Origin: Thelephora terrestris
Lineage: Eukaryota > Basidiomycota > Agaricomycetes > Thelephorales > Thelephoraceae
Reading direction: 5' to 3'
Length of the DNA stretch: 64,000 bases
NCBI GenBank assembly: GCA_015956445.1
Contig: WIUZ02000020.1
Coordinates: forward strand, 248,001-312,000
Shown piece by piece: positions 1 through 64,000 of this stretch. The translations under genes and the position numbers were made by a program. The notes beneath the pieces were generated by a model. The model had not been told where the DNA came from and did not search any database. It saw only the letters and a program-made list of their open reading frames with translations. Every line of letters starts with the position of its first letter. The first letter of the stretch is position 1.

Positions 1-2819
1 GGAGGGGCACGTTCATCAAGAGAACGACGTGAGTAGCTTTTTCCACCTACCAACTAAATGAGCCCTCGCTGAAATCCCTCATGACGCAGTATATCGTGTT
101 GCACCGTGTACAGCCCGCTACACAGAAGGGATACATACTCGTAGCGCACACAGCTTTCACAAAGGGGTCGAAAGACCGTGGATACAGTTGAGTGTTACGG
201 TAACTATGCTAGCCGGTAGCCGGCTCACCACTCCTCCTATGGCAGTCGATCCGATCAAACTTCGCTCTACGAGAGTAAAGTATGTTACGGGGTACACAAT
301 TGACATCTCCGCCTACGAAACAGCGAAGGACGAAACCACACTTAGGGGCCTGCCCGGGAAGATTACCGAAATTCCAACGATCATTGCTCCGCGAGGCACT
401 GACACCGAGGGTCCATATTCCGAAATCATCGTCCCAGAGTATTTCCCGCCCGGAAGCTTTATGTTGTTCGAGACACATCTGGAGGGACTTGATCCTGGAC
501 TCGATCAGCTGTGCGCTTCTGGAGCCGAACAGGCATTCAGAGATCTAAATCTCGTAGAATTGAACGTCGTCCTCTTCCGTTGCGAGGGAGAAGAAAGAGA
601 TGCGACGAAGGGCGAAATAGGGGCATACGACATTCCGGGGACCGGAAAACTCGTCTATTGCGGGTTGGAAGGCTGGATGCACCCATTGAGGCATATTATC
701 CGTTACAACGATCTCGGGCATTCACTTTGCGCGAACCTCAGACAGGGCACCTGGGCATTTGATTATATCAGCGGAAGGCTGTCCAAGTATGTCTCGTTTT
801 ATATAGACCTTTCACATTGGTCACGTTCTGACTTGGTCGTGAAGGCAGACTGACACATTCCCGAGATTGGAAAAACCAGCAGCGTGGTTCAAAGAACGAT
901 TCGACAAGGTCAAAGCAACGGTTCCACCTTTCTTAAGACCGAAATACTTCGCGATCATCATATCAGAAGCGTACAAGGCTGTGCGCCGAATCGCGATCGA
1001 ACAGTGCTCGGAGTTTGTTGTGGACGGCCACTCATTTACCCACGACCTCGCTCTGTGCTCACTACAAATGCACGGTCAAGTCGCATCCGCATCTTTGGAT
1101 CCAGGAAAGATTACTCCATCCCTGGCCGCTGGTCTTCCACATTTCGCCGGTAGCTGGGCGAGGTGTTGGGGAAGAGACGTATTCATCTCACTGAGAGGGC
1201 TGTTTTTGACGACTGGAAACTTTGAAGGTGCACGGAGGCACATTCTCGCGTTTGCAAGTACATTGAAACACGGGTTGATCCCGAATTTATTGGATTCCGT
1301 CAGAAATCCAAGGTAACATTTCATCGGGCTCTCAACTTTTAGATCCTGCGTGTTGACAACGCGGTTTAGATACAATTCTCGGGACTCGCCATGGTGGATG
1401 CTCCAGAATATCCAAGACTACTGCGTGATGGCACCGGTCGGATACTCCATCCTGAATGAATCGGTCAAACGTCGGTTCCCGAAGGACGATACCTGGGTTC
1501 CATGGGACGACCCGAAGGCATACGCTTTCTCAGGGACTATCGCAGAGATCATTCAAGAGATCCTCCAGCGTCACGCAGAGGGGATATCTTTCCGTGAACA
1601 CAATGCAGGACCTAACCTCGACATGCAGATGAAGGACGAGGGTTTCCAAATCGATGTGAAGGTCGACTGGAACACTGGGTTCACGCTTGGCGGGAGCGAA
1701 TACAACTGTGGGACATGGATGGACAAAATGGGTGAGAGCGCGAAAGCTGGAACGAAGGGTGTACCGGGGACCCCGAGAGACGGAGCCCCGGTCGAAATCA
1801 TTGGACTGCTATTCAGCACCTTGAGGTGGTTGAGTGAGCTGAGCGACAAGGGAAAGTTCCCATTCAAGGGTGTTGATGCTACGAGTAAGTGGCTCCTCGT
1901 TTGTCGTTAACCCTGTTGGTCCTGTGCATCGGCATGTCAACGAACTCACAATATTTTCTTCCAGTCGATGGAGTGCAACGCCTTGTAACATACAAAGAAT
2001 GGGCAGAGCTGATCCACAAGTCATTCGAGAGGTGTTTCTACATTCCATTAGGTTCCCCCTATCCCCTCATACATCCTTCAATGGGAGTTTGACCGAAGTT
2101 GTGTTTCAGATCCCTCCAAGGATCCCGAGTACAAGCTCTCCACAGGGCTCATCAACCGTCGCGGGATTTATAAGGACGTTTTCGGATCCGGTCCTGGGCG
2201 GGAGTGGTCGGACTATCAGTTCAGGCCGAATTTCCCCATCGCAATGGTCGTGGCACCAGAGCTCTTTAACCCAGTACACGCCCTTGGTGCATTGCGGCTT
2301 GCAGACCAACACTTGCGCGGACCGCTGGGTATGAAAACTCTTGATGCAGCAGACCTCCAATACCGCCCACAGTACGATAATTCAAACGACTCGGATGATC
2401 CTGCTATCGCAAAAGGAAGGAACTACCATCAAGTATGCGTCCAACTGTTTCGTCGTACATTACCCCTAATTCTAATATACGTCTCAAAGGGGCCCGAGTG
2501 GGGATGGCCGCTGGGCTATTTCCTGAGAGCCTACCTCTATTTCGACACAAAGGTTGGCCAAGGAAACACGGTGAGTGAGCCCCTTGTTGAGGAATGTCCC
2601 ACGCTGATCGGACCTACGCAGGACCCGACAAAGACCCTGCACAAACTACACGAAGCACTTTTGCCGTCTCGCCACCATATCCAGAATGACCCCTGGGCTG
2701 GTCTGCCAGAGTTGACGAATGATAACGGTGGATACTGCAGTGATTCTTGCAACACGCAAGCGTGGAGCTCCAGTACGCTGCTGGACTTTCTAGAAGACGT
2801 GCACAAGTTCAGCTCTTGA
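1..2819 (+). CDS. GDB1: Glycogen debranching enzyme, C-terminal part (5' end outside the window)
   Basis: This is the C-terminal half of the bifunctional cytosolic debranching enzyme (4-alpha-glucanotransferase plus amylo-1,6-glucosidase), which removes branches during glycogen breakdown. The visible part covers the linker and the glucosidase domain. Recognisable blocks are HPLRHIIRYNDLGHSLC (about 680-750), LPHFAGSWARCWGRDVFIS (about 1130-1190), RYNSRDSPWWMLQNIQDYC (about 1370-1420) and GPEWGWPLGYFLRAYLY (about 2490-2540), all typical of eukaryotic debranching enzymes. The gene is in several exons. Introns I can place lie near 30-185, 1313-1368, 1888-1964, 2436-2487 (phase 0, joining GRNYHQ to GPEWGWP) and 2572-2622. 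The stop is at 2817-2819, after LEDVHKFSS. The frame shifts between exons are explained by GT-AG introns, so I see no damage. The next gene is an unrelated regulator on the same strand. Confidence 0.95.
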
Positions 2820-3676
2820 AGGTGTATTCGGTTCGTTCCCGATAGTCGGTCTGGTGGCGTGCAACAAGCTGAGGGCAGGAATCATCGTGATCCGCACGTT
2901 TACTTCCCTGACTTCCCCTGTGTGGTCGCGCAGGATGTCATTTTCGTTGCGAGTTAGCCCCTATCAGGTGGAGAGCTGCGGGATGTAATGTAGTTGTAAA
3001 CAAATGAACATGGGAAATCCACACCTAGACCCCTTACCTTTTTTGTGATGGCTGATCGGTTTCCGCCGAATGATGTACTGCCGTCCCACGACACGCATTA
3101 TGAGACGGGCGGCAAAATCGAGTGCCAGGGATTTCACTCTAGGAATTTGTCTATCCGGAGACCGCTCTTTGAGTTTCACAACACTCCTTTCCTCATGGGT
3201 GACATTACGTCAGAAACATGCGGTGGATTTGTCCTCTCAGTTAGCTTGCAAAGGGCGTCTCCGAATCATAAAATACGAGGAGAGGGGGATTTTGCTTGAC
3301 TTAGGGTCTGACATGTTTTGATTGAACGCCGGGACAGGCTGACCTGCTATATACCCCCTCCCTATGCTCGACTTTCCCTTACCGACCCCCCTCAACAATG
3401 GTTAACCCGAGTATATGCGCTCCCTGTAGGTACGGGGCACGAGTCTTTTTCTGGGTCAATTCCTGGCGTCTGATATGTTAGTTGATTGTTAGGATGCGTA
3501 AAGTGGTCAGTGGCTCTTGGCTTATGACACAAGTCGGTTGATGGCCGTGGGTGACTTACCAACCTGCGGCATCGGCTCGTGTATCTTTCCTTGGCTCACC
3601 ATGCTATCCCTGCCCTTTCGTTTAGAGGTGTGACAGCCAGCAACCAGAATGCGGCCAGTGTCTTCAAGCCCGCCGT
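2820..3676. other. Intergenic region, no gene seen
   Basis: 857 bp between the debranching enzyme stop and the start of the Zn2Cys6 gene. Only short random open frames occur. It should hold the GDB1 terminator and the promoter of the regulator gene. A pyrimidine-rich stretch with a TATA-like 'ctatatacccc' lies near 3345-3375. I could not identify a conserved element. Confidence 0.6.
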
Positions 3677-5670
3677 ATGTTCCAATGCACCTATGATGCA
3701 CCCACCTCGAAGGCTACGAGAGACAATCTGCGCAAAGGAGAAGCGTGCATGCCGTGTCGGTGAGCTCTCAAAAGAACCCATCTTTCGGAACAGCGCACTC
3801 ATGCTTCGCGCGCTTGTGACAGTCGAAAGAAAAAGGTTCGGGAATTATTTTTGATTCAATGTCCGGCTGCTGGGACTAAGCGACCCGGGGGCCTTTACCA
3901 GAAATGCGACGCCGCGCAGCCTATATGTGACCGATGCTCTTCAGCTGGAATAGATCACGAATGCTTTTACAAGGAACGAACTCCGCACAAGTCTCCCGTT
4001 CTAAAGGAGAACACCACTATCTCTCTCGACGCCCCACAGATCCCTTCCTTCGACACCTTTCCCACGTCGGCTGCATGCTCTCCTTCCCCATCTGGCGGCA
4101 ACCCCCAGTATGCGTTCCCGGTGGCCACCGCGGGACTTCAATATTCCGTCAACGCTGTCACTCCCGACGATCTAGGATCAGCCAGCCCGTTGAACCCCAA
4201 TCCCCCGAATGCTCAAATCCCCAACAGTTCGTTGGCTGATCTCAATATGTCATTGTGGGCTAGAGTCTCCTTGCTTCCTGCCGGTGTCCGCGAGCTAACT
4301 ACTTCCACATGCGCGTCCACAGCCGATTGACCTTCCTCAGCCATCGAGAACAACTCGGAATTTACCTCCCGTATGAGAAACAGCAGGCAATCATCTATGG
4401 AGACATGTCCAACGCTCGCGTCCACCCGTTTTTCATCCACTTCGCCCACGCCGTTGGCTGCCATTTTCATCAAGCCCGTCGTGCCGACTTTTCCATGCGG
4501 GACATGCAAAGCGCCCACCTCACGGTCGTACACCAGATATTGCAGCAAATGAAGGAGGAAGACGACCCGTTCGTTTATGGGCAGGCGCACCACTACTTGG
4601 CAGTGAGCGCTCTCTACACTCAGGGGACTTCGACTGCGATCGCGTATCACGAGGAGGCCGTTAAGATCGTAGAGAGGAACGGCTTGCACATCATCAAGAC
4701 CACGGGCGACATGATTCTCGACCCGGCGCATGTCGAGGCACCGGAGGTGCTCGAAAGGGTGGTGCTCCTCGGCACTCTTCTCCACATGGAGATCGCGCTG
4801 GACTTGCTCGGTGCCAAGAAGCGCACTCTGTGTTACACGATCGAAGAAGAATTCCGCTACAAGTTCCCGGTACGCCTGGACGGCCTTCTCGACCACATCT
4901 TATGCTAAAGGCTTTTCAAATACAGAAAGTGTTCCCATTCCTCTTCCAGTTCTACCCATCGATCCTGAGGGTCCAGAGTGCAATTCTCGTCAAAGATGCA
5001 TCAACTACGATCGACTCGGCAGTGAAGCCAGGTAAAACATCTGACCAGACACTCAAAGTTTCGAACTCTAATTGGTCTCATGATCGAACAGGAGCCGAAG
5101 TGGGGGTACTCGCAAACACCTGCGTCAGGCTGATCCACCTCCTCACCTCCCATATCGATGGACTGGCGAAAACTTTCGCTGGGCTGTCAAACGAGGACCA
5201 CGGAAGTGCGGTCTTATCGCGATCTAGCCACATCGAGTCGTTGGCGGCGCTCGCTGAAATGTTCGATCTCATGTCGCGCATTTCTCTTGAACCTCTCGCG
5301 ACGGATTACCGACGACAATGCATTGAAACCTTAACCCGGGCGGTCGGGGTTATTCAGGGGCTGCGGCAGGAAGACTTCCACATCATTGAAGTGTTCCTTG
5401 GGGTGCGTTTCATCGACCGGGGTCATGATTCTTCTTTTTTGACCTGAATTGGACCCCGTTATTCAGATCTCGCTGAAGCGGTTTTCTACACTACTGAACT
5501 CCACGATCAATCGCCTTTACCGAACGCCCATCGAGGGTATTGATTTTGACTCACTCAGTTCAGCAACCGCTGTTCTGGCGGAGGCAAAAGAGTGGATGCG
5601 CGCGGCCTTCCATTCGATTTCTTCGAGTCCGACTTCATTGGCTTTGAAACTTTCCGAGTCGTTGATATAA
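3677..5670 (+). CDS. Zn2Cys6 fungal transcription factor
   Basis: A nuclear, DNA-binding Gal4-type regulator; its target is unknown. Exons I can place: 3677-3759, 3823-3835 (13-nt microexon), 3902-about 4254, about 4341-4869, 4926-5031, 5092-5402 and 5467-5670, all with GT-AG borders. The start ATG at 3677 gives MFQCTYDAPTSKATRDNLRK, then GEACMPCRRKKKKCD, so six cysteines are spaced C-x2-C-x6-C-x6-C-x2-C-x8-C. Two introns fall inside the finger. After a Ser/Pro-rich linker, the region from HREQLGIYLP through FFIHFAHAVGCHFHQA looks like the fungal middle homology region (Fungal_trans). The C-terminal third (LIHLLTSHIDGLAKTFAGL, MFDLMSRISLEPLATDYRR) is helical, as is usual. The middle homology region seems shorter than in typical members. 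The border of the 4255-4340 intron is the least certain: acceptor 4322 also fits the phase. Confidence 0.85.
3823..3835 (+). other. 13-nt microexon completing the Zn2Cys6 motif
   Basis: An acceptor AG (3821-3822) and a donor GT (3836-3837) bracket 13 nt that encode R-R-K-K-K once joined to the CG ending exon 1. With it, the spacing between the second and third cysteine is exactly six basic residues and the frame runs into KCDAAQPICDRC. Without it the motif is broken. Flanking introns are 63 nt (3760-3822) and 66 nt (3836-3901). Confidence 0.8.
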
Positions 5671-8600
5671 TTCGGTGGGTATTGTCGGAGATAGATTCGG
5701 AGGCATTTCTGTCCCACGCGGTCAATTGGTTTCACCTTCTGTCTATGCTTTGACCCATCGCTTACGCTCGAGTGGCCCGTGCGTCTGCTTGTAGTTAGTA
5801 CCTGCTCTAAGTCTGTGACTCATGAAATCTTAACTCTTTTCTCTCGATAAGAGATTGCTGGGCTAAAACTGCGTTTGGGGGCTTAGCGCTATCGTGGAAT
5901 GCGGCTACAGTACGACAAACGAGGTCGGCGCGACATCGACCCAAAGTTCTGGAAACGCACAGCATTGTGAACGAGACAGGGAGGATCATCTCGATGGACT
6001 TGAATTTCGCCCAAGCTGACAAACGTCCCGGATCATCATGTGCGTGCCCCACTCTACTTCCTTTCCGTGGTTCTCGGTGGCTAGGCGACTTGAACGGAGA
6101 TTGGTGAGTTGTCCAGTAAATCAACCACCAGCGTCTCCAAGGTTATTCATTGGACTCGCACAATCCCGACACAGGTAGGAGAACCTACTGGCTTGCCCCT
6201 CCTCGGTTCTTTTGATCTGATCGGGCCACGCTTTCTTTGTGCTTTCCAATTTAGTGGGCGGAACTGAGATGCCTATTCTGCCCTGGTCTTGATACAAGCC
6301 CCACCGCGCCTCAGTCCAGATATAAGGTGACGCCCCAACCTCGCGAGGAACGATTAAAGGTAGTTAAAGTCGAGGCGATCAACGCCTACTCCATTTAGTC
6401 TGTTAGGCTAGAGCGTATTCGGGCCCGATGAAAAATTCCCTGCCTAGAAAGCTATGAACTAGGCCCCCCTTGTGCACCGCTGTGGTTCCTCGGCTCAGCG
6501 CTTTGCCAGATACGTGAATAGTATGTGTTGTGCTCCTGACGTGCATGTTCCTCGTTTTTGATCCACGGAATCACAGATCAGACCGGATCTATTTATCTAA
6601 CTGATCAGTCCTACGACAACTTGAAGCACGTTCCTACTAGTGGGGGGTCGGTAGAGGGTGCGCCATTCAGGTCGCACCATGCATCGCTTGGTTATTCGTT
6701 TTGGCTTTCACTCGTTTCGATGGTCACGGACGTCTTGCCTATACCCTCGTGGGGGCACAAAGACTCCTGCGAATCCCTTTCATCACCCTCCCTACGTGTA
6801 GGAGGAGCCAAATTTCCTCCCGTGACCGTTAATCCGATCGGCATCTAACGAAGCTTATGGCTTCGACGATTTAATATTCTGTGCGGAATGATTGTCACAA
6901 ATAGGCGGAACGAACCTAGTATTGGAACGTGCTGTGACTCTTTCTGATGGTGGGAGCGTTATTTGGTAATGGTTGACCTATCCCTAAAATTCTGCATAGG
7001 CTTTCGGTTTCTCCATTCAGTCTCCATTACGACATCGTGCTCCGTTAGAATGCAGCTAGATGAGTCAGTAAGGTCACATACACATACTAGACGTTTGGAC
7101 CCCATTGTGTCCAGACCACCCACTGGCATCCTCCGTCCGCTAGTGCCTGGGAATGAATTCGAACCCCACTACGACATGTCTCATAAACCTAAGCCCTCGA
7201 ATACACTCAGTCTTCGTAATATTATCTGTGGAATCTAGAAGGTAAGATAGAATTTTCTGACCGAGATACGATTGTTCCATTCCTGTCCATACACTGAGGC
7301 GCGTCTGAGTCCTAGACCAAAGTATCGATGATTTAATCTTGCATCGTACAGGCGTTCTTCCCCCCATTTGACTCGTGTGGAGCCATGAATGCGTGGTTCG
7401 GCTTCTTCTGATGGCCAATAATTTCATTACTTCGGTTCTTGCCATACTCAAATCCAGCCCGTCACAGTGTACCTACCACCCTTATCGCCCCCCCCCTTAG
7501 AATTTTCGAGGGTTCTAGTGTGTGTACAACGCTACGGCACCAAATTCCCACCGAATCACCACGTTGTCTGTCACCGGGGTTGTAGGGAAGACCTCGTCGC
7601 CCCAAAAAAAATCTGTCGATTGTGATCCATTGATGATTTTCATCTGAGAAACGCTGGAAATTAGCCAATAAGGCACTGAGCCACCATCTCAGGCCGCGTG
7701 TTCGCCGCGTCTCGCTCACACACGAGGGGTGGGCTTTGTCTTTAACCACCACAAGGGGTAAAGGCACCTTCTGTTCCCATCTCACACATGGCAAAGGGTC
7801 ACTATCGGCGCGAACGCTTAGTACGCTTCGTGAGATGTTCTTTGTTTGAGCAGCTTTGACGAACGCAGAGATGATAACCTCGGAACACGAAACGATCACG
7901 TACGACCTGTTACGAACGCGCTGGCAATGACGTGTGGTGGTCGAGATCCTTGCCTTTGTTTTCATACCAGGAACCATTGGTGATTACGGGCGTCTGACAG
8001 AAAGGCGTCAATCAAGGTTGTTGTCACGAGCACCTGGGGGCCAGGCCATCCATATCAGCCGGACACAACACGAAGGGGTGGTTTTACGAAATAGTTGGGG
8101 GGGAGGGTCACCGGTGGCTACCTACTAGTTTTGACAAGGACGTGTCCGAACTTAGACAGAAGACCCAAGGAAGCACTACGAAGCGGCAGGAACCGGCTCT
8201 ATCGACAGAGGCAAACAAACTTTGATCTGAGTTCTAACCTTGAGCAGCGTGGAGCCGTTGAAAGACAAAGGCAAGGTAGGCGAGGAATCGGTGCTCACTC
8301 TTCAAGGCTCTTCATCTCGGGAGGAGTTAGGCGGTGTTGAGGGCATGCATTAGCCCATCGCCCACCCCAAGACGGGTGGTTGACACCCCAAGCCCTGACG
8401 GAGTCTTGAGATGGAAAAGCTGGAGGTCTAAAGCGGAGTATTCCGACGAAGATCCGGATATTCCCGACACCCGCACTTGGCTCAGCATCTCGTGTGGATA
8501 CACCGAGTTGAGAGTGATATTGAGGAGCGAAATAGAGGGCCTGGGCTTCCCTGCCCGACGATTGAACACCAGCTTGGTTTCCCCCGGTAGATCCTCAGGG

Positions 8601-11306
8601 ACGGATCTACCACCTCTAACTTCCGTAATGTCCGCGCTGAAGTTAAGCGAGAAACATTTCGCCGCTGCCCGGTTAGACGAAGAGTAATAAATCCGCTCGT
8701 CTCGTAAGGGTAGGTCATCCATTCCACCTTAGTTCCCCAAAGAGAGCTTCCCACGAGTGACACATCGAATTTTGTTTCGAGACGTGAGACGCGGCGTCAT
8801 CACTCCTAGATCACGCGAAATATTTTAGCCGTGGAATGGAGAGACCGGTGCAATGGAGAATGCGGCGGAGACCTGCGAGAAACCTCACGGGTACAAGTTC
8901 AGACCATGAGCGACTGTTGGCTCCGTTGAGCAGTTTGAGGGTAAATCGTGGAGTGAGCCGCGCTTCGCCCACCTGTATGCGGGGATCGTGGATAGGGACC
9001 ATAAGAAAGGGAAGTGCCGCGCTATTGCCTGGGCTGCGGTGTGGAGGTGGAGGTGATGGTCTGAAGCACGATCACCCCTCCATGGTGCCTGAACCAGATC
9101 TTTATATACTATTTTCCCACGGAACTCCGACGCTAGGCCAGAGCTCAACGAAAGCTTCCGTAGGGCCATTAATCAGCTCACGAGTGTTTCAGGGGTTGTA
9201 ATAAAGGGGACTAAACAGGGGAAGAAGCCGTGGAACACGATATGCAGGAACCGGCTCCCTGGTAGAAATCGTCGCGTAGCCCAGTCCACGAAGTTGCAAC
9301 TCCAAAATAGGCAGAACGATGGAACAGGTACCTGCAGAACAAGGGAAGTCAAAAAGGCAAGCGGCTGTCGGAGATACAAGATTAAAAGGTGTCACTTTCC
9401 TCCTTGGTGGCTCGATGCAAACTTCGGAGGGTACTCATGACAGAGGGTTACTGCCTCAAATGGCGCAGTACCCTGGGTTTGGACCACAGGCTGAGCTGGA
9501 AAGCACTTGATCTTGCCTCGAGGTCGGGAGTCAGCAAAAAGAACGAAAGTCAAATCCTCCGATCAGAGTCCGATCTTGAGCCAACAGGAAGGAAAGTGTA
9601 AGATCTTCACATAATCGATTGCGATTCTCGCCCATGGTGTTCGGATTAGAAGCGGGCCGACCACGTAAAGGCACGTGAGCTCGGGGATCACAAAGGCATG
9701 AATTGGACGGCAAGTTTCGTGGATGCCGGTTAGGCAGACGATCGGGGTTAAGACAAGTAAGCACGCAATCGCTTATGAGGACCCTAGGCAGAGAGGGCCT
9801 TGAATGGTCGTGATTGCGGGCCCCATAGACTGCCGCAAAATGCACGCATTGGAGGTGTGGAGCCAACCAGGCCACTGTTCCACGAGCGCCAGCCTTCTTA
9901 CATTTGGGCAATGATTCTCCACGTACGAATCAGGGGGACGTTCAAGAGATTTCACGCAAGATTCGGGCACCTAGCGGACCGAAGAAACGTCAAGGACTTG
10001 GGGCTTGTTTTGGGTGGAAGAGGGTGAACCTAGTAATACCGTGTCGATGAAACCGCACTCATCGATGTGGTAGGCTATCAAGACGAGTTTAAAGGCGGCC
10101 GTGCGCGTAAACCGCAAAGTGGGGGCCCGTCTCTGCTCACATCGTTCAGAATCGCCGCCTTGTCCACGTGTGTTGCCACGAGAAATGGAATGGTGTTCCG
10201 TCGAGATGGTGGATTTGTGGTGAAGTTTGAATCGAGCCAGGAGAAAGTGGAAACCCCTGAGGCAGGGACAAAGTAGACGGCAACCACCCGTCGACTTAAG
10301 CGCTCTGCTGGCGCTGGTAAGCATAGCACAGAATCGCAGGGTTCAATACTACGGTACGGGGTCTGAGGACCACCTCACAAGTTTGCGCCATTCAACTACA
10401 AGTCTCGCAATCTGGGTAAAAACCGCTTCCTTAAACTCCGGGACAATACCGTCCGACGAAGGGGTAGTTGGAAGAGGCGTCGTCCCCCTAGGTATCGTCC
10501 CCTTCCGAATCGCGTCCTCCTCGCCTCTGAATTCGAGGCTGGATTCCAGCCTAAGTTGGAAAGCTTGTCTAAATGATTCAAGATTCGAGGGTCCCTCGCA
10601 TACTCCCTCTCGTAAACACGGCCTTCCAATGCTTTTTAGCCCTGGGATGGGCCGGGCATCCGGTTCCGCTTGCCTCTCGTACCCCGTTACTTAGCAGCTG
10701 CAGAGGGGTTGCGATAGATGATCGTGTGGATTAGGCTTCGGCTATCTCGCTTCCTGCAGATGCAATTTGAGAACCTCCCGCTCCGTCTCTGAACCATACG
10801 TCAGGATTCCTCCGCTCAGGGTATAACTGTACTTAATGTGCGCTCCCACAGTGACCAGTGGCCTATCACGACTGAGCGTCGCTGGATGATACGAAGACCG
10901 TGGAAAAACTTACAGAAGGAAGGTCCTCCTCATTTAGATATACTGAATGAGTGACTGTCAGTGGAGTTCATACCGGGTACATATGAATCCAGCGCCAACT
11001 CTGCGGAACACCACCCACTTAACCGCCTTCACCAGCTTCGCCTAGTAGCACGACGTTTAGAGCCGTACTGGGGTATCCCTAATCTTTTGGGAAGTCGCTC
11101 AACAAGGTATATGAAGGTGGATGTGGAACGCTATTCAAATTTATTGTCTGCAGGAATAGGAATCCTACCTGAAATACACTGGACACGGATAAACACCACT
11201 GAGATCAAAATTCACTTCATCGGCCCATACTTAGGCCATCCAGCATTGATGTCACGTAGTGGCCTTTGATCGCCGCGTCTAACCCATCCTGCCTAAATCT
11301 CTCGCC
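5671..11306. other. 5.6-kb stretch with no recognisable gene
   Basis: Between the Zn2Cys6 gene and thymidylate kinase I find only short open frames on both strands. None has a domain, repeat or exon chain that I recognise. The longest (7462-7977 minus, 171 codons) has basic, low-information composition and looks random. Base composition is similar to its surroundings, with no AT-rich decay, no long terminal or inverted repeat seen by eye, and no tRNA fold. A tRNA-B-box-like GGTTCGAATTC (minus, about 7155) lacks matching stems. It may be old decayed accessory DNA or contain non-coding RNA genes that cannot be seen here. Confidence 0.5.
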
Positions 11307-12150
11307 ATGACTCGAGGGGCGTTCATTGTTATCGAGGGGCTCGACAGATCAGGAAAGAGCACACAGGCAGCACGGCTTCTGGAGCGCATAGAAGCCGCGT
11401 CTAAATCCGTTCAACTGCTCAAGTTCCCAGGTAATCGCTGATTGGGAGCCTAGCAACTATTTTATCGTACGAATGCTCACGCGAGGGCACCCGTTGGCTT
11501 GGTCCCTCAGATAGGTCCACCCCAATTGGACAACTGATAGATTCGTATCTGCGGTCCCGTTCGGACATGGACGATCACACGATTCATCTCCTATTCTCCG
11601 CAAACCGATGGGAGATTTCGTAAGTTGCCCAGTCACCCGAGCCGCAGACGTGCCGTACTAACGACCCACGGTGTACCCATCCACTCTTCTGCTGGGTGTT
11701 CGCAGCTCAAAGATTAAGTCCCTGCTCGAATCTGGCACCACGATCATTTGCGATAGATACGCATTCTCAGGGATCGCGTTTTCCGCCTCGAAAGCGTTGA
11801 TCGAGGAGTCTTCTCCTCCATCCTCTAGCCCCTTGACGTACGAATGGTGCAGAGCTCCGGATGTATCTTTGCCCGCTCCTGATCTCACCCTCTTCCTCGA
11901 CATCTCTCCGGAGCAAGCCGCGAGACAACGTGAAGGGTATGGTGAGGAGCGCTACGAGAAATTAGAAATGCAGGCCCGGGTTCGGGAGGTATTTGCAAGG
12001 ATCGGGAAAGAGATTGGTGCGGAGGGGTGGGTGACAATAGACGCCGGAAGGTCTCGAGAAGAGGTGGAGAAGGATATCTGGGAAAAGGTATCCCCTCTGG
12101 TGGAGGGAGTGAATGGGCCAGTCAATGCATTGTGGAATGACTTGCTTTGA
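11307..12150 (+). CDS. CDC8: Thymidylate (dTMP) kinase
   Basis: Phosphorylates dTMP to dTDP with ATP, in the pathway to dTTP; essential for DNA replication. Three exons: 11307-11430, 11511-11619 and 11706-12150, with introns of 80 and 86 nt, giving about 225 residues, close to the roughly 215 usual for the family. Motifs in order: P-loop [10 protein letters not shown] (residues about 10-19), the FP of KFPG, the helix [25 protein letters not shown], the DR motif in [11 protein letters not shown], the substrate helix [18 protein letters not shown] and the LID segment [10 protein letters not shown]. The start [13 protein letters not shown] fits the family exactly. The gene is convergent with the DNA ligase gene (348 bp between stops). 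Two decayed copies of its first two exons occur at about 18.06-18.36 and 52.1-52.4 kb. Confidence 0.95.
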
Positions 12151-12497
12151 ATCTGCGCTCCTCTGACTGGCGAGCTGCTTGCAATGGAATGGCCGCTCGC
12201 AAGGGGGTTCTGAATAACGAATCTTTGGGTGTAGGGTGCGAGCAATGCTAAAGAATGATCAACACCAGGCTAGGACATCGTTTCATCAACAAGGCGAGCG
12301 ACGCGAAATCACGAACGGGGCACGTCTCATAAGCTCACGAAATAGCGCGTGTCGGGTGGTTGCAGGTCTCAGTAATTGGCCGTTCACATTGCATAAAGTA
12401 GCGTGCTGTGCGTCCTGTGTGATACAGCCGCAGATGACTCGTTCAGACAGTGCTACTATTACACAGTACACGAAACGCAGATAAAGTAAGGTATAAC

Positions 12498-15400
12498 TTA
12501 TACGTTCTTCCACAACACGAACTCTTCGAGCGCATCCAACAGATCCCCTGGGTTCATCGAATTCAACCTTTCCCACCTCAACACTCTCGCGTCCATGATC
12601 CAAATCGGCTTCATTCCCCGCTCCGTCGAAGTCTGATGCTGCGTGGCAAGTCGATGCGCGTTTTCGCACTGCTGCACCGCCCAGTAAGTCTTGATCACCG
12701 GCTGGATATCCCCCTGCTCCTCGTAATCCACAAAGATGACACCCCTCTCGATACCTCGTTTCGTAGAGAAGCCCTTCTTCCTGTGCCAACCGCACGCGAC
12801 GAGTAAACTCTCCAGTTGAGAGACCTCGTTCATTCTTGGCACGAGTTGGAGAGATGAGGGGCGATAAGGGGGTTCGGGATCGTAAATGTCCCGGGCGAAC
12901 CAGACGACGCTGGTGGTCATCAAAACCCCAATCGGCGTGTCTGTGAACAAGAGCCGTTGTGGCTCGAGGTTAAGAGAGGGGAATCGTCCTGTGACCTTCT
13001 CGCTGCCTTCTGGTTCCTGTCGTCCAAGTTGCCTTGCAGGGAACTCGTCCTGCTTTGTATCTTCACTTGGAGATGGGACCGTTGACTTCCCGTCCTCGGT
13101 GGGTGGTTCAGGGACCTTCTGTGGTTGTGGTGGAGTCGTTGGCGGAGGGCGACCCGAATAGAACTTGTCCGCGCCGTGGTACGCTGCAATCTTGTCCGAG
13201 TTGTTGGGGCAATCCAGCAATGATCCAGGCCCAGACGTCCCTGGGGGAAACGGCGCAGGGATACCAAACGTCAAAGCGGATGTCCTGGTTTTCCGACGAA
13301 TGGACTCAACGTCATCCCCTGGTGTCCTCTCGCGTACAACCTTTTCCTCCACTCCTGTCGACTTGGCAACAAACACTCCGACGGCGACTACTGGACTTTG
13401 GATAGTCGCGGCAGGGGTTTGGGAAGGCATTATTCGTAGCGTTGAAGTGGCCCTGATTAACCTCGCCTTGATCGCGTCGACCGGCACGTCTCCTTTGCGG
13501 GTCTTGGATTTTGAAACCTTACGCGTCGAATGGGGGTCTTCCATGGAAGTCGTCTTGTCGGGTCTCCAGGTCTCAGAGGGTTTCAAATTGCGGGAGGAAC
13601 CGGGAACCTTTTGCACCAATAACGTTGGTCTTGCGAGAACGACTTTCTTTGAGGGAGAGCAGACATTTTCCTCTTCTCCTCGTGTCCTCTTCAATCCGAT
13701 GAGTGGGGCCTCAGCCTCCGTGGCGGTGAGTGAGCCCTTAAGAGCCGGTGCGCGTTTGATGGGGCCATTGGACACAGGGGTGGGCAAAGATCTCCCTGCT
13801 ATAAATTCTGAGAGGCGCTCTGGGTTGGGTCGGAGACCGAGCGGGGTACTCTGTTTTGCCGGGGGTTCTAATTTGATATTGAAGCTGGTAGGCGAATCGC
13901 TGGGGGCAGCCTGTGCGTCTGGGTCGCCCTGAGCATCCATTCGACCTTGACGCGGCGGGGAAGGAGAAAGTGAAGGAACGAGAGACGGAATTACGAAAGG
14001 ATTGGTGTTTAGACTAACGTGGTCATCTCTTTCATCGTCAACAAAGGGATTCTTGTTGCCACTCAAACGCGCCTTCGAGCTCTTTGATCCTTCCCCCTCC
14101 ATGACTTCACCAAATCCGAGTAGGTTGCAGTCTCTACCATCCAAAGGGGACTTTGGAGGCGTCTGGGGATCGGTGACGGCAACGTTCGTCATGGACATCA
14201 ACGGAGCCAGACGTCGAGAAAGCCTCGGTCGTGTCGGTGTGGCGGGGGAGACGGGGGACACAGGTCCATGTTGCTGAACGAGCACAGCCCCAGAAGGGCC
14301 CCCTTCAACGACCCCACTTACGTTTTCCAAGTAGGTTGACTCGCGATGATGTGGGCGCCTATCTTCTGAAAGATGACCGGAGTCGATGGTCCTCTTCCGT
14401 TTCTTGCTATTGCTCTTATGGTCCCCATCGCGTTGTTTCCTTTCCACCCTATCCAAGCTTTCAAGGATGGTCTCTTCGCGCTGTTTCCTTCGGAGTGGGT
14501 CTTTGACTCCCGGTGATGCCACTTTTCCAAAAAGGTTCTTGCACCAGTCATCTGCTTCCTTGTTCGGTCGCTCTCTCCCGACGGTCTCTCGCGCTATACG
14601 TTGAAACTCTTCCAAGGATATGCATTCTCGCCATGTACGGTCACGTCTGCGGTAGGCTTTTGTCATGCGTGGAAACCGGAGTTCGTAGTACTAATTCAAA
14701 CGAGACGTTTTGCGATCAGCAAGCAACGATGGTAGATGTGTGGGGTAGACGCACCTTTCCCCCAGGTGCTTTGGTAAATCCCGCACCAAACACTTCTGCC
14801 AGAATCAACGAGTCCCTGAGCAAGATAACAGAAGGCCTAGGTTGTGATCTGCCGATAAATAGGCTCATGTCGTAACCGAGCCGGCGAGGATTTTTGCAGT
14901 ATTCGCTGTACGTGACCGAGTTTGAGCTTTTGATCAAAAAATTCAAATCTTCTAGCTGATCACGGTTCAGTCCATATGAAACCGTGAAGAAAGTCCTAAA
15001 TGACGGAGTCGTACTCGGCTGCGAGACCAATTAGCGAGGTGAGCGTGCCAAAATAAGTAAAAGTCTTTACGTCGGTTTTTAGAGCATCCGCGTTGGTCAA
15101 TATCCCCAAATGGAAGGTCGTGAATGCAGAAGGCGGAACTAGGTATGATCAGCATGAGAGCCTCGTGCTCGAGCGTTTCGTTCACGTACCTCGCAGCTCC
15201 CGACCCCGATCCCTTTCCCAACATGCCCCAACAATTACGAGATCAACGCAATCGCCGAGTCCAGGGATGTAGTCCTTCTTCAGCTTCAACCGAAGGTCAC
15301 CGTCAAGCAAGATCATCGAGATAGCACCGCGTATGTACCTTGACCCACGGAGACTTGATATATGCGCCTTCGTCAGCCTTCAGAACGAGACCTTCTTGAT

Positions 15401-17277
15401 GATCTGCCAATGCCTGAGCAAGGGCATACTTCAATTGGGCGGTTGCAGCGTTGATACCCTTTGTCAAGTTGATGGGTGACCTCTCCGCGAATATTGAAAA
15501 GCCATGGATGGGAAGGACGATCGATTCCATGATCCTCCTCCGCTCACGGTATGGCAGGCAAGTCAAGGGGCGAGAGTCAAGAAGAAGAACATCAAAGAAC
15601 ACGAGCGCAAGGTGACGGGTCCCTCCGTCCGAAGCGTCGGATCTCAAAGAACACTGCGAGCTGAGGAAATCATTCGCGGGCTCGGTCACCAGATCGGGGT
15701 AGTTCAACAAGCGAATACTCACATCACAGGCGTCGATTCTTGCAGCTTGCGATCCCTATGCCGAGGGCCGACCGCGGTACTCTCGATGAGGCTACGGATT
15801 CTCCAAAACTCTGAAGGTGGGGCTTAACATCGTGTGGGACGAGAAACAAGGAAATGATTCACCGTCAATCCTTTCCGCCGTATCGGAAAAGGCCACCATT
15901 TCAGCCTCAAGTATCACACTGTCCTTCACACAAGGCTTTCCGTTTCTCGCCGTCGGAGGAACAGCAGAACCCGGGAGACCCAAGGCATCCAAGATAACCC
16001 TTGGCCTTGTCAGGGCCAAAATTTGTCCATCTATGCGATAAACTCACTGATGGACGGCGTGCCTGTCGTTCGTTGATTCCCTCTTGCTCTTGCTGAAGAT
16101 CTTCAATTCTACGGATCCCTTCTCCTGATCAACCTTGACATGGATCTGTGCGCGTTCACCATCGTACTTAGTTTCAGCCCAAGCGAGCTGAGAGTTTGAG
16201 AAGTGCTTCAACGCTTGAGCGCACCCAGTGCCCTTGACGGTTTTAGGGATCTGGGAGTCCCGAGTGGCCATAGGTTTGTCTAATTTCACGACTGCAACAC
16301 AAGCAGTTCTCTCACCTGAAGTGGATTCCCGACAGTCCTGAGATCGCGATCATCTCCGGACAAGGCTATCTCGAAGCTAGACACTACTCTCCATCTTGAG
16401 AGCGCATCCGACGTAGGGTCCCAGACCTTCAAAGCATCAACAACGCCGAGATGAACGACCGAGTTGCTCTTCTCGTTAAGCGCGGCTGTGTAGTGTGTCT
16501 TGTTGGAGGGATAGAGAACCGGCCGAAGATCTTTCAGAATGATTTGCGTCAAAAACGATGCTTCCCTGGGCGACAGGGAGGAATACAAGGACTTCAGCGT
16601 CTCAGCTCTAGACCCTGGCAGGTTCGGATCTGGCTGGATCGTCGAGTGGGAGAAGGAGGAAAATGACGCGAGTTGCGTTAACAACCTATCAACTTGAAGT
16701 ATGTCCAACCCAACATGCTGACCGTTCTTCTGTTCCAAGCAGTTGAGCCCTCGTCAGAGAGAGACTTGTGTGGGGCGCTTACGCTTACGGCAGCCGTCAG
16801 GACCTCTCTCACTTCAACTCCTAGGCAGCCCAGCGACCCGTCTGCACTCCAGCGTGACAAACACGACCCCCTATCACCTGAGTTGCCGGAAACGCCGAAT
16901 ATGCGAGCCAAATGTTGCGCAAGCCTCGCTTCTTGCATATCGTACCTTCTGTTCACATCCAGATCCGGGAACAACAGCCGGAAAATGGCAACGGAGGAGT
17001 CCTCTACGGATTTATGTTCAAAGTTTGTTCGTAGGTACGCGACCCATCGCGAAAAAATGCGCAACGCGGGATAGTCCTTCCTTTTCGAGGTACCAGGGCT
17101 TGTGGGATTCGAATCTCGCGTTTTTGTGGCGACCTTGGAAATATCTGACAACAAGGAGACAAACCTGCAAGAATCGGGCGCGTCAGGGGGTGAGATATTG
17201 AATTGTGATGGTATCTAAGCTTACAAAGAGAAAGGTATCGTTTTTGGGGGAGTCCGGTTGTCCAACGTGCTCGTCAT
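12498..17277 (-). CDS. ATP-dependent DNA ligase, fungal large form
   Basis: A nucleotidyltransferase that seals DNA nicks, presumably in the nucleus. The chain starts at ATG 17277 (MTSTLDNRTPPKTIPFS; exon 17277-17225, intron to 17165) and runs leftward through many short exons. Visible parts: N-terminal ligase DNA-binding domain (LLSDISKVATKTRDS; QIILKDLRPVLYPSNKTHY), motif I ETKYDGERAQIH with the adenylated Lys near 16165, motif III ILEAEMVAF, motif IIIa-like LALVFFDVLLLD, motif IV EGLVLKADEGAYIKSPWVKV, then an OB-fold segment ending in YYELRFPRMTKAYRRRDRTW. The last exon (14.7-12.5 kb) adds a Ser/Pro-rich, low-complexity region of about 500 residues and a C-terminal domain (IGVLMTTSVVWFARDIYDPE to DALEEFVLWKNV) that may be BRCT-like. 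Organisation resembles ligase IV-like fungal proteins, but I cannot assign it to LIG4 with certainty. Exons between 15.0 and 16.3 kb are only roughly placed. Confidence 0.85.
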
Positions 17278-18055
17278 CGGCGTCGAAAAGTTATGTACAT
17301 GCCCTCGTGGGCTCCGCAAATTCCGTTCGAGAAGAAGCGTACAAGTGGAAGAAGGTCTGGTGGACGTTCAAAGCAGGAATCATGAACCAAGCAGGTCGCG
17401 TAGGGTCACGGTCGCGTCGGATAATGAGCGCTTGAGACCTCGACACGTGAGATACATAGCTCGATCGCGATAACAACGAGGCACATCCTGGAACATCGCC
17501 TTCACCTTCAAGACAGCCCCCCGCCAAACAGGATTCCCTAGAGATCCACCGTATACTCCCACTGAAGGTGGCTGAGGCCGAGCTGGTCTCAAACCGACCG
17601 ATAGCCAAATCTGGCCGCTTCCATTTAAGTATGCCTCCCGCGAAGTGAACCTACTTTCACCCCTGCAGTGACTCGGTAGCACGATAGTAATACGCAAATT
17701 AAACGACTATCCAGAGTATGTACCTGTTGGCACCCAGAACAAGCGCCCGTTCTGGGACAACAACATACAGTATGAGTAGGTTGGGGGGTCTGCGAACGTT
17801 GTTCAGCGTATTCCACCCGGGGGATGTAATTTATAGTGGAGGCTAAAGCGAGGTATTGTGTCAACTAACGATCTCTGGGTTGGCCGAATCACCTGCAAAC
17901 GCCTGCCGAGGCAGTTCCCCCAAAATTTGATCAAGGTGTCCCTCCAAACTCGTGGATCCTCTGTTGAGCGTTCTGGCTTCAGTCACAATAACTAGGGCTA
18001 ACGGCGTAGGCCTTGAGGCCTTGAGGGGTAACAACGAGCGAGTAACATGAACCAT
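17278..18055. other. Spacer upstream of the ligase, no intact gene
   Basis: Holds the ligase promoter and, further right, sequence continuing from the thymidylate-kinase relic. Minus-strand frames at 17291-17697 (for example PSVGVYGGSLGNPVWRGAVL) look somewhat protein-like, but I found no exon chain or domain. They could be remains of another gene. Confidence 0.4.
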
Positions 18056-18360
18056 TGACGATTGCGCGCGTGTGATTGTCCATATCCGACCGAGCGCGCA
18101 GATACGACTCTGCAAGCTGTCCGGTTGGCGTGAAGCTATCTGAGGGACCAGGCCATGACATGTCCTTGGCACTGTTGTCGCATGAGCCCTTCTACGATAG
18201 AACCAACACCAGGGTCCCGATCAGGGATTGCGGGGCCGCACACCTGCAGCCTTAGAATTTGGTAAGCGGTGATTGGATTTAGAAGTGGGTTTGGGGCGCC
18301 GGAGACGTCGCGCCGTCCCTGGGTCAATAAACTCCCCTCAAGTCATGGCGAGAGATGTAA
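18056..18360 (-). pseudogene. Thymidylate kinase relic 1 (exons 1-2 with intron sequence)
   Basis: Read on the minus strand, this matches the 5' end of the thymidylate kinase gene at 11.3 kb: the leader TCTCGCCATGACT, then GAGGGG-GTT-ATTG, the intron end TGGTCCCTCAGATAG, and exon 2, where AESYLRARSDMDNHT corresponds to [15 protein letters not shown]. The third codon is TGA where the gene has CGA, and most of the P-loop part of exon 1 is lost. The intron is kept, so this is a DNA-level duplication and not a retrocopy. The relic start (18346) lies head-to-head with FunK1 copy 1, the same arrangement as relic 2 at 52.1-52.4 kb. Confidence 0.85.
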
Positions 18361-18721
18361 ACGGGGCTAAGTTAGACGCAGAACGACTGTGTGTGGTGCA
18401 TTCAAAGGCTGCTTACTATGCGCTGAAGCAAAACGTGAATTCTGATTTGGTGTGTGGTATTTCCCGTGTCCTGTGTCCCCCGGTCTTCATCTCTATTCTT
18501 CCAGTTGTGCCGTGCCACACCCCTGGATCACCCACTGCCTTCAACAAAGGGGGAATAAAAAACTGAACGTTGGACCTGGACTGTACCACCACCAGCCTGA
18601 TCAATGTAGATGCCCACAATGGTATAGAAGGATATTGCAATCCACGTGCCCCTTGAAACTCATAGTATAAATCCCTCGGTGAGCGCGATGCCCAAATACT
18701 ATACCCACAGGCAGTGACTCA

Positions 18722-21153
18722 ATGGATAACGCAGCCTCCGAGCCCACCCAGCCCTCTACTCCTATCCGCGGTCACTCCGCGGGTGTCACGGTCGGTTCCT
18801 CGGCCTATGCCAGCCAATCTCACGCTTACAACTTGACGACACGCGTGTTTACGTACGTCACACTCCTTCATTTTCGGTCACCGGTAACGATATGGGACCA
18901 GGGCGCAAAATATGGGTCCACACATCAAAGTCGACTTGCAGGGTGCCAAGGAATGTAAGGTGGCCGAAATGATCAAGTTCTTGTTCTCGTTCTGCAAATC
19001 GGATGATAAGAATTTTGTCGCTGATTGCAACGAGAGACACCTTAATCGTGCGTTTCGAGCGGCGAAGGAGGTAGCAAAAAATGACTCGCTCAAAACAAAG
19101 CTTTCTAACTTGTACGTGCCGCAAATCCGACTGCTCAGGCACGCAACTAACAATTATGGTGCGTTACATCAGCCTTAACGCCAGGTCGGAGGCGGCGATG
19201 TACGATCCATTTGTGATCACCTGCAACTATGCCCTGGACGAGCTTTCGAACATTCAATTCGACGACGATAAGACGTTGCCAGATTACGAAATCTGACAAC
19301 AAGTGTGAGTGTGCACTAATTGGAAGGTTTCTGTTACTTATTTTCTCGGGCAGATGGCATCCGGGGCTCGCCCAGGTTGGAGACACAAGCAGGGCCAGAA
19401 GACTGCCCGGTCTGGAGATCGGTGGAAGATACCCACAGCACCGGTGTTGAGCAACCCGAGAGTGAGGCTTCGGGCACAATCCAGAAAAAGGAGGGCAGCG
19501 AACAGGACGCTGCGGGGGGTCTTTGGCCTCCCGTGCTCCAGCCAGACGATCCGGTCAACATCCAGAACGGGATATACGCTGCGGAAAGGCTTTGTTGCGC
19601 CCCTGAGATCACTCACTCCATTAACTTCATCCTCCGCGGTGAGATTGATCCCCTCCATATCTCTTGTACAGCACAACTCACTCAGGATTCAACGTTTCAG
19701 GAAGCACATTGTACATTACGTGGTCAGACAGACAGGGTGTCATTCGAACGGCAGGCTTCGACATCATCCATAACCTCCCTCACTTTCTCCTGGTCCTCTT
19801 GATCCTCCAGAGGTTTGATTTGGGACGCTGGGGACTTTTCACCGCGTTCAAAGAGTCACCTATCACGCAAAGCGGGGCCGTACGCAAACGAATCTACCTT
19901 GAATACACCTTGAACAAGGACGATCCAATCTGTATCTACCCCTACCAGGACCCCCTTCACCCTCCTCCTATCAACCTGGTTGGTCGTCCAACAATCGTAG
20001 CTGGAGCTAGGAAGGCCGCCAGCTCACAAGAGCCAGAAAGCGACCAGGAGATTCGGGATGCCAACAAATTGGTTGCCAAGTTTTACTGGCCGGAGCAAAC
20101 GCGGGTCAGCGAAGTGAAGATCCTAGAAGAGGCAGCAAGAATCGGCGACGATAATGAACTGGTGAAAAACCGCATCCCTACGGTCGTTAGTCACCTAGAC
20201 CCTCCGTACATAACGTGTTCGACGAGGTTCATCCGCGAGTTTCTTGGTATTGAAACTGACGGCGCGCGGGTGCTCCGGGTGATCATATTCGACCGCCTGA
20301 AGCCACTCAAATACCTCGACGGGGAACAAATGCTGATCGCATTCTTAGACTGTTTCTTCTGTGAGTTGTCTTTGCATTGTCTAGGCCATCTTCAGCACTC
20401 ACCCGGTGATAGGTCACTGGGCACTCTGGCAGAAGGGAATCGAGCACCGGGAGCATCAGCATAGACAACCTGATGTACCACCCGGTCACGAAACGGGGAG
20501 TCCTTAACGACTTTGACCTGGCTCGATCGTCCACGCAGGTGGGAAGTTCGAGGGCGAAGGATAACACCGGGACTAGACCATTCATGGCCTTGGATCTACT
20601 CAGCGAAGAGGCATCCAAGGGCCAGGTCAAGCGGCTCTACCGACACGATGCCGAATCCTTCGCCTGGTGTCTCGTTTACATCTGCATTTGCATGACGAAG
20701 AATGAGCGCGGCGAAATCTCCACCATCACCCCCAATCCTTTGTTTCCATGGTTTGACACCGCTACAGTCTGTCAAGCTTCCAAGCAAAAAGCCAACAAGA
20801 TGTTGGAGCTTCTCGCGAAGACTACCATTCACGCCAGCTCCACGCACTTTGCTGCGGAGCTTTGCGACCTCTGGATTACGCGGTTCCATGACCAAGAGTC
20901 AGCGATGAATGTGATCGTGCAGGATTCCTCGGGGAGCAGGCTGGCACGATTTAGCCTTATCCCTCGGAAGAGTAGGGTGTATGAAGAGCCCTCGGATCGC
21001 GAATGGTTCAGGCAAGTTTGTCAAGTAATGTTTCGTGCTCTTGATACTAGCAATCCGGCTCCAATTTCGATGCCCAATCCCATTTTTGATCAAATGGTGG
21101 ACCATGTGCTTGATAAGTACCAATTTGTAGAATCCGTTCAGCCTGTAGAGTAA
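18722..21153 (+). pseudogene. FunK1-type fungal kinase, copy 1, frameshifted at the catalytic loop
   Basis: Member of the fungal-specific protein kinase family FunK1 (Pkinase_fungal). Exon 1 begins MDNAASEPTQPSTPIRG. Later exons carry the N-terminal domain (MGPHIKVDLQGAKECKVAEM; AMYDPFVITCNYALDE), then the beta-rich region (WGLFTAFKESPITQ; ICIYPYQDP; INLVGRPTIVAGARKA; LVAKFYWPEQTRVSEV), GARVLRVIIFDRLKPLKYLD and the kinase core (GVLNDFDLA; GTRPFMALDLLSEEA; YRHDAESFAWCLVYICICM). An intron at about 20361-20395 precedes the catalytic loop. There the frame reads GIEHREHQHRQ instead of the expected HRDIS-DN: one extra base near 20434 shifts the frame, and it continues correctly as NLMYHPVTKRG in the next frame. 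An in-frame TGA near 19294 may be a second lesion or an unrecognised intron. It shares about 150 bp of 3' flank with copy 3. Confidence 0.8.
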
Positions 21154-21369
21154 TTTTAAACCCCGCTGGTTTACAACGTGTAAACTTAGGTTCTCTCTCG
21201 ATCTGAACAATAGATGAACACCGTGAGGCCGTCGTACAGGATAGACAGATATTTCGAGGCCTCGTCAAAAGTGTTGAGAGCATTTGTCTCGTGAATTCGA
21301 AGCGAGCCCAGATACCACCAAAATATGCCTTAAATCTTTCTGATGTGTGTTTGAGGTACGCGCCACTTA

Positions 21370-22170
21370 TCAGGCACCAGGGACATCCCGTTGTCTCCCA
21401 CGCAGAGCTGACATTCTATGTCCGAATTCCAATTCTTCAATCAAACCCAGCCAATGTAATGACCTCTCTACAGAAGATGCGGTCTTAGCACTTTACTCCC
21501 TCAAAGCCCTTACAACGCTGGGTTGGAGCAGGGAGTACGGAGCAACAATGAAAGTGACACCGGAGAAGTGGAGTGTTTAGGAATTGCATGAATGTGACGT
21601 TCTTTCTGACCTGATGCGGGGTATGAGTCGGCGACCGAGTGGTCGTAAACGCATGTGCGTCCGGGTTGGGCGGGGGCTGTGCGTTGCATAAATCGGGTGA
21701 AAATCGACGGCCCGACAATGTACACTCCAAGGGTACTAGGAGAACAAAGGGGGTGAGATCGCATTGTTGGTGCCTACTCACCGATCGGAGTATTGAACGC
21801 GCTATGTACCGCGATGGATATGTTTGGTATTAGATGCCTGCAACAGTACGACCACGTCGAAAGCCTTCTTGCACGTGTGATGCTTATAAGCAACTACTGC
21901 CCTTGGGTGGAAGATCAGCGAGGGTTGATACGGAGGGAGTTAGGCTTACGAATAATTTTCCCGAAGAGGACCGGAGTCCACGATTTTATCTTTTGATTTT
22001 CTTGTTGTACTCTATGTATGCGACCCGTGCGGGATTTTTTCGGCATGTATGAAGAGTACTGTTTGAGCTCTACATAATTCGCTGCACCCGACAGTGCCTC
22101 AGTCAGTAGTTACAACACAAAGGCGGGTGAAAACATACCAGGGAACAGTCCCATCTATCAGCGGAATTTT
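21370..22170 (+). repeat. Dispersed repeat, copy A, ending in an ABP1 3'-end fragment
   Basis: Matches the region downstream of ABP1 (copy B, about 46.8-48.1 kb) in the same orientation, and copy C (57.3-58.2 kb) in reverse. Shared blocks include 'gatgcggtctt', 'gcactttactcc', 'acccgtgcgggat', 'ttcggcatgtatgaagag' and 'cataattcgctgcacccgaca'. Positions about 22062-22165 correspond, on the minus strand, to the last intron and final exon of ABP1 (GLFP / ANYVEL), so this copy arose by duplication of the ABP1 3' end with its downstream DNA. Copy A keeps about 75 bp that are deleted from copy B. No coding capacity seen. Confidence 0.75.
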
Positions 22171-22303
22171 TTTTGACCCAAGTGTCAGAGGGTTTCTCGC
22201 TGCGTCCTCTAAGCTGACCACGGTCACTTCGGGCGCTGAGGTCACCTGCACGACGGATCGGCAACCACCGAAACCAGATCACCCTTATGTCTCCCTGTTG
22301 ACT

Positions 22304-25300
22304 ATGGCCGGACTGCGAAACTCTGGCTACTCGGAAGACCACTTCAATCGAGAGCGGCCTCTCGTTGTGAAATGCACATTCTATGACAAGAAACGACGGA
22401 TCACGTTCAACGCAGCCAGGAACTGCTCTTGCGATATCCTGCGGCAAAAAGTGGGTGATAGCTTTCCCAGGTTATGACTAAAGCCTCTCTGAACCTCTGC
22501 CGGCTAGATAGAGAGGTGTTTCTCTTTATACCAGACGGCGTACGATATTGTTTGGACCGACGATGAAGGCGACAAATGTTCGATACGCGAAGATTCGGAC
22601 TTGGACGAAGCAATCTCATACTTTGGCTCTGAGGGGGTCGAACCACCGGTCCCTTCGAATATGTCCGTCTCCTCATCCGGTCGCAGCTCCTCCGGAAGCC
22701 GAAAGATCACCATATACGTCGACATCTGCGTTGATTACGACGGTCCCAGTCTATCCGAGACTTCTTCGATCGCGAGTAGGGAGGAATTCGAAGCGGGCGA
22801 CACCCAATCGGATTGGGATCTGAGCAATATCTCGAGGTCGGAGTTGGAGGATGATGAGGTCACTGTCAGCTCCAAGGACACGGGTTCCGCCACTGGTCAC
22901 AGGGCCAGACCGTTTTCTCCATCCGCTGCCGCAGCAGTAAGTCACCCACGTTTGATGACTCTTCCAGTCCACGGCACTAAACTCGAAGATTTAAACCTTC
23001 AAAAGCATGGTGTTCCACCTTCTGTTCAGGAGTCCGCCTTCGAGGATGTCGAACCGGAGGGAGACGCAAGGACTTGGTCGGAGGTCGATGAAAGTTCTGT
23101 CGGATCTCTCTCTGTCACCGGGCCGTTCGAACGGTTGAAAATGGATGACGAACCTGTGGCCCCGTCGGACCCAAATTCTAGTTTACTAAAATCGGAACGT
23201 GGTGCAGCTTGGCTGCGGGACCAGAACCTTCGGACGATCAAGTCGACGCTCGGCGCCTTGCCAGAACCCTCTGACGCGGCGTCTCTTCATCCGGGTTCAG
23301 ACGTCGACGATAACGATCTCTCCTTGCAGAAAGGACCTGGGGGGAGGTACTACTATCAGTACAACTCCAGCATCGGATCTTCGGGCATCTCAAGCGATTC
23401 CGGATACGACGAGATTTTGAGTGCAGGAGGCGACGTGACAAGGTATCGGCCAACTTCGATGGAGGTTGCTTGGTTGGACTCCCAGCAACAAGGATCGAGC
23501 ACACCTATGGCGCATCGACCTCTGCCAGCTGTGAGCACAGCTTCCGACCCTACACCTATTCGCGATTTCAGCCAACTCTACCCCGATATACCTGTTGATG
23601 TACTACCTTTCATATCATCTGCATCCCTACCCCCTCCGATGGAACTCACCTCTTGCTCTGAATGCGGGCTTATCCTGGATACCATACGTTACGTTTGCTC
23701 GACGTGCAAGGAGCAGAAACCTCGAACACGAGAAGAACTCGAATCGTCGATGGGGAAGGGTAAACTGTGCGATTCCTTCTCTTATCCCCCGTCGGGCGGT
23801 AGGACGACCCTGAAGGCGGAGTCCTCGCACGCTAGCGGATTCAAGGAGATGTCCAAATTGTATCTGCCGAGTGGGCAACCCGATCCTGGATACGAGCTGT
23901 GTCCGAGTTGTTTAGAGTCAGCGGGAGTGCATCACGCGTTGGAGAAGAGCTTGGATCCTGGGTCTTCACCTTCCCCTGCCTCTCCGGAGCATGCGTTATC
24001 CGCGTGGAGACGTACTGCACCGAGGCAAAAGGGGAAACTGCGACATGCTTACATGGAGAAAAGCTGGGGTTGGGAAGGTTGGCAGGATGTCCGTGCGTGT
24101 CCGTCATTTATTCCACCGATCTTCCAATGACTTATATACTCACCCCACAGAACAAGATGATCGAGCAGATAATCGTTGCTCTACGTGTAGCAGCCTTCTC
24201 ACTGGTCGGCGGTATAAGTGTGCTTCTTGTATGCAATTTAACCTCTGCAGGGCATGCTACAGGTAGGGGTATCCAATCGAATTCACCCCAACAAGCTCTG
24301 ATGCTACCCTTCTCCCCTCTCGCAGCCAAGTGCATGAAATACACCCTTCCCACGCCTTCTTGGACGTCGTCGACAGGCGGGCTTCTGGATCAAGGAGCAA
24401 CAGCGATCCCGACTCCATGATCTACCATTCGTCCTCCTCGGAAACTCTTGCCCCCCAATGTGAGCCGCGCATTTTTATATCGACTGCTTTCGCTGGAGCT
24501 GCGGATGGTTTTTGATCGATCGCTAACCTTCTAATTCCCGCAGCTCTTTTGCATCAAGGGGTCAAATGCGCACAGTAAGTATCACTGGGCGATAATCGAG
24601 TTGTTCCGCAGCAGGCTAGACTTTTTCGTATTGACTTTTGCCTTTACAGCTGTCTACAGGACATCGTGGGTGCCAGATTCCACTGCGTCGTCTGTGATTC
24701 AGTGGACATATGCTCGAATTGCGAGTCGGCTGGGTTACCCGGTAACCTGGACTCCTCAGATGGTGGACATGACTCTTCCCACATCATGATCAAGGTTCGT
24801 AAACTGTTGCTCTGACCGTTGATATGTTTAACCTCTGGGACCAGATACCATATCCCGTCGAATCGTCCAAGGTTCAGGAAGTCAGTCATCGGGCGATGGC
24901 GCGCTGGAATGGAGGGGACGCAGAGCAGGTTGGACTCAACGACGTGCACCCTGGAATCCACTATCATGCTTGCCATCTTCGGTCAAGGTCTAGGAGGAGT
25001 TCCTTCGATGGAACCGTACGCATGAGTGACATAGAGTCCACGGGAGGTTTGAGCCATGGTGTGAGGTGTGGTTCGTGTTCACAGGTATGTTCGTTTCTGT
25101 TGGGCCACTTCGCTGGTATGTGCAAGGAGGCTGATTTCCAATGCGCCCAAGATGATCGTCGGTACTCGGTATCAGTGCGGGAATTGTCCTAGCATTCCGC
25201 ATCCATATAACCTGGTGTGTGAACCTGAGCCAGCGCCCAATTTTACACTTTCTTGACTTCCGACCTCAGTGTCAATCATGTGACGAAAAGTCATACATAG

Positions 25301-25863
25301 TCCACGATCCTACCCACATATTCTTCAAGCTTTCTCGACCGGTGGATCGTCCCGTGGAATCTAGCGAGCCCATCCTCCCGATTCTGTACGTCCATCTAAT
25401 TTTGCGATTTACACGGGAACTGACCGAAGATTTAGATATAAATATCGCGTTGCCTCCGCCGGCCTTGTGGACGGGCACGATCCCAAAGGTGAGAGCATGG
25501 AGTTGGCTGTTTTCTTTTTTGCAAGAGTCCTCACCGGGCCTTCAGCGTACCTGCGAAACGTCATGCACGTGAACATCTTTTGCGACCTTTGTATGGAACA
25601 AATCCGGGGACAATGGTTCCACTGCGTGTATTGTCCCAGGGATTTATGTGGTCACTGCGAAGAGGTGGACGGACATGATAGGTCTCATTTCTCCCTGGTC
25701 GCGAAGGCACCGGTACGTGCTTGCCTGGTACTATTCGATCTTTTGACTGATTTGAGCGTATCTTCCACAGGTGGATATGAATAAGTTCTATCGTTTCACA
25801 GGGATGTCTGCGGAGGAGGCTAGCGGGCCTCCCATTATGAAGTATCCAGTGTATTATTCGTAG
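22304..25863 (+). CDS. PB1 and multiple ZZ zinc-finger protein (NBR1/p62-like architecture)
   Basis: Starts at ATG 22304 ([12 protein letters not shown]). Exon 1 (22304-22450) and exon 2 (from 22514) join in phase 0 to make a PB1 domain: [17 protein letters not shown], then [19 protein letters not shown] and DLDEAISYF, the last two forming the acidic OPCA motif. A Ser-rich linker of about 300 residues follows. Then come at least four ZZ-like fingers: [18 protein letters not shown] (about 23650), [18 protein letters not shown] (about 24180), [18 protein letters not shown] (about 24560-24690, split by an intron) and [18 protein letters not shown] (about 25070-25180). A last one is [18 protein letters not shown] (about 25580). 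The gene ends in [10 protein letters not shown]1 plus ZZ is the layout of selective-autophagy receptors, but I see no FW domain, UBA or clear LIR, so a receptor role is inference. It is convergent with PHF5A, 92 bp away. Confidence 0.8.
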
Positions 25864-25955
25864 AGTTTTCTCGCATATGTTGTGAAAATCTTTGTAATAT
25901 TATTGTTCGCGGAAAAGCATTGTCTGGGTACACAGGGATAGAAACAGGGGGTGGG

Positions 25956-26535
25956 TTAACCCTTTTTGAAACCTGAGATAGAAAAGTTATCAACTTCCTC
26001 GCATCGTGTTCCCAGATTTGTTCAAACGCACCAAGCCTGCGACGCTCGTAGAAGAGGTCCGTTCGGCTTGCCCCCAGATTGACAATCTTTGGACAACCGT
26101 CTCGGTCCTTTTCCAGTCGCGTACATTCCGCGCAGTAGTATGCGTCAGAGATACCTGTGAATCGGCAAAATCAATGCGAGCACGCGGATGTGGAGAATTC
26201 AGCACGGACCTGGCGAACCACAGATGATACAACGCCCTCCGTAAGTGCCGAAGTTACATTCATCACAAATTCGAACGAGAGTTTCAGGTCGGACGTATGA
26301 GTCGCACACTGGGCTAAATTGGCCGAAAGGGTTCAGAGGGAAGACCAGGGACTCGGAAGATCGTGGTGGTGAGTCGCGTACCATTTCCCGTCGCATTTCT
26401 CGCATAGTCGGCCGATGGCTGCACAAGGAGGGCCAAACGGCGTTTCAGAAGGATGTTTGGGGGCGTGAAGAAGAGAGTCTGACCTATGCCGGGTTGGCGT
26501 CTGCACATTATGAGATCTGGATGATGTTTCGACAT
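25956..26535 (-). CDS. RDS3: Splicing factor PHF5A/Rds3 (SF3b subunit)
   Basis: A very conserved small zinc-knuckle protein of the SF3b complex of U2 snRNP, in the nucleus. Five exons on the minus strand. Exon 1 is 26535-26484 ([17 protein letters not shown]). Exon 2 gives [12 protein letters not shown], exon 3 [20 protein letters not shown] and [16 protein letters not shown], and exon 4 [20 protein letters not shown] and [20 protein letters not shown]. The last exon is 17 nt (25956-25972) and completes GFKKG-stop, matching the family C-terminus. All CxxC pairs are present and the length is about 110 residues, as expected. The exon 3 acceptor after TTTAG (not the nearer CCCAG) keeps the CPVC reading. 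No damage seen. Confidence 0.95.
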
Positions 26536-26712
26536 GCTGAGGGGAGTGGCGGACTCAGAGCGATCGTGGTTTGTCAGCCGATCATTCAGCCGTTTTGGTG
26601 TCGCGTGCAATGATGGTGCATGCTCTACTCGCGACGTGGTTCTTTGTGCCAATTTATTTCCGAAAGGGACAGGACGGCTGTGTTACATATCTCGAAAATT
26701 CGAGGATCGGTA

Positions 26713-28130
26713 CTACGGCAAGGGGTTCGGGGAAACCACGAACTTGTGCCTATGAAGTACGCATCTCATCATCTCCATGAAATCCTCTCGCTTGGACTTC
26801 GGGACCCAATCGCTCGCGTCAAGGAGTAGTTGAAAAGCTAGCTTGAACGATCTGCGATCCGAGGGTTCTTCGTGTATTTTCTCGACCAGAGGGCCTCTAA
26901 AACAAGGCTCGCTCAAAAAGCGCTCCAGGAAGTTCTTGTCCTCGATTTCCGCCGGGTCGTCTGTCTCGGCTGAAATGCTATAGTACGGCTTATCGCCGAA
27001 CCGACTGGCCCAGTGGGAGCAAGACATTGAAGCGACATGCTTAGCACTCGAGTGGAGTGGGACATCCTCGAGAAGCGTCTGTATATCCCATTCCGTCTCC
27101 TTGGAAGAATGACAGCTATCCACGCCCCGGAGCCACGATGATAACGGGTTGGGACGGATCATGTGGATTCTACCCTGGTCGTCTTTCCCCATGCAGATGC
27201 AGATGAAGATGAGGCACCAGGAGAAAGACTCGGCGTCGTATCGGTAGACATGTGGGGCCTTGCGCTTGTACCAAAAGTTGTCGAATATGTCCAGAGCCAT
27301 GAACGGCACGCTTCCGATGTCGTAACTTACACCCGGCTTCCCCTTCTGTCTACCCAATCGAATGGAGGCGAGCTCTTTGTGAACCTCCTCTTTTATGACC
27401 GGATCGTACGCCAGGTTTCCTCCGCTGGCCTCCTTGCGCTCGATTCCCACGTCCCACGGTGCCCCGGAGTGACCTGTCACCAACTTAATGCCACAGAATA
27501 GTGCGAGAAACTTGAAAACTCACAAAAGAAACAGGTTTCCTCGTCCAGATGCTTGATTTCCCCCGGATGATGCAGCGTAATGACCCGGAGCACCCGTGTG
27601 CCATTAACGTATAGACAGTTGAAGTGCCGGATGGGGGTATATAAGGACGTTGAATGTGGGGGATTTTTATCCTCCAGTACCTTTGGGATTAGGTGATCCT
27701 CCGCAAGGGTGTTCTTGATCTCGGCTTCCCCTGCCCCGTCGACGAAGCCTGTCTTACTGACCCGTGTCCCTTCTAGGGGGGGAGACTTGGCTTCTTTGGT
27801 ACCCCCTGAGTCCAGATTGCGATCCTGACCGTCACCCTTCGTGGCAACCATGATCGTTGAGCGGCCAGTCAGACTGGCTCTGCCATAGAGAGGGTCACCG
27901 TGGAGAAAGATTGTGACCGTGTCGTCCATGAAAAGGGTGTACACCTACTGGTGACGGTCTCCTGTTGGGTAGATGAGGAATTCTTGAAACCAGGCGAACA
28001 AAGAAAACCTGGTGCCTAATCGAACATTTGGATGATAAGGAGTCGATAGGGGAAGATGACTCAAGGCTTCGTTTGGGTGGCGAGAGATACCATTGCCCAA
28101 AGTCGGACCCACCAAATGTGGCCTCGGATT
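26713..28130 (-). CDS. FunK1-type kinase, copy 2, divergent pseudokinase
   Basis: Two long frames joined by an intron near 27483-27530. The upstream part reads TIFLHGDPLYGRASLTGRST, equivalent to the PYQDP...LVGRST block of other copies, and GTRVLRVITLHHPGEIKHLD. The downstream part has VPFMALDIF, YRYDAESFSWCLIFICICM and a C-terminal helical tail ending FVVSPNPLP. Further 5' sequence to about 28130 (SLFAWFQEFLIYPTGDRHQ) aligns weakly with the FTAFKESP region; possible N-terminal exons (VGPELHQQDC near 28650) are uncertain. The catalytic HRD is replaced by ERKEASGGN and the DFD metal-binding motif is absent, so catalysis is unlikely. It is the most divergent of the five copies, yet its two long frames stay open. 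It could therefore be a working pseudokinase rather than a fossil. Confidence 0.6.
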
Positions 28131-29160
28131 CCATTCCTTTGCTCCCCTATTATAAGTTGTTTTTCTTACGCCTTGGACCTCGACCAGGCCTGCATTTGCT
28201 TACGTACCATGAAGGACTACAGTAACAGTTTGGTCGAATCTAGCACCTGTTGAGGTTGCATCATTTTTGCCGTGACAGAGTTTTGTTCCCAATAGTATTT
28301 CTCCGAGCCCCGGGTGCAATTCGGTGAGTCGGCGAAAAATTTCTTCGCCTCCAGGCTCCAGACGTGTCAGTCCATTGGAAAACAGGGGGGATTCCTGGTT
28401 TGCACATCGCGGAATTCCCTTTGGTCTGGTGTTCCTGTAGTGCACTCATTGGATCACTATTGTCTGGATCCTTTAGGACACAATGCTGGAGTCGTCCGAC
28501 TCACCGCAGTATCTAGGATGAGAGGCGTTGACAGCTGCCACGTGGGGTGCGGATGTTTGATTCCATCACCTGATCTTCGACTATCTTCGATCAAGGGCGT
28601 GATCTGCAGGCTGTATCAGCTATACAATCCTGCTGATGCAGTTCGGGACCAACGACTTGAATGAAGATACCCATGAGTAATATGGTGATGTGTACAAATC
28701 CCATCGTATTGCTGTACCGGCAACATAGCGGGTGGGTATCCTCTGGCTTTCCTTGCTTTGTGTGTATGAGCAGTCGGAACTGCTTACATATCAGGCTCGA
28801 ATTCTGTCGCTCGGCGTGTGTAGAAATTCGTCTGTATGCGTTGAAAAACAAAGTGTAGTGTGGCGTTCTGATTGCGACGCTACCCACCCATCTCCGACTT
28901 TACGACAGCCGCTGACACCATCAGATACATAAGGTAATGTGGCATTTTTGGGGGGGTTATGGTTGGCCAGCGCACTTCAGAAAAGGTTCCCACCGAGACA
29001 GGTATGCGCCCCTCTTCTGACCGCACTTTTATTTCCCCATCCTCCACTTCGTTTCACCCGCACAGGCCACTCTCTTCAGTACACCTAGTGGTATTAAGGC
29101 GTACTTCGCTGCTGATACACCTGATCAGGTCGTGGAACGTTGAGTGAGTCAGCGTGTGTT
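28131..29160. other. Spacer between FunK1 copies 2 and 3
   Basis: No intact gene. Minus-strand frames may hold degraded N-terminal exons of FunK1 copy 2. An AT-richer part (28640-28860) has no recognisable coding content. Confidence 0.4.
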
Positions 29161-29375
29161 CCCTGAACTCACTCTCATCGGAGAATCTGATGGCATGTTT
29201 TGGTTGCGTTTTGAGCCGTTCTGGCTTCACGAGACCCCATAATTCTCTCGAAACTCTTGACGGGGCCTCAAAATATCTGTCGATCCTGTATGACGGCCTC
29301 ACGGTATTCATCTGGCATTTGTTCAGATCGGGAGAGAGCCTAGGTTTGCATATTGCAAACCTGCGGGGTTTAAGA
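29161..29375 (-). repeat. 3' flank shared by FunK1 copies 1 and 3
   Basis: The reverse complement of this stretch matches 21154-21310, downstream of copy 1: shared blocks are 'taccgtgaggccgtc', 'acaggat-gacagatatt' and 'aggcc-cgtcaa'. The duplication unit that spread these kinases therefore extends about 150-200 bp past the stop codon. Confidence 0.75.
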
Positions 29376-30840
29376 TCACTCTACAGGCTCATGGGACTTT
29401 ACAAACTTGTACTTATCAAGCACGCGGTTCACCAATTCAACAAGAATGGGATCGGACCTCGGAATCGGAGCCGGACTGCTAGTACCGAGAACATAAAACA
29501 TTCTCCGACAAACTCGCCTGAACCATTCACGATCTGAGGGTTCTTCGTACACCCCAATCTCCCGAGGGATACAGGTAAATTCTGCCCACGGGCTACCCGA
29601 GGACGTATCAACATCCTGCACGATCGGACTCATGGCTAAGTTTTGATCCCAGAACCGCTTTAACCAGAGGTGGCGAAGCTCCGCAGCGAGGTGCGTGGAG
29701 CTGGTGTGAATGGTAGCCTGCTTGAGAAGGGAGTTTTGCTTGGAAGCTCTACAGTCTGGAGCAGGGCCAAACCATGGTGACAAAGGATTGGGGGAGATGG
29801 TGAAGATTTCACCGTGTTCATCCTTCGTCATGCAGATGCAGATGTAAACGAGACACCAGGCGAAGGATTCAGCATCGTGTCGGTAGAGACGCTTGACCCG
29901 GCCCTTGAATGCCTCCTCGCTGAGTAGATCCAAAGCCATGAATGGTCTATTCCCGGCGTTATCCTTTGCCCTCGAACTTCCCTCCTGCGTGGGCAATCGA
30001 GCCAGGTCAAAGTCGACAAGAACTCCCCGTTTCGTCTTCATGTCGTACATCAGGTTGTCTAGGCGGATATACCTGCGCCGAGCTCCCCTCTGCCAGAGTG
30101 CCCAATGACCTACCAACGGGTGAGCGCTGAGGATGGTCTAGAGAATAAAAGGACAACTCACAGAAGGAACAGTCTAAGAACGCAATTGGCATGTGTTCCT
30201 TGTCCAGGTACTTGATCTGCACCAGATGATTGAATATCGTTCCCCGAAGCCCCCACCCGTCGGCCGCCTGGAGACTGAGAAACTGATGAATGAGTCTCGT
30301 CATGTCCAAATGTTCCGGCTGGCCGATGGTTGTCGGGGTATGATCGTTCACCAGGCTGTTGGTTTCTCCGATTTGCGTTGCATAGTACTTGATGACATCC
30401 ACCTCGCTGACCCGTGTTTGCTCTGGCCAGAAGAACTTAGCAACCAAGTCGTTGGCTCTCTGAATCCCCTCATCCTTGCCTCGCTCTTTCGCCCTGGCGA
30501 TGGCCTTGCTAGCTCCAGCTACGCTTGTCGAACGGCCAACCAGGTTGATTACGGTGATGGGGTCCTGGTAGGGGTAGATCTTGATCAGAACTTTCTCGGT
30601 GAAGGTAGCTTCAAGGTAGATCTGTTTGCCCAGTTCCCCTGCTTGCCCGATGCACGAACCCTCGAACGCGGTGAAGGGTCCCCAGCGCGCCATATCGAAT
30701 TTCCAGATGATCAGAAGGAAGAAGATGCTTGATGATGTCCGACTCGAAGCCCACTGATCGAACAATTCATTGCCTGTCCGACCACGTGTTGCAGATCGTG
30801 CATCCTGAGAAATCGACTCCTGCGTCAGTTGCGCCGTATG
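29376..30840 (-). pseudogene. FunK1-type kinase, copy 3, 5'-truncated
   Basis: Closest to copy 1. Frames 30765-30182 and 30130-29376 are joined by a short intron beginning GTGAGTTGTCC after LDCSFC. Visible blocks: MARWGPFTAF, IKIYPYQDPITVINLVGRST, NDLVAKFFWPEQTRVSEVDV, IAFLDCSFC, GVLVDFDLARL, NRPFMALDLLSEEAFKG, YRHDAESFAWCLVYICICM and the C-terminal YKFVKSHEPVE. The N-terminal exons present in copies 1 and 4 are missing: similarity fades at about 30800-30840. The catalytic loop reads RRRYIRLDN where HRDIS-DN is expected, although DFD is intact. The remaining frame is open, so it may still give a short protein. Confidence 0.7.
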
Positions 30841-31057
30841 AAAAATTGGAGGGTGCGAACTTTAGTAATCGTCGCTGGATTGATTTTCTCCGACTGGCCG
30901 GGGTATATTGCTTGCGATTTTACGGTCACCCGGAGGGAGTTCAGAATAGGATTAGCGGTATAGATTGGCAAAGGAAACCAAGAAAATACCGGTACAAGTC
31001 CAGGAAAGCACTTGATCTACATGATGAACGACGAAGGGTAAAAGAGGTTAGCAGCCG

Positions 31058-31814
31058 TCATTGAGTCCGTAAAGTGATCTGATGAGCCGTCACAACGAAC
31101 GGTGACCAAAGCACCCTCAACATGTCTTGCCGTCCTGTGAGCCTCACGTTCTCTTTCAACAAAAAAACCATGTCCACCGACAGCCAAGTACCCTCGAATA
31201 TTGTGTTGAAGTTTAGTGTCACGAAATAACTTGTGTCTGGTAGCTGTAGAACGTCGATTGTGGCATTTGAGGCGGTTTCTGCAGGTGGGGCGAACACGAT
31301 CCAATGACTGAAGGATGAGAGTGTTTGAATGATGCTTAGATGGCCTTGCAAGGTACCCGTGTTGCATCCAACCAAAAAATGGGGTAAGGGAGAGCGGGGA
31401 CCTGAGATATATCGGCAGGAGAAGGTTGAGCCTGATGCGTAGGCACCTTCGAGAGCCAGACGGTCCTTGTCGAAGGTGATGATATACCTGAGCGATGGGT
31501 TAGATCCAGACGCCTTTCTATGATGCCACGAACCTCTTCGCAAACAGCTCCACGATATTTCGGTAACAACTGTCGCTGACCTCACCCCCGCGAGCGCCTG
31601 GACTTGGGGCTGCTTCCGGGGGGACCCTCACCGACGTCGCAGAAGACAATTGCGATGGGGGTCGTGTAGGAGGTCGCCCCGTCACTGAATGTCGCGGAAC
31701 GGTGTTTGACGCCGTCGAAGTGTCGGTGACGGCTAGTGAATGGCTGGGGGACTTGCCCCTGGCTGATTTTCGCGCGACTTGAGTGGAGCCGCGAGACAGT
31801 GGTCCTTTTGCCAT
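31058..31814 (-). CDS. Hypothetical protein, low confidence
   Basis: A Ser/Thr/Pro-rich N-terminal frame from ATG 31814 (MAKGPLSRGSTQVARKSARG) overlaps a second frame (to 31058) with a more ordered composition (SLRYIITFDKDRLALEGAYA; HWIVFAPPAETASNATIDVL; SYFVTLNFNTIFEGTWLSVD). An intron near 31500-31570 could join them, but I cannot fix its borders. No family recognised. The second frame alternates hydrophobic and polar residues as a beta-rich domain would. It could be a real gene or two unrelated open frames. Confidence 0.35.
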
Positions 31815-32450
31815 TCCCTCGTTGACCGACGCGGTTGAGGCAACAGTACGGAGATTCGAGTTCGCATTTTTACATCATGCGGTGTATGTAATTGCACTTG
31901 GAGTTGGGAGACGTCAAACGCGTTGTGTCGCGGGAGAATCACTGGGAAACGGATCAAAGATCTCGGCGTGATTTCCCACACATTCACCGCAGTCCGTCGG
32001 CGCCTCCGGTCTCCGGAATAAGACGGAGCTCAAACGGGGAAGGCAGCCAGCAAGATGGCCACGACGCACAGGTCGGTGGTCCATGGAAATTAATTGACTG
32101 CCTATCTGCCTTTGGGAGAGTGACTCATGTCGCACACAAGGTCAACACGCGGCCAACGCGTGGTCCTTCCTTGAACCGACCCTTTCAGGAGTTGCTATCC
32201 TCCATGATCAGTACGCCTTTGTGCATAGCATGGGGTGCACTGGAAGTCAGAAGCGCGTTGACCTGCTTAGAATTGCTCTTAAAGGATCCATTTGTTTGGC
32301 GGTGTGAAACCCTTATGCGTGATAGTTGTCACGGACTGTGACGGACACAACAGCCACCTTGATAGCGCACCACTCAGTCTGCCCGCTCACTTGCTCCACC
32401 CCATCCCTTCCACCCAACGACCCGTATCCCATAGAACCTCCGCCACGACG
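31815..32450. other. Intergenic region upstream of UBC6
   Basis: Contains only frames without recognisable content. The right end (32340-32450) is C-rich and pyrimidine-rich and is the probable promoter and leader of the E2 gene. Confidence 0.5.
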
Positions 32451-33607
32451 ATGGCATCCAAAGCTGCCAGCAAGAGAGTGCGCATCAGCCCATCTTACGT
32501 CTTCCCGCGACTCCTGTTGATCATTTCCCCCCTCAGCTCGCCAAGGAATACATTCTCATGCAAAGAGAGCCACCCCCCTTCATCTGGGCCGCGCCTGATG
32601 AGAAGAACATCCTGAACTGTTCGTAACATCACCTCAGTTGCGGTTTTTGACTGACCTAATCTCCGAGTATAGGGAACTACCTGATCGTGAGTGGCCGGCA
32701 GCCCAAACGGATCCAAATTTCGTACGATCTCACTACTCGACCTCACAGCGTGGCCCTCCAGATTCACCTTTCGAAGGAGGAGAATACCATGGCGTTCTGA
32801 TGTTTCCGCCAGAATACCCGTTCAAGCCGCCCGGCATCAAGGTATGTCCAAACGATCGACCACACGACTCGTTTACATATCGTTTCTTCCAGATGCTCAC
32901 ACCCTCCGGACGCTTTGCACCTGATAAGAAGATATGCTTCTCCATGTCTGACTTCCACCCTGCTTCCGTAAGTACGCCACTGAAGACCTTCTCTTAACTT
33001 GAAACCCACTCCGATTGATAGTGGAATCCCGCTTGGAGTGTTGCAACAATGTCCGTGTCCCCGCCGCTATACCACCCTTCCGACGCGTGTGCTAACCCTA
33101 CCGCCCTTCAGATTAACCGGCTTGTTGTCCTTCATGTTGTCGGATGAAATTACCACCGGGTCTGTGAACACGACCGACGCTGACAAACGCGCCTGGGCTC
33201 GCAAGAGTCATTCTTATAACGTTCAGCAGCGCAAGTTCAAAGAGGCTTTCCCCGAGGTATGTGATTTTCTCCCCAGGTTCGAGCAATTCCTCATGGCTCC
33301 GCAGTACTGTACTGCCGCAATGCGTGACTTGCCCAACATGGGTGAGTCGGCACGAGGGAAGTCATCTGATCCAGCGCCATCCCAGCCTCCACAGCAATCA
33401 ACGCCACAACGCATCGCTGAACAACCCCGGGCTGTCCCTGCGCCCCAGCCAGCTGTGTCGTCGTCTTCGAAGGCGGAAACAAAAGCCGTGGCCGAGGCTA
33501 GCTCCAGTGATGCTACTGGTGGTTGGGCTGATGTAATTTGGCAGAAGTGGAGGTGGGGTCTTTTCATCGCCATTGCTGTGATCGTTTCCAGGTTGTCTTC
33601 CTCGTAG
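32451..33607 (+). CDS. UBC6: Ubc6-type (UBE2J) tail-anchored ubiquitin-conjugating enzyme
   Basis: E2 enzyme of ER-associated degradation, anchored in the ER membrane by its C-terminus. Exons start at ATG 32451 (MASKAASKR) and join across five to six short introns: [104 protein letters not shown]. The catalytic Cys is in [12 protein letters not shown]. The usual HPN of E2s is absent and replaced by TPSGRF, which is diagnostic of the UBE2J/Ubc6 group. A Ser/Pro/Gln-rich linker follows, then a single membrane segment [19 protein letters not shown] at the very end. A possible 20-nt 'intron' after AFPE is not needed, because the frame is open through it. Confidence 0.95.
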
Positions 33608-33957
33608 TAACTCTTGCATGACCATCTCTCCCTCCGGCTTTGGAAAACTGTAGGCGTGGTCTCATTTTTTGTCACATATTTCTCTACTACCTACCCTCAT
33701 TTCCGTTTCTACTCGGAGTATCAGTAGCTTCGCACAGCTCTCTCCTTAACTCACTACGCTTGATTCATGTTTTCCCACTCTATCCATATAATCTGTAACC
33801 TCTCCACCTGGACTGTCGGGTGAGGAAGGTGTATCGTGATTGGTGGGGGTATCCGGAAGCACCCGCTGCCGCATATTGGGCGACGTCGGATTACAAACTC
33901 TTCGGTCATCCTTCGGATCCTAACACCACCTCTTCATTCTCTCCGTCATCTCCCACA

Positions 33958-35839
<1,882 letters not shown>

Positions 35840-36440
35840 AATGAGGATCCTCGTCGTCCTTATTTCCCTGCATAACCTCTCCCTCATTCCCGCTTTGAGA
35901 TTTGTTTAGTGTAGCTTCTTTTTTTGCCTGCAATTATGAGTGAAGCTAGTTGATAAGACGTTTGGGACGTTGAATGCAACTGGCGGGCCGTGGTCTAGAC
36001 CCTGGGCGCAGATGATCATCATATGAGAATAGGTCTGGTAAACGCAACAGTAATACGACCCACCTGGTGGTGACGGGATCAGTCGATGTTACGGAAAAGG
36101 ATCCGTGCGGATAAACGGGACATTGGGTGCGTATTCCATGCGCCAATGGCTTATAATAAGTAGAGCGCTAAGGTTCCGTGGAACGTCTCAATCGAAAACT
36201 TTGGTCTCCCTAACACGAACCAATTTCGAAATCGCCGCCCACATGCAAAATTCAAACCTCTTTGTGCTCGCCGTCATCCCCGCCGTGACTGACGCTGTCC
36301 TTTCGGGTTCCATCTGTTACGTTCGTCGAAGGGAACCTCTTACATCTCATCTCGTACACTGCTCTACAGCCTCTGCCTCGAACTCCTAGTAAAACCATCG
36401 TCGTCGCTAGGGTAGAGAGAGGAATCGACCCGCAGTAGTG
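35840..36440. other. Intergenic region, LPD1 3' side and next promoter
   Basis: No gene recognised. A short plus-strand frame (36105-36389) has no supporting features. A T-rich segment at about 35910-35935 follows the LPD1 stop and is a plausible 3'-end region. Confidence 0.5.
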
Positions 36441-37045
36441 ATGCCGGAATACATGGACGCTCCTCCCCCTGTTTACACCGCTGGTCCGAAGAACGGGGTG
36501 AACGGTACTAACGTAGGTGGAGCACTGAACTCATTCGTATAGAAAAGCAAAAAACGAATGTTGTATGCATCTAACACTCCCTTTTTGAATTGTAGATTGG
36601 ATCAAACGTGCAAGAGACCGTCGCGGCCCTCCTAGAGACGACGAAACAATTGCAGGATTGTCTCAAGAAGTGGAGTGTCGGAGGAGCGAGCGATGAGCAG
36701 GTCAGCGATGTGTATGTGGATTTTGGGACCAAGTTCAACGCGACGGTTACCGCGTTTATGAGTCTTGGGATTGACATTTCGTGAGTCAGACCCGCCTTTT
36801 CCGCCTCTTCCGGTGAAGCAGACGCTCAAGCCCGGTTTTTTGGGGACAACAGGGATTTGTATTCGATTCCGACGGACCTTAGGGTGCCTTTGGAAGATTG
36901 CCTCGGTGAAGACGCCTCGTCGGCGGTCCTTGAGCTATACCTCCCGCGTATCAAGCAAGTCATTTACAGGTTGCTGATTGGGTTGAAAGCCAAGCAGGAG
37001 CCGTACCGAATCGCGATCGCGGGGAAAAAGAAGGCTTCGCGGTGA
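36441..37045 (+). CDS. Small protein with Bud6/Aip3 N-terminal-type domain
   Basis: Three exons: 36441-36512, 36596-36780 and 36853-37045, with introns of 83 and 72 nt, giving about 149 residues. After a short N-terminus (MPEYMDAPPPVYTAGPKNG) almost the whole protein matches the N-terminal domain of the polarity factor Bud6/Aip3: LLETTKQLQDCLKKWSVGGA, VSDVYVDFGTKFNATVTAF, SDLYSIPTDLRVPLEDCLGE and LYLPRIKQVIYRLLIGLKAK. The C-terminus is basic (GKKKASR). In Bud6 proteins this region precedes a long coiled coil and the actin/formin-binding part; here the gene stops directly after it, and the next 600 bp hold no Bud6 C-terminal sequence. It could be a dedicated small adaptor or a split gene. A role in polarity is inference from the family. 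Confidence 0.8.
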
Positions 37046-37654
37046 GGACGAGGCCATATCTATCAACTGTCGGGTTGCCATCATGCTGTCGTTAGTCCTC
37101 CTTGGTTTGAATTGTCTTTCCCCATGCCCCCGCGTCTTGTCTGGTTTATGTTTTCTTGCATACCTTATCTCTCTTTGTACGCTTCCAGTGTGTTGTACTT
37201 TTCACGCCGGGTCCTCATTTCTTATCAATAAGAAAGCGTTGGTTTCTCCGTTCATACCGCCTTCCCCAGCTTTGCATTTCCCTCGGGAGGGATGCGAACG
37301 GGATTTTGTCTTGTAGCTCGCTGCCTTTTGATCGAGAAAGAAGCGCAATCGTCATCCTATACGCCGTACCAAGAGAAAGACCGATCCTCCTTCCTTCCCT
37401 CTTCAGCCTCATCTACAGCCTACGCCCCACCGTTGACTTGGTCCATTTGCAGAGCCGTCTGGGTGGCGCATATATGCGCCAGCGGTACACTCGCTTCATA
37501 ACTCGCACCGACACCGACTCGGAGAGAGATAAGGCACTTCTTGCACTGCAAACCAGGTGCCGACACCTAGGCCTGATCACTGAATTCACTGTTTCTGGAG
37601 GTCTTACCCTCGGGTCCATAGGCCGGCTATAAACAATTAATATCAACCAAAAAG
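37046..37654. other. Intergenic region upstream of the TORC2 subunit gene
   Basis: Pyrimidine-rich, open in several frames but without recognisable protein content. It contains the promoter for the BIT61-like gene; a TATA-like 'ctataaacaatt' lies at about 37627, 28 bp before the start codon. Confidence 0.5.
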
Positions 37655-39839
37655 ATGATTCCCGGCCGTAGGTCTCATGACGTCCGACCGATGACTCCCA
37701 CAGCCGTTCCTTCAGAACGACGACCATCCGCCAGCGAAGAAGCGTCTCGTCCCTCCATCCAAAACCTCACGAATTTGGCCTCAGAGGGTGGAAACGGACG
37801 CACGGAATCTGCTGGTCACTCCGTGGGGGATGTGGTTTCGAGGAGACTGGCTTTCTTAGGCGTTGGAGATCCGAGATCATCGTCCACCACCTCGTTCTTA
37901 CCTCCCAGGTCTCATTCGAGAGTGGATTCGAACGGCACCAGGGACTCGCCGTCGAATATGAGCTCGAGCACTTTGGTGTCCGCTACGAAGCAGCATGCAT
38001 CGCCTTCCAAGGTCCGTACTGATCACATCCACAATCAATGTTGGTCTTCCTGGTTGGGGAGATGTGGCTCTACGCCACTTATTCATCCATCACCAACTGT
38101 GTAGTACCCGCGACACGCCCGCAGTTCGCCTTGATGACGTGTACTGAGACCTAGACCCTGACTCTCGTGACCTTGGTCGACTTGAACTAACGCTGCCTGG
38201 CTATTTACAGGGCTCTATGGGACGCACGTACGATTCGAAGCTCGTTTCGCGCGAGATGCACCGTTTGGGAAACTTCGCCCATCTAAACCCTACCCCTTTC
38301 ACACACGCCACGTCCTCTTCCACAAGTTTACCTCAGAGTGCGTCGAGCATGAACCCTGCGCCCTCTGATAACCCCTGGGGTGCGCTCCACATACACGTCT
38401 TACCGTTGTTCAACGGTGAAGCGTTGCGAGTCCCAGTGTAAGCGACCGCGAGATTCCAAGCTCATAATCCCGTAAATCTAACCGCCTTCTTGTTTCCAGG
38501 GAAGACCTCAACACCCTTGTAAAGAGACACATTCAAAGTGTGGTTTCAGCTGTGCCTTCAAAGGCCATGGCGACTCTCGAGCATGATACATCCGCCCTGA
38601 TCTCTTCAGGAATGGTCACCCTCAATGCGAAGCTCATAGGGATCGATGACGATAAGCTAGTCAGTCGCGTGGTCGAGATCTGGGGTTTCTTCTGGGACCA
38701 AGTTCTCCCATACGTCGAAGGGGTGAGCCGCTGACTCTTTGGTGACCTCACCACACAATCAACAACTGAGACAGCTCTAGGTTTTGCTGCCGCTGCAAAC
38801 CGATCCACTCCTCTCATCTCTCTACAGGGGGAACAAATCCCATCGGCCGTCAGACGCGGCCGGACAGAACTCCAATGGACAGTTGCCCTCACATATGGTA
38901 TCCTCGCCACAAATCGACGTCCGGACGGTGGCGATCCGAGCGTTCCGGGATCAGATCATCTTTCCGATATTCTCCAGGTTGGGGAGTTGTTTGACGGCGC
39001 TGGGTTCTCAAGACCTCGGGTTGGACAAGAATTATCAGCAGCCACGGCTGCAACAAATGTGAGAGCGCATGGATGCGGAGGGATCCCGCTAATTGTGTTT
39101 CTTTCTGTAGGCTATTGGTCTTAGTTTCGCAAGGACGCGAGCGATCGGTCTCGCTCTCGCTGACCGACCCCGATCCACAACCTTCAGCACCGGAAGCGGC
39201 GGTTCAACATTTGCTACGCGCCGTCCGTCTCCCTCTGGCGCAAGTGTCTGCAAATCCAGCTCAAACGTCCTCCGGTCGCACGCCTTCGTTCCTTTCGGAT
39301 AACCAACCTCGAGACCGGCGTGGAAGGATCGCGGAGAAACCGAAGAACATCAAGACGTCGTTGGGTGACCCCGGATCATCTGCCCGGCAAAGGCCTATGC
39401 TCGGACGGAGGAACGCGAATGGAAATTTGGGACACGAAGATTACGCTCTGGTCGAGGACGATGAGTTTGGTGGTGAAGAGACGCCGAGGATTAAGAAGGG
39501 TGGGTGGGCAGGAGTGGTGCAGGAGATATATTTCGACGAAGAGAGGGAGCGGGAGAGGGAACGAGAGTTCTTGGAGTCGTTGCGGTAGGTTTCTTTTCTG
39601 CTCCCCCATCGTTTCCTCACAGCTGAACGGGTTTCTGTAGGAGTCCCGATATTGAAAATGAAAACCACGGGGATCACCGTGGGAGTATTGGTGGATGGGG
39701 CTTGGGTAACCCGCACGAAGAGGATGCGACGAAGAAACACGTGATGGAGGACGAGGACGATGAGCTGGATTGGGATCAAGCGCAGAGCGTGGTTGAGAGG
39801 ATGAAGGTCTACGAGAACGGACACGGGGAACGAAGATGA
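37655..39839 (+). CDS. BIT61: TORC2 subunit, HbrB/Bit61 (PRR5) family
   Basis: Regulatory subunit of the TOR complex 2, which controls actin and membrane homeostasis. Several exons: a Ser-rich N-terminus (MIPGRRSHDVRPMTPTAVPS), then GSMGRTYDSKLVSREMHRLG, WGALHIHVLPLFNGEALRVP, and the HbrB core: EDLNTLVKRHIQSVVSAVPS, VVEIWGFFWDQVLPYVEG, LLPLQTDPLLSSLY, VRTVAIRAFRDQIIFPIFSR, LQQMLLVLVSQ. The C-terminal tail is low-complexity, with a stretch of alternating Glu and Arg near 39535-39570, ending VYENGHGERR. Introns fall near 38011-38210, 38439-38500, 38722-38775, 39060-39110 and 39588-39640. The core is intact. A decayed second copy lies at 62.25-63.18 kb, and a 60-bp fragment lies in the mosaic at 54.3 kb. 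Confidence 0.9.
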
Positions 39840-42394
39840 CGAGAATGTTTCCTAGCGTGGGTTTCTTATTTATTGCTTCGATTGTAACAGATACCGTGGA
39901 CTGTGCTCTGTTCTTTCTTTGGGCCCGGGAAGGGGGGTGGTTTACCTCTTGGTTTTGTTGGTTCGTGTGTATGAACTGCAACGATTGCTTACCGGATGTT
40001 CCTCCTTGTATTCAGTTGCTCAATGTGTGCCAGAAGTTGTCTGGATCGACCAACAAGATGCTGTTTGGTGTACCAATTTTTTTTTTTGGGAAATAACCCA
40101 AGGGCCCGGCACAAGAATTTTTCCATGATTGAGCACCCCGGCACGACTCAATGAGAGGACAAAACTCAAAACTTGATCAATCACCCACCTTGTGAATGGT
40201 TTCTTCCATTCTTGAAGGGTTTTTCATGCTTGTTATTTACACAAAGAGAAGGACACTAATCTCACAACTGTGAAACCAGGAGGTTTGAGGTTACAGTAAA
40301 AATCAATGTTACAAATTGTATTTTTCCCCTACTCTTGTCAACAGCTCTATCAAAAGGTCTACCTTGGAATCTGGGACTGGGATGGCTCTATCACTCGAGT
40401 CAATGAGCAGTTGGTAAACCTGAATAAATGATTCATGATCTGAGGGTTCCCTGTAGGATTCCTTTTTCCGGGCAGTCATCTTGGATTTGGCTGACAACCC
40501 CCCGAGCAGACCTCCTCCTGTGGACAGGTTGCCCTTGTTGGAATCACCAGCTGTACAGTACCACATGATCCAGTAGCAGTGGAGGGAATCAGCAAGATAT
40601 TTACACTCCTTGTGTAGGGGAGTGTTTTTAAGACCCTCCTCTACTTCTACCATCTTGGAGTAAGAGCAGCTACTTATGCTCCCATGCCACGATGACAAAG
40701 GATAGGGGTCAATGACAGAGATGTTCCCGTCCTTGTCCTTACTCATGCATATGCAGATATAGACAAGACACCATGTGAAGGCTTCTGCATCATGTCAGTA
40801 CAGCCATGAAACCATGCCCTTGGCTGCCCCCTCACTCAGCAGGTCCAGGGCCATGAATGTGAGAGTTTTCATGTTGTCCTTTTTGCTTGGACCCCCCTCC
40901 CCTACACTCCCCACTTTGTTTTCTGATTGTACATCAGGTTTCCTATGCTGATATCCATGTGCTGGATTCCCTTCTGCCAGAGTTCCTAATGACCTGCACT
41001 AGATGAGTGCTGAGGAGAGCCCAGAGAAAACAAGGAGAACTTACAGAAGAAATGGACTAAAAATACAATGAAAACATGTTCCTTGTCCAGGTCCTTGAGT
41101 TCCTCCAGACAAGTGAGTGTGATCACCCAAGGCACCCTTGCCCCAGCCATATCCAGACAGAAAAACTTGAATGAGGCTTGTCAAACACATTACACATGGA
41201 GGGTCTGTCTGACCCATGATTGTATGGATGTGATCTTTCACCAGGTTGTTGGTGTTTCCAGTCTGTGCTGCATCATTGGTTACATCCACCTTGCTGATCT
41301 GTGTTTGCTCCAGCCAGTAGAACTTGGCGACCAGATTGTTTGTGTCCTGAATCACCTGGTCACCATCCAGCTTTTTCTCCAAGACGGCGACCCTCTGAGC
41401 TCCAGCTATGCTTGTTGAGCGGCCAGCCAGGGTGATATGAGTGTGGATGGGGTCCTGATAGGGATAGATCCAGATTGGGTCGCCCTCAATAAAGGTGGAT
41501 TCCAAAAAGATCTGTTTGCCTAAGGTTTCACAATTGGCCTGGGGTACGACCAGTCTAACAGGCCAATGGTGGATGTCATCAAAGGTAGTGTATGACTCCA
41601 ATTCGGTGAGAGCCTTGAAATCCTTGTCGAAACACAATCCCTTTCTCAAAAAATCCCTGTGCTCCGGGAACTTCAAAAACTGTACTTCAACCATTGATTG
41701 CAAATCCTTCCATGACATTTTCAAGCCCGACCGTTGTACACGGACATCCTCCTCGTACGAGGCAGGGTACTCCAAGCCGAAGACCCCGATTTTCTCTTGT
41801 AAGCACTTCCATCAAAGGATAACAATGTCCGGTCTGACACAATAATCCTGATCGAGGTTGTGGGACTTCGCCGACAGTTCATGACCATGGACAAAGATGA
41901 TCTGGTTGTTGGGATCATAATCTGGCAATGCATTGGTACGGCATTTCGAAAGCATGTCTGGGGCACAGTTGCAGGCGATGAAAAATGGGTTGTACATGGC
42001 CTTTTCCGGGTTGGATTCAAGGCTGATGATAGATTAGTTCCGTGCCTGAGCAGTCGGATTTGTGGCACTCACAGGTTAGAAACCTCTGTTTTCAGCTTGG
42101 TTCCCTCCTCGTTTGCCACGTCCCTGTTCGTGATGAGACCGCCCTGGAGCTCGCCTTGCAATCGGCAAAGGGAAATTCTTGCATCATTCAATTTGCACAA
42201 CACGAACAGGAACCTGATCATATCGGCCGCCGAGCATTGCTGGGCACTCTCCAAGTTGGCTTTGGTGGGCCCTGCTGTATCCTTCGGCCTGATCGAGCCC
42301 CTTCAGCTATCTTTTCTCCATGGGTCATGGACCATACATCGTGACAATTCTCCATGGGTCATGGGCCATGCAACGTTGTACAACCCATGACCCA

Positions 42395-43440
42395 TGGAGA
42401 AAAGATACCATTGTACAACCCATGACCCATGGGTAATGGAATAGTATCCGTTGCCCATGCCCCATGGGTTGTACAACACTATCCCTTCCCCATGCCTCAT
42501 GGGTTGTACAATGCTATCCTTTCCCCATGGGGCATGGTTTGTACAACGCTATCCAATTCCCATGCCCCATGGGTTGTACAATGCTATCTGTTCCCCATGG
42601 GTCATGGGTTGTACAACGCTATCCGATTCCCATGCCCCATGGGTTGTACAACACTATCCATTCCCCATGGGTCATGGGTTGTACAACGCTATCCGATTCC
42701 CATGCCCCATGGGTTGTACAACACTATCCATTCCCCATGGGTCATGGGTTGTACAACGCTATCCGATTCCCATGCCCCATGGGTTGTACAATGCTATCCA
42801 TTTCCCATGCCCCATGGGTTGTACAACACTATCCGTTCCCCATGCCCCATGGGTTGTACAACACTATCCATTCTCCATGGGGCATGGGTTGTACAACACT
42901 ATCCATTTCCCATGGGTCATGGGTTGTACAACACTATCTATTTCCCATGCCCCATGGGTTGTACAATGCTATCCGATTCTCATGCCCCATGGGTTGTACA
43001 ACACTATCCATTTCCCATGCCCCATGGGTTGTACAACGCTATCTGATTCCCATGCCCCATGGGTTGTACAACACTATCCGTTCCCCATGGGTCATGGGTT
43101 GTACAACACTATCCGTTCCCCATGGGTCATGGGTTGTACAACACTATCCATTCCCCATGGGGCATGGGTTGTACAACACTATCCTTTCCCCATGGGGCAT
43201 GGGTTGTACAACACTATCCATTCTCCATGCCCCATGGGTTGTACAACACTATCTGTTCCCCATGGGTCATGGGTTGTACAACACTATCTGATTCCCATGC
43301 CCCATGGGTTGTACAATGCTATCCATTCTCCATGGGGCATGGGTTGTACAACACTATCTATTTTCCATGCCCCATGGGTTGTACAATGCTATCCAATTCC
43401 CATGCCCCATGGGTTGTACAACAGCATCTTGTGCCCATGG
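42395..43440 (+). repeat. 35-bp minisatellite, left arm
   Basis: About 30 units of 35 bp. Each has TTGTACAA and CCATGG-like palindromes, followed by a block 'CTATCC'. Units differ mainly at fixed CpG sites (AACGCT / AACACT / AATGCT and ATCCG / ATCCA / ATCTG), and by GGGTCAT, GCCCCAT or GGGGCAT before GGGTTG. Near the outer end (about 42376-42450) two units lie in the opposite direction. Because 35 is not a multiple of three and the unit lacks stops, all three plus frames stay open for hundreds of codons. Confidence 0.95.
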
Positions 43441-43699
43441 GGCATCAGTTGCAGAATGGTGTCCTTTCTCCATGTCCCATGGATTATATCACTATTCCAG
43501 GAAAGGAGATACTTTATAAATCAACCATTAGCTGTGTGAATTTGAAAAAATTAGACTCTGTTTGTATGCATGATAGACCATATATCAGTTTGTGGCTCTA
43601 ACCTAATGGAAACTAAACTTAACCTGATAATAGCCACAACCTAATCCTCAATCTAACCTGAGCCAATGTAAACTTGACCCATGAACCTAAGCCTAACCT

Positions 43700-43915
43700 A
43701 ATCCTAAACCTGGTCTAATCCCAAATCTACCCCTAACCTGACCTGACCTGACCTAACCTAACCTAACCTAACCTTATCTGACCTGAACCTACACCTAACC
43801 TAGCCTAACCTAACCTAACCTAACCTAACCTAACCTAACCTAACCTAACCTATACCTAAACTAACCTATACCTATACTAACCTATACCTAACCTAACCTG
43901 GTATGGGCAAACCTA
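43700..43915 (+). repeat. CCTAA pentanucleotide array, left arm
   Basis: Degenerate CCTAA/CCTGA repeats with a pure core of about nine units at 43804-43850. No CpG present. Resembles, but is not, the TTAGGG repeat usual for fungal telomeres. Confidence 0.9.
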
Positions 43916-44519
43916 ACCTACCTATCATGACCTGTTTCAGCCTAATGTCATGTATGCCAGCCAAGACTAACTTCACCCAGTTGCAAACATATGACTTGGG
44001 TCACAGGACCATAAAGCAAACTGCAGTCCCCTCACTCTGTGCCCAACCATCCGATAAGCCCACGGATGCACATATATATCATCAGCAACCCAGCATCATG
44101 CTTATCACCCATGTTCAACCACAAACCACTCTCACCCTTTGTTCTGTGCCATCTCAAAGCCTAACCATAACTCTAGCTCACCCACCCATATTCATCCTTG
44201 TGTGGAATATGTTATAAGTCTATAAACCATATGTTTGTAGGCCACTTGCTTGTGGGCCCAAGGAGGTGGATGAACTTGAGTTGTGGTTTGTCTGTGAGAT
44301 GGCACAGAACAAAGGGTGAGAGTGGTTTGTGGTTGAACATGGGTGATAAGCATGATGCTGGGTTGCTGATGATATATATGTGCGTCCGTGGGCTTATCGG
44401 ATGGTTGGGCACAGAGTGAGGGGACTGCAGTTTGCTTTATGGTCCTGTGACCCAAGTCATATGTTTGCAACTGGGTGAAGTTAGTCTTGGCTGGCATACA
44501 TGACATTAGGCTGAAACAG

Positions 44520-44750
44520 GTCATGATAGGTAGGTTAGGTTTGCCCATACCAGGTTAGGTTAGGTATAGGTTAGTATAGGTATAGGTTAGTTTAGGTATA
44601 GGTTAGGTTAGGTTAGGTTAGGTTAGGTTAGGTTAGGTTAGGTTAGGTTAGGTTAGGTTAGGCTAGGTTAGGTGTAGGTTCAGGTCAGATAAGGTTAGGT
44701 TAGGTTAGGTTAGGTCAGGTCAGGTCAGGTTAGGGGTAGATTTGGGATTA
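44520..44750 (-). repeat. TTAGG pentanucleotide array, right arm
   Basis: Reverse-complement counterpart of the left-arm array. The pure core is longer (about twelve units, 44601-44662), so the two arms have slipped independently since they became identical. Confidence 0.9.
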
Positions 44751-45009
44751 GACCAGGTTTAGGATTAGGTTAGGCTTAGGTTCATGGGTCAAGTTTACAT
44801 TGGCTCAGGTTAGATTGAGGATTAGGTTGTGGCTATTATCAGGTTAAGTTTAGTTTCCATTAGGTTAGAGCCACAAACTGATATATGGTCTATCATGCAT
44901 ACAAACAGAGTCTAATTTTTTCAAATTCACACAGCTAATGGTTGATTTATAAAGTATCTCCTTTCCTGGAATAGTGATATAATCCATGGGACATGGAGAA
45001 AGGACACCA

Positions 45010-46480
45010 TTCTGCAACTGATGCCCCATGGGCACAAGATGCTGTTGTACAACCCATGGGGCATGGGAATTGGATAGCATTGTACAACCCATGGGGCATG
45101 GAAAATAGATAGTGTTGTACAACCCATGCCCCATGGAGAATGGATAGCATTGTACAACCCATGGGGCATGGGAATCAGATAGTGTTGTACAACCCATGAC
45201 CCATGGGGAACAGATAGTGTTGTACAACCCATGGGGCATGGAGAATGGATAGTGTTGTACAACCCATGCCCCATGGGGAAAGGATAGTGTTGTACAACCC
45301 ATGCCCCATGGGGAATGGATAGTGTTGTACAACCCATGACCCATGGGGAACGGATAGTGTTGTACAACCCATGACCCATGGGGAACGGATAGTGTTGTAC
45401 AACCCATGGGGCATGGGAATCGGATAGCGTTGTACAACCCATGGGGCATGGGAAATGGATAGTGTTGTACAACCCATGGGGCATGAGAATCGGATAGCAT
45501 TGTACAACCCATGGGGCATGGGAAATAGATAGTGTTGTACAACCCATGACCCATGGGAAATGGATAGTGTTGTACAACCCATGCCCCATGGAGAATGGAT
45601 AGTGTTGTACAACCCATGGGGCATGGGGAACGGATAGTGTTGTACAACCCATGGGGCATGGGAAATGGATAGCATTGTACAACCCATGGGGCATGGGAAT
45701 CGGATAGCGTTGTACAACCCATGCCCCATGGAGAATGGATAGCATTGTACAACCCATGACCCATGGGGAACGGATAGCGTTGTACAACCCATGGGGCATG
45801 GGAATTGGATAGCGTTGTACAACCCATGCCCCATGGAGAAAGGATAGCGTTGTACAACCCATGGGGCATGGGAAATGGATAGTGTTGTACAACCCATGGG
45901 GCATGGAGAATGGATAGTGTTGTACAACCCATGGGGCATGGGAATTGGATAGTGTTGTACAACCCATGACCCATGGGAAATGGATAGTGTTGTACAACCC
46001 ATGCCCCATGGAGAATGGATAGTGTTGTACAACCCATGCCCCATGGAGAAAGGATAGCGTTGTACAACCCATGACCCATGGGGAACGGATAGTGTTGTAC
46101 AACCCATGCCCCATGGGGAACGGATAGTGTTGTACAACCCATGGGGCATGGGAATCGGATAGCGTTGTACAACCCATGCCCCATGGAGAATGGATAGCGT
46201 TGTACAACCCATGACCCATGGGGAACGGATAGTGTTGTACAACCCATGCCCCATGGGAATCGGATAGCGTTGTACAACCCATGCCCCATGGGAATCGGAT
46301 AGCGTTGTACAACCCATGCCCCATGGAGAATGGATAGCGTTGTACAACCCATGGGGCATGGGAATTGGATAGTGTTGTACAACCTGTGACCCATGGGGAA
46401 CGGATAGCGTTGTACAACCCATGGGGCATGGGGAAAGGATAGTGTTGTACAACGTTGCATGGCCCATGACCCATGGAGAA
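45010..46480 (-). repeat. 35-bp minisatellite, right arm
   Basis: About 42 units in reverse orientation to the left arm. The roughly 20 units nearest the centre repeat the order of sequence variants of the left arm exactly. The outer part has about a dozen extra units in a different order, so the right arm expanded (or the left contracted) after the inversion formed. Minus-strand frames of 430-547 codons here are products of the repeat, not genes. Confidence 0.95.
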
Positions 46481-46789
46481 TTGTCACGATGTATGGTCCA
46501 TGACCCATGGAGAAAAGATAGCTGAACCCTGTGCCTGATCTTGTGTTATAACTAATGATCTAGAATGAAGCAGGTCCGACGCACCCATACTCGCTCAAAG
46601 CGCCGGTTTGCGACTGAGCATGGCTGGCAGAGCTTGAGTTGTGCCCCATGGGACTGTGATAGTAGCCAGATAGGCTTCCCTTCATCTCTCTGTTGTGCAC
46701 TCTTTAAGTCGCTGTCTCTGGTATAGCGTAGGGGCATCTTACATGAATTCCTTTAACCCCCCAGGTTTTCTGGTACTTAGTTTTGTTCG

Positions 46790-48110
46790 GGTGCTTATAT
46801 CAGGACATCCTATGGCTTTGTCCCCCCGCTCACTGTTCCCAGACGTCATCATGATCCACTGCACACTGCCGAACTGAAGCAAAACCATACCGAGAGAGAG
46901 CCCTACATTCTCATCGGCCATCGACAAGTTTGATCCCAGCAAGGCGACCTCCCTAGCGGAAGTTCGCCGTCTTGTGATACGTTGTGGCCGGAGTTGCATT
47001 CCGTGAGGTGAGCCCCTAGTAAATAGTATTTACCCATCAACGCGTGGTGGGCGTGTGCTCATCCACTGCAACAGCCATGGTTTCGAGGTTCCGAGCTCAG
47101 TTCTCGGTTCCGACTCATCCGCCTGCATTGATTTTCTGACCAGTGCCGAAAACACTAAATAAGTCAGTTGTAAAGGGCCTTTCCTAGGCTCACCTAGGAA
47201 AATCCTATTCTTTGTCCTGTTGTCTCTCACGCAGAAGATGCGGTCTTGGCACTTTACTCCACCAAAGCCCTCATGACGCTGGTTTGAAGCAGGGAATACG
47301 CAGCCACAAGGAAAGTGACGCAGAGGAAGTGGAGTGGTTAGGGATGGCATGGATGAAATGTTCTTACTGACCCTATTCGGGGTATGAGTTGGTGGTCGTA
47401 AACGCGTGTGCCTCAGGGGTATGCGGGGCTTATGCGTTATATGAATCGGACAAAATTCGATGTCCCTACCCTGTACACTCGAAGGGTGTCGAACGAAGGG
47501 GGTGACGTGCGTTAGGTCCCCTCGTTGAGAGGACGGAGTAACGCGCTACCACGATGAATGTGTTTGGTGGATGCCTGCAATAATATGGCCCACTCCGTAA
47601 ACGCTCTACGAAGTAGCCGCTGGTCATTGGTGCGTGCTTTTGATCACAATCGCACATACGAAGGGCAGGGTCGAAGCGCACGTGAGGTGTTTCTAACCAA
47701 CTACTGTCCATGAGCGGAAGATCAGCGAGGGTGGATACGGAGGGACTATGGTTTACGAATGATTTCCCCGAAGAGAAACAGAGTCTACGATTTTATCTTC
47801 TGATCTTGTTGAATCATCTTGTTGCACTCCAGTGTATGTGACCCGTGCGGGATGTTTCGGCATGTATGAAGAGGTCAATAGAAAAATTGTATTTGCGAGC
47901 TTTACTTAAAATCCATAGCATACGAAAATCCTTCCAAATTTACTGTTGAAGTTCCACATAATTCGCTGCACCCGACAAAGCCTCAGTAAGTAGTTACAGC
48001 GCGAGAGTGGGTGGAAACATACCAGGGAAAAGTCCCACACTTCCATCAGCCGTCCTTCCCTGCCACCAATCGTCTGACATGGGTTCAATTTGAACAATGC
48101 GTTCTCCCTC
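46790..48110 (+). repeat. Dispersed repeat, copy B, overlapping the ABP1 3' end
   Basis: Shared with copy A (21.37-22.17 kb, same direction) and copy C (57.3-58.2 kb, opposite). It includes the last ABP1 exons, which are functional here, so B is probably the source of the ABP1-containing copies. A segment of about 75 bp present in A and C is missing near 47235, apparently deleted between two short 'cacgcaga'/'acagaaga' matches. A minus-strand frame (46999-46739) has a conserved look (ADENVGLSLGMVLL, FGSVQWIMMTS) that recurs in copy C; I do not recognise it. Confidence 0.7.
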
Positions 48111-50306
48111 GCGGAAGGAGACCTCGTTCTCCTCATCTGCGTTGTAACTTTGGTTATGTTCTGTCAGTTTTATCGGTATTCAAGGAGTAATGGGTGGAGG
48201 GTACGGACTCATATAGTGCAATAGCCGTCGTTCCCTGGTCCTGAAGTTCTGGGCTTGGTTCTCGAGCGGCAGGGGGAGGCGGCGGCGGCGGCGGCGGAGG
48301 AGGAGGAGGTGGTGGGGGAGGAGGAGCTACCTCAGGTTCTGGTTCAGGCTCCGGCTCCGGTTCTGGTTCTGGCTCGTACTCAGGTTGGGGCACTGGTTCG
48401 GCCGCTTGGTCCGTTTCTTCCACATAGTTGGCTAGTGGAGAAGATTTCAGACTAGTCACAGAAAGGCCCCCTTCCGGACCCACCTGGAAACAATCCTCTT
48501 TTCGCCCCGTTGTCTCCCACACCTGACCACCATCCCTCGTCCAATTTTTCTATCTCTTCAATCAGTTCACCCTCGACCAAGTGCATTTCGTTTTCTTCAG
48601 AGGCCTGTGGAGAGTCTGTTTCAGTACTAAAGCAGGGCAAGAAAGAACGGAGGGGCTGGTACCTCGTACTCGTATAATACGATCGCGCACACTCCCTTGC
48701 TTTTCCCCGGGATATTCGCCGAGGTAGGAGCCGGCGGAGGTGGCGGGGGAGGCGGATAAAAGTCTGGTTCAGGTTCTTGCACACTAAGTGCTGCCATTTC
48801 AGTAACAGGGGCCGTTGAAGGGGGAGGGGGCGGCGGTGGTGGGGCCTCGAATTCCGGTTCCAGTTCCGGTTCGGGCTCGGGTTCAGGATGAGGTGGAAAT
48901 CGTGGGCGAGACGCCATTGGCGGAGGAGGAGGAGCCGGCTATGAAGCATAGTGTCGATTAGACCCTGAACAGAAACACATGGACCAGCCATACCGCTTCC
49001 CAATCAGCCTCTTCTTCTGGTTCTTCCCTATCCTTCGACGTGAGGGTGGCAACCCCAACACTGGTGGCGACTGCAGCAGGTGCTTTCCACTTTGGTGTGG
49101 ATGCAGTCGCGGGTGTTGGTTTGAAGCTGGAAGCTTTGCTGCGAGCTTCCTCTTCTTCAGCCTGTTTCTTCGCCAGCGCTTGCCTCTCGCTCCATGTCAT
49201 CCCAGCCCTTTTGACCGGTGTCTTGGTTTGTTGTTCCGGTGCTGATTCCTGGGCGCGTCTCTCGAACGGGTTGACGAGTTTCTTGGGCTTGGGAAGTTGG
49301 ACTGGCTCCCAGTTTGTTCCTACAGGTCCAATGCGGTCATCCTCGGTGGGCTTGGAAGAGGTAACGGCTGGCTTTGGCGTTTCCTTGACGAGCTACAACG
49401 CGAATTGATGTGAGGTCTCCCGGTAGAAATGCGAGGTTGTTCATACTGACCACAGGAGCAGAAGGTGTCGGTCGAGCGGCGGCAGGAAGGGGTGGAGCTG
49501 GTGTTGGCTTAACGGGCGCTGGCTCCCAATCATCGTCCGGCGCGGCGGTACGTCTACCGGGAGGTGGTGGGGTGTACTTTGATTGAAATCCAGTAGTCGC
49601 TGGCCTCGACCATTGCTGCCCAACGCCTGTAGGCCTGTTCGTAGTCGGCTGTGGCGGGGGTTTAACCGCAGCTTCCTTCCTAAGAGCGTTGATGTCAACT
49701 TTCCCGACTGGGGTATAACTCGTTCCCACCGGCCCAATCGGTTCAGACCTGCGGGTGGGCTCGTTGTGAATTGAATATTTGGCCCCAGAAGCAGCCGCGA
49801 CACGGGACATGATGACGGATGGGGAGACGTCGTCTTCGTTCCTGGCGGAGATGACCACATGCGCTCCCTTGAGGAAGGTGGAGACGGCGGCGGAATGGGA
49901 GGCAAAGAGGCCCTTCTTAAAGACAGGAACTCCGTCTCCGCACCAATTAATTTGAACGAATTTCGGTAGTTTGGACTGCGCACACGCGGTCGTTCAGTAT
50001 GATTGTGACTGCTATGATAGGAGATGACTGCAAGTACCGTGGGTTCTATCACTCGCACAAATGCGTACTGGATCCTACACGGCGAGTATTGAAGGATAAA
50101 TAGAGGACTGTCGGATTATGGACTCACCTTCCGCCTGAAAACTCGTCCTTGAGCTCATCTAAGCCTCCATCACCAGTGGACTGAACCTTGAGATCGTTGG
50201 AAGTCCCGTCGTAGGTGAACAGCACCCAGTCTATTCCGTTAGCGTTGAGAACATTTTGATAGGTGGGGAGAATATCTCTGCTGGAGAGGTTTATCTGGTG
50301 CGACAT
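47940..50306 (-). CDS. ABP1: Actin-binding protein Abp1 (ADF-H domain plus two SH3 domains)
   Basis: Cortical actin-patch adaptor linking F-actin to endocytosis. Start ATG 50306 (MSHQINLSSRDILPTYQNVL). The ADF-H domain follows: WVLFTYDGTSNDLKVQSTGD, IQYAFVRVIEPT, PKFVQINWCGDGVPVFKKGL, FLKGAHVVISARNEDD. Then comes a long Pro-rich region with two IGPVGTxYTPV/IGPVGTNWEPV repeats and a helical, Lys/Glu-rich part (MTWSERQALAKKQAEEEEAR), and polyproline plus Glu-Pro repeats around the SH3 domains. SH3-1: IVLYEYE-ASEENEMHLVEG, WWSGVGDNGAKRGLFPANYV. SH3-2: ALYDYNADEENEVSFREGER, WWQGRTADGSVGLFP, ANYVELQQ-stop (47940). Introns cut both SH3 domains, including one right after GLFP. Fragments of the 3' end recur at 22.06-22.17 and 54.47-54.64 kb. 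Divergent from the carrier gene. Confidence 0.95.
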
Positions 50307-50473
50307 TTCTTCGTTTTCCGGAATCGAGGTGTCGCAGTCGTCAGTGTCAGGCGTGAAGCGGACCGGATCTTGCCGGCGAACGCCTATCATTGCTTGATGC
50401 ACACCAGAGCTCTCGGGAAACCCTGACCACCTTCCTCACATACTATATGACACCGGCTCCGACCCTCAGCTAG
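50307..50473. promoter_or_regulatory. Divergent promoter between ABP1 and the carrier gene
   Basis: Only 167 bp separate the two start codons, on opposite strands. No TATA box or other element is clear, but both genes must take their promoters from this stretch (or from within each other's leaders). Confidence 0.5.
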
Positions 50474-51832
50474 ATGTCTTCAGTAAATGGCAACAAGGAT
50501 TCTGATGGTGAGCATCTGTCTTTATTGATGCATACTTTCTGACCAGCTCTGTGCTAACCCCGGCCTCATCTGTAGCTAGACTCAGACTAGATCCGAGGCT
50601 CGACTTCTTCGCCGGAACTGTTGCGGGTGTGTATATTCTGGAAGGATGGGTGTCCTTGCATTGAGGGAAACTCATTTCAAGCCATGTATGCACCCGTTTG
50701 GAACAGGAATGGCAGCCTTGACGGTCGGACAACCTTTTGATACCGGTTCGTTCGCCCGTGTTCACCCGGTACGGTGCTGACCTAGGTGTTCACAACAACA
50801 GTCAAGGTGCGGTTTCAAGACCCGAAAACTTCCTTACGGTACAGTGGTACGTTCAATGCAGTGTCAACTATCATAAGGGAGGAGCGGTTTTCGGGTCTAT
50901 ACAAAGGCATTATGCCCCCAATGGTATGTGATTGAGGTCGCTGTATTCTACGTACCGATGTTCACAACATTATGCAGGCAACATGCGCTCTCTTGAACGG
51001 ACTGGTATTCTCTAGCTATCGTTTCCTGATGAAGGCTCAGCTATCCGATGACCAGGCCATCCCATCCTTAACACAGATATTTCTCGCCGGTGCTGGGACT
51101 GGCATGCTTGGAGCGTGAGCTGTTTTGCGTTCTGGTACCTGCACTTTTTAAATCTGGTCCACAGTATCGTCACCACCCCAACGGAACTAGTGAAGATTAG
51201 ACAGCAGGCTCTACTCACGCCAATATCTACCCGCCAGATGCTCCGGCAGATCATTCAACAGAACGGAATCAGGGGCCTCTACAGGGGGATTACCGCGACC
51301 GGTCTTCGAGACACTGGTTATGGTTCTTACTTCTTCGCTGTAAGTTTGCAGAACTTCCATCAGTATCTCATCTGAGCGTCGCGCTTTCCAGTATGAGGCA
51401 ACTTGCAGATACTTTTCGCAGCCTGTCTATTCACATTCTAATTCGGACTTGATCCAAAGCATCGAGTCTGACCTGCATACCGTTCCTTGGCCCGCCTTAC
51501 TCCTCGCAGGAGGCGTTGCAGGGGTCGCTGGGTGGATCACAACATTCCCTTTCGATGTCGTGAAGACTAGAATTCAGACCACTTCCGCTTCGCAAACAAA
51601 GAAAGGGCTTTTCCATGGTGGTGGTGTGACACTTTCCAAAATCGCGCAGATCTGGAAGGACGAGGGCATCCGTGTTTTCTGGAGGGGGCTGGCCCCCACC
51701 TTGATCAGGTGCGAGCTAACTTTTGACAAATGAGCCAAGCGGGAGAGTCTGGACTCACGCATCCTCAGAGCAATACCCGTCAACATGGTCACGTTCGGCG
51801 CCTTTGAAGCAATTACCCATGCGCTTGCCTGA
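50474..51832 (+). CDS. Mitochondrial carrier family protein (SLC25)
   Basis: Inner-membrane solute carrier with three carrier repeats, in about nine exons. It starts MSSVNGNKDSD, then LDFFAGTVAG-MAALTVGQPF. Signatures: PFDTVKVRFQ (repeat 1), TPTELVKIRQQ (repeat 2) and FPFDVVKTRIQ (repeat 3), each followed by a GLYKG / GLYRG / VFWRG element (REERFSGLYKGIMPPM, QNGIRGLYRGITATGLRDTG, DEGIRVFWRGLAPTLIR). The gene ends IPVNMVTFGAFEAITHALA at 51832. Repeat 2 has PTELVK in place of PxDxVK, as in the carnitine, ornithine and Ymc-type branch; substrate cannot be read from this. Introns identified include 50932-50976, 51116-51167 and 51340-51391. A piece of repeat 2 (51247-51328) is duplicated at 54.38-54.46 kb. 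Confidence 0.9.
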
Positions 51833-52094
51833 CAGCCAACCAACAGCAATATACCATGCCTCCCTATTCCCTCAGCGGCGTTGCCTGCTCACAACATGTA
51901 TCGTACCTACCATCTTGGAGACGCTGACCATTGTATTATATATACAACACCACATTTCCTGTATATAGAGGTTGCATCGGTGCTGAGTACATAGAATTTT
52001 TCCTCGATTGCACTTTGGTCGAACGAATGACCGTCCGCAAGGTTAGTACGCTGTAAGGCCTAACGTGGACGGTTCCACATTGACGAGGCTGCTC

Positions 52095-52400
52095 GCGGGG
52101 CTCTCAACGGCTTGCAGAAGATCATAGATCTAGTGTGGTCGTCCACACCCAAACCAGAGCGCAGATACATGGTTTTAGCTGTCCAATGAGCGAAGGACTA
52201 TCTGAGGGACCAAGCCATGACATTTCCTCACACAAGCACTCGAGCGAGATTAAGTATCAGGAACCTTAGGTGGTTGAACGGAAGAAGTGGGTTCGAGCCG
52301 TTTTGAAAGCCGTGCAGTCTGGGGCTCTTTCGTTATCCGTCAAGTCCCTTGGCAACAATTGAACACCCCTCAAATCATGACAGTCGTTCCGAGATGTTTG
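52095..52400 (-). pseudogene. Thymidylate kinase relic 2 (exons 1-2 with intron)
   Basis: The minus strand aligns with the thymidylate kinase gene from its leader through exon 2. Exon 1 keeps a broken P-loop region (ATTGTTGCC-AGGGACTTGAC for ATTGTTATCGAGGGGCTCGA), then the intron end TGGTCCCTCAGATAG and exon 2 (CATTGGACAGCT; GTATCTGCGCTCTGG). Codon three is TGA, as in relic 1. Both relics also share 'ACCCACTTCT' in exon 1 and 'GTCATGGC' in the intron, which differ from the gene. They therefore descend from one already dead copy that spread together with a FunK1 gene. Confidence 0.85.
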
Positions 52401-52439
52401 GGCAGATGGGCGGTCCTCGCCTAGGACAGAGATGCTGAG

Positions 52440-54242
52440 AACGGGCCATCAGTTCGGAAAACTCCTCAGTTCTGACTCTGCCGCCAGATGTCAAGCGCAA
52501 TGTACGTGACGGTCGTCGGGATAGGCAAAGCAAGAACAGGGGATCGAATCGCCAGAAAGCTCGACCCGGTCTAACGAAGAGGGCGGCGGAAAGGATGCGG
52601 GGAGCCATTAACCTCCTGAGGAATCTGGTCAATATTCAGAACACGATACACGCTGCGAGAGGCTCTCTCGTGCCCCCCGAAATCACTCACTCCGACAATA
52701 ACCTCATTCTGCGCGGTGGGATCCACTCTCTCCATATCTCTTATACAACGCAACTCAATCAGTAGTTAATGTTTCAGGAAGTTCCTCAGAAGCACGGTGT
52801 ACATCAAGTGGTCGGACACTGGGCAGGTTGTCATTCGAACGACGGGCTTCGACATCGTCCCGGATCTGCCTCACTTTCTCCTGGACCTCTTGATCATCCA
52901 GATGTTTGATTTAGAATCACGGGGACCTTTCACCGCGTTCAAGGAGTCACCCCTCACGGAAATCGGGGTCTTACTTAGGCAAACAGATCTACCGTAAATC
53001 TACCTTTATCGAGGGCGCCTCAGTCCGGATCTACCCCTATCAGGAGCCCATCCACACTTATATCAACCTGGTTGGCCGTTCAACGAGCGTAGCTGGAGCA
53101 AGGAGGGTTGCCACCTCGGAGCAAGAGCTAGAGAGTGACCAGGCGATTCGGGATGCCAACACTTTGGTTGCAACGTTTTGCTGGTCGGAGCAAACGCGGG
53201 TCAAGGTGGATATCATCAAAGATGCAGCACAAATAGCAAACACCAATGACCTGGTGAAAGATCACATCCATACGGTCGTCGGCGACCTAGGCACTCCGTA
53301 CAGAACGTGTTCGACGAGCTTCATCCACAAGCTTCTCAAAATCGAAATCCCCGGCGCGCGGGTGCTTCGGGTGATCATATTCGATTCTCCGAAGCAGCTC
53401 GCCGAATGCCTAGACGAGGAAAAAATGGTGATTGCGTTCTCAGACTGTTTCTCCTGTGAGTCGTTCCTGTGTTACCTGGGACTGGCGCTCACCTGGTGGT
53501 AGGTCATTTGGCAGTCTGGCAGGGGGGAGCCCTGCACAAGGTCATTGGCGTAGGAAATCTGAGGTACGATCCGTGGACGAAGCGGGGAGTCCTCAATGAC
53601 TTTGACCTGGCTTGCTTGATCATGCGAGAGGGGAGTTTGAGTGCAAAGGATAACACCGGGACTAGACCATTCATGGCTTTGGATCTACTCAGCAATGAGG
53701 CGTCCAAGGTCAAGCGGCTCTACCGACACGATGCTGAATCCTTCGCCTGGCGTCTCATTTACATCTGCATCTGCATGACGAAGGATAAAAAGGGGGAAAT
53801 CTTTACCATCTCCCCCAATCCTTTGTCATCATGGTTTGGCCCTGCTCCCGAATGTCGAATTTCGAAGGGAAACACCAACAAGATGTAGAAGCTTCTCAAG
53901 CAGGCTACCATTCACGCTGGCAGCTCCACGCGCCTCGCTGAGGAGCTTCGCCACCTCTGGTTAGAGCGGTTCAGCGATCAAATGTTAGCCAAGAGTCCGA
54001 TCGTACAGGATTCCTCGGGGAGCAGGCTGGCACGATTTACTGTCCGTTTCCCTCGGAAGATCAGGGTGTACGAAGAACCCTCGGATCGTGAATGGTTCAG
54101 GCGAGCTTGTTGGGAAATTTTTCGTGTTCTCGATACCAGTAGTCCGGCTCCAATTCCGATGTCCGATCCCAATTTTGTTGAAATGGTGGACCGCGTACTT
54201 GATAAGTACAAGTTTGTAGAGTCCGATGAGCCTGTAGAGTAA
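52440..54242 (+). pseudogene. FunK1-type kinase, copy 5, decayed
   Basis: Closest to copies 1 and 3. Blocks: VIRTTGFDIVPDLPHFLLDL, GPFTAFKESPLTEIG, YINLVGRSTSVAGARR (frame shifts near 52985), EQTRVKVDIIKDAAQI, GARVLRVIIFDSPKQLAECL, GVLNDFDLACLIMREGS, GTRPFMALDLLSNEASK and YRHDAESFAWRLIYICICM, ending FVESDEPVE. The first exons found in copy 1 are missing: about 950 bp are lost between the thymidylate kinase relic and position 52630. The catalytic loop is HKVIGVGN in place of HRDIS-DN. A TAG replaces TTG near 53886, ahead of the C-terminal tail. Dead gene. Confidence 0.8.
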
Positions 54243-54288
54243 TTTTAACCTTCGTAAGTTTGCGATGTGTAAACGAAGTGATCAGGGT

Positions 54289-54640
54289 GGATGTATCGTG
54301 CTCCAGTCGCCATGGCCCTCGAAGGCACAGCCGATACCACTCTGAACTAGCTATGGCCGGGTGCTTCGGGTGATCGTATTCAGATCATTCGCTAGAACGG
54401 AATCAGGGGCCTCTGCAGGGGGATTACTGCGCCTGGTCTTCAAGACATTGGTTATTGTTCTTAATTGGAGAGCGCATTGTTGAGATTGAACCTGTGTCAG
54501 ACGATTGCCAGTCGTGGCAGGGCAGGACTGCTGATGGAAGCGTGGGACTTTTCCCTGGTACGTTTCCGCCCACCCTTGCGTTGTAACTCCTTGCTGAGGC
54601 TTTGTCGGTGCAGCAAATTAGGTGGAACTTCAACGTTTCA
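54289..54640. other. Mosaic of four duplicated gene fragments
   Basis: Joined end to end: 54289-54350 is a reversed piece of BIT61/HbrB (around 38530-38595, 'gtcgccatggcc', 'aaggcacagc'); 54359-54381 matches FunK1 ('gggtgcttcgggtgatc'); 54381-54462 matches carrier repeat 2 (51247-51328, 'cggaatcaggggcctct'); 54465-54640 matches the last SH3 exon and final intron of ABP1 in reverse (48110-47945, 'tgtcagacgattg'). The block directly follows the 3' flank of FunK1 copy 5. Confidence 0.8.
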
Positions 54641-54819
54641 ACAGTAGGTTCAGGGGGGGCCGCATATGCTATCAACTTTAAGTAACGAACATAAATAAAC
54701 TTCTTCCATTGACCTCTTCATATACACCGAAAGATCATGTATGCGCAGAATACACCCAAACACAATAAGAAAATCAGGATAATACAAGGTCTTGGACTGT
54801 TCAGGTCAACCGTCGACCT

Positions 54820-57171
54820 CTAAATGGTGGGGACGCGTGTACAATGGAAGGTGGTGGGGTAACATGTGGTAGTCCGCGCTCGTGATCTGGCACGACGTGA
54901 CGTAGTAAAAAGTCTCCTCCATTGTGATGGCGGTACGGAACAAGCATCACCCTTTAACTTCATCTGCCTCTTCATCGCTCGAGAGCGAACCCAATTTCCG
55001 TGTTGAAGATGGAAAAGGGTCTGCACGAATCTCTTCGACAGGGGAACTGGGAGATAGTCAGCATATAGACCTCCACGGACACATGAGGTAGAGAACGACG
55101 GAACATACACTAGGACCGAAAGATCCCAAACGCTGTCGCAATCTTCTAGACCCTCGTGTACTTGTGGAGGGAGTGGCACCCATGCGCTCGAGGCCCGTTC
55201 CAGACACTCAAGTACATCCTCAATGCTCGGTCGGCTCTGCGCTTGAGTCGCCCAGCACAGACCCAGCATTCTCCATAGATCGTCTGTAAACCACACACCC
55301 TCCGCCCCTTCCGGCCTGGCTGGGTGTTCACCATCGCTGATCTTCCGCATGGCAATGTATTCCTTGAACAGAGCGAAGGGAACCTGGCCGCTGATCACTT
55401 CGTAGATGACCATCCCTAACGCATAACAATCCGATTCCTTGGCCGGGCAACTGTGATCGAGGCCAAACTTCTCTGGGTACAGGAGCTCTGGACTCATCCA
55501 TCGCATTGTCCCACCTTTAACGACGGAGCTTGAAGCTGTGAAATATGTGGGGTCCGAGAGGAATGTAAGAAGTCCAAAGTCCGCCAGACGTGCACGTCCA
55601 TCCTGATCGATCAGGATGTTCGCCTTCATGAAAAGCACGTTAGAACGCAGGGCGGAATTTTCACTTGAAGTCATACCCCCTTCAGATCCCCATGGATCAT
55701 TCCCTGGCTGTGGATATATGCTAGCCCCCTGGCGACGCCTTCGAGCTATCAGATTGCGTCGTCAGTGACAGTGGAAAGTGGGAGAAACCAGGCCCCACAA
55801 GCTCGAACCGATTCACTTCCCAATGCGCCTTGACGAATTCCTTGATGTTCCCGTTTGTCATCCATTCCGACACCATTGCAAATCCATCACCATCCATTGT
55901 AGCGCCTAAGAGGGACATCACATTCGGGTGGCGAAGAGAATTCCATGCCACGACCTCCTTGCAGAACCTCTAGACAGGTCAACATCAATCTACGCCTTTG
56001 GTAAGCTCGCGGTAGCTCACACTCGCAACCTTGGCAAAGTCGGTGGTAGCGTAAAGCCTTAGTACCTTGACCGCAACATCGGAGCCTTGGAACTGTCCCT
56101 TCCACACGTCTGCGAACCCCCCACGATACAGCGGAGCATCGAATCGATTGTAGCAAATCGGGATTTGCAATGCTCTCGGAAGCAAAGCTTGGCGGCCGCA
56201 TATCCAGTATAACACTGCCAAACACTTCCCTCGGAGGCGCTGAGGGAGATCTTGGAGATCAAGGGCCTAGGTATTGAAATATTGAGAGCGACGGAGCCGA
56301 GAAGAAAGGCGATAAGTCCCTGCCTCGGGAGGGAAAAAGTGGGAGCGAACCTCATGTACCACGTTGATAAAGGTCTGAGCGATGTCTCCGCAGAGGTTGC
56401 GGAGCATCTTTACCTCATCCACACTCGTGAAGATCTCATTAATGACAGAGATGACTTCATGCGGGGGAAAGGTGCGACTGATTAAACGTCCCAAAGCGGG
56501 TGCGTTTAAGCCGGGAGCTAGGACAGCCAGCTGGGACACAGGCTGTGGTTCGTTATTAGGACTAGTCCGTTCCTGGTTTTCCTGTGTGTGACCATCAACG
56601 GGCGTGTGCCACTGGGCGGCAGCAATTTCAGCGGGACGACCCACCTGTCTCCCTATACGCATGCCCTCACTCCTGAATCCGATTAACTTGGGGATTGTGC
56701 ACGCTGTGAGACTAGTAGGGGTTTGAAGCACCTTGGCGATCGAGCCGTCAGGCATCTGTGCCAGAACACCCATGGGGGTGGTGATAGTAATACACGATGT
56801 TTCGATGTGATATCCGTCTGGTAGAAAGACGTTCAAACGTTCAATCAACTCAGATTCTTCACGGAAGAGCATCAACAACCGCATGATCATTTCAGACGGA
56901 TCTAAGCTACTCGTTTTCAGAGTTGTATCCGTTGAGCATACCTTTGGAACAAAACTCACAAACCCTTCGAGAAATCCAGTATAATTTCCAAAAATCGATC
57001 GTAAAGCTCTGGTCTCCGAGTCTCCCGAAACCGGAGCTTGACGAGGTCCAGGTAATTGAGAGCGTCGGTGAGGTTGAGCGGTTGCGCTGCTCGTTTTCTC
57101 ATTTCCAGCGTTGTTGTAGTTTGAGACAACATGAGCGGTTGCGGATCCTGGCAGGCGCCTTGGACGCTCAT
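54820..57171 (-). CDS. TKL-type protein kinase with an N-terminal PAH (Sin3-like) domain
   Basis: Minus strand, many exons. N-terminal part from ATG 57171: ALNYLDLVKLRFRETRRPEL, YDRFLEIILDFSKG, then across an intron (donor after AAGGGTTT, best acceptor GAGTAG near 56905) DPSEMIMRLLMLFREESELI and ERLNVFLPDGYHIE: a complete paired amphipathic helix domain as in Sin3. After a linker comes a helical part (VISVINEIFTSVDEVKMLRN). Next is the kinase typical of agaric TKL genes: CGRQALLPRAL, YRGGFADVWKGQFQGSDVAV, AWNSLRHPNVMSLLGATMDG, GLAYIHSQGMIHGDLKG|ANILID (intron inside), LADFGLLTF, GGTMRWMSPELLYPE, DCYALGMVIYEVISGQVPFA, LGLCWATQAQSRPS. HGD replaces HRD, as is common here; DFG and APE-like SPE are intact. 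The C-terminal end is uncertain. One gene is the simplest reading, but two adjacent genes are possible. Confidence 0.7.
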
Positions 57172-57299
57172 GGCCGTGTAAAAGGTCGGATGGGTCGCTT
57201 TGAGGCGGTCGCCCTGAGGCTGGGCGGAGGCCCGGTCAAAGCCGCGCGTGACTGCCTCACACTCAAAATTTCGCGTCCGCCCCGCCTCTAAATCCGAGG

Positions 57300-58245
57300 C
57301 TGAAATCCAGCGTACACCAGGCAGATCCTGTCATTTGCGCGACAATGATTCAAAAGCATGCACCACTGACCAGCAGTGGACTCAGGGCCAATCGCCGCCC
57401 CAGACCTCTCAACGAGAGAACCTAACGCACGTCACCCCCTTCGTTCGATACTCTCCGAGTGTACAGGGTAGGGCCGTCGATTTTTACACGATTTATGTAA
57501 AGCCCAACCACCACTCAACCCGGACGCACAGGCGTTTACGGTCACTAGGTCGCCGACTCAAACCCCGAATCAGGTCAGAAAGAACATCTCATCCATGCCA
57601 TCCCTAGCCACTCCGCTTCCTCGGCGTCACTTTCATTGTGGCTCCGTACTCCCTGCTCCAACTCAGCGTTATGAGGGCTTTCTGGAGTAAAGTGCCAAGA
57701 CCCCATCGTCTGATAGAAAGGTCTTTACATTGGCTGAGTTTGGTTGAAGGATTGAAAGTTCGGACAAAGAATGTCAGTTCTGCGTGAGAGACAGCGTTAC
57801 AACGAATAGGATGTGTCCCTAGGTGAGCTTGAATAAGAAAGACCATTGACGACTGACTTCTTTAGTGTTTTCCGCACTGGTCAGAAAAGTAATGATTTGG
57901 AACTGAGCTCGGAACCTCGGAACCTCGAAAATTCGAAACCACGGCGATTGCAGTGCATGAGCGCACGCCCACCACCGTGACGCGTTGATGGGTGGATACT
58001 ATCACTAGTGGCTCACGGAATGCAACCTCGGCCGCGATGTGTTACAAGACGGCGACCTTCCGCTAGGCGGAGATCGCATTCAAGTTGTTGAGACCGAACT
58101 CGCGGCAGGGTAAGACGGCCGATGAGAATGTAGGGCTCTTCCTCCGGATGGTTTTGCTCATCATTTCACTTGAGTTCGGTAGATTGCAGTGGATTACGAT
58201 GACGTCTAGCAACAGGCTGAGGGAAAGAGCGGATGGTGATTCCTG
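57300..58245 (-). repeat. Dispersed repeat, copy C
   Basis: Reverse complement of the copy A/B sequence, without the ABP1 part. Shared blocks: 'gacgtgcgttagg', 'ttggagcagggagtacggagc', 'cagccaatgtaa', 'gacggcga-cttccgct' and 'ggccgatgagaatgtagggctc'. Copies A and C keep the segment that is deleted in B. Base exchanges are frequent, so the copies are not recent. Confidence 0.75.
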
Positions 58246-58496
58246 ATAGCGAAACTCGCGAACGAAGCATTCTTATTAGAAAACTTCTCCATACATGCTC
58301 ACAGGCTCCGTATACGTGGATTAGGCGGTGCGTTGAATACAGTAAAAATAGAAGAGCGGTATACGTATAGCGGGATACAAGCATAAAAAAACAAATTGTC
58401 ACGGGCAATCGGCAACCCCTTCCTCGGCCTCAAACGTCGAACTGCATCGGTGCGGTTGAACAGAATTCAGAGACCCGAGAAAGGGACATGCCCAAC

Positions 58497-58832
58497 TCAA
58501 GCCTCACGCCCGCAGTGCTTGCAACAGGTATCCTGGCATGGAACTTGGCATTTCGGTTGCGCCACCCCCGCAGAGTTCTACCCAAACCAGGAAACGAAAA
58601 GACAGTGAACAAGACGGCGAGATAGCGATGAGAGAACTGCGCCAAGGCAAAAGGAGATTGTACGTACGACCTGAGGAGGACCTTCGAGGGGACCTTCCTC
58701 GAAGTCCATAGCTTTGGGACTTTCGACGATAGGCTCGTCCTTGACAAACATCCCGGCGGCGGGCCGGGGCTTGGTTGTGTTCAACTTCAACTTCTGCACC
58801 TCGCCGTTGGCTTTCGGGTTACAGTAGGGCAT
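58497..58832 (-). CDS. Putative small cysteine-rich protein (about 80 residues)
   Basis: Two exons: 58832-58671 (or to 58668) and 58577-58497. Exon 1 encodes MPYCNPKANGEVQKLKLNTT, a Lys/Pro-rich part and an acidic PIVESPKAMDFEEGPLEGPP. Exon 2, after acceptor GGGTAG, encodes NSAGVAQPKCQVPCQDTCCK and HCGREA-stop. The five cysteines in the last 18 residues (C-x3-C-x3-CC-x2-C) suggest metal binding or disulfides. There is no signal peptide, so an intracellular metal-binding role is more likely than an effector, but this is inference. Both donor choices (GTCGTACG or GTACGTAC) keep the frame. I do not recognise the family. Confidence 0.5.
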
Positions 58833-59453
58833 GGTGACGAAGTTCGGGACAAAGAGCGTACTAGAAGCGTCGGTTTGGCAAAGGGCTTATCGAGGTTGCT
58901 ATCATCGACACGCGACTTAATTAATAATTGTACCGATAACCCTCGTCACAAAAGGCCAAGAATGGAGGTCGATGTCACAAGAAAAGGCTAAGTACTCCAG
59001 AGTCCAGACCGGTCCAGGGCAGCATCGACGAGTATGGAAGTCGGACCGACCCGCAAGACGAGCCGGATACGAACTCACTGGGCACTTTGCTTGGCATATA
59101 TTTTAAAGGCCTTGCTGATGGTCGCTGAATGTATGATATATATGTTGACCTCCGTATATACAGGCTTGGCGGGGAGACTGTGCTGACCGGCGCTGAATGT
59201 ACAATCTGGGTTAGCGCGGCAAAAGAGATACACCCCCAAACAAAAGACAAAAGAAAAAGAGAAAACACGTGCGGCGACATTAGAGTGGGATAAATATCGT
59301 GTACTGGGGAATGCAGAAGGGTGAAAAGATCAAAGCAATATGTCCAGAGCATAGTGATACAGAGAGCAAGGCGAGCGACTACATTGGCATGTAGAATGGA
59401 AGGAGATCTAGAGGGATGCATGAAGAACGACCGGATCGAGCTGGTGGAACCGT

Positions 59454-60951
59454 CTAGAATTGTGACGCGCTGTACAGGTCATCGACATCCAGCCAGTCAA
59501 CACCGCAATCCAGGAGTATTTGCCAGTACGCATTCCTGGAGGAGTTTTGGCATTCGTCAGTCAAATGTTTGACCCAGGGAGGAGGGCTACAACGCACCTT
59601 ATCCACAAAGGGAAGTCGATCGGTTCAGTCACCCTCACTGCGATACCCTGGTTGTGGGCCATTCGAACATACTGTAGAATCTTCTTCCTCGCCAAGTGAG
59701 GTACCACCCATCTTAGCCCGACCAAAGACGAGAAAGATGCGCTGGCCATCGGCGAAAGAGCCGGCGTGTACATTGGGCCGCCATCAAGCTCCTTAAGGGG
59801 CGCATCATAGAACATGTACCGCGTGGGACCCGTAGGATTGAGGATGATCGGGGGTGGGGAGTCTGCTCCAGTGATAATTATCGTGAGCGCTGATTGTCTT
59901 GGCGGTGCTTTAGGGTTTACGGTATCCACGGTTGTGAGCCAGCCTGCTTTTAGGAATGGTTGTAGGGTTGCATCCAGGGCTTCGAGTGTCTGAGAAAATG
60001 GATCGCTAAGAAGTTTGTCAGAACGACAATTCAGGGACGAAACAAGTGCAAGCAGCGATATACATACGGGCCTGGGCCTGGATGCGGAGGTCCGGGGGTC
60101 CTGATGTTCATCACTAATTGTAATGGGAGATACGGAGCGGATTGGAACACTCCACTGGACACTATTCGTAAGAACCGATCAAACGACGACACCGAGAAGG
60201 ACCACGTACGATGTCATTCCCCCGCCAGGCTGCTGGTTTGTGTACTCCAACATGTTTTGCAGCGGCGTGAGATATACTTGATCCAACGTCTGGTCATAAC
60301 TTTCTGGGTTATCTGGGTCTTGGGCTCCAACCTAGGGTTTCGCTGAGCTGTAGGAGCGTGCGGGTGGAGGGGGGTGCAGACTTACGCAGAGCGACCCATC
60401 TTTTTTCAACCACAGATATATTTCTATGCTCGTTGCGCCATACCCCAGGGCGGCTAACAGCGGCGTGTACCGTACGCCGAATGCTGTCATCACACATCAT
60501 GCATTTGTCAGCAATCTGTGAGTGCTGAAGAAGAACAAGCGAGCTCACAATCCCTCCTCGAATGGAATCGTTTTGGAGTGACACCGGCGGTGAACATGAT
60601 TTGAGGCCGCAGTATCCCTCCCATATAAAACATCAGGTTGTTGTTGTTTGAGGATCCTCTTGCGGGAGCGAGCGAGAAAGCGAGCAGAAAGATGAACAGG
60701 CTGGGCACGAAGATGTACACGAAAGTTTTGAACTTGTTCCTCCGAATCTTCTTGAGCCATAGCGACTCCGTGGTGATCATTATCCGTCTTGACCATTTGT
60801 ATACCCTTGCTCTGGCAGCGGACTGGATCGAAGGAGGTTTGCGAAGGGTGAGCGAGTCGGCGACGGCCGTGGTGGAGGTGGTAGATCCGTTCATGTCCGA
60901 CTGGGCTTCCGGGTCCCGTCTGAGACTAGATCGCGTCTGCAGTAGGATCAT
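59454..60951 (-). CDS. Aim6-like PLC-like phosphodiesterase family protein, active site eroded
   Basis: Minus strand. N-terminal cytosolic part (MNGSTTSTTAVADSLTLRKP from 60894, or from ATG 60951), then a membrane segment TFVYIFVPSLFIFLLAFSLA near 60720-60660. Family blocks follow: TPLLAALGYGATSIEIYLWL, DQVYLTPLQNMLEY, GVFQSAPYLPLQLVMNIRTP, RYMFYDAPLKELDGGP, VRVTEPIDFPLWIRCVVALL and the C-terminal LLDCGVDWLDVDDLYSAS, ending at 59454. This is the layout of Aim6 proteins (glycerophosphodiester phosphodiesterase-like fold). Where active members have HSHND, this one reads HSRRD, and the VDIKTDG motif reads MNIRTPG. The exon chain between 59930 and 60560 is partly guessed, and frame changes there may be lesions. 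Inactive paralogue or pseudogene are both possible. Confidence 0.6.
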
Positions 60952-60989
60952 GAGCGAATGGCGGGTGGGGAGAGAGGAAAGGGTGACTG

Positions 60990-62249
60990 GTGATTGTCGG
61001 TGGCAACGAACGGCAGTCGTTGAGAGTCCAGCGGGAGGTTCGGCAATTCCCCACAAACGGATCATACCATTTCCACATCACTCAGTGTCTGATGGACTCC
61101 GAATGGCGAACTGCATTGCCTGACGTTGCCGTCGACCCTGAGGAAATATATACCTGGGATATCCAGCACAACGGCCGACTACAATCACCTATGTAGGCGT
61201 ATGTTCAAGTACCTGCCCCTCCCGTTACTCTTGATTTTACTAACGTTTTTACGCTACAGCATTTCCCAGTAACGATGACGGTCCAGGGACTACGGCTACC
61301 CCATGAGGACAGAGCGCTTGCGGACAAAAGAAGAGTAACTTACTGAGCTTCTTCCGGTCAATATGATTTCCCGGATGGCCTTGTCCCTCACGCGCCTCAT
61401 CAGTCCACACTCGGTCGGGGGCACTGCCAAACCCGAGGCCAAAGTCTCTGGAAATTCCTGAACTCCCGTCCCTGCGACTAGTATGTCGTACGCATACATC
61501 ATGCGCCAACCGGGTGGGTCCTTGGAGGTACTCAACGGATCAATTATTCACGCCTCGTGAACGTTTTCCGCAGATCTTACACGCCATTTCTCTCCAAATA
61601 GATGCACGCAATGGCCTGGACAGGGCCTATCTCATTTGCAGTTCACGCTGCTCTGAACGGGGAGCCAATTAGCACGGCGTATTGTCTGTTACGAGAAATC
61701 CTTCGCGACTCGATTTCAGCAAGACCTTCCGAAACGACCCGCTGCCCTCTTTGACAGCCACACTCCCGACAGTGCATCACAAATCTACCGATTAATGATG
61801 ACAGTCTTGGCAAGCATCCGCCAATGGGAGAACCCCTTCGTTCGCATCAACTGTGTCCTGGCGAATATCCCTTGCCTCCCCCTCTTCTCTTTTCCCAAAC
61901 ACGCCAGCCATGCGTGCCGTTGATGATACAGAACCTTTTTCCAACATGTCGCACTGTGGTCACAGTTGCGCTTCCCCAGTAGCGTCTATACGAGGACTCT
62001 CTGAGCGCGCCAAATCGCAGGCGATCGATTTAATCACAAATTGTGAGGCTCCTTCGTCCCCACACTTGACAAATCTAACGCAGGTGTTTCCCATTCAGCC
62101 GCTGAAGTCGGACATCCATCGGTTATCAGATGTCACACCCGATCTGCTTCCAAATATCGTCTGCAGAGTTTCATCGACACGCCCACGGCTCATCCGATGA
62201 AGTGTTCTGACCCTTAGTTCATGATGACCGTAACCCTAGCCAATCCAGC
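60990..62249. other. Region with possible decayed coding pieces, none identified
   Basis: Minus frame 61535-61296 (YAYDILVAGTGVQEFPETLA) and plus pieces near 61620-61880 (GPISFAVHAALNGEPIS; SASQIYRLMMTVLASIRQWE) read like protein, but they do not join in frame and match no family I know. Probably remains of one or two genes. Confidence 0.35.
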
Positions 62250-62642
62250 TGGCGGTCCTGACGGCACGCACGCACTGTCCAAAATTCGCCTCACGAAACG
62301 CGCAGTATGGGGAGCTTTGCCCATCTATACACAACCCTGGGGCCCCCTCGTGTCCATGTCTTGCTATCATTCGACAACAACCTTTGCAAGTCATTATGTA
62401 AGTGACTATGAAACCCTGACACCACAAGCGCGACAATCTGATTGTGTTCTGGTTTTCAGTGAAGACCTCAACTCTCCGTAACGACATATGCTCAGAGAAT
62501 GGTGCGGTCCGCTCCTTCCAAGGTCTTGGCAACGTTGGAGCATGATGTATCTGCGTTAATCTCCTCTGGAGTGGTCATCCCCAATGCCAAGCTTACGGGG
62601 GATGGTGACGATAAGCTCGTGGGATCAGGCTCTTCCAGATGT

Positions 62643-62675
<33 letters not shown>

Positions 62676-63175
62676 GAGTGTTTGATGTCCTTGCCGCCCT
62701 CGCCACATAATCAACGACCGACACCTCCATTTTTGCTACCCTGCAAACCTTCCCTCTCGTCACAGGGTAAACGAATTTCATCGGACATCAGGTGCGACCG
62801 GGAATTACTCCAATGGACACTTGGCTTCACATCCACTATCCTCTCCGCGAATCGATGATCAGACGGGGGTGATCCCAGCATCTCGGGGTCAGGCCATACC
62901 CCCTCAATGTTATCGAGGTGGAGCGACTGTTTGGCGTCGTTGGGCGCACAAGACATCGGGTTGGACGAGAACTGTTAGCAGCAACGGTCGCAGCAAACGT
63001 GAGAGGAGAGATCCTACTGTTTACACATCGTCCTCTTAGGCTGTTGGCCTTGGTTTTCAAAGGCGTGAGCATTCGTTCTTGTTCTCGCTGAACGACCCTG
63101 ATCCACGACCTTCAGCACCGGAAGCGGCCCTACAACACCCGCTGCGTGTCCGGCTCCCGCTGACTCTTGGAAGGT
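62250..63175 (+). pseudogene. Decayed second copy of BIT61/HbrB
   Basis: Collinear with the functional gene at about 38215-39260, same strand. Matching blocks: 'ctttgcccatct', 'aacccctgggg' as 'aaccctgggg', 'gaagacctcaac', 'ccttccaaggtcttggcaac' for the AVPSKAMATLE region, 'gacgataagct', the exon border before the donor GTGAG, 'cctgatccacgaccttcagc' and 'accggaagcgg'. Introns are retained. Several frame changes and stops are present, for example directly after EDLNS. The Ser-rich part of the N-terminus is missing. Sequence divergence is high, so it is old. Confidence 0.85.
62644..62674 (+). repeat. Poly-G tract of 31 bases
   Basis: Lies exactly where the functional BIT61 gene has GAAGGGGTGAG, the end of the exon coding PYVEG and its splice donor. 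A four-base G run seems to have grown by slippage after the copy died. The length may also be affected by assembly error. Confidence 0.9.
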
Positions 63176-63958
63176 TTACGAGTGGTACAGGGGTTGATCT
63201 ATTGTCCATTGGTGAAAGAGGAGAGCAACATTCAGCAAGTCTACTTGTGAAGCGTAGCGTGTGCGGTCACCAATCCTCGTAACTCTGGACAGTCATATGA
63301 AGATGCACCAGCTAGACAACCACGACGTAAGACAAACATCCGAAACCAGTTAAGGCGATGAGCGCGTATGCAACGAAAGTGTTGACAGACGCCATGTATC
63401 TGCAAAGTCCACAGAACAGAGCAAACCGAAGCATCACCGAAAGGTTTTCGATAATAAGGTGAAAGGCCACATTTGGCAGAGCATCCCCCCAGCCACCGCC
63501 CGCTCTGAATTTGAGGGCGGAGTCCAGCCTATGTAGACGGCCTCCAGGGCGTGTGTCGCCGCATGCCTAAGAACCCTCAAAACTTCAATTCAGAAACCCC
63601 CCTCCGAACCCGAAGCTGGCCCGGAATACTGGTATCCCTCACCGCCCTATATTTGGCTACACTCCTGCAAAAGCTCTCCCGTATAGAGGATCAAACACCA
63701 AATAAACCACCAGAAGAGAGCAGAACCGGTGGGTGAACCCAAGGTGAACCAGAGGGAAAACGTCAAGGGATGTCTAAGCCGTTCGGGCCGAACCGCGGAA
63801 AACCTAGTGGCGACGAAAAAAATCCGGGCCGAAATCCGAGGAGTCTTGGAGGAAACCGATTAACAAGAAACGTGTGGACAGGCAGGCCGCTGTATAGTAC
63901 ATTTACGGTAAGCACGCCAGTTATCGAATGCAGTCTATTTTACCAACAACCCACCGAC
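63176..63958. other. Intergenic region, promoter of the last gene
   Basis: No gene recognised. A short frame (63551-63736) has no features. The last 100 bp before 63959 lead into a good start context. Confidence 0.5.
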
Positions 63959-64000
63959 ATGGCAGCTACTACTGCTCTTCGCGAGGCTCTGAACAAAGGA
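63959..64000 (+). CDS. Start of a gene cut by the window end
   Basis: ATG in a strong context (CCGACATGG) followed by an open frame MAATTALREALNKG to the edge. Too short to identify. Confidence 0.4.
   Translation, partial: MAATTALREALNKG

Follow-up and report, generated by a model that had tools for sequence, protein, structure and literature searches.

The window (the whole 64-kb stretch of DNA analysed) contains several copies of FunK1 (PF17667), a family described as fungal protein kinase, and for this reason we regard the DNA as fungal. FunK1 matches were found at 19649–21150, 29379–30137 and 53460–53885, with weaker matches at 26716–27519 (22.5 bits, cut-off 24.1) and 30010–30861. A further FunK1-like locus on the minus strand is interrupted by a palindromic element of 4,238 bp (42295–46532) that reads nearly alike on both strands. 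The features of the element, its target and a related site without the insert are as follows.

18896–18903, plus strand: empty-site equivalent GACCAGGG in a FunK1 paralogue
40312–42294, minus strand: main part of the FunK1-like target locus, by tblastn similarity to the FunK1 paralogues of the window
42287–42294, no strand: left GCCTGATC, one of the two copies of the target duplication (8 bp, or possibly 7)
42295–42301, no strand: GAGCCCC, asymmetric 7-bp motif at the left end, lying beyond the inverted repeat
42302–42383, plus strand: outer inverted repeat of the left arm, 82 bp with the same sequence as the right end
42376–43456, plus strand: 35-bp array of the left arm, with 31 TTGTACAA-type cores; the one or two units farthest out are inverted
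42750–44157, plus strand: inner zone of the left arm, nearly the same as its right counterpart and overlapping the array and the CCTAA zone
43598–43960, plus strand: left CCTAA-rich zone
44158–44290, no strand: centre between the arms, 133 bp, edges of ~30 bp still partly alike
44291–45717, minus strand: right inner arm zone
44552–44734, minus strand: right TTAGG array
45010–46453, minus strand: right array of 35-bp units, 42 cores
46445–46526, minus strand: outer inverted repeat of the right arm, 82 bp with the same sequence as the left end
46527–46532, no strand: right asymmetric end motif CCCTGT, 6 bp, outside the inverted repeat
46533–46540, no strand: right copy of the target duplication GCCTGATC, exact copy of the left
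46541–46824, minus strand: 5' part of the FunK1-like locus beyond the insert, with similarity that is weak yet above controls (46541–46650 and 46748–46824)

The first-pass annotation had described an 8-bp duplication flanking both ends, and exact copies of GCCTGATC are indeed present there. The sequence fits a duplication of either 7 or 8 bp; at 7 bp, both end motifs are 7 bp long. An inverted repeat reaching the very end of the element, as also proposed, was not found. The inverted TTCAGCTATC starts at 42302 on the left and sits at 46517–46526 on the right, and the short asymmetric motifs GAGCCCC and CCCTGT (6–7 bp) separate it from the duplication. The arms were compared by aligning the left arm to the reverse complement of the right arm. 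Their described composition, 35-bp tandem units plus a TTAGG array, was recovered by TRF and alignment, with both arrays present in inverted arms. TRF placed the 35-bp arrays at 42419–43423 and 45043–46453, and the CCTAA/AGGTT arrays at 43732–43899 and 44552–44734.

Core spacing within the 35-bp arrays was highly regular, being 35 bp in 29 of 30 left intervals (58 bp in the other) and in 41/41 right intervals. The core totals of 31 and 42 include, for each array, a single variant core at its inner end. The outer arrays of the two arms differ in both unit number and unit order. At the outer edge of the left array, the reversed unit gave the better fit to the outermost one to two units (score 61 versus 40). 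Mean unit identity within an arm was 82% on the left (28 units) and 87% on the right (40 units). Frames of up to 564 amino acids cross the units, but a 35-bp unit free of stops gives such frames by itself, and a coding role for the arrays was rejected.

Each 35-bp unit holds two self-complementary parts, GTTGTACAAC (in some units TTGTACAATG) and CCCATG-NNN-CATGGG. The loop NNN of the latter was CCC in 13, GGT in 7, GGG in 5 and CCT in 1 of the 26 regular left units. Among the 38 regular right units it was CCC in 17, GGG in 13 and GGT in 8. The CCC and GGG forms of the 15-bp core are exact reverse complements and occur together within one array. Among the 26 left and 38 right regular units, the GGT form had no reverse-complement counterpart in array orientation, indicating that in-place flipping of the core is not general. 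Folded as single-stranded DNA, one stretch of three adjacent units scored better than 200/200 shuffles (z −4.3).

The inner arms are far more alike than the units within an arm. Over 1,408 aligned bases they differ at only 2 positions, and a single 15-bp indel falls within the CCTAA array; gaps of 1 and 3 bases at the zone edges are a product of the chosen alignment limits. This 99.9% likeness, set against 82% and 87% among units, indicates that arm copying or conversion came after array formation. A unique centre of about 140 bp had been proposed between the arms. A short centre is present, at 133 bp, but its ~30-bp edges are partly alike, so that the part with no partner is nearer 70 bp. Telomere fusion was rejected as an origin of the CCTAA/TTAGG arrays on inspection, since these point the wrong way for fused telomeres and have ordinary arm sequence around them.

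Every stop-to-stop ORF of at least 120 amino acids in the window, 108 in total, went through Pfam scans (40 segments and 73 ORFs, the latter reported in bulk), and no transposase family was reported among them. When the eight ORFs of the element were scanned singly, neither a transposase nor any Pfam match reaching the cut-off emerged, in agreement with an element described as lacking a transposase. Matches below cut-off were obtained for six of these ORFs and none for the other two. The best was PF24410 in the 564-amino-acid frame (20.6 bits against 23), and we read these matches as chance. Rfam (gathering threshold) and ARAGORN gave 0 matches over the window, and no further copy of the element was found within its 64 kb. 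Viral contigs searched with a 17-base unit core, a 21-base unit pattern and a 22-base end pattern gave 0 matches. A FunK1 fragment gave 6 pattern matches in viral contigs, with no relative confirmed. Seven single matches of the 17-base core in bacterial genome contigs were set aside, as they are fewer than the ~30 that we estimate to be expected by chance.

The scanned fragments from 40312–42294 gave no match on their own in the Pfam scan. The FunK1 context claimed for the insertion was borne out by the resemblance of the locus to window paralogues that do match PF17667. The intron placement given in the annotation found no clear support: mismatches by codon position were 23/71, 12/68 and 16/68, which forms no clear pattern, and splice signals were ambiguous in the paralogue. 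The annotation had also recommended looking for an empty site in an orthologous FunK1 gene. A paralogue within the window, beginning near 18.8 kb, is without the insert. No 35-bp repeat array was found there. The duplicated 8-mer (GATCAGGC versus GACCAGGG) marks the precise start of the local alignment of the left flank to this paralogue, its first base being the first one aligned. The alignment score was 284 for the left flank and 313 for the joined flanks. For the right flank, alignment to the 115 bp immediately upstream in the paralogue scored 35, a value reached in 0/1,000 shuffles and 0/896 random window stretches (maximum 28 in both controls). The right-flank alignment falls short of the junction, by 15 bases on one side and by 14 on the other.

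Junction models retaining one or two 8-mers scored equally (56 and 56), while retention of the spacers as well gave 43. The paralogue alone is thus no proof of a single-copy old site. Other FunK1 copies were less informative at the junction. The 52–53 kb region aligns only to 46748–46824, and alignment of the 30-kb copy does not run across the junction. The 27-kb region was rejected as an empty site because its junction score of 33 was at random level (46 window stretches: mean 33, maximum 43, 25/46 reaching 33). Left-flank homology that starts exactly at the duplicated 8-mer, together with a paralogue lacking the insert, makes a real insertion with the noted boundaries the best reading. The sequence and the empty-site paralogue support insertion with target duplication into the FunK1-like locus.

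The element shows the anatomy of the foldback class: long inverted arms of tandem repeats, unequal unit number between the arms (31 versus 42 cores) and a target site duplication (8 bp, exact, with an empty-site paralogue). Our preferred explanation, which we consider quite probable, is a foldback-type DNA transposon that is non-autonomous and would depend on a transposase encoded elsewhere for its movement. The exact 8-bp duplication near both ends and the long palindrome with arms of unequal unit number count in its favour, as do the flank alignments to the paralogue, the lack of a reported transposase family among the scanned ORFs and the similar layout of Tm1. Counting against it are the single copy, the outermost 6–7 bp that are not inverted repeats, and other FunK1 copies without a usable empty site. 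In the mechanism we propose, a transposase acting in trans would bind the element ends, with the 35-bp subterminal units likely serving as extra binding sites. The element would be cut out and inserted by a staggered cut duplicating ~8 bp in the FunK1-like locus. Slippage and unequal exchange may then have altered the arrays. Recent copying of one inner arm from the other is also probable, through gap repair or template switching, for instance. A broader proposal seems unlikely to us, namely a fungal foldback lineage with long arrays of a self-complementary 35-bp unit, in which cross-arm hairpin RNA could silence its own transposon family.

Two explanations dispense with transposition. Replication or repair errors might have produced an inverted duplication of a minisatellite, with the 8-mer common to both sides by chance. 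The 99.9% likeness of the inner arms is typical of recent inverted copying, and GCCTGATC is present four times on the plus strand and once on the minus strand of the window, both copies at the element included. We nevertheless judge this improbable. An 8-mer match so near both ends is rare by chance: two random 20-bp window stretches shared an 8-mer in 579/200,000 draws (arrays kept, and some near-overlapping draws skipped yet counted in the total), and stretches outside the element did so in 490/200,000. The outer 82 bp are identical despite the differing arrays adjacent to them, and neither the position at which paralogue homology opens nor the array-free paralogue fits such an origin. An assembly artefact, through a chimeric foldback read or a mis-sized array, is very improbable. 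The near-perfect inner palindrome and short centre do have the look of a foldback read. However, the two arms are unlike in unit number (31 versus 42), in their outer arrays and outer ends, and in the 15-bp indel, and comparison with the paralogue assigns both flanks to a single FunK1-like locus.

Taking the element as a transposon, its mobiliser can be considered from the ends. A Mutator-like (MULE, Phantom-like) transposase, making the element a fungal counterpart of Tm1/Rehavkus-type foldbacks, is a candidate that we tentatively place just short of an even chance. In extracts of PMC6446971, MULE duplications are given as 8–11 bp, and minisatellites are listed for Rehavkus and aphid Phantom. 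Excerpted text of PMC3169594 describes short non-inverted motifs outside the inverted repeat in Tm1 and says that they occur in other Mutator-like elements. Against this, many MULE duplications listed in the extracts of PMC6446971 are 9 bp, compared to 8 or 7 here. Foldback anatomy also occurs with different transposase classes, according to the extract of PMC3169594. The element does carry, as Tm1/MULE foldbacks do, non-inverted end motifs inside the duplication (7 and 6 bp, from one copy) and a duplication compatible with the 8–10 bp trait (8 bp, 7 possible). These asymmetric 6–7 bp ends may be taken as hints of a Mutator-like mobiliser.

A hAT, KDZ (Zisupton-type) or P-type transposase as mobiliser seems possible, if on the doubtful side. 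Read inwards, the right end holds CAGGG, which fits what we presume to be the hAT terminal pattern. On inspection, matching the left end to this presumed pattern takes an inserted base plus other changes, and a mismatch in the duplication must be accepted for the hAT reading. Presumed hAT-type terminal bases were thus found at one end rather than both (CAGGG on the right, GAGCCCC on the left). Duplications of 8 bp are usual for hAT and also described for Zisupton, both of which are present in fungi as stated in extracts of PMC12730594.

In the literature searched, the tandem-repeat foldback design is known from animals and was not found for fungi. Titles and abstract openings among the matches listed described no fungal foldback family; these come from open-licence literature and are no proof of absence. 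In three papers that contain 'foldback' and also name fungi, the excerpts concern RNA hairpins (PMC9757828) or Drosophila (PMC6431247 and PMC9659126). The word 'foldback' is absent from a fungal transposon survey (PMC4522978). Foldback-like Galileo elements are described in excerpted text as creating chromosomal inversions in Drosophila. If fungi carry foldbacks, the anatomy arose in, or spread to, another kingdom, and Tm1-like asymmetric ends would allow a direct test of whether Mutator-type transposases repeatedly yield foldbacks. Within genes, long palindromes could also act as fragile sites and give rise to double-stranded RNA.

Short tandem repeats form the arms of the Drosophila FB and sea urchin TU elements, as they do here, but the hosts of FB and TU are animals. 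Tetris of Drosophila virilis (PMC4079207) resembles the element in being apparently non-autonomous and a foldback with tandem repeats in its arms, but differs in its ~220-bp repeats and Drosophila host. Galileo, a P-superfamily foldback of Drosophila (extracts of PMC3573991), has long inverted arms with internal tandem repeats unequal between arms, and its two-arm copies count as a further likeness. It differs in its 7-bp duplication, ~210-bp repeats, arms of up to ~1.26 kb and insect host. Galileo arms are described there as lengthened by tandem repeats and recruited internal sequence, with secondary transposase sites in the repeats discussed. Tm1, a Mutator/Foldback family of root-knot nematodes (extracts of PMC3169594), shares the target duplication, arms of tandem units unequal in number and, beyond the inverted repeat, asymmetric end motifs of 7 bp; its MITE-like copies are also counted as a likeness. 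Its asymmetric ends are called unusual in that text, yet are said to occur in other Mutator-like elements. Tm1 has ~14-bp units, 1–9 per arm, mostly 9-bp duplications and a nematode host, whereas the present element has a TTAGG zone and arms of about 30 and 42 self-complementary 35-bp units.

A long open frame runs through the tandem 35-bp units in the right arm of the foldback element:

44865-46559, minus strand, 564-aa open frame traversing the 35-bp array

This frame probably arises as a by-product of the 35-bp unit, which is itself stop-free.

Two further stretches, 38487-39237 and 62447-63162, were similar at ~67% identity, and ORF 38995-39585, the only one scanned singly in this pair, gave no Pfam match. 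An unbroken run of 31 G at 62644-62674 is possibly a weak point of the assembly.

Sequence comparison within the window identified a repeated stretch that extends into the end of a neighbouring cofilin-domain gene, which probably also contains an SH3 domain:

46833-48107; 54467-54736; 57405-58215; 21471-22153, repeated stretch and its partial copies
54736-57405, ~2.7 kb between two pieces of this stretch

The partial copies recur at 73-84% identity, two of them just past a copy of FunK1 (fungal protein kinase). The interval between the two pieces contains both a protein-kinase ORF and a 322-aa ORF.
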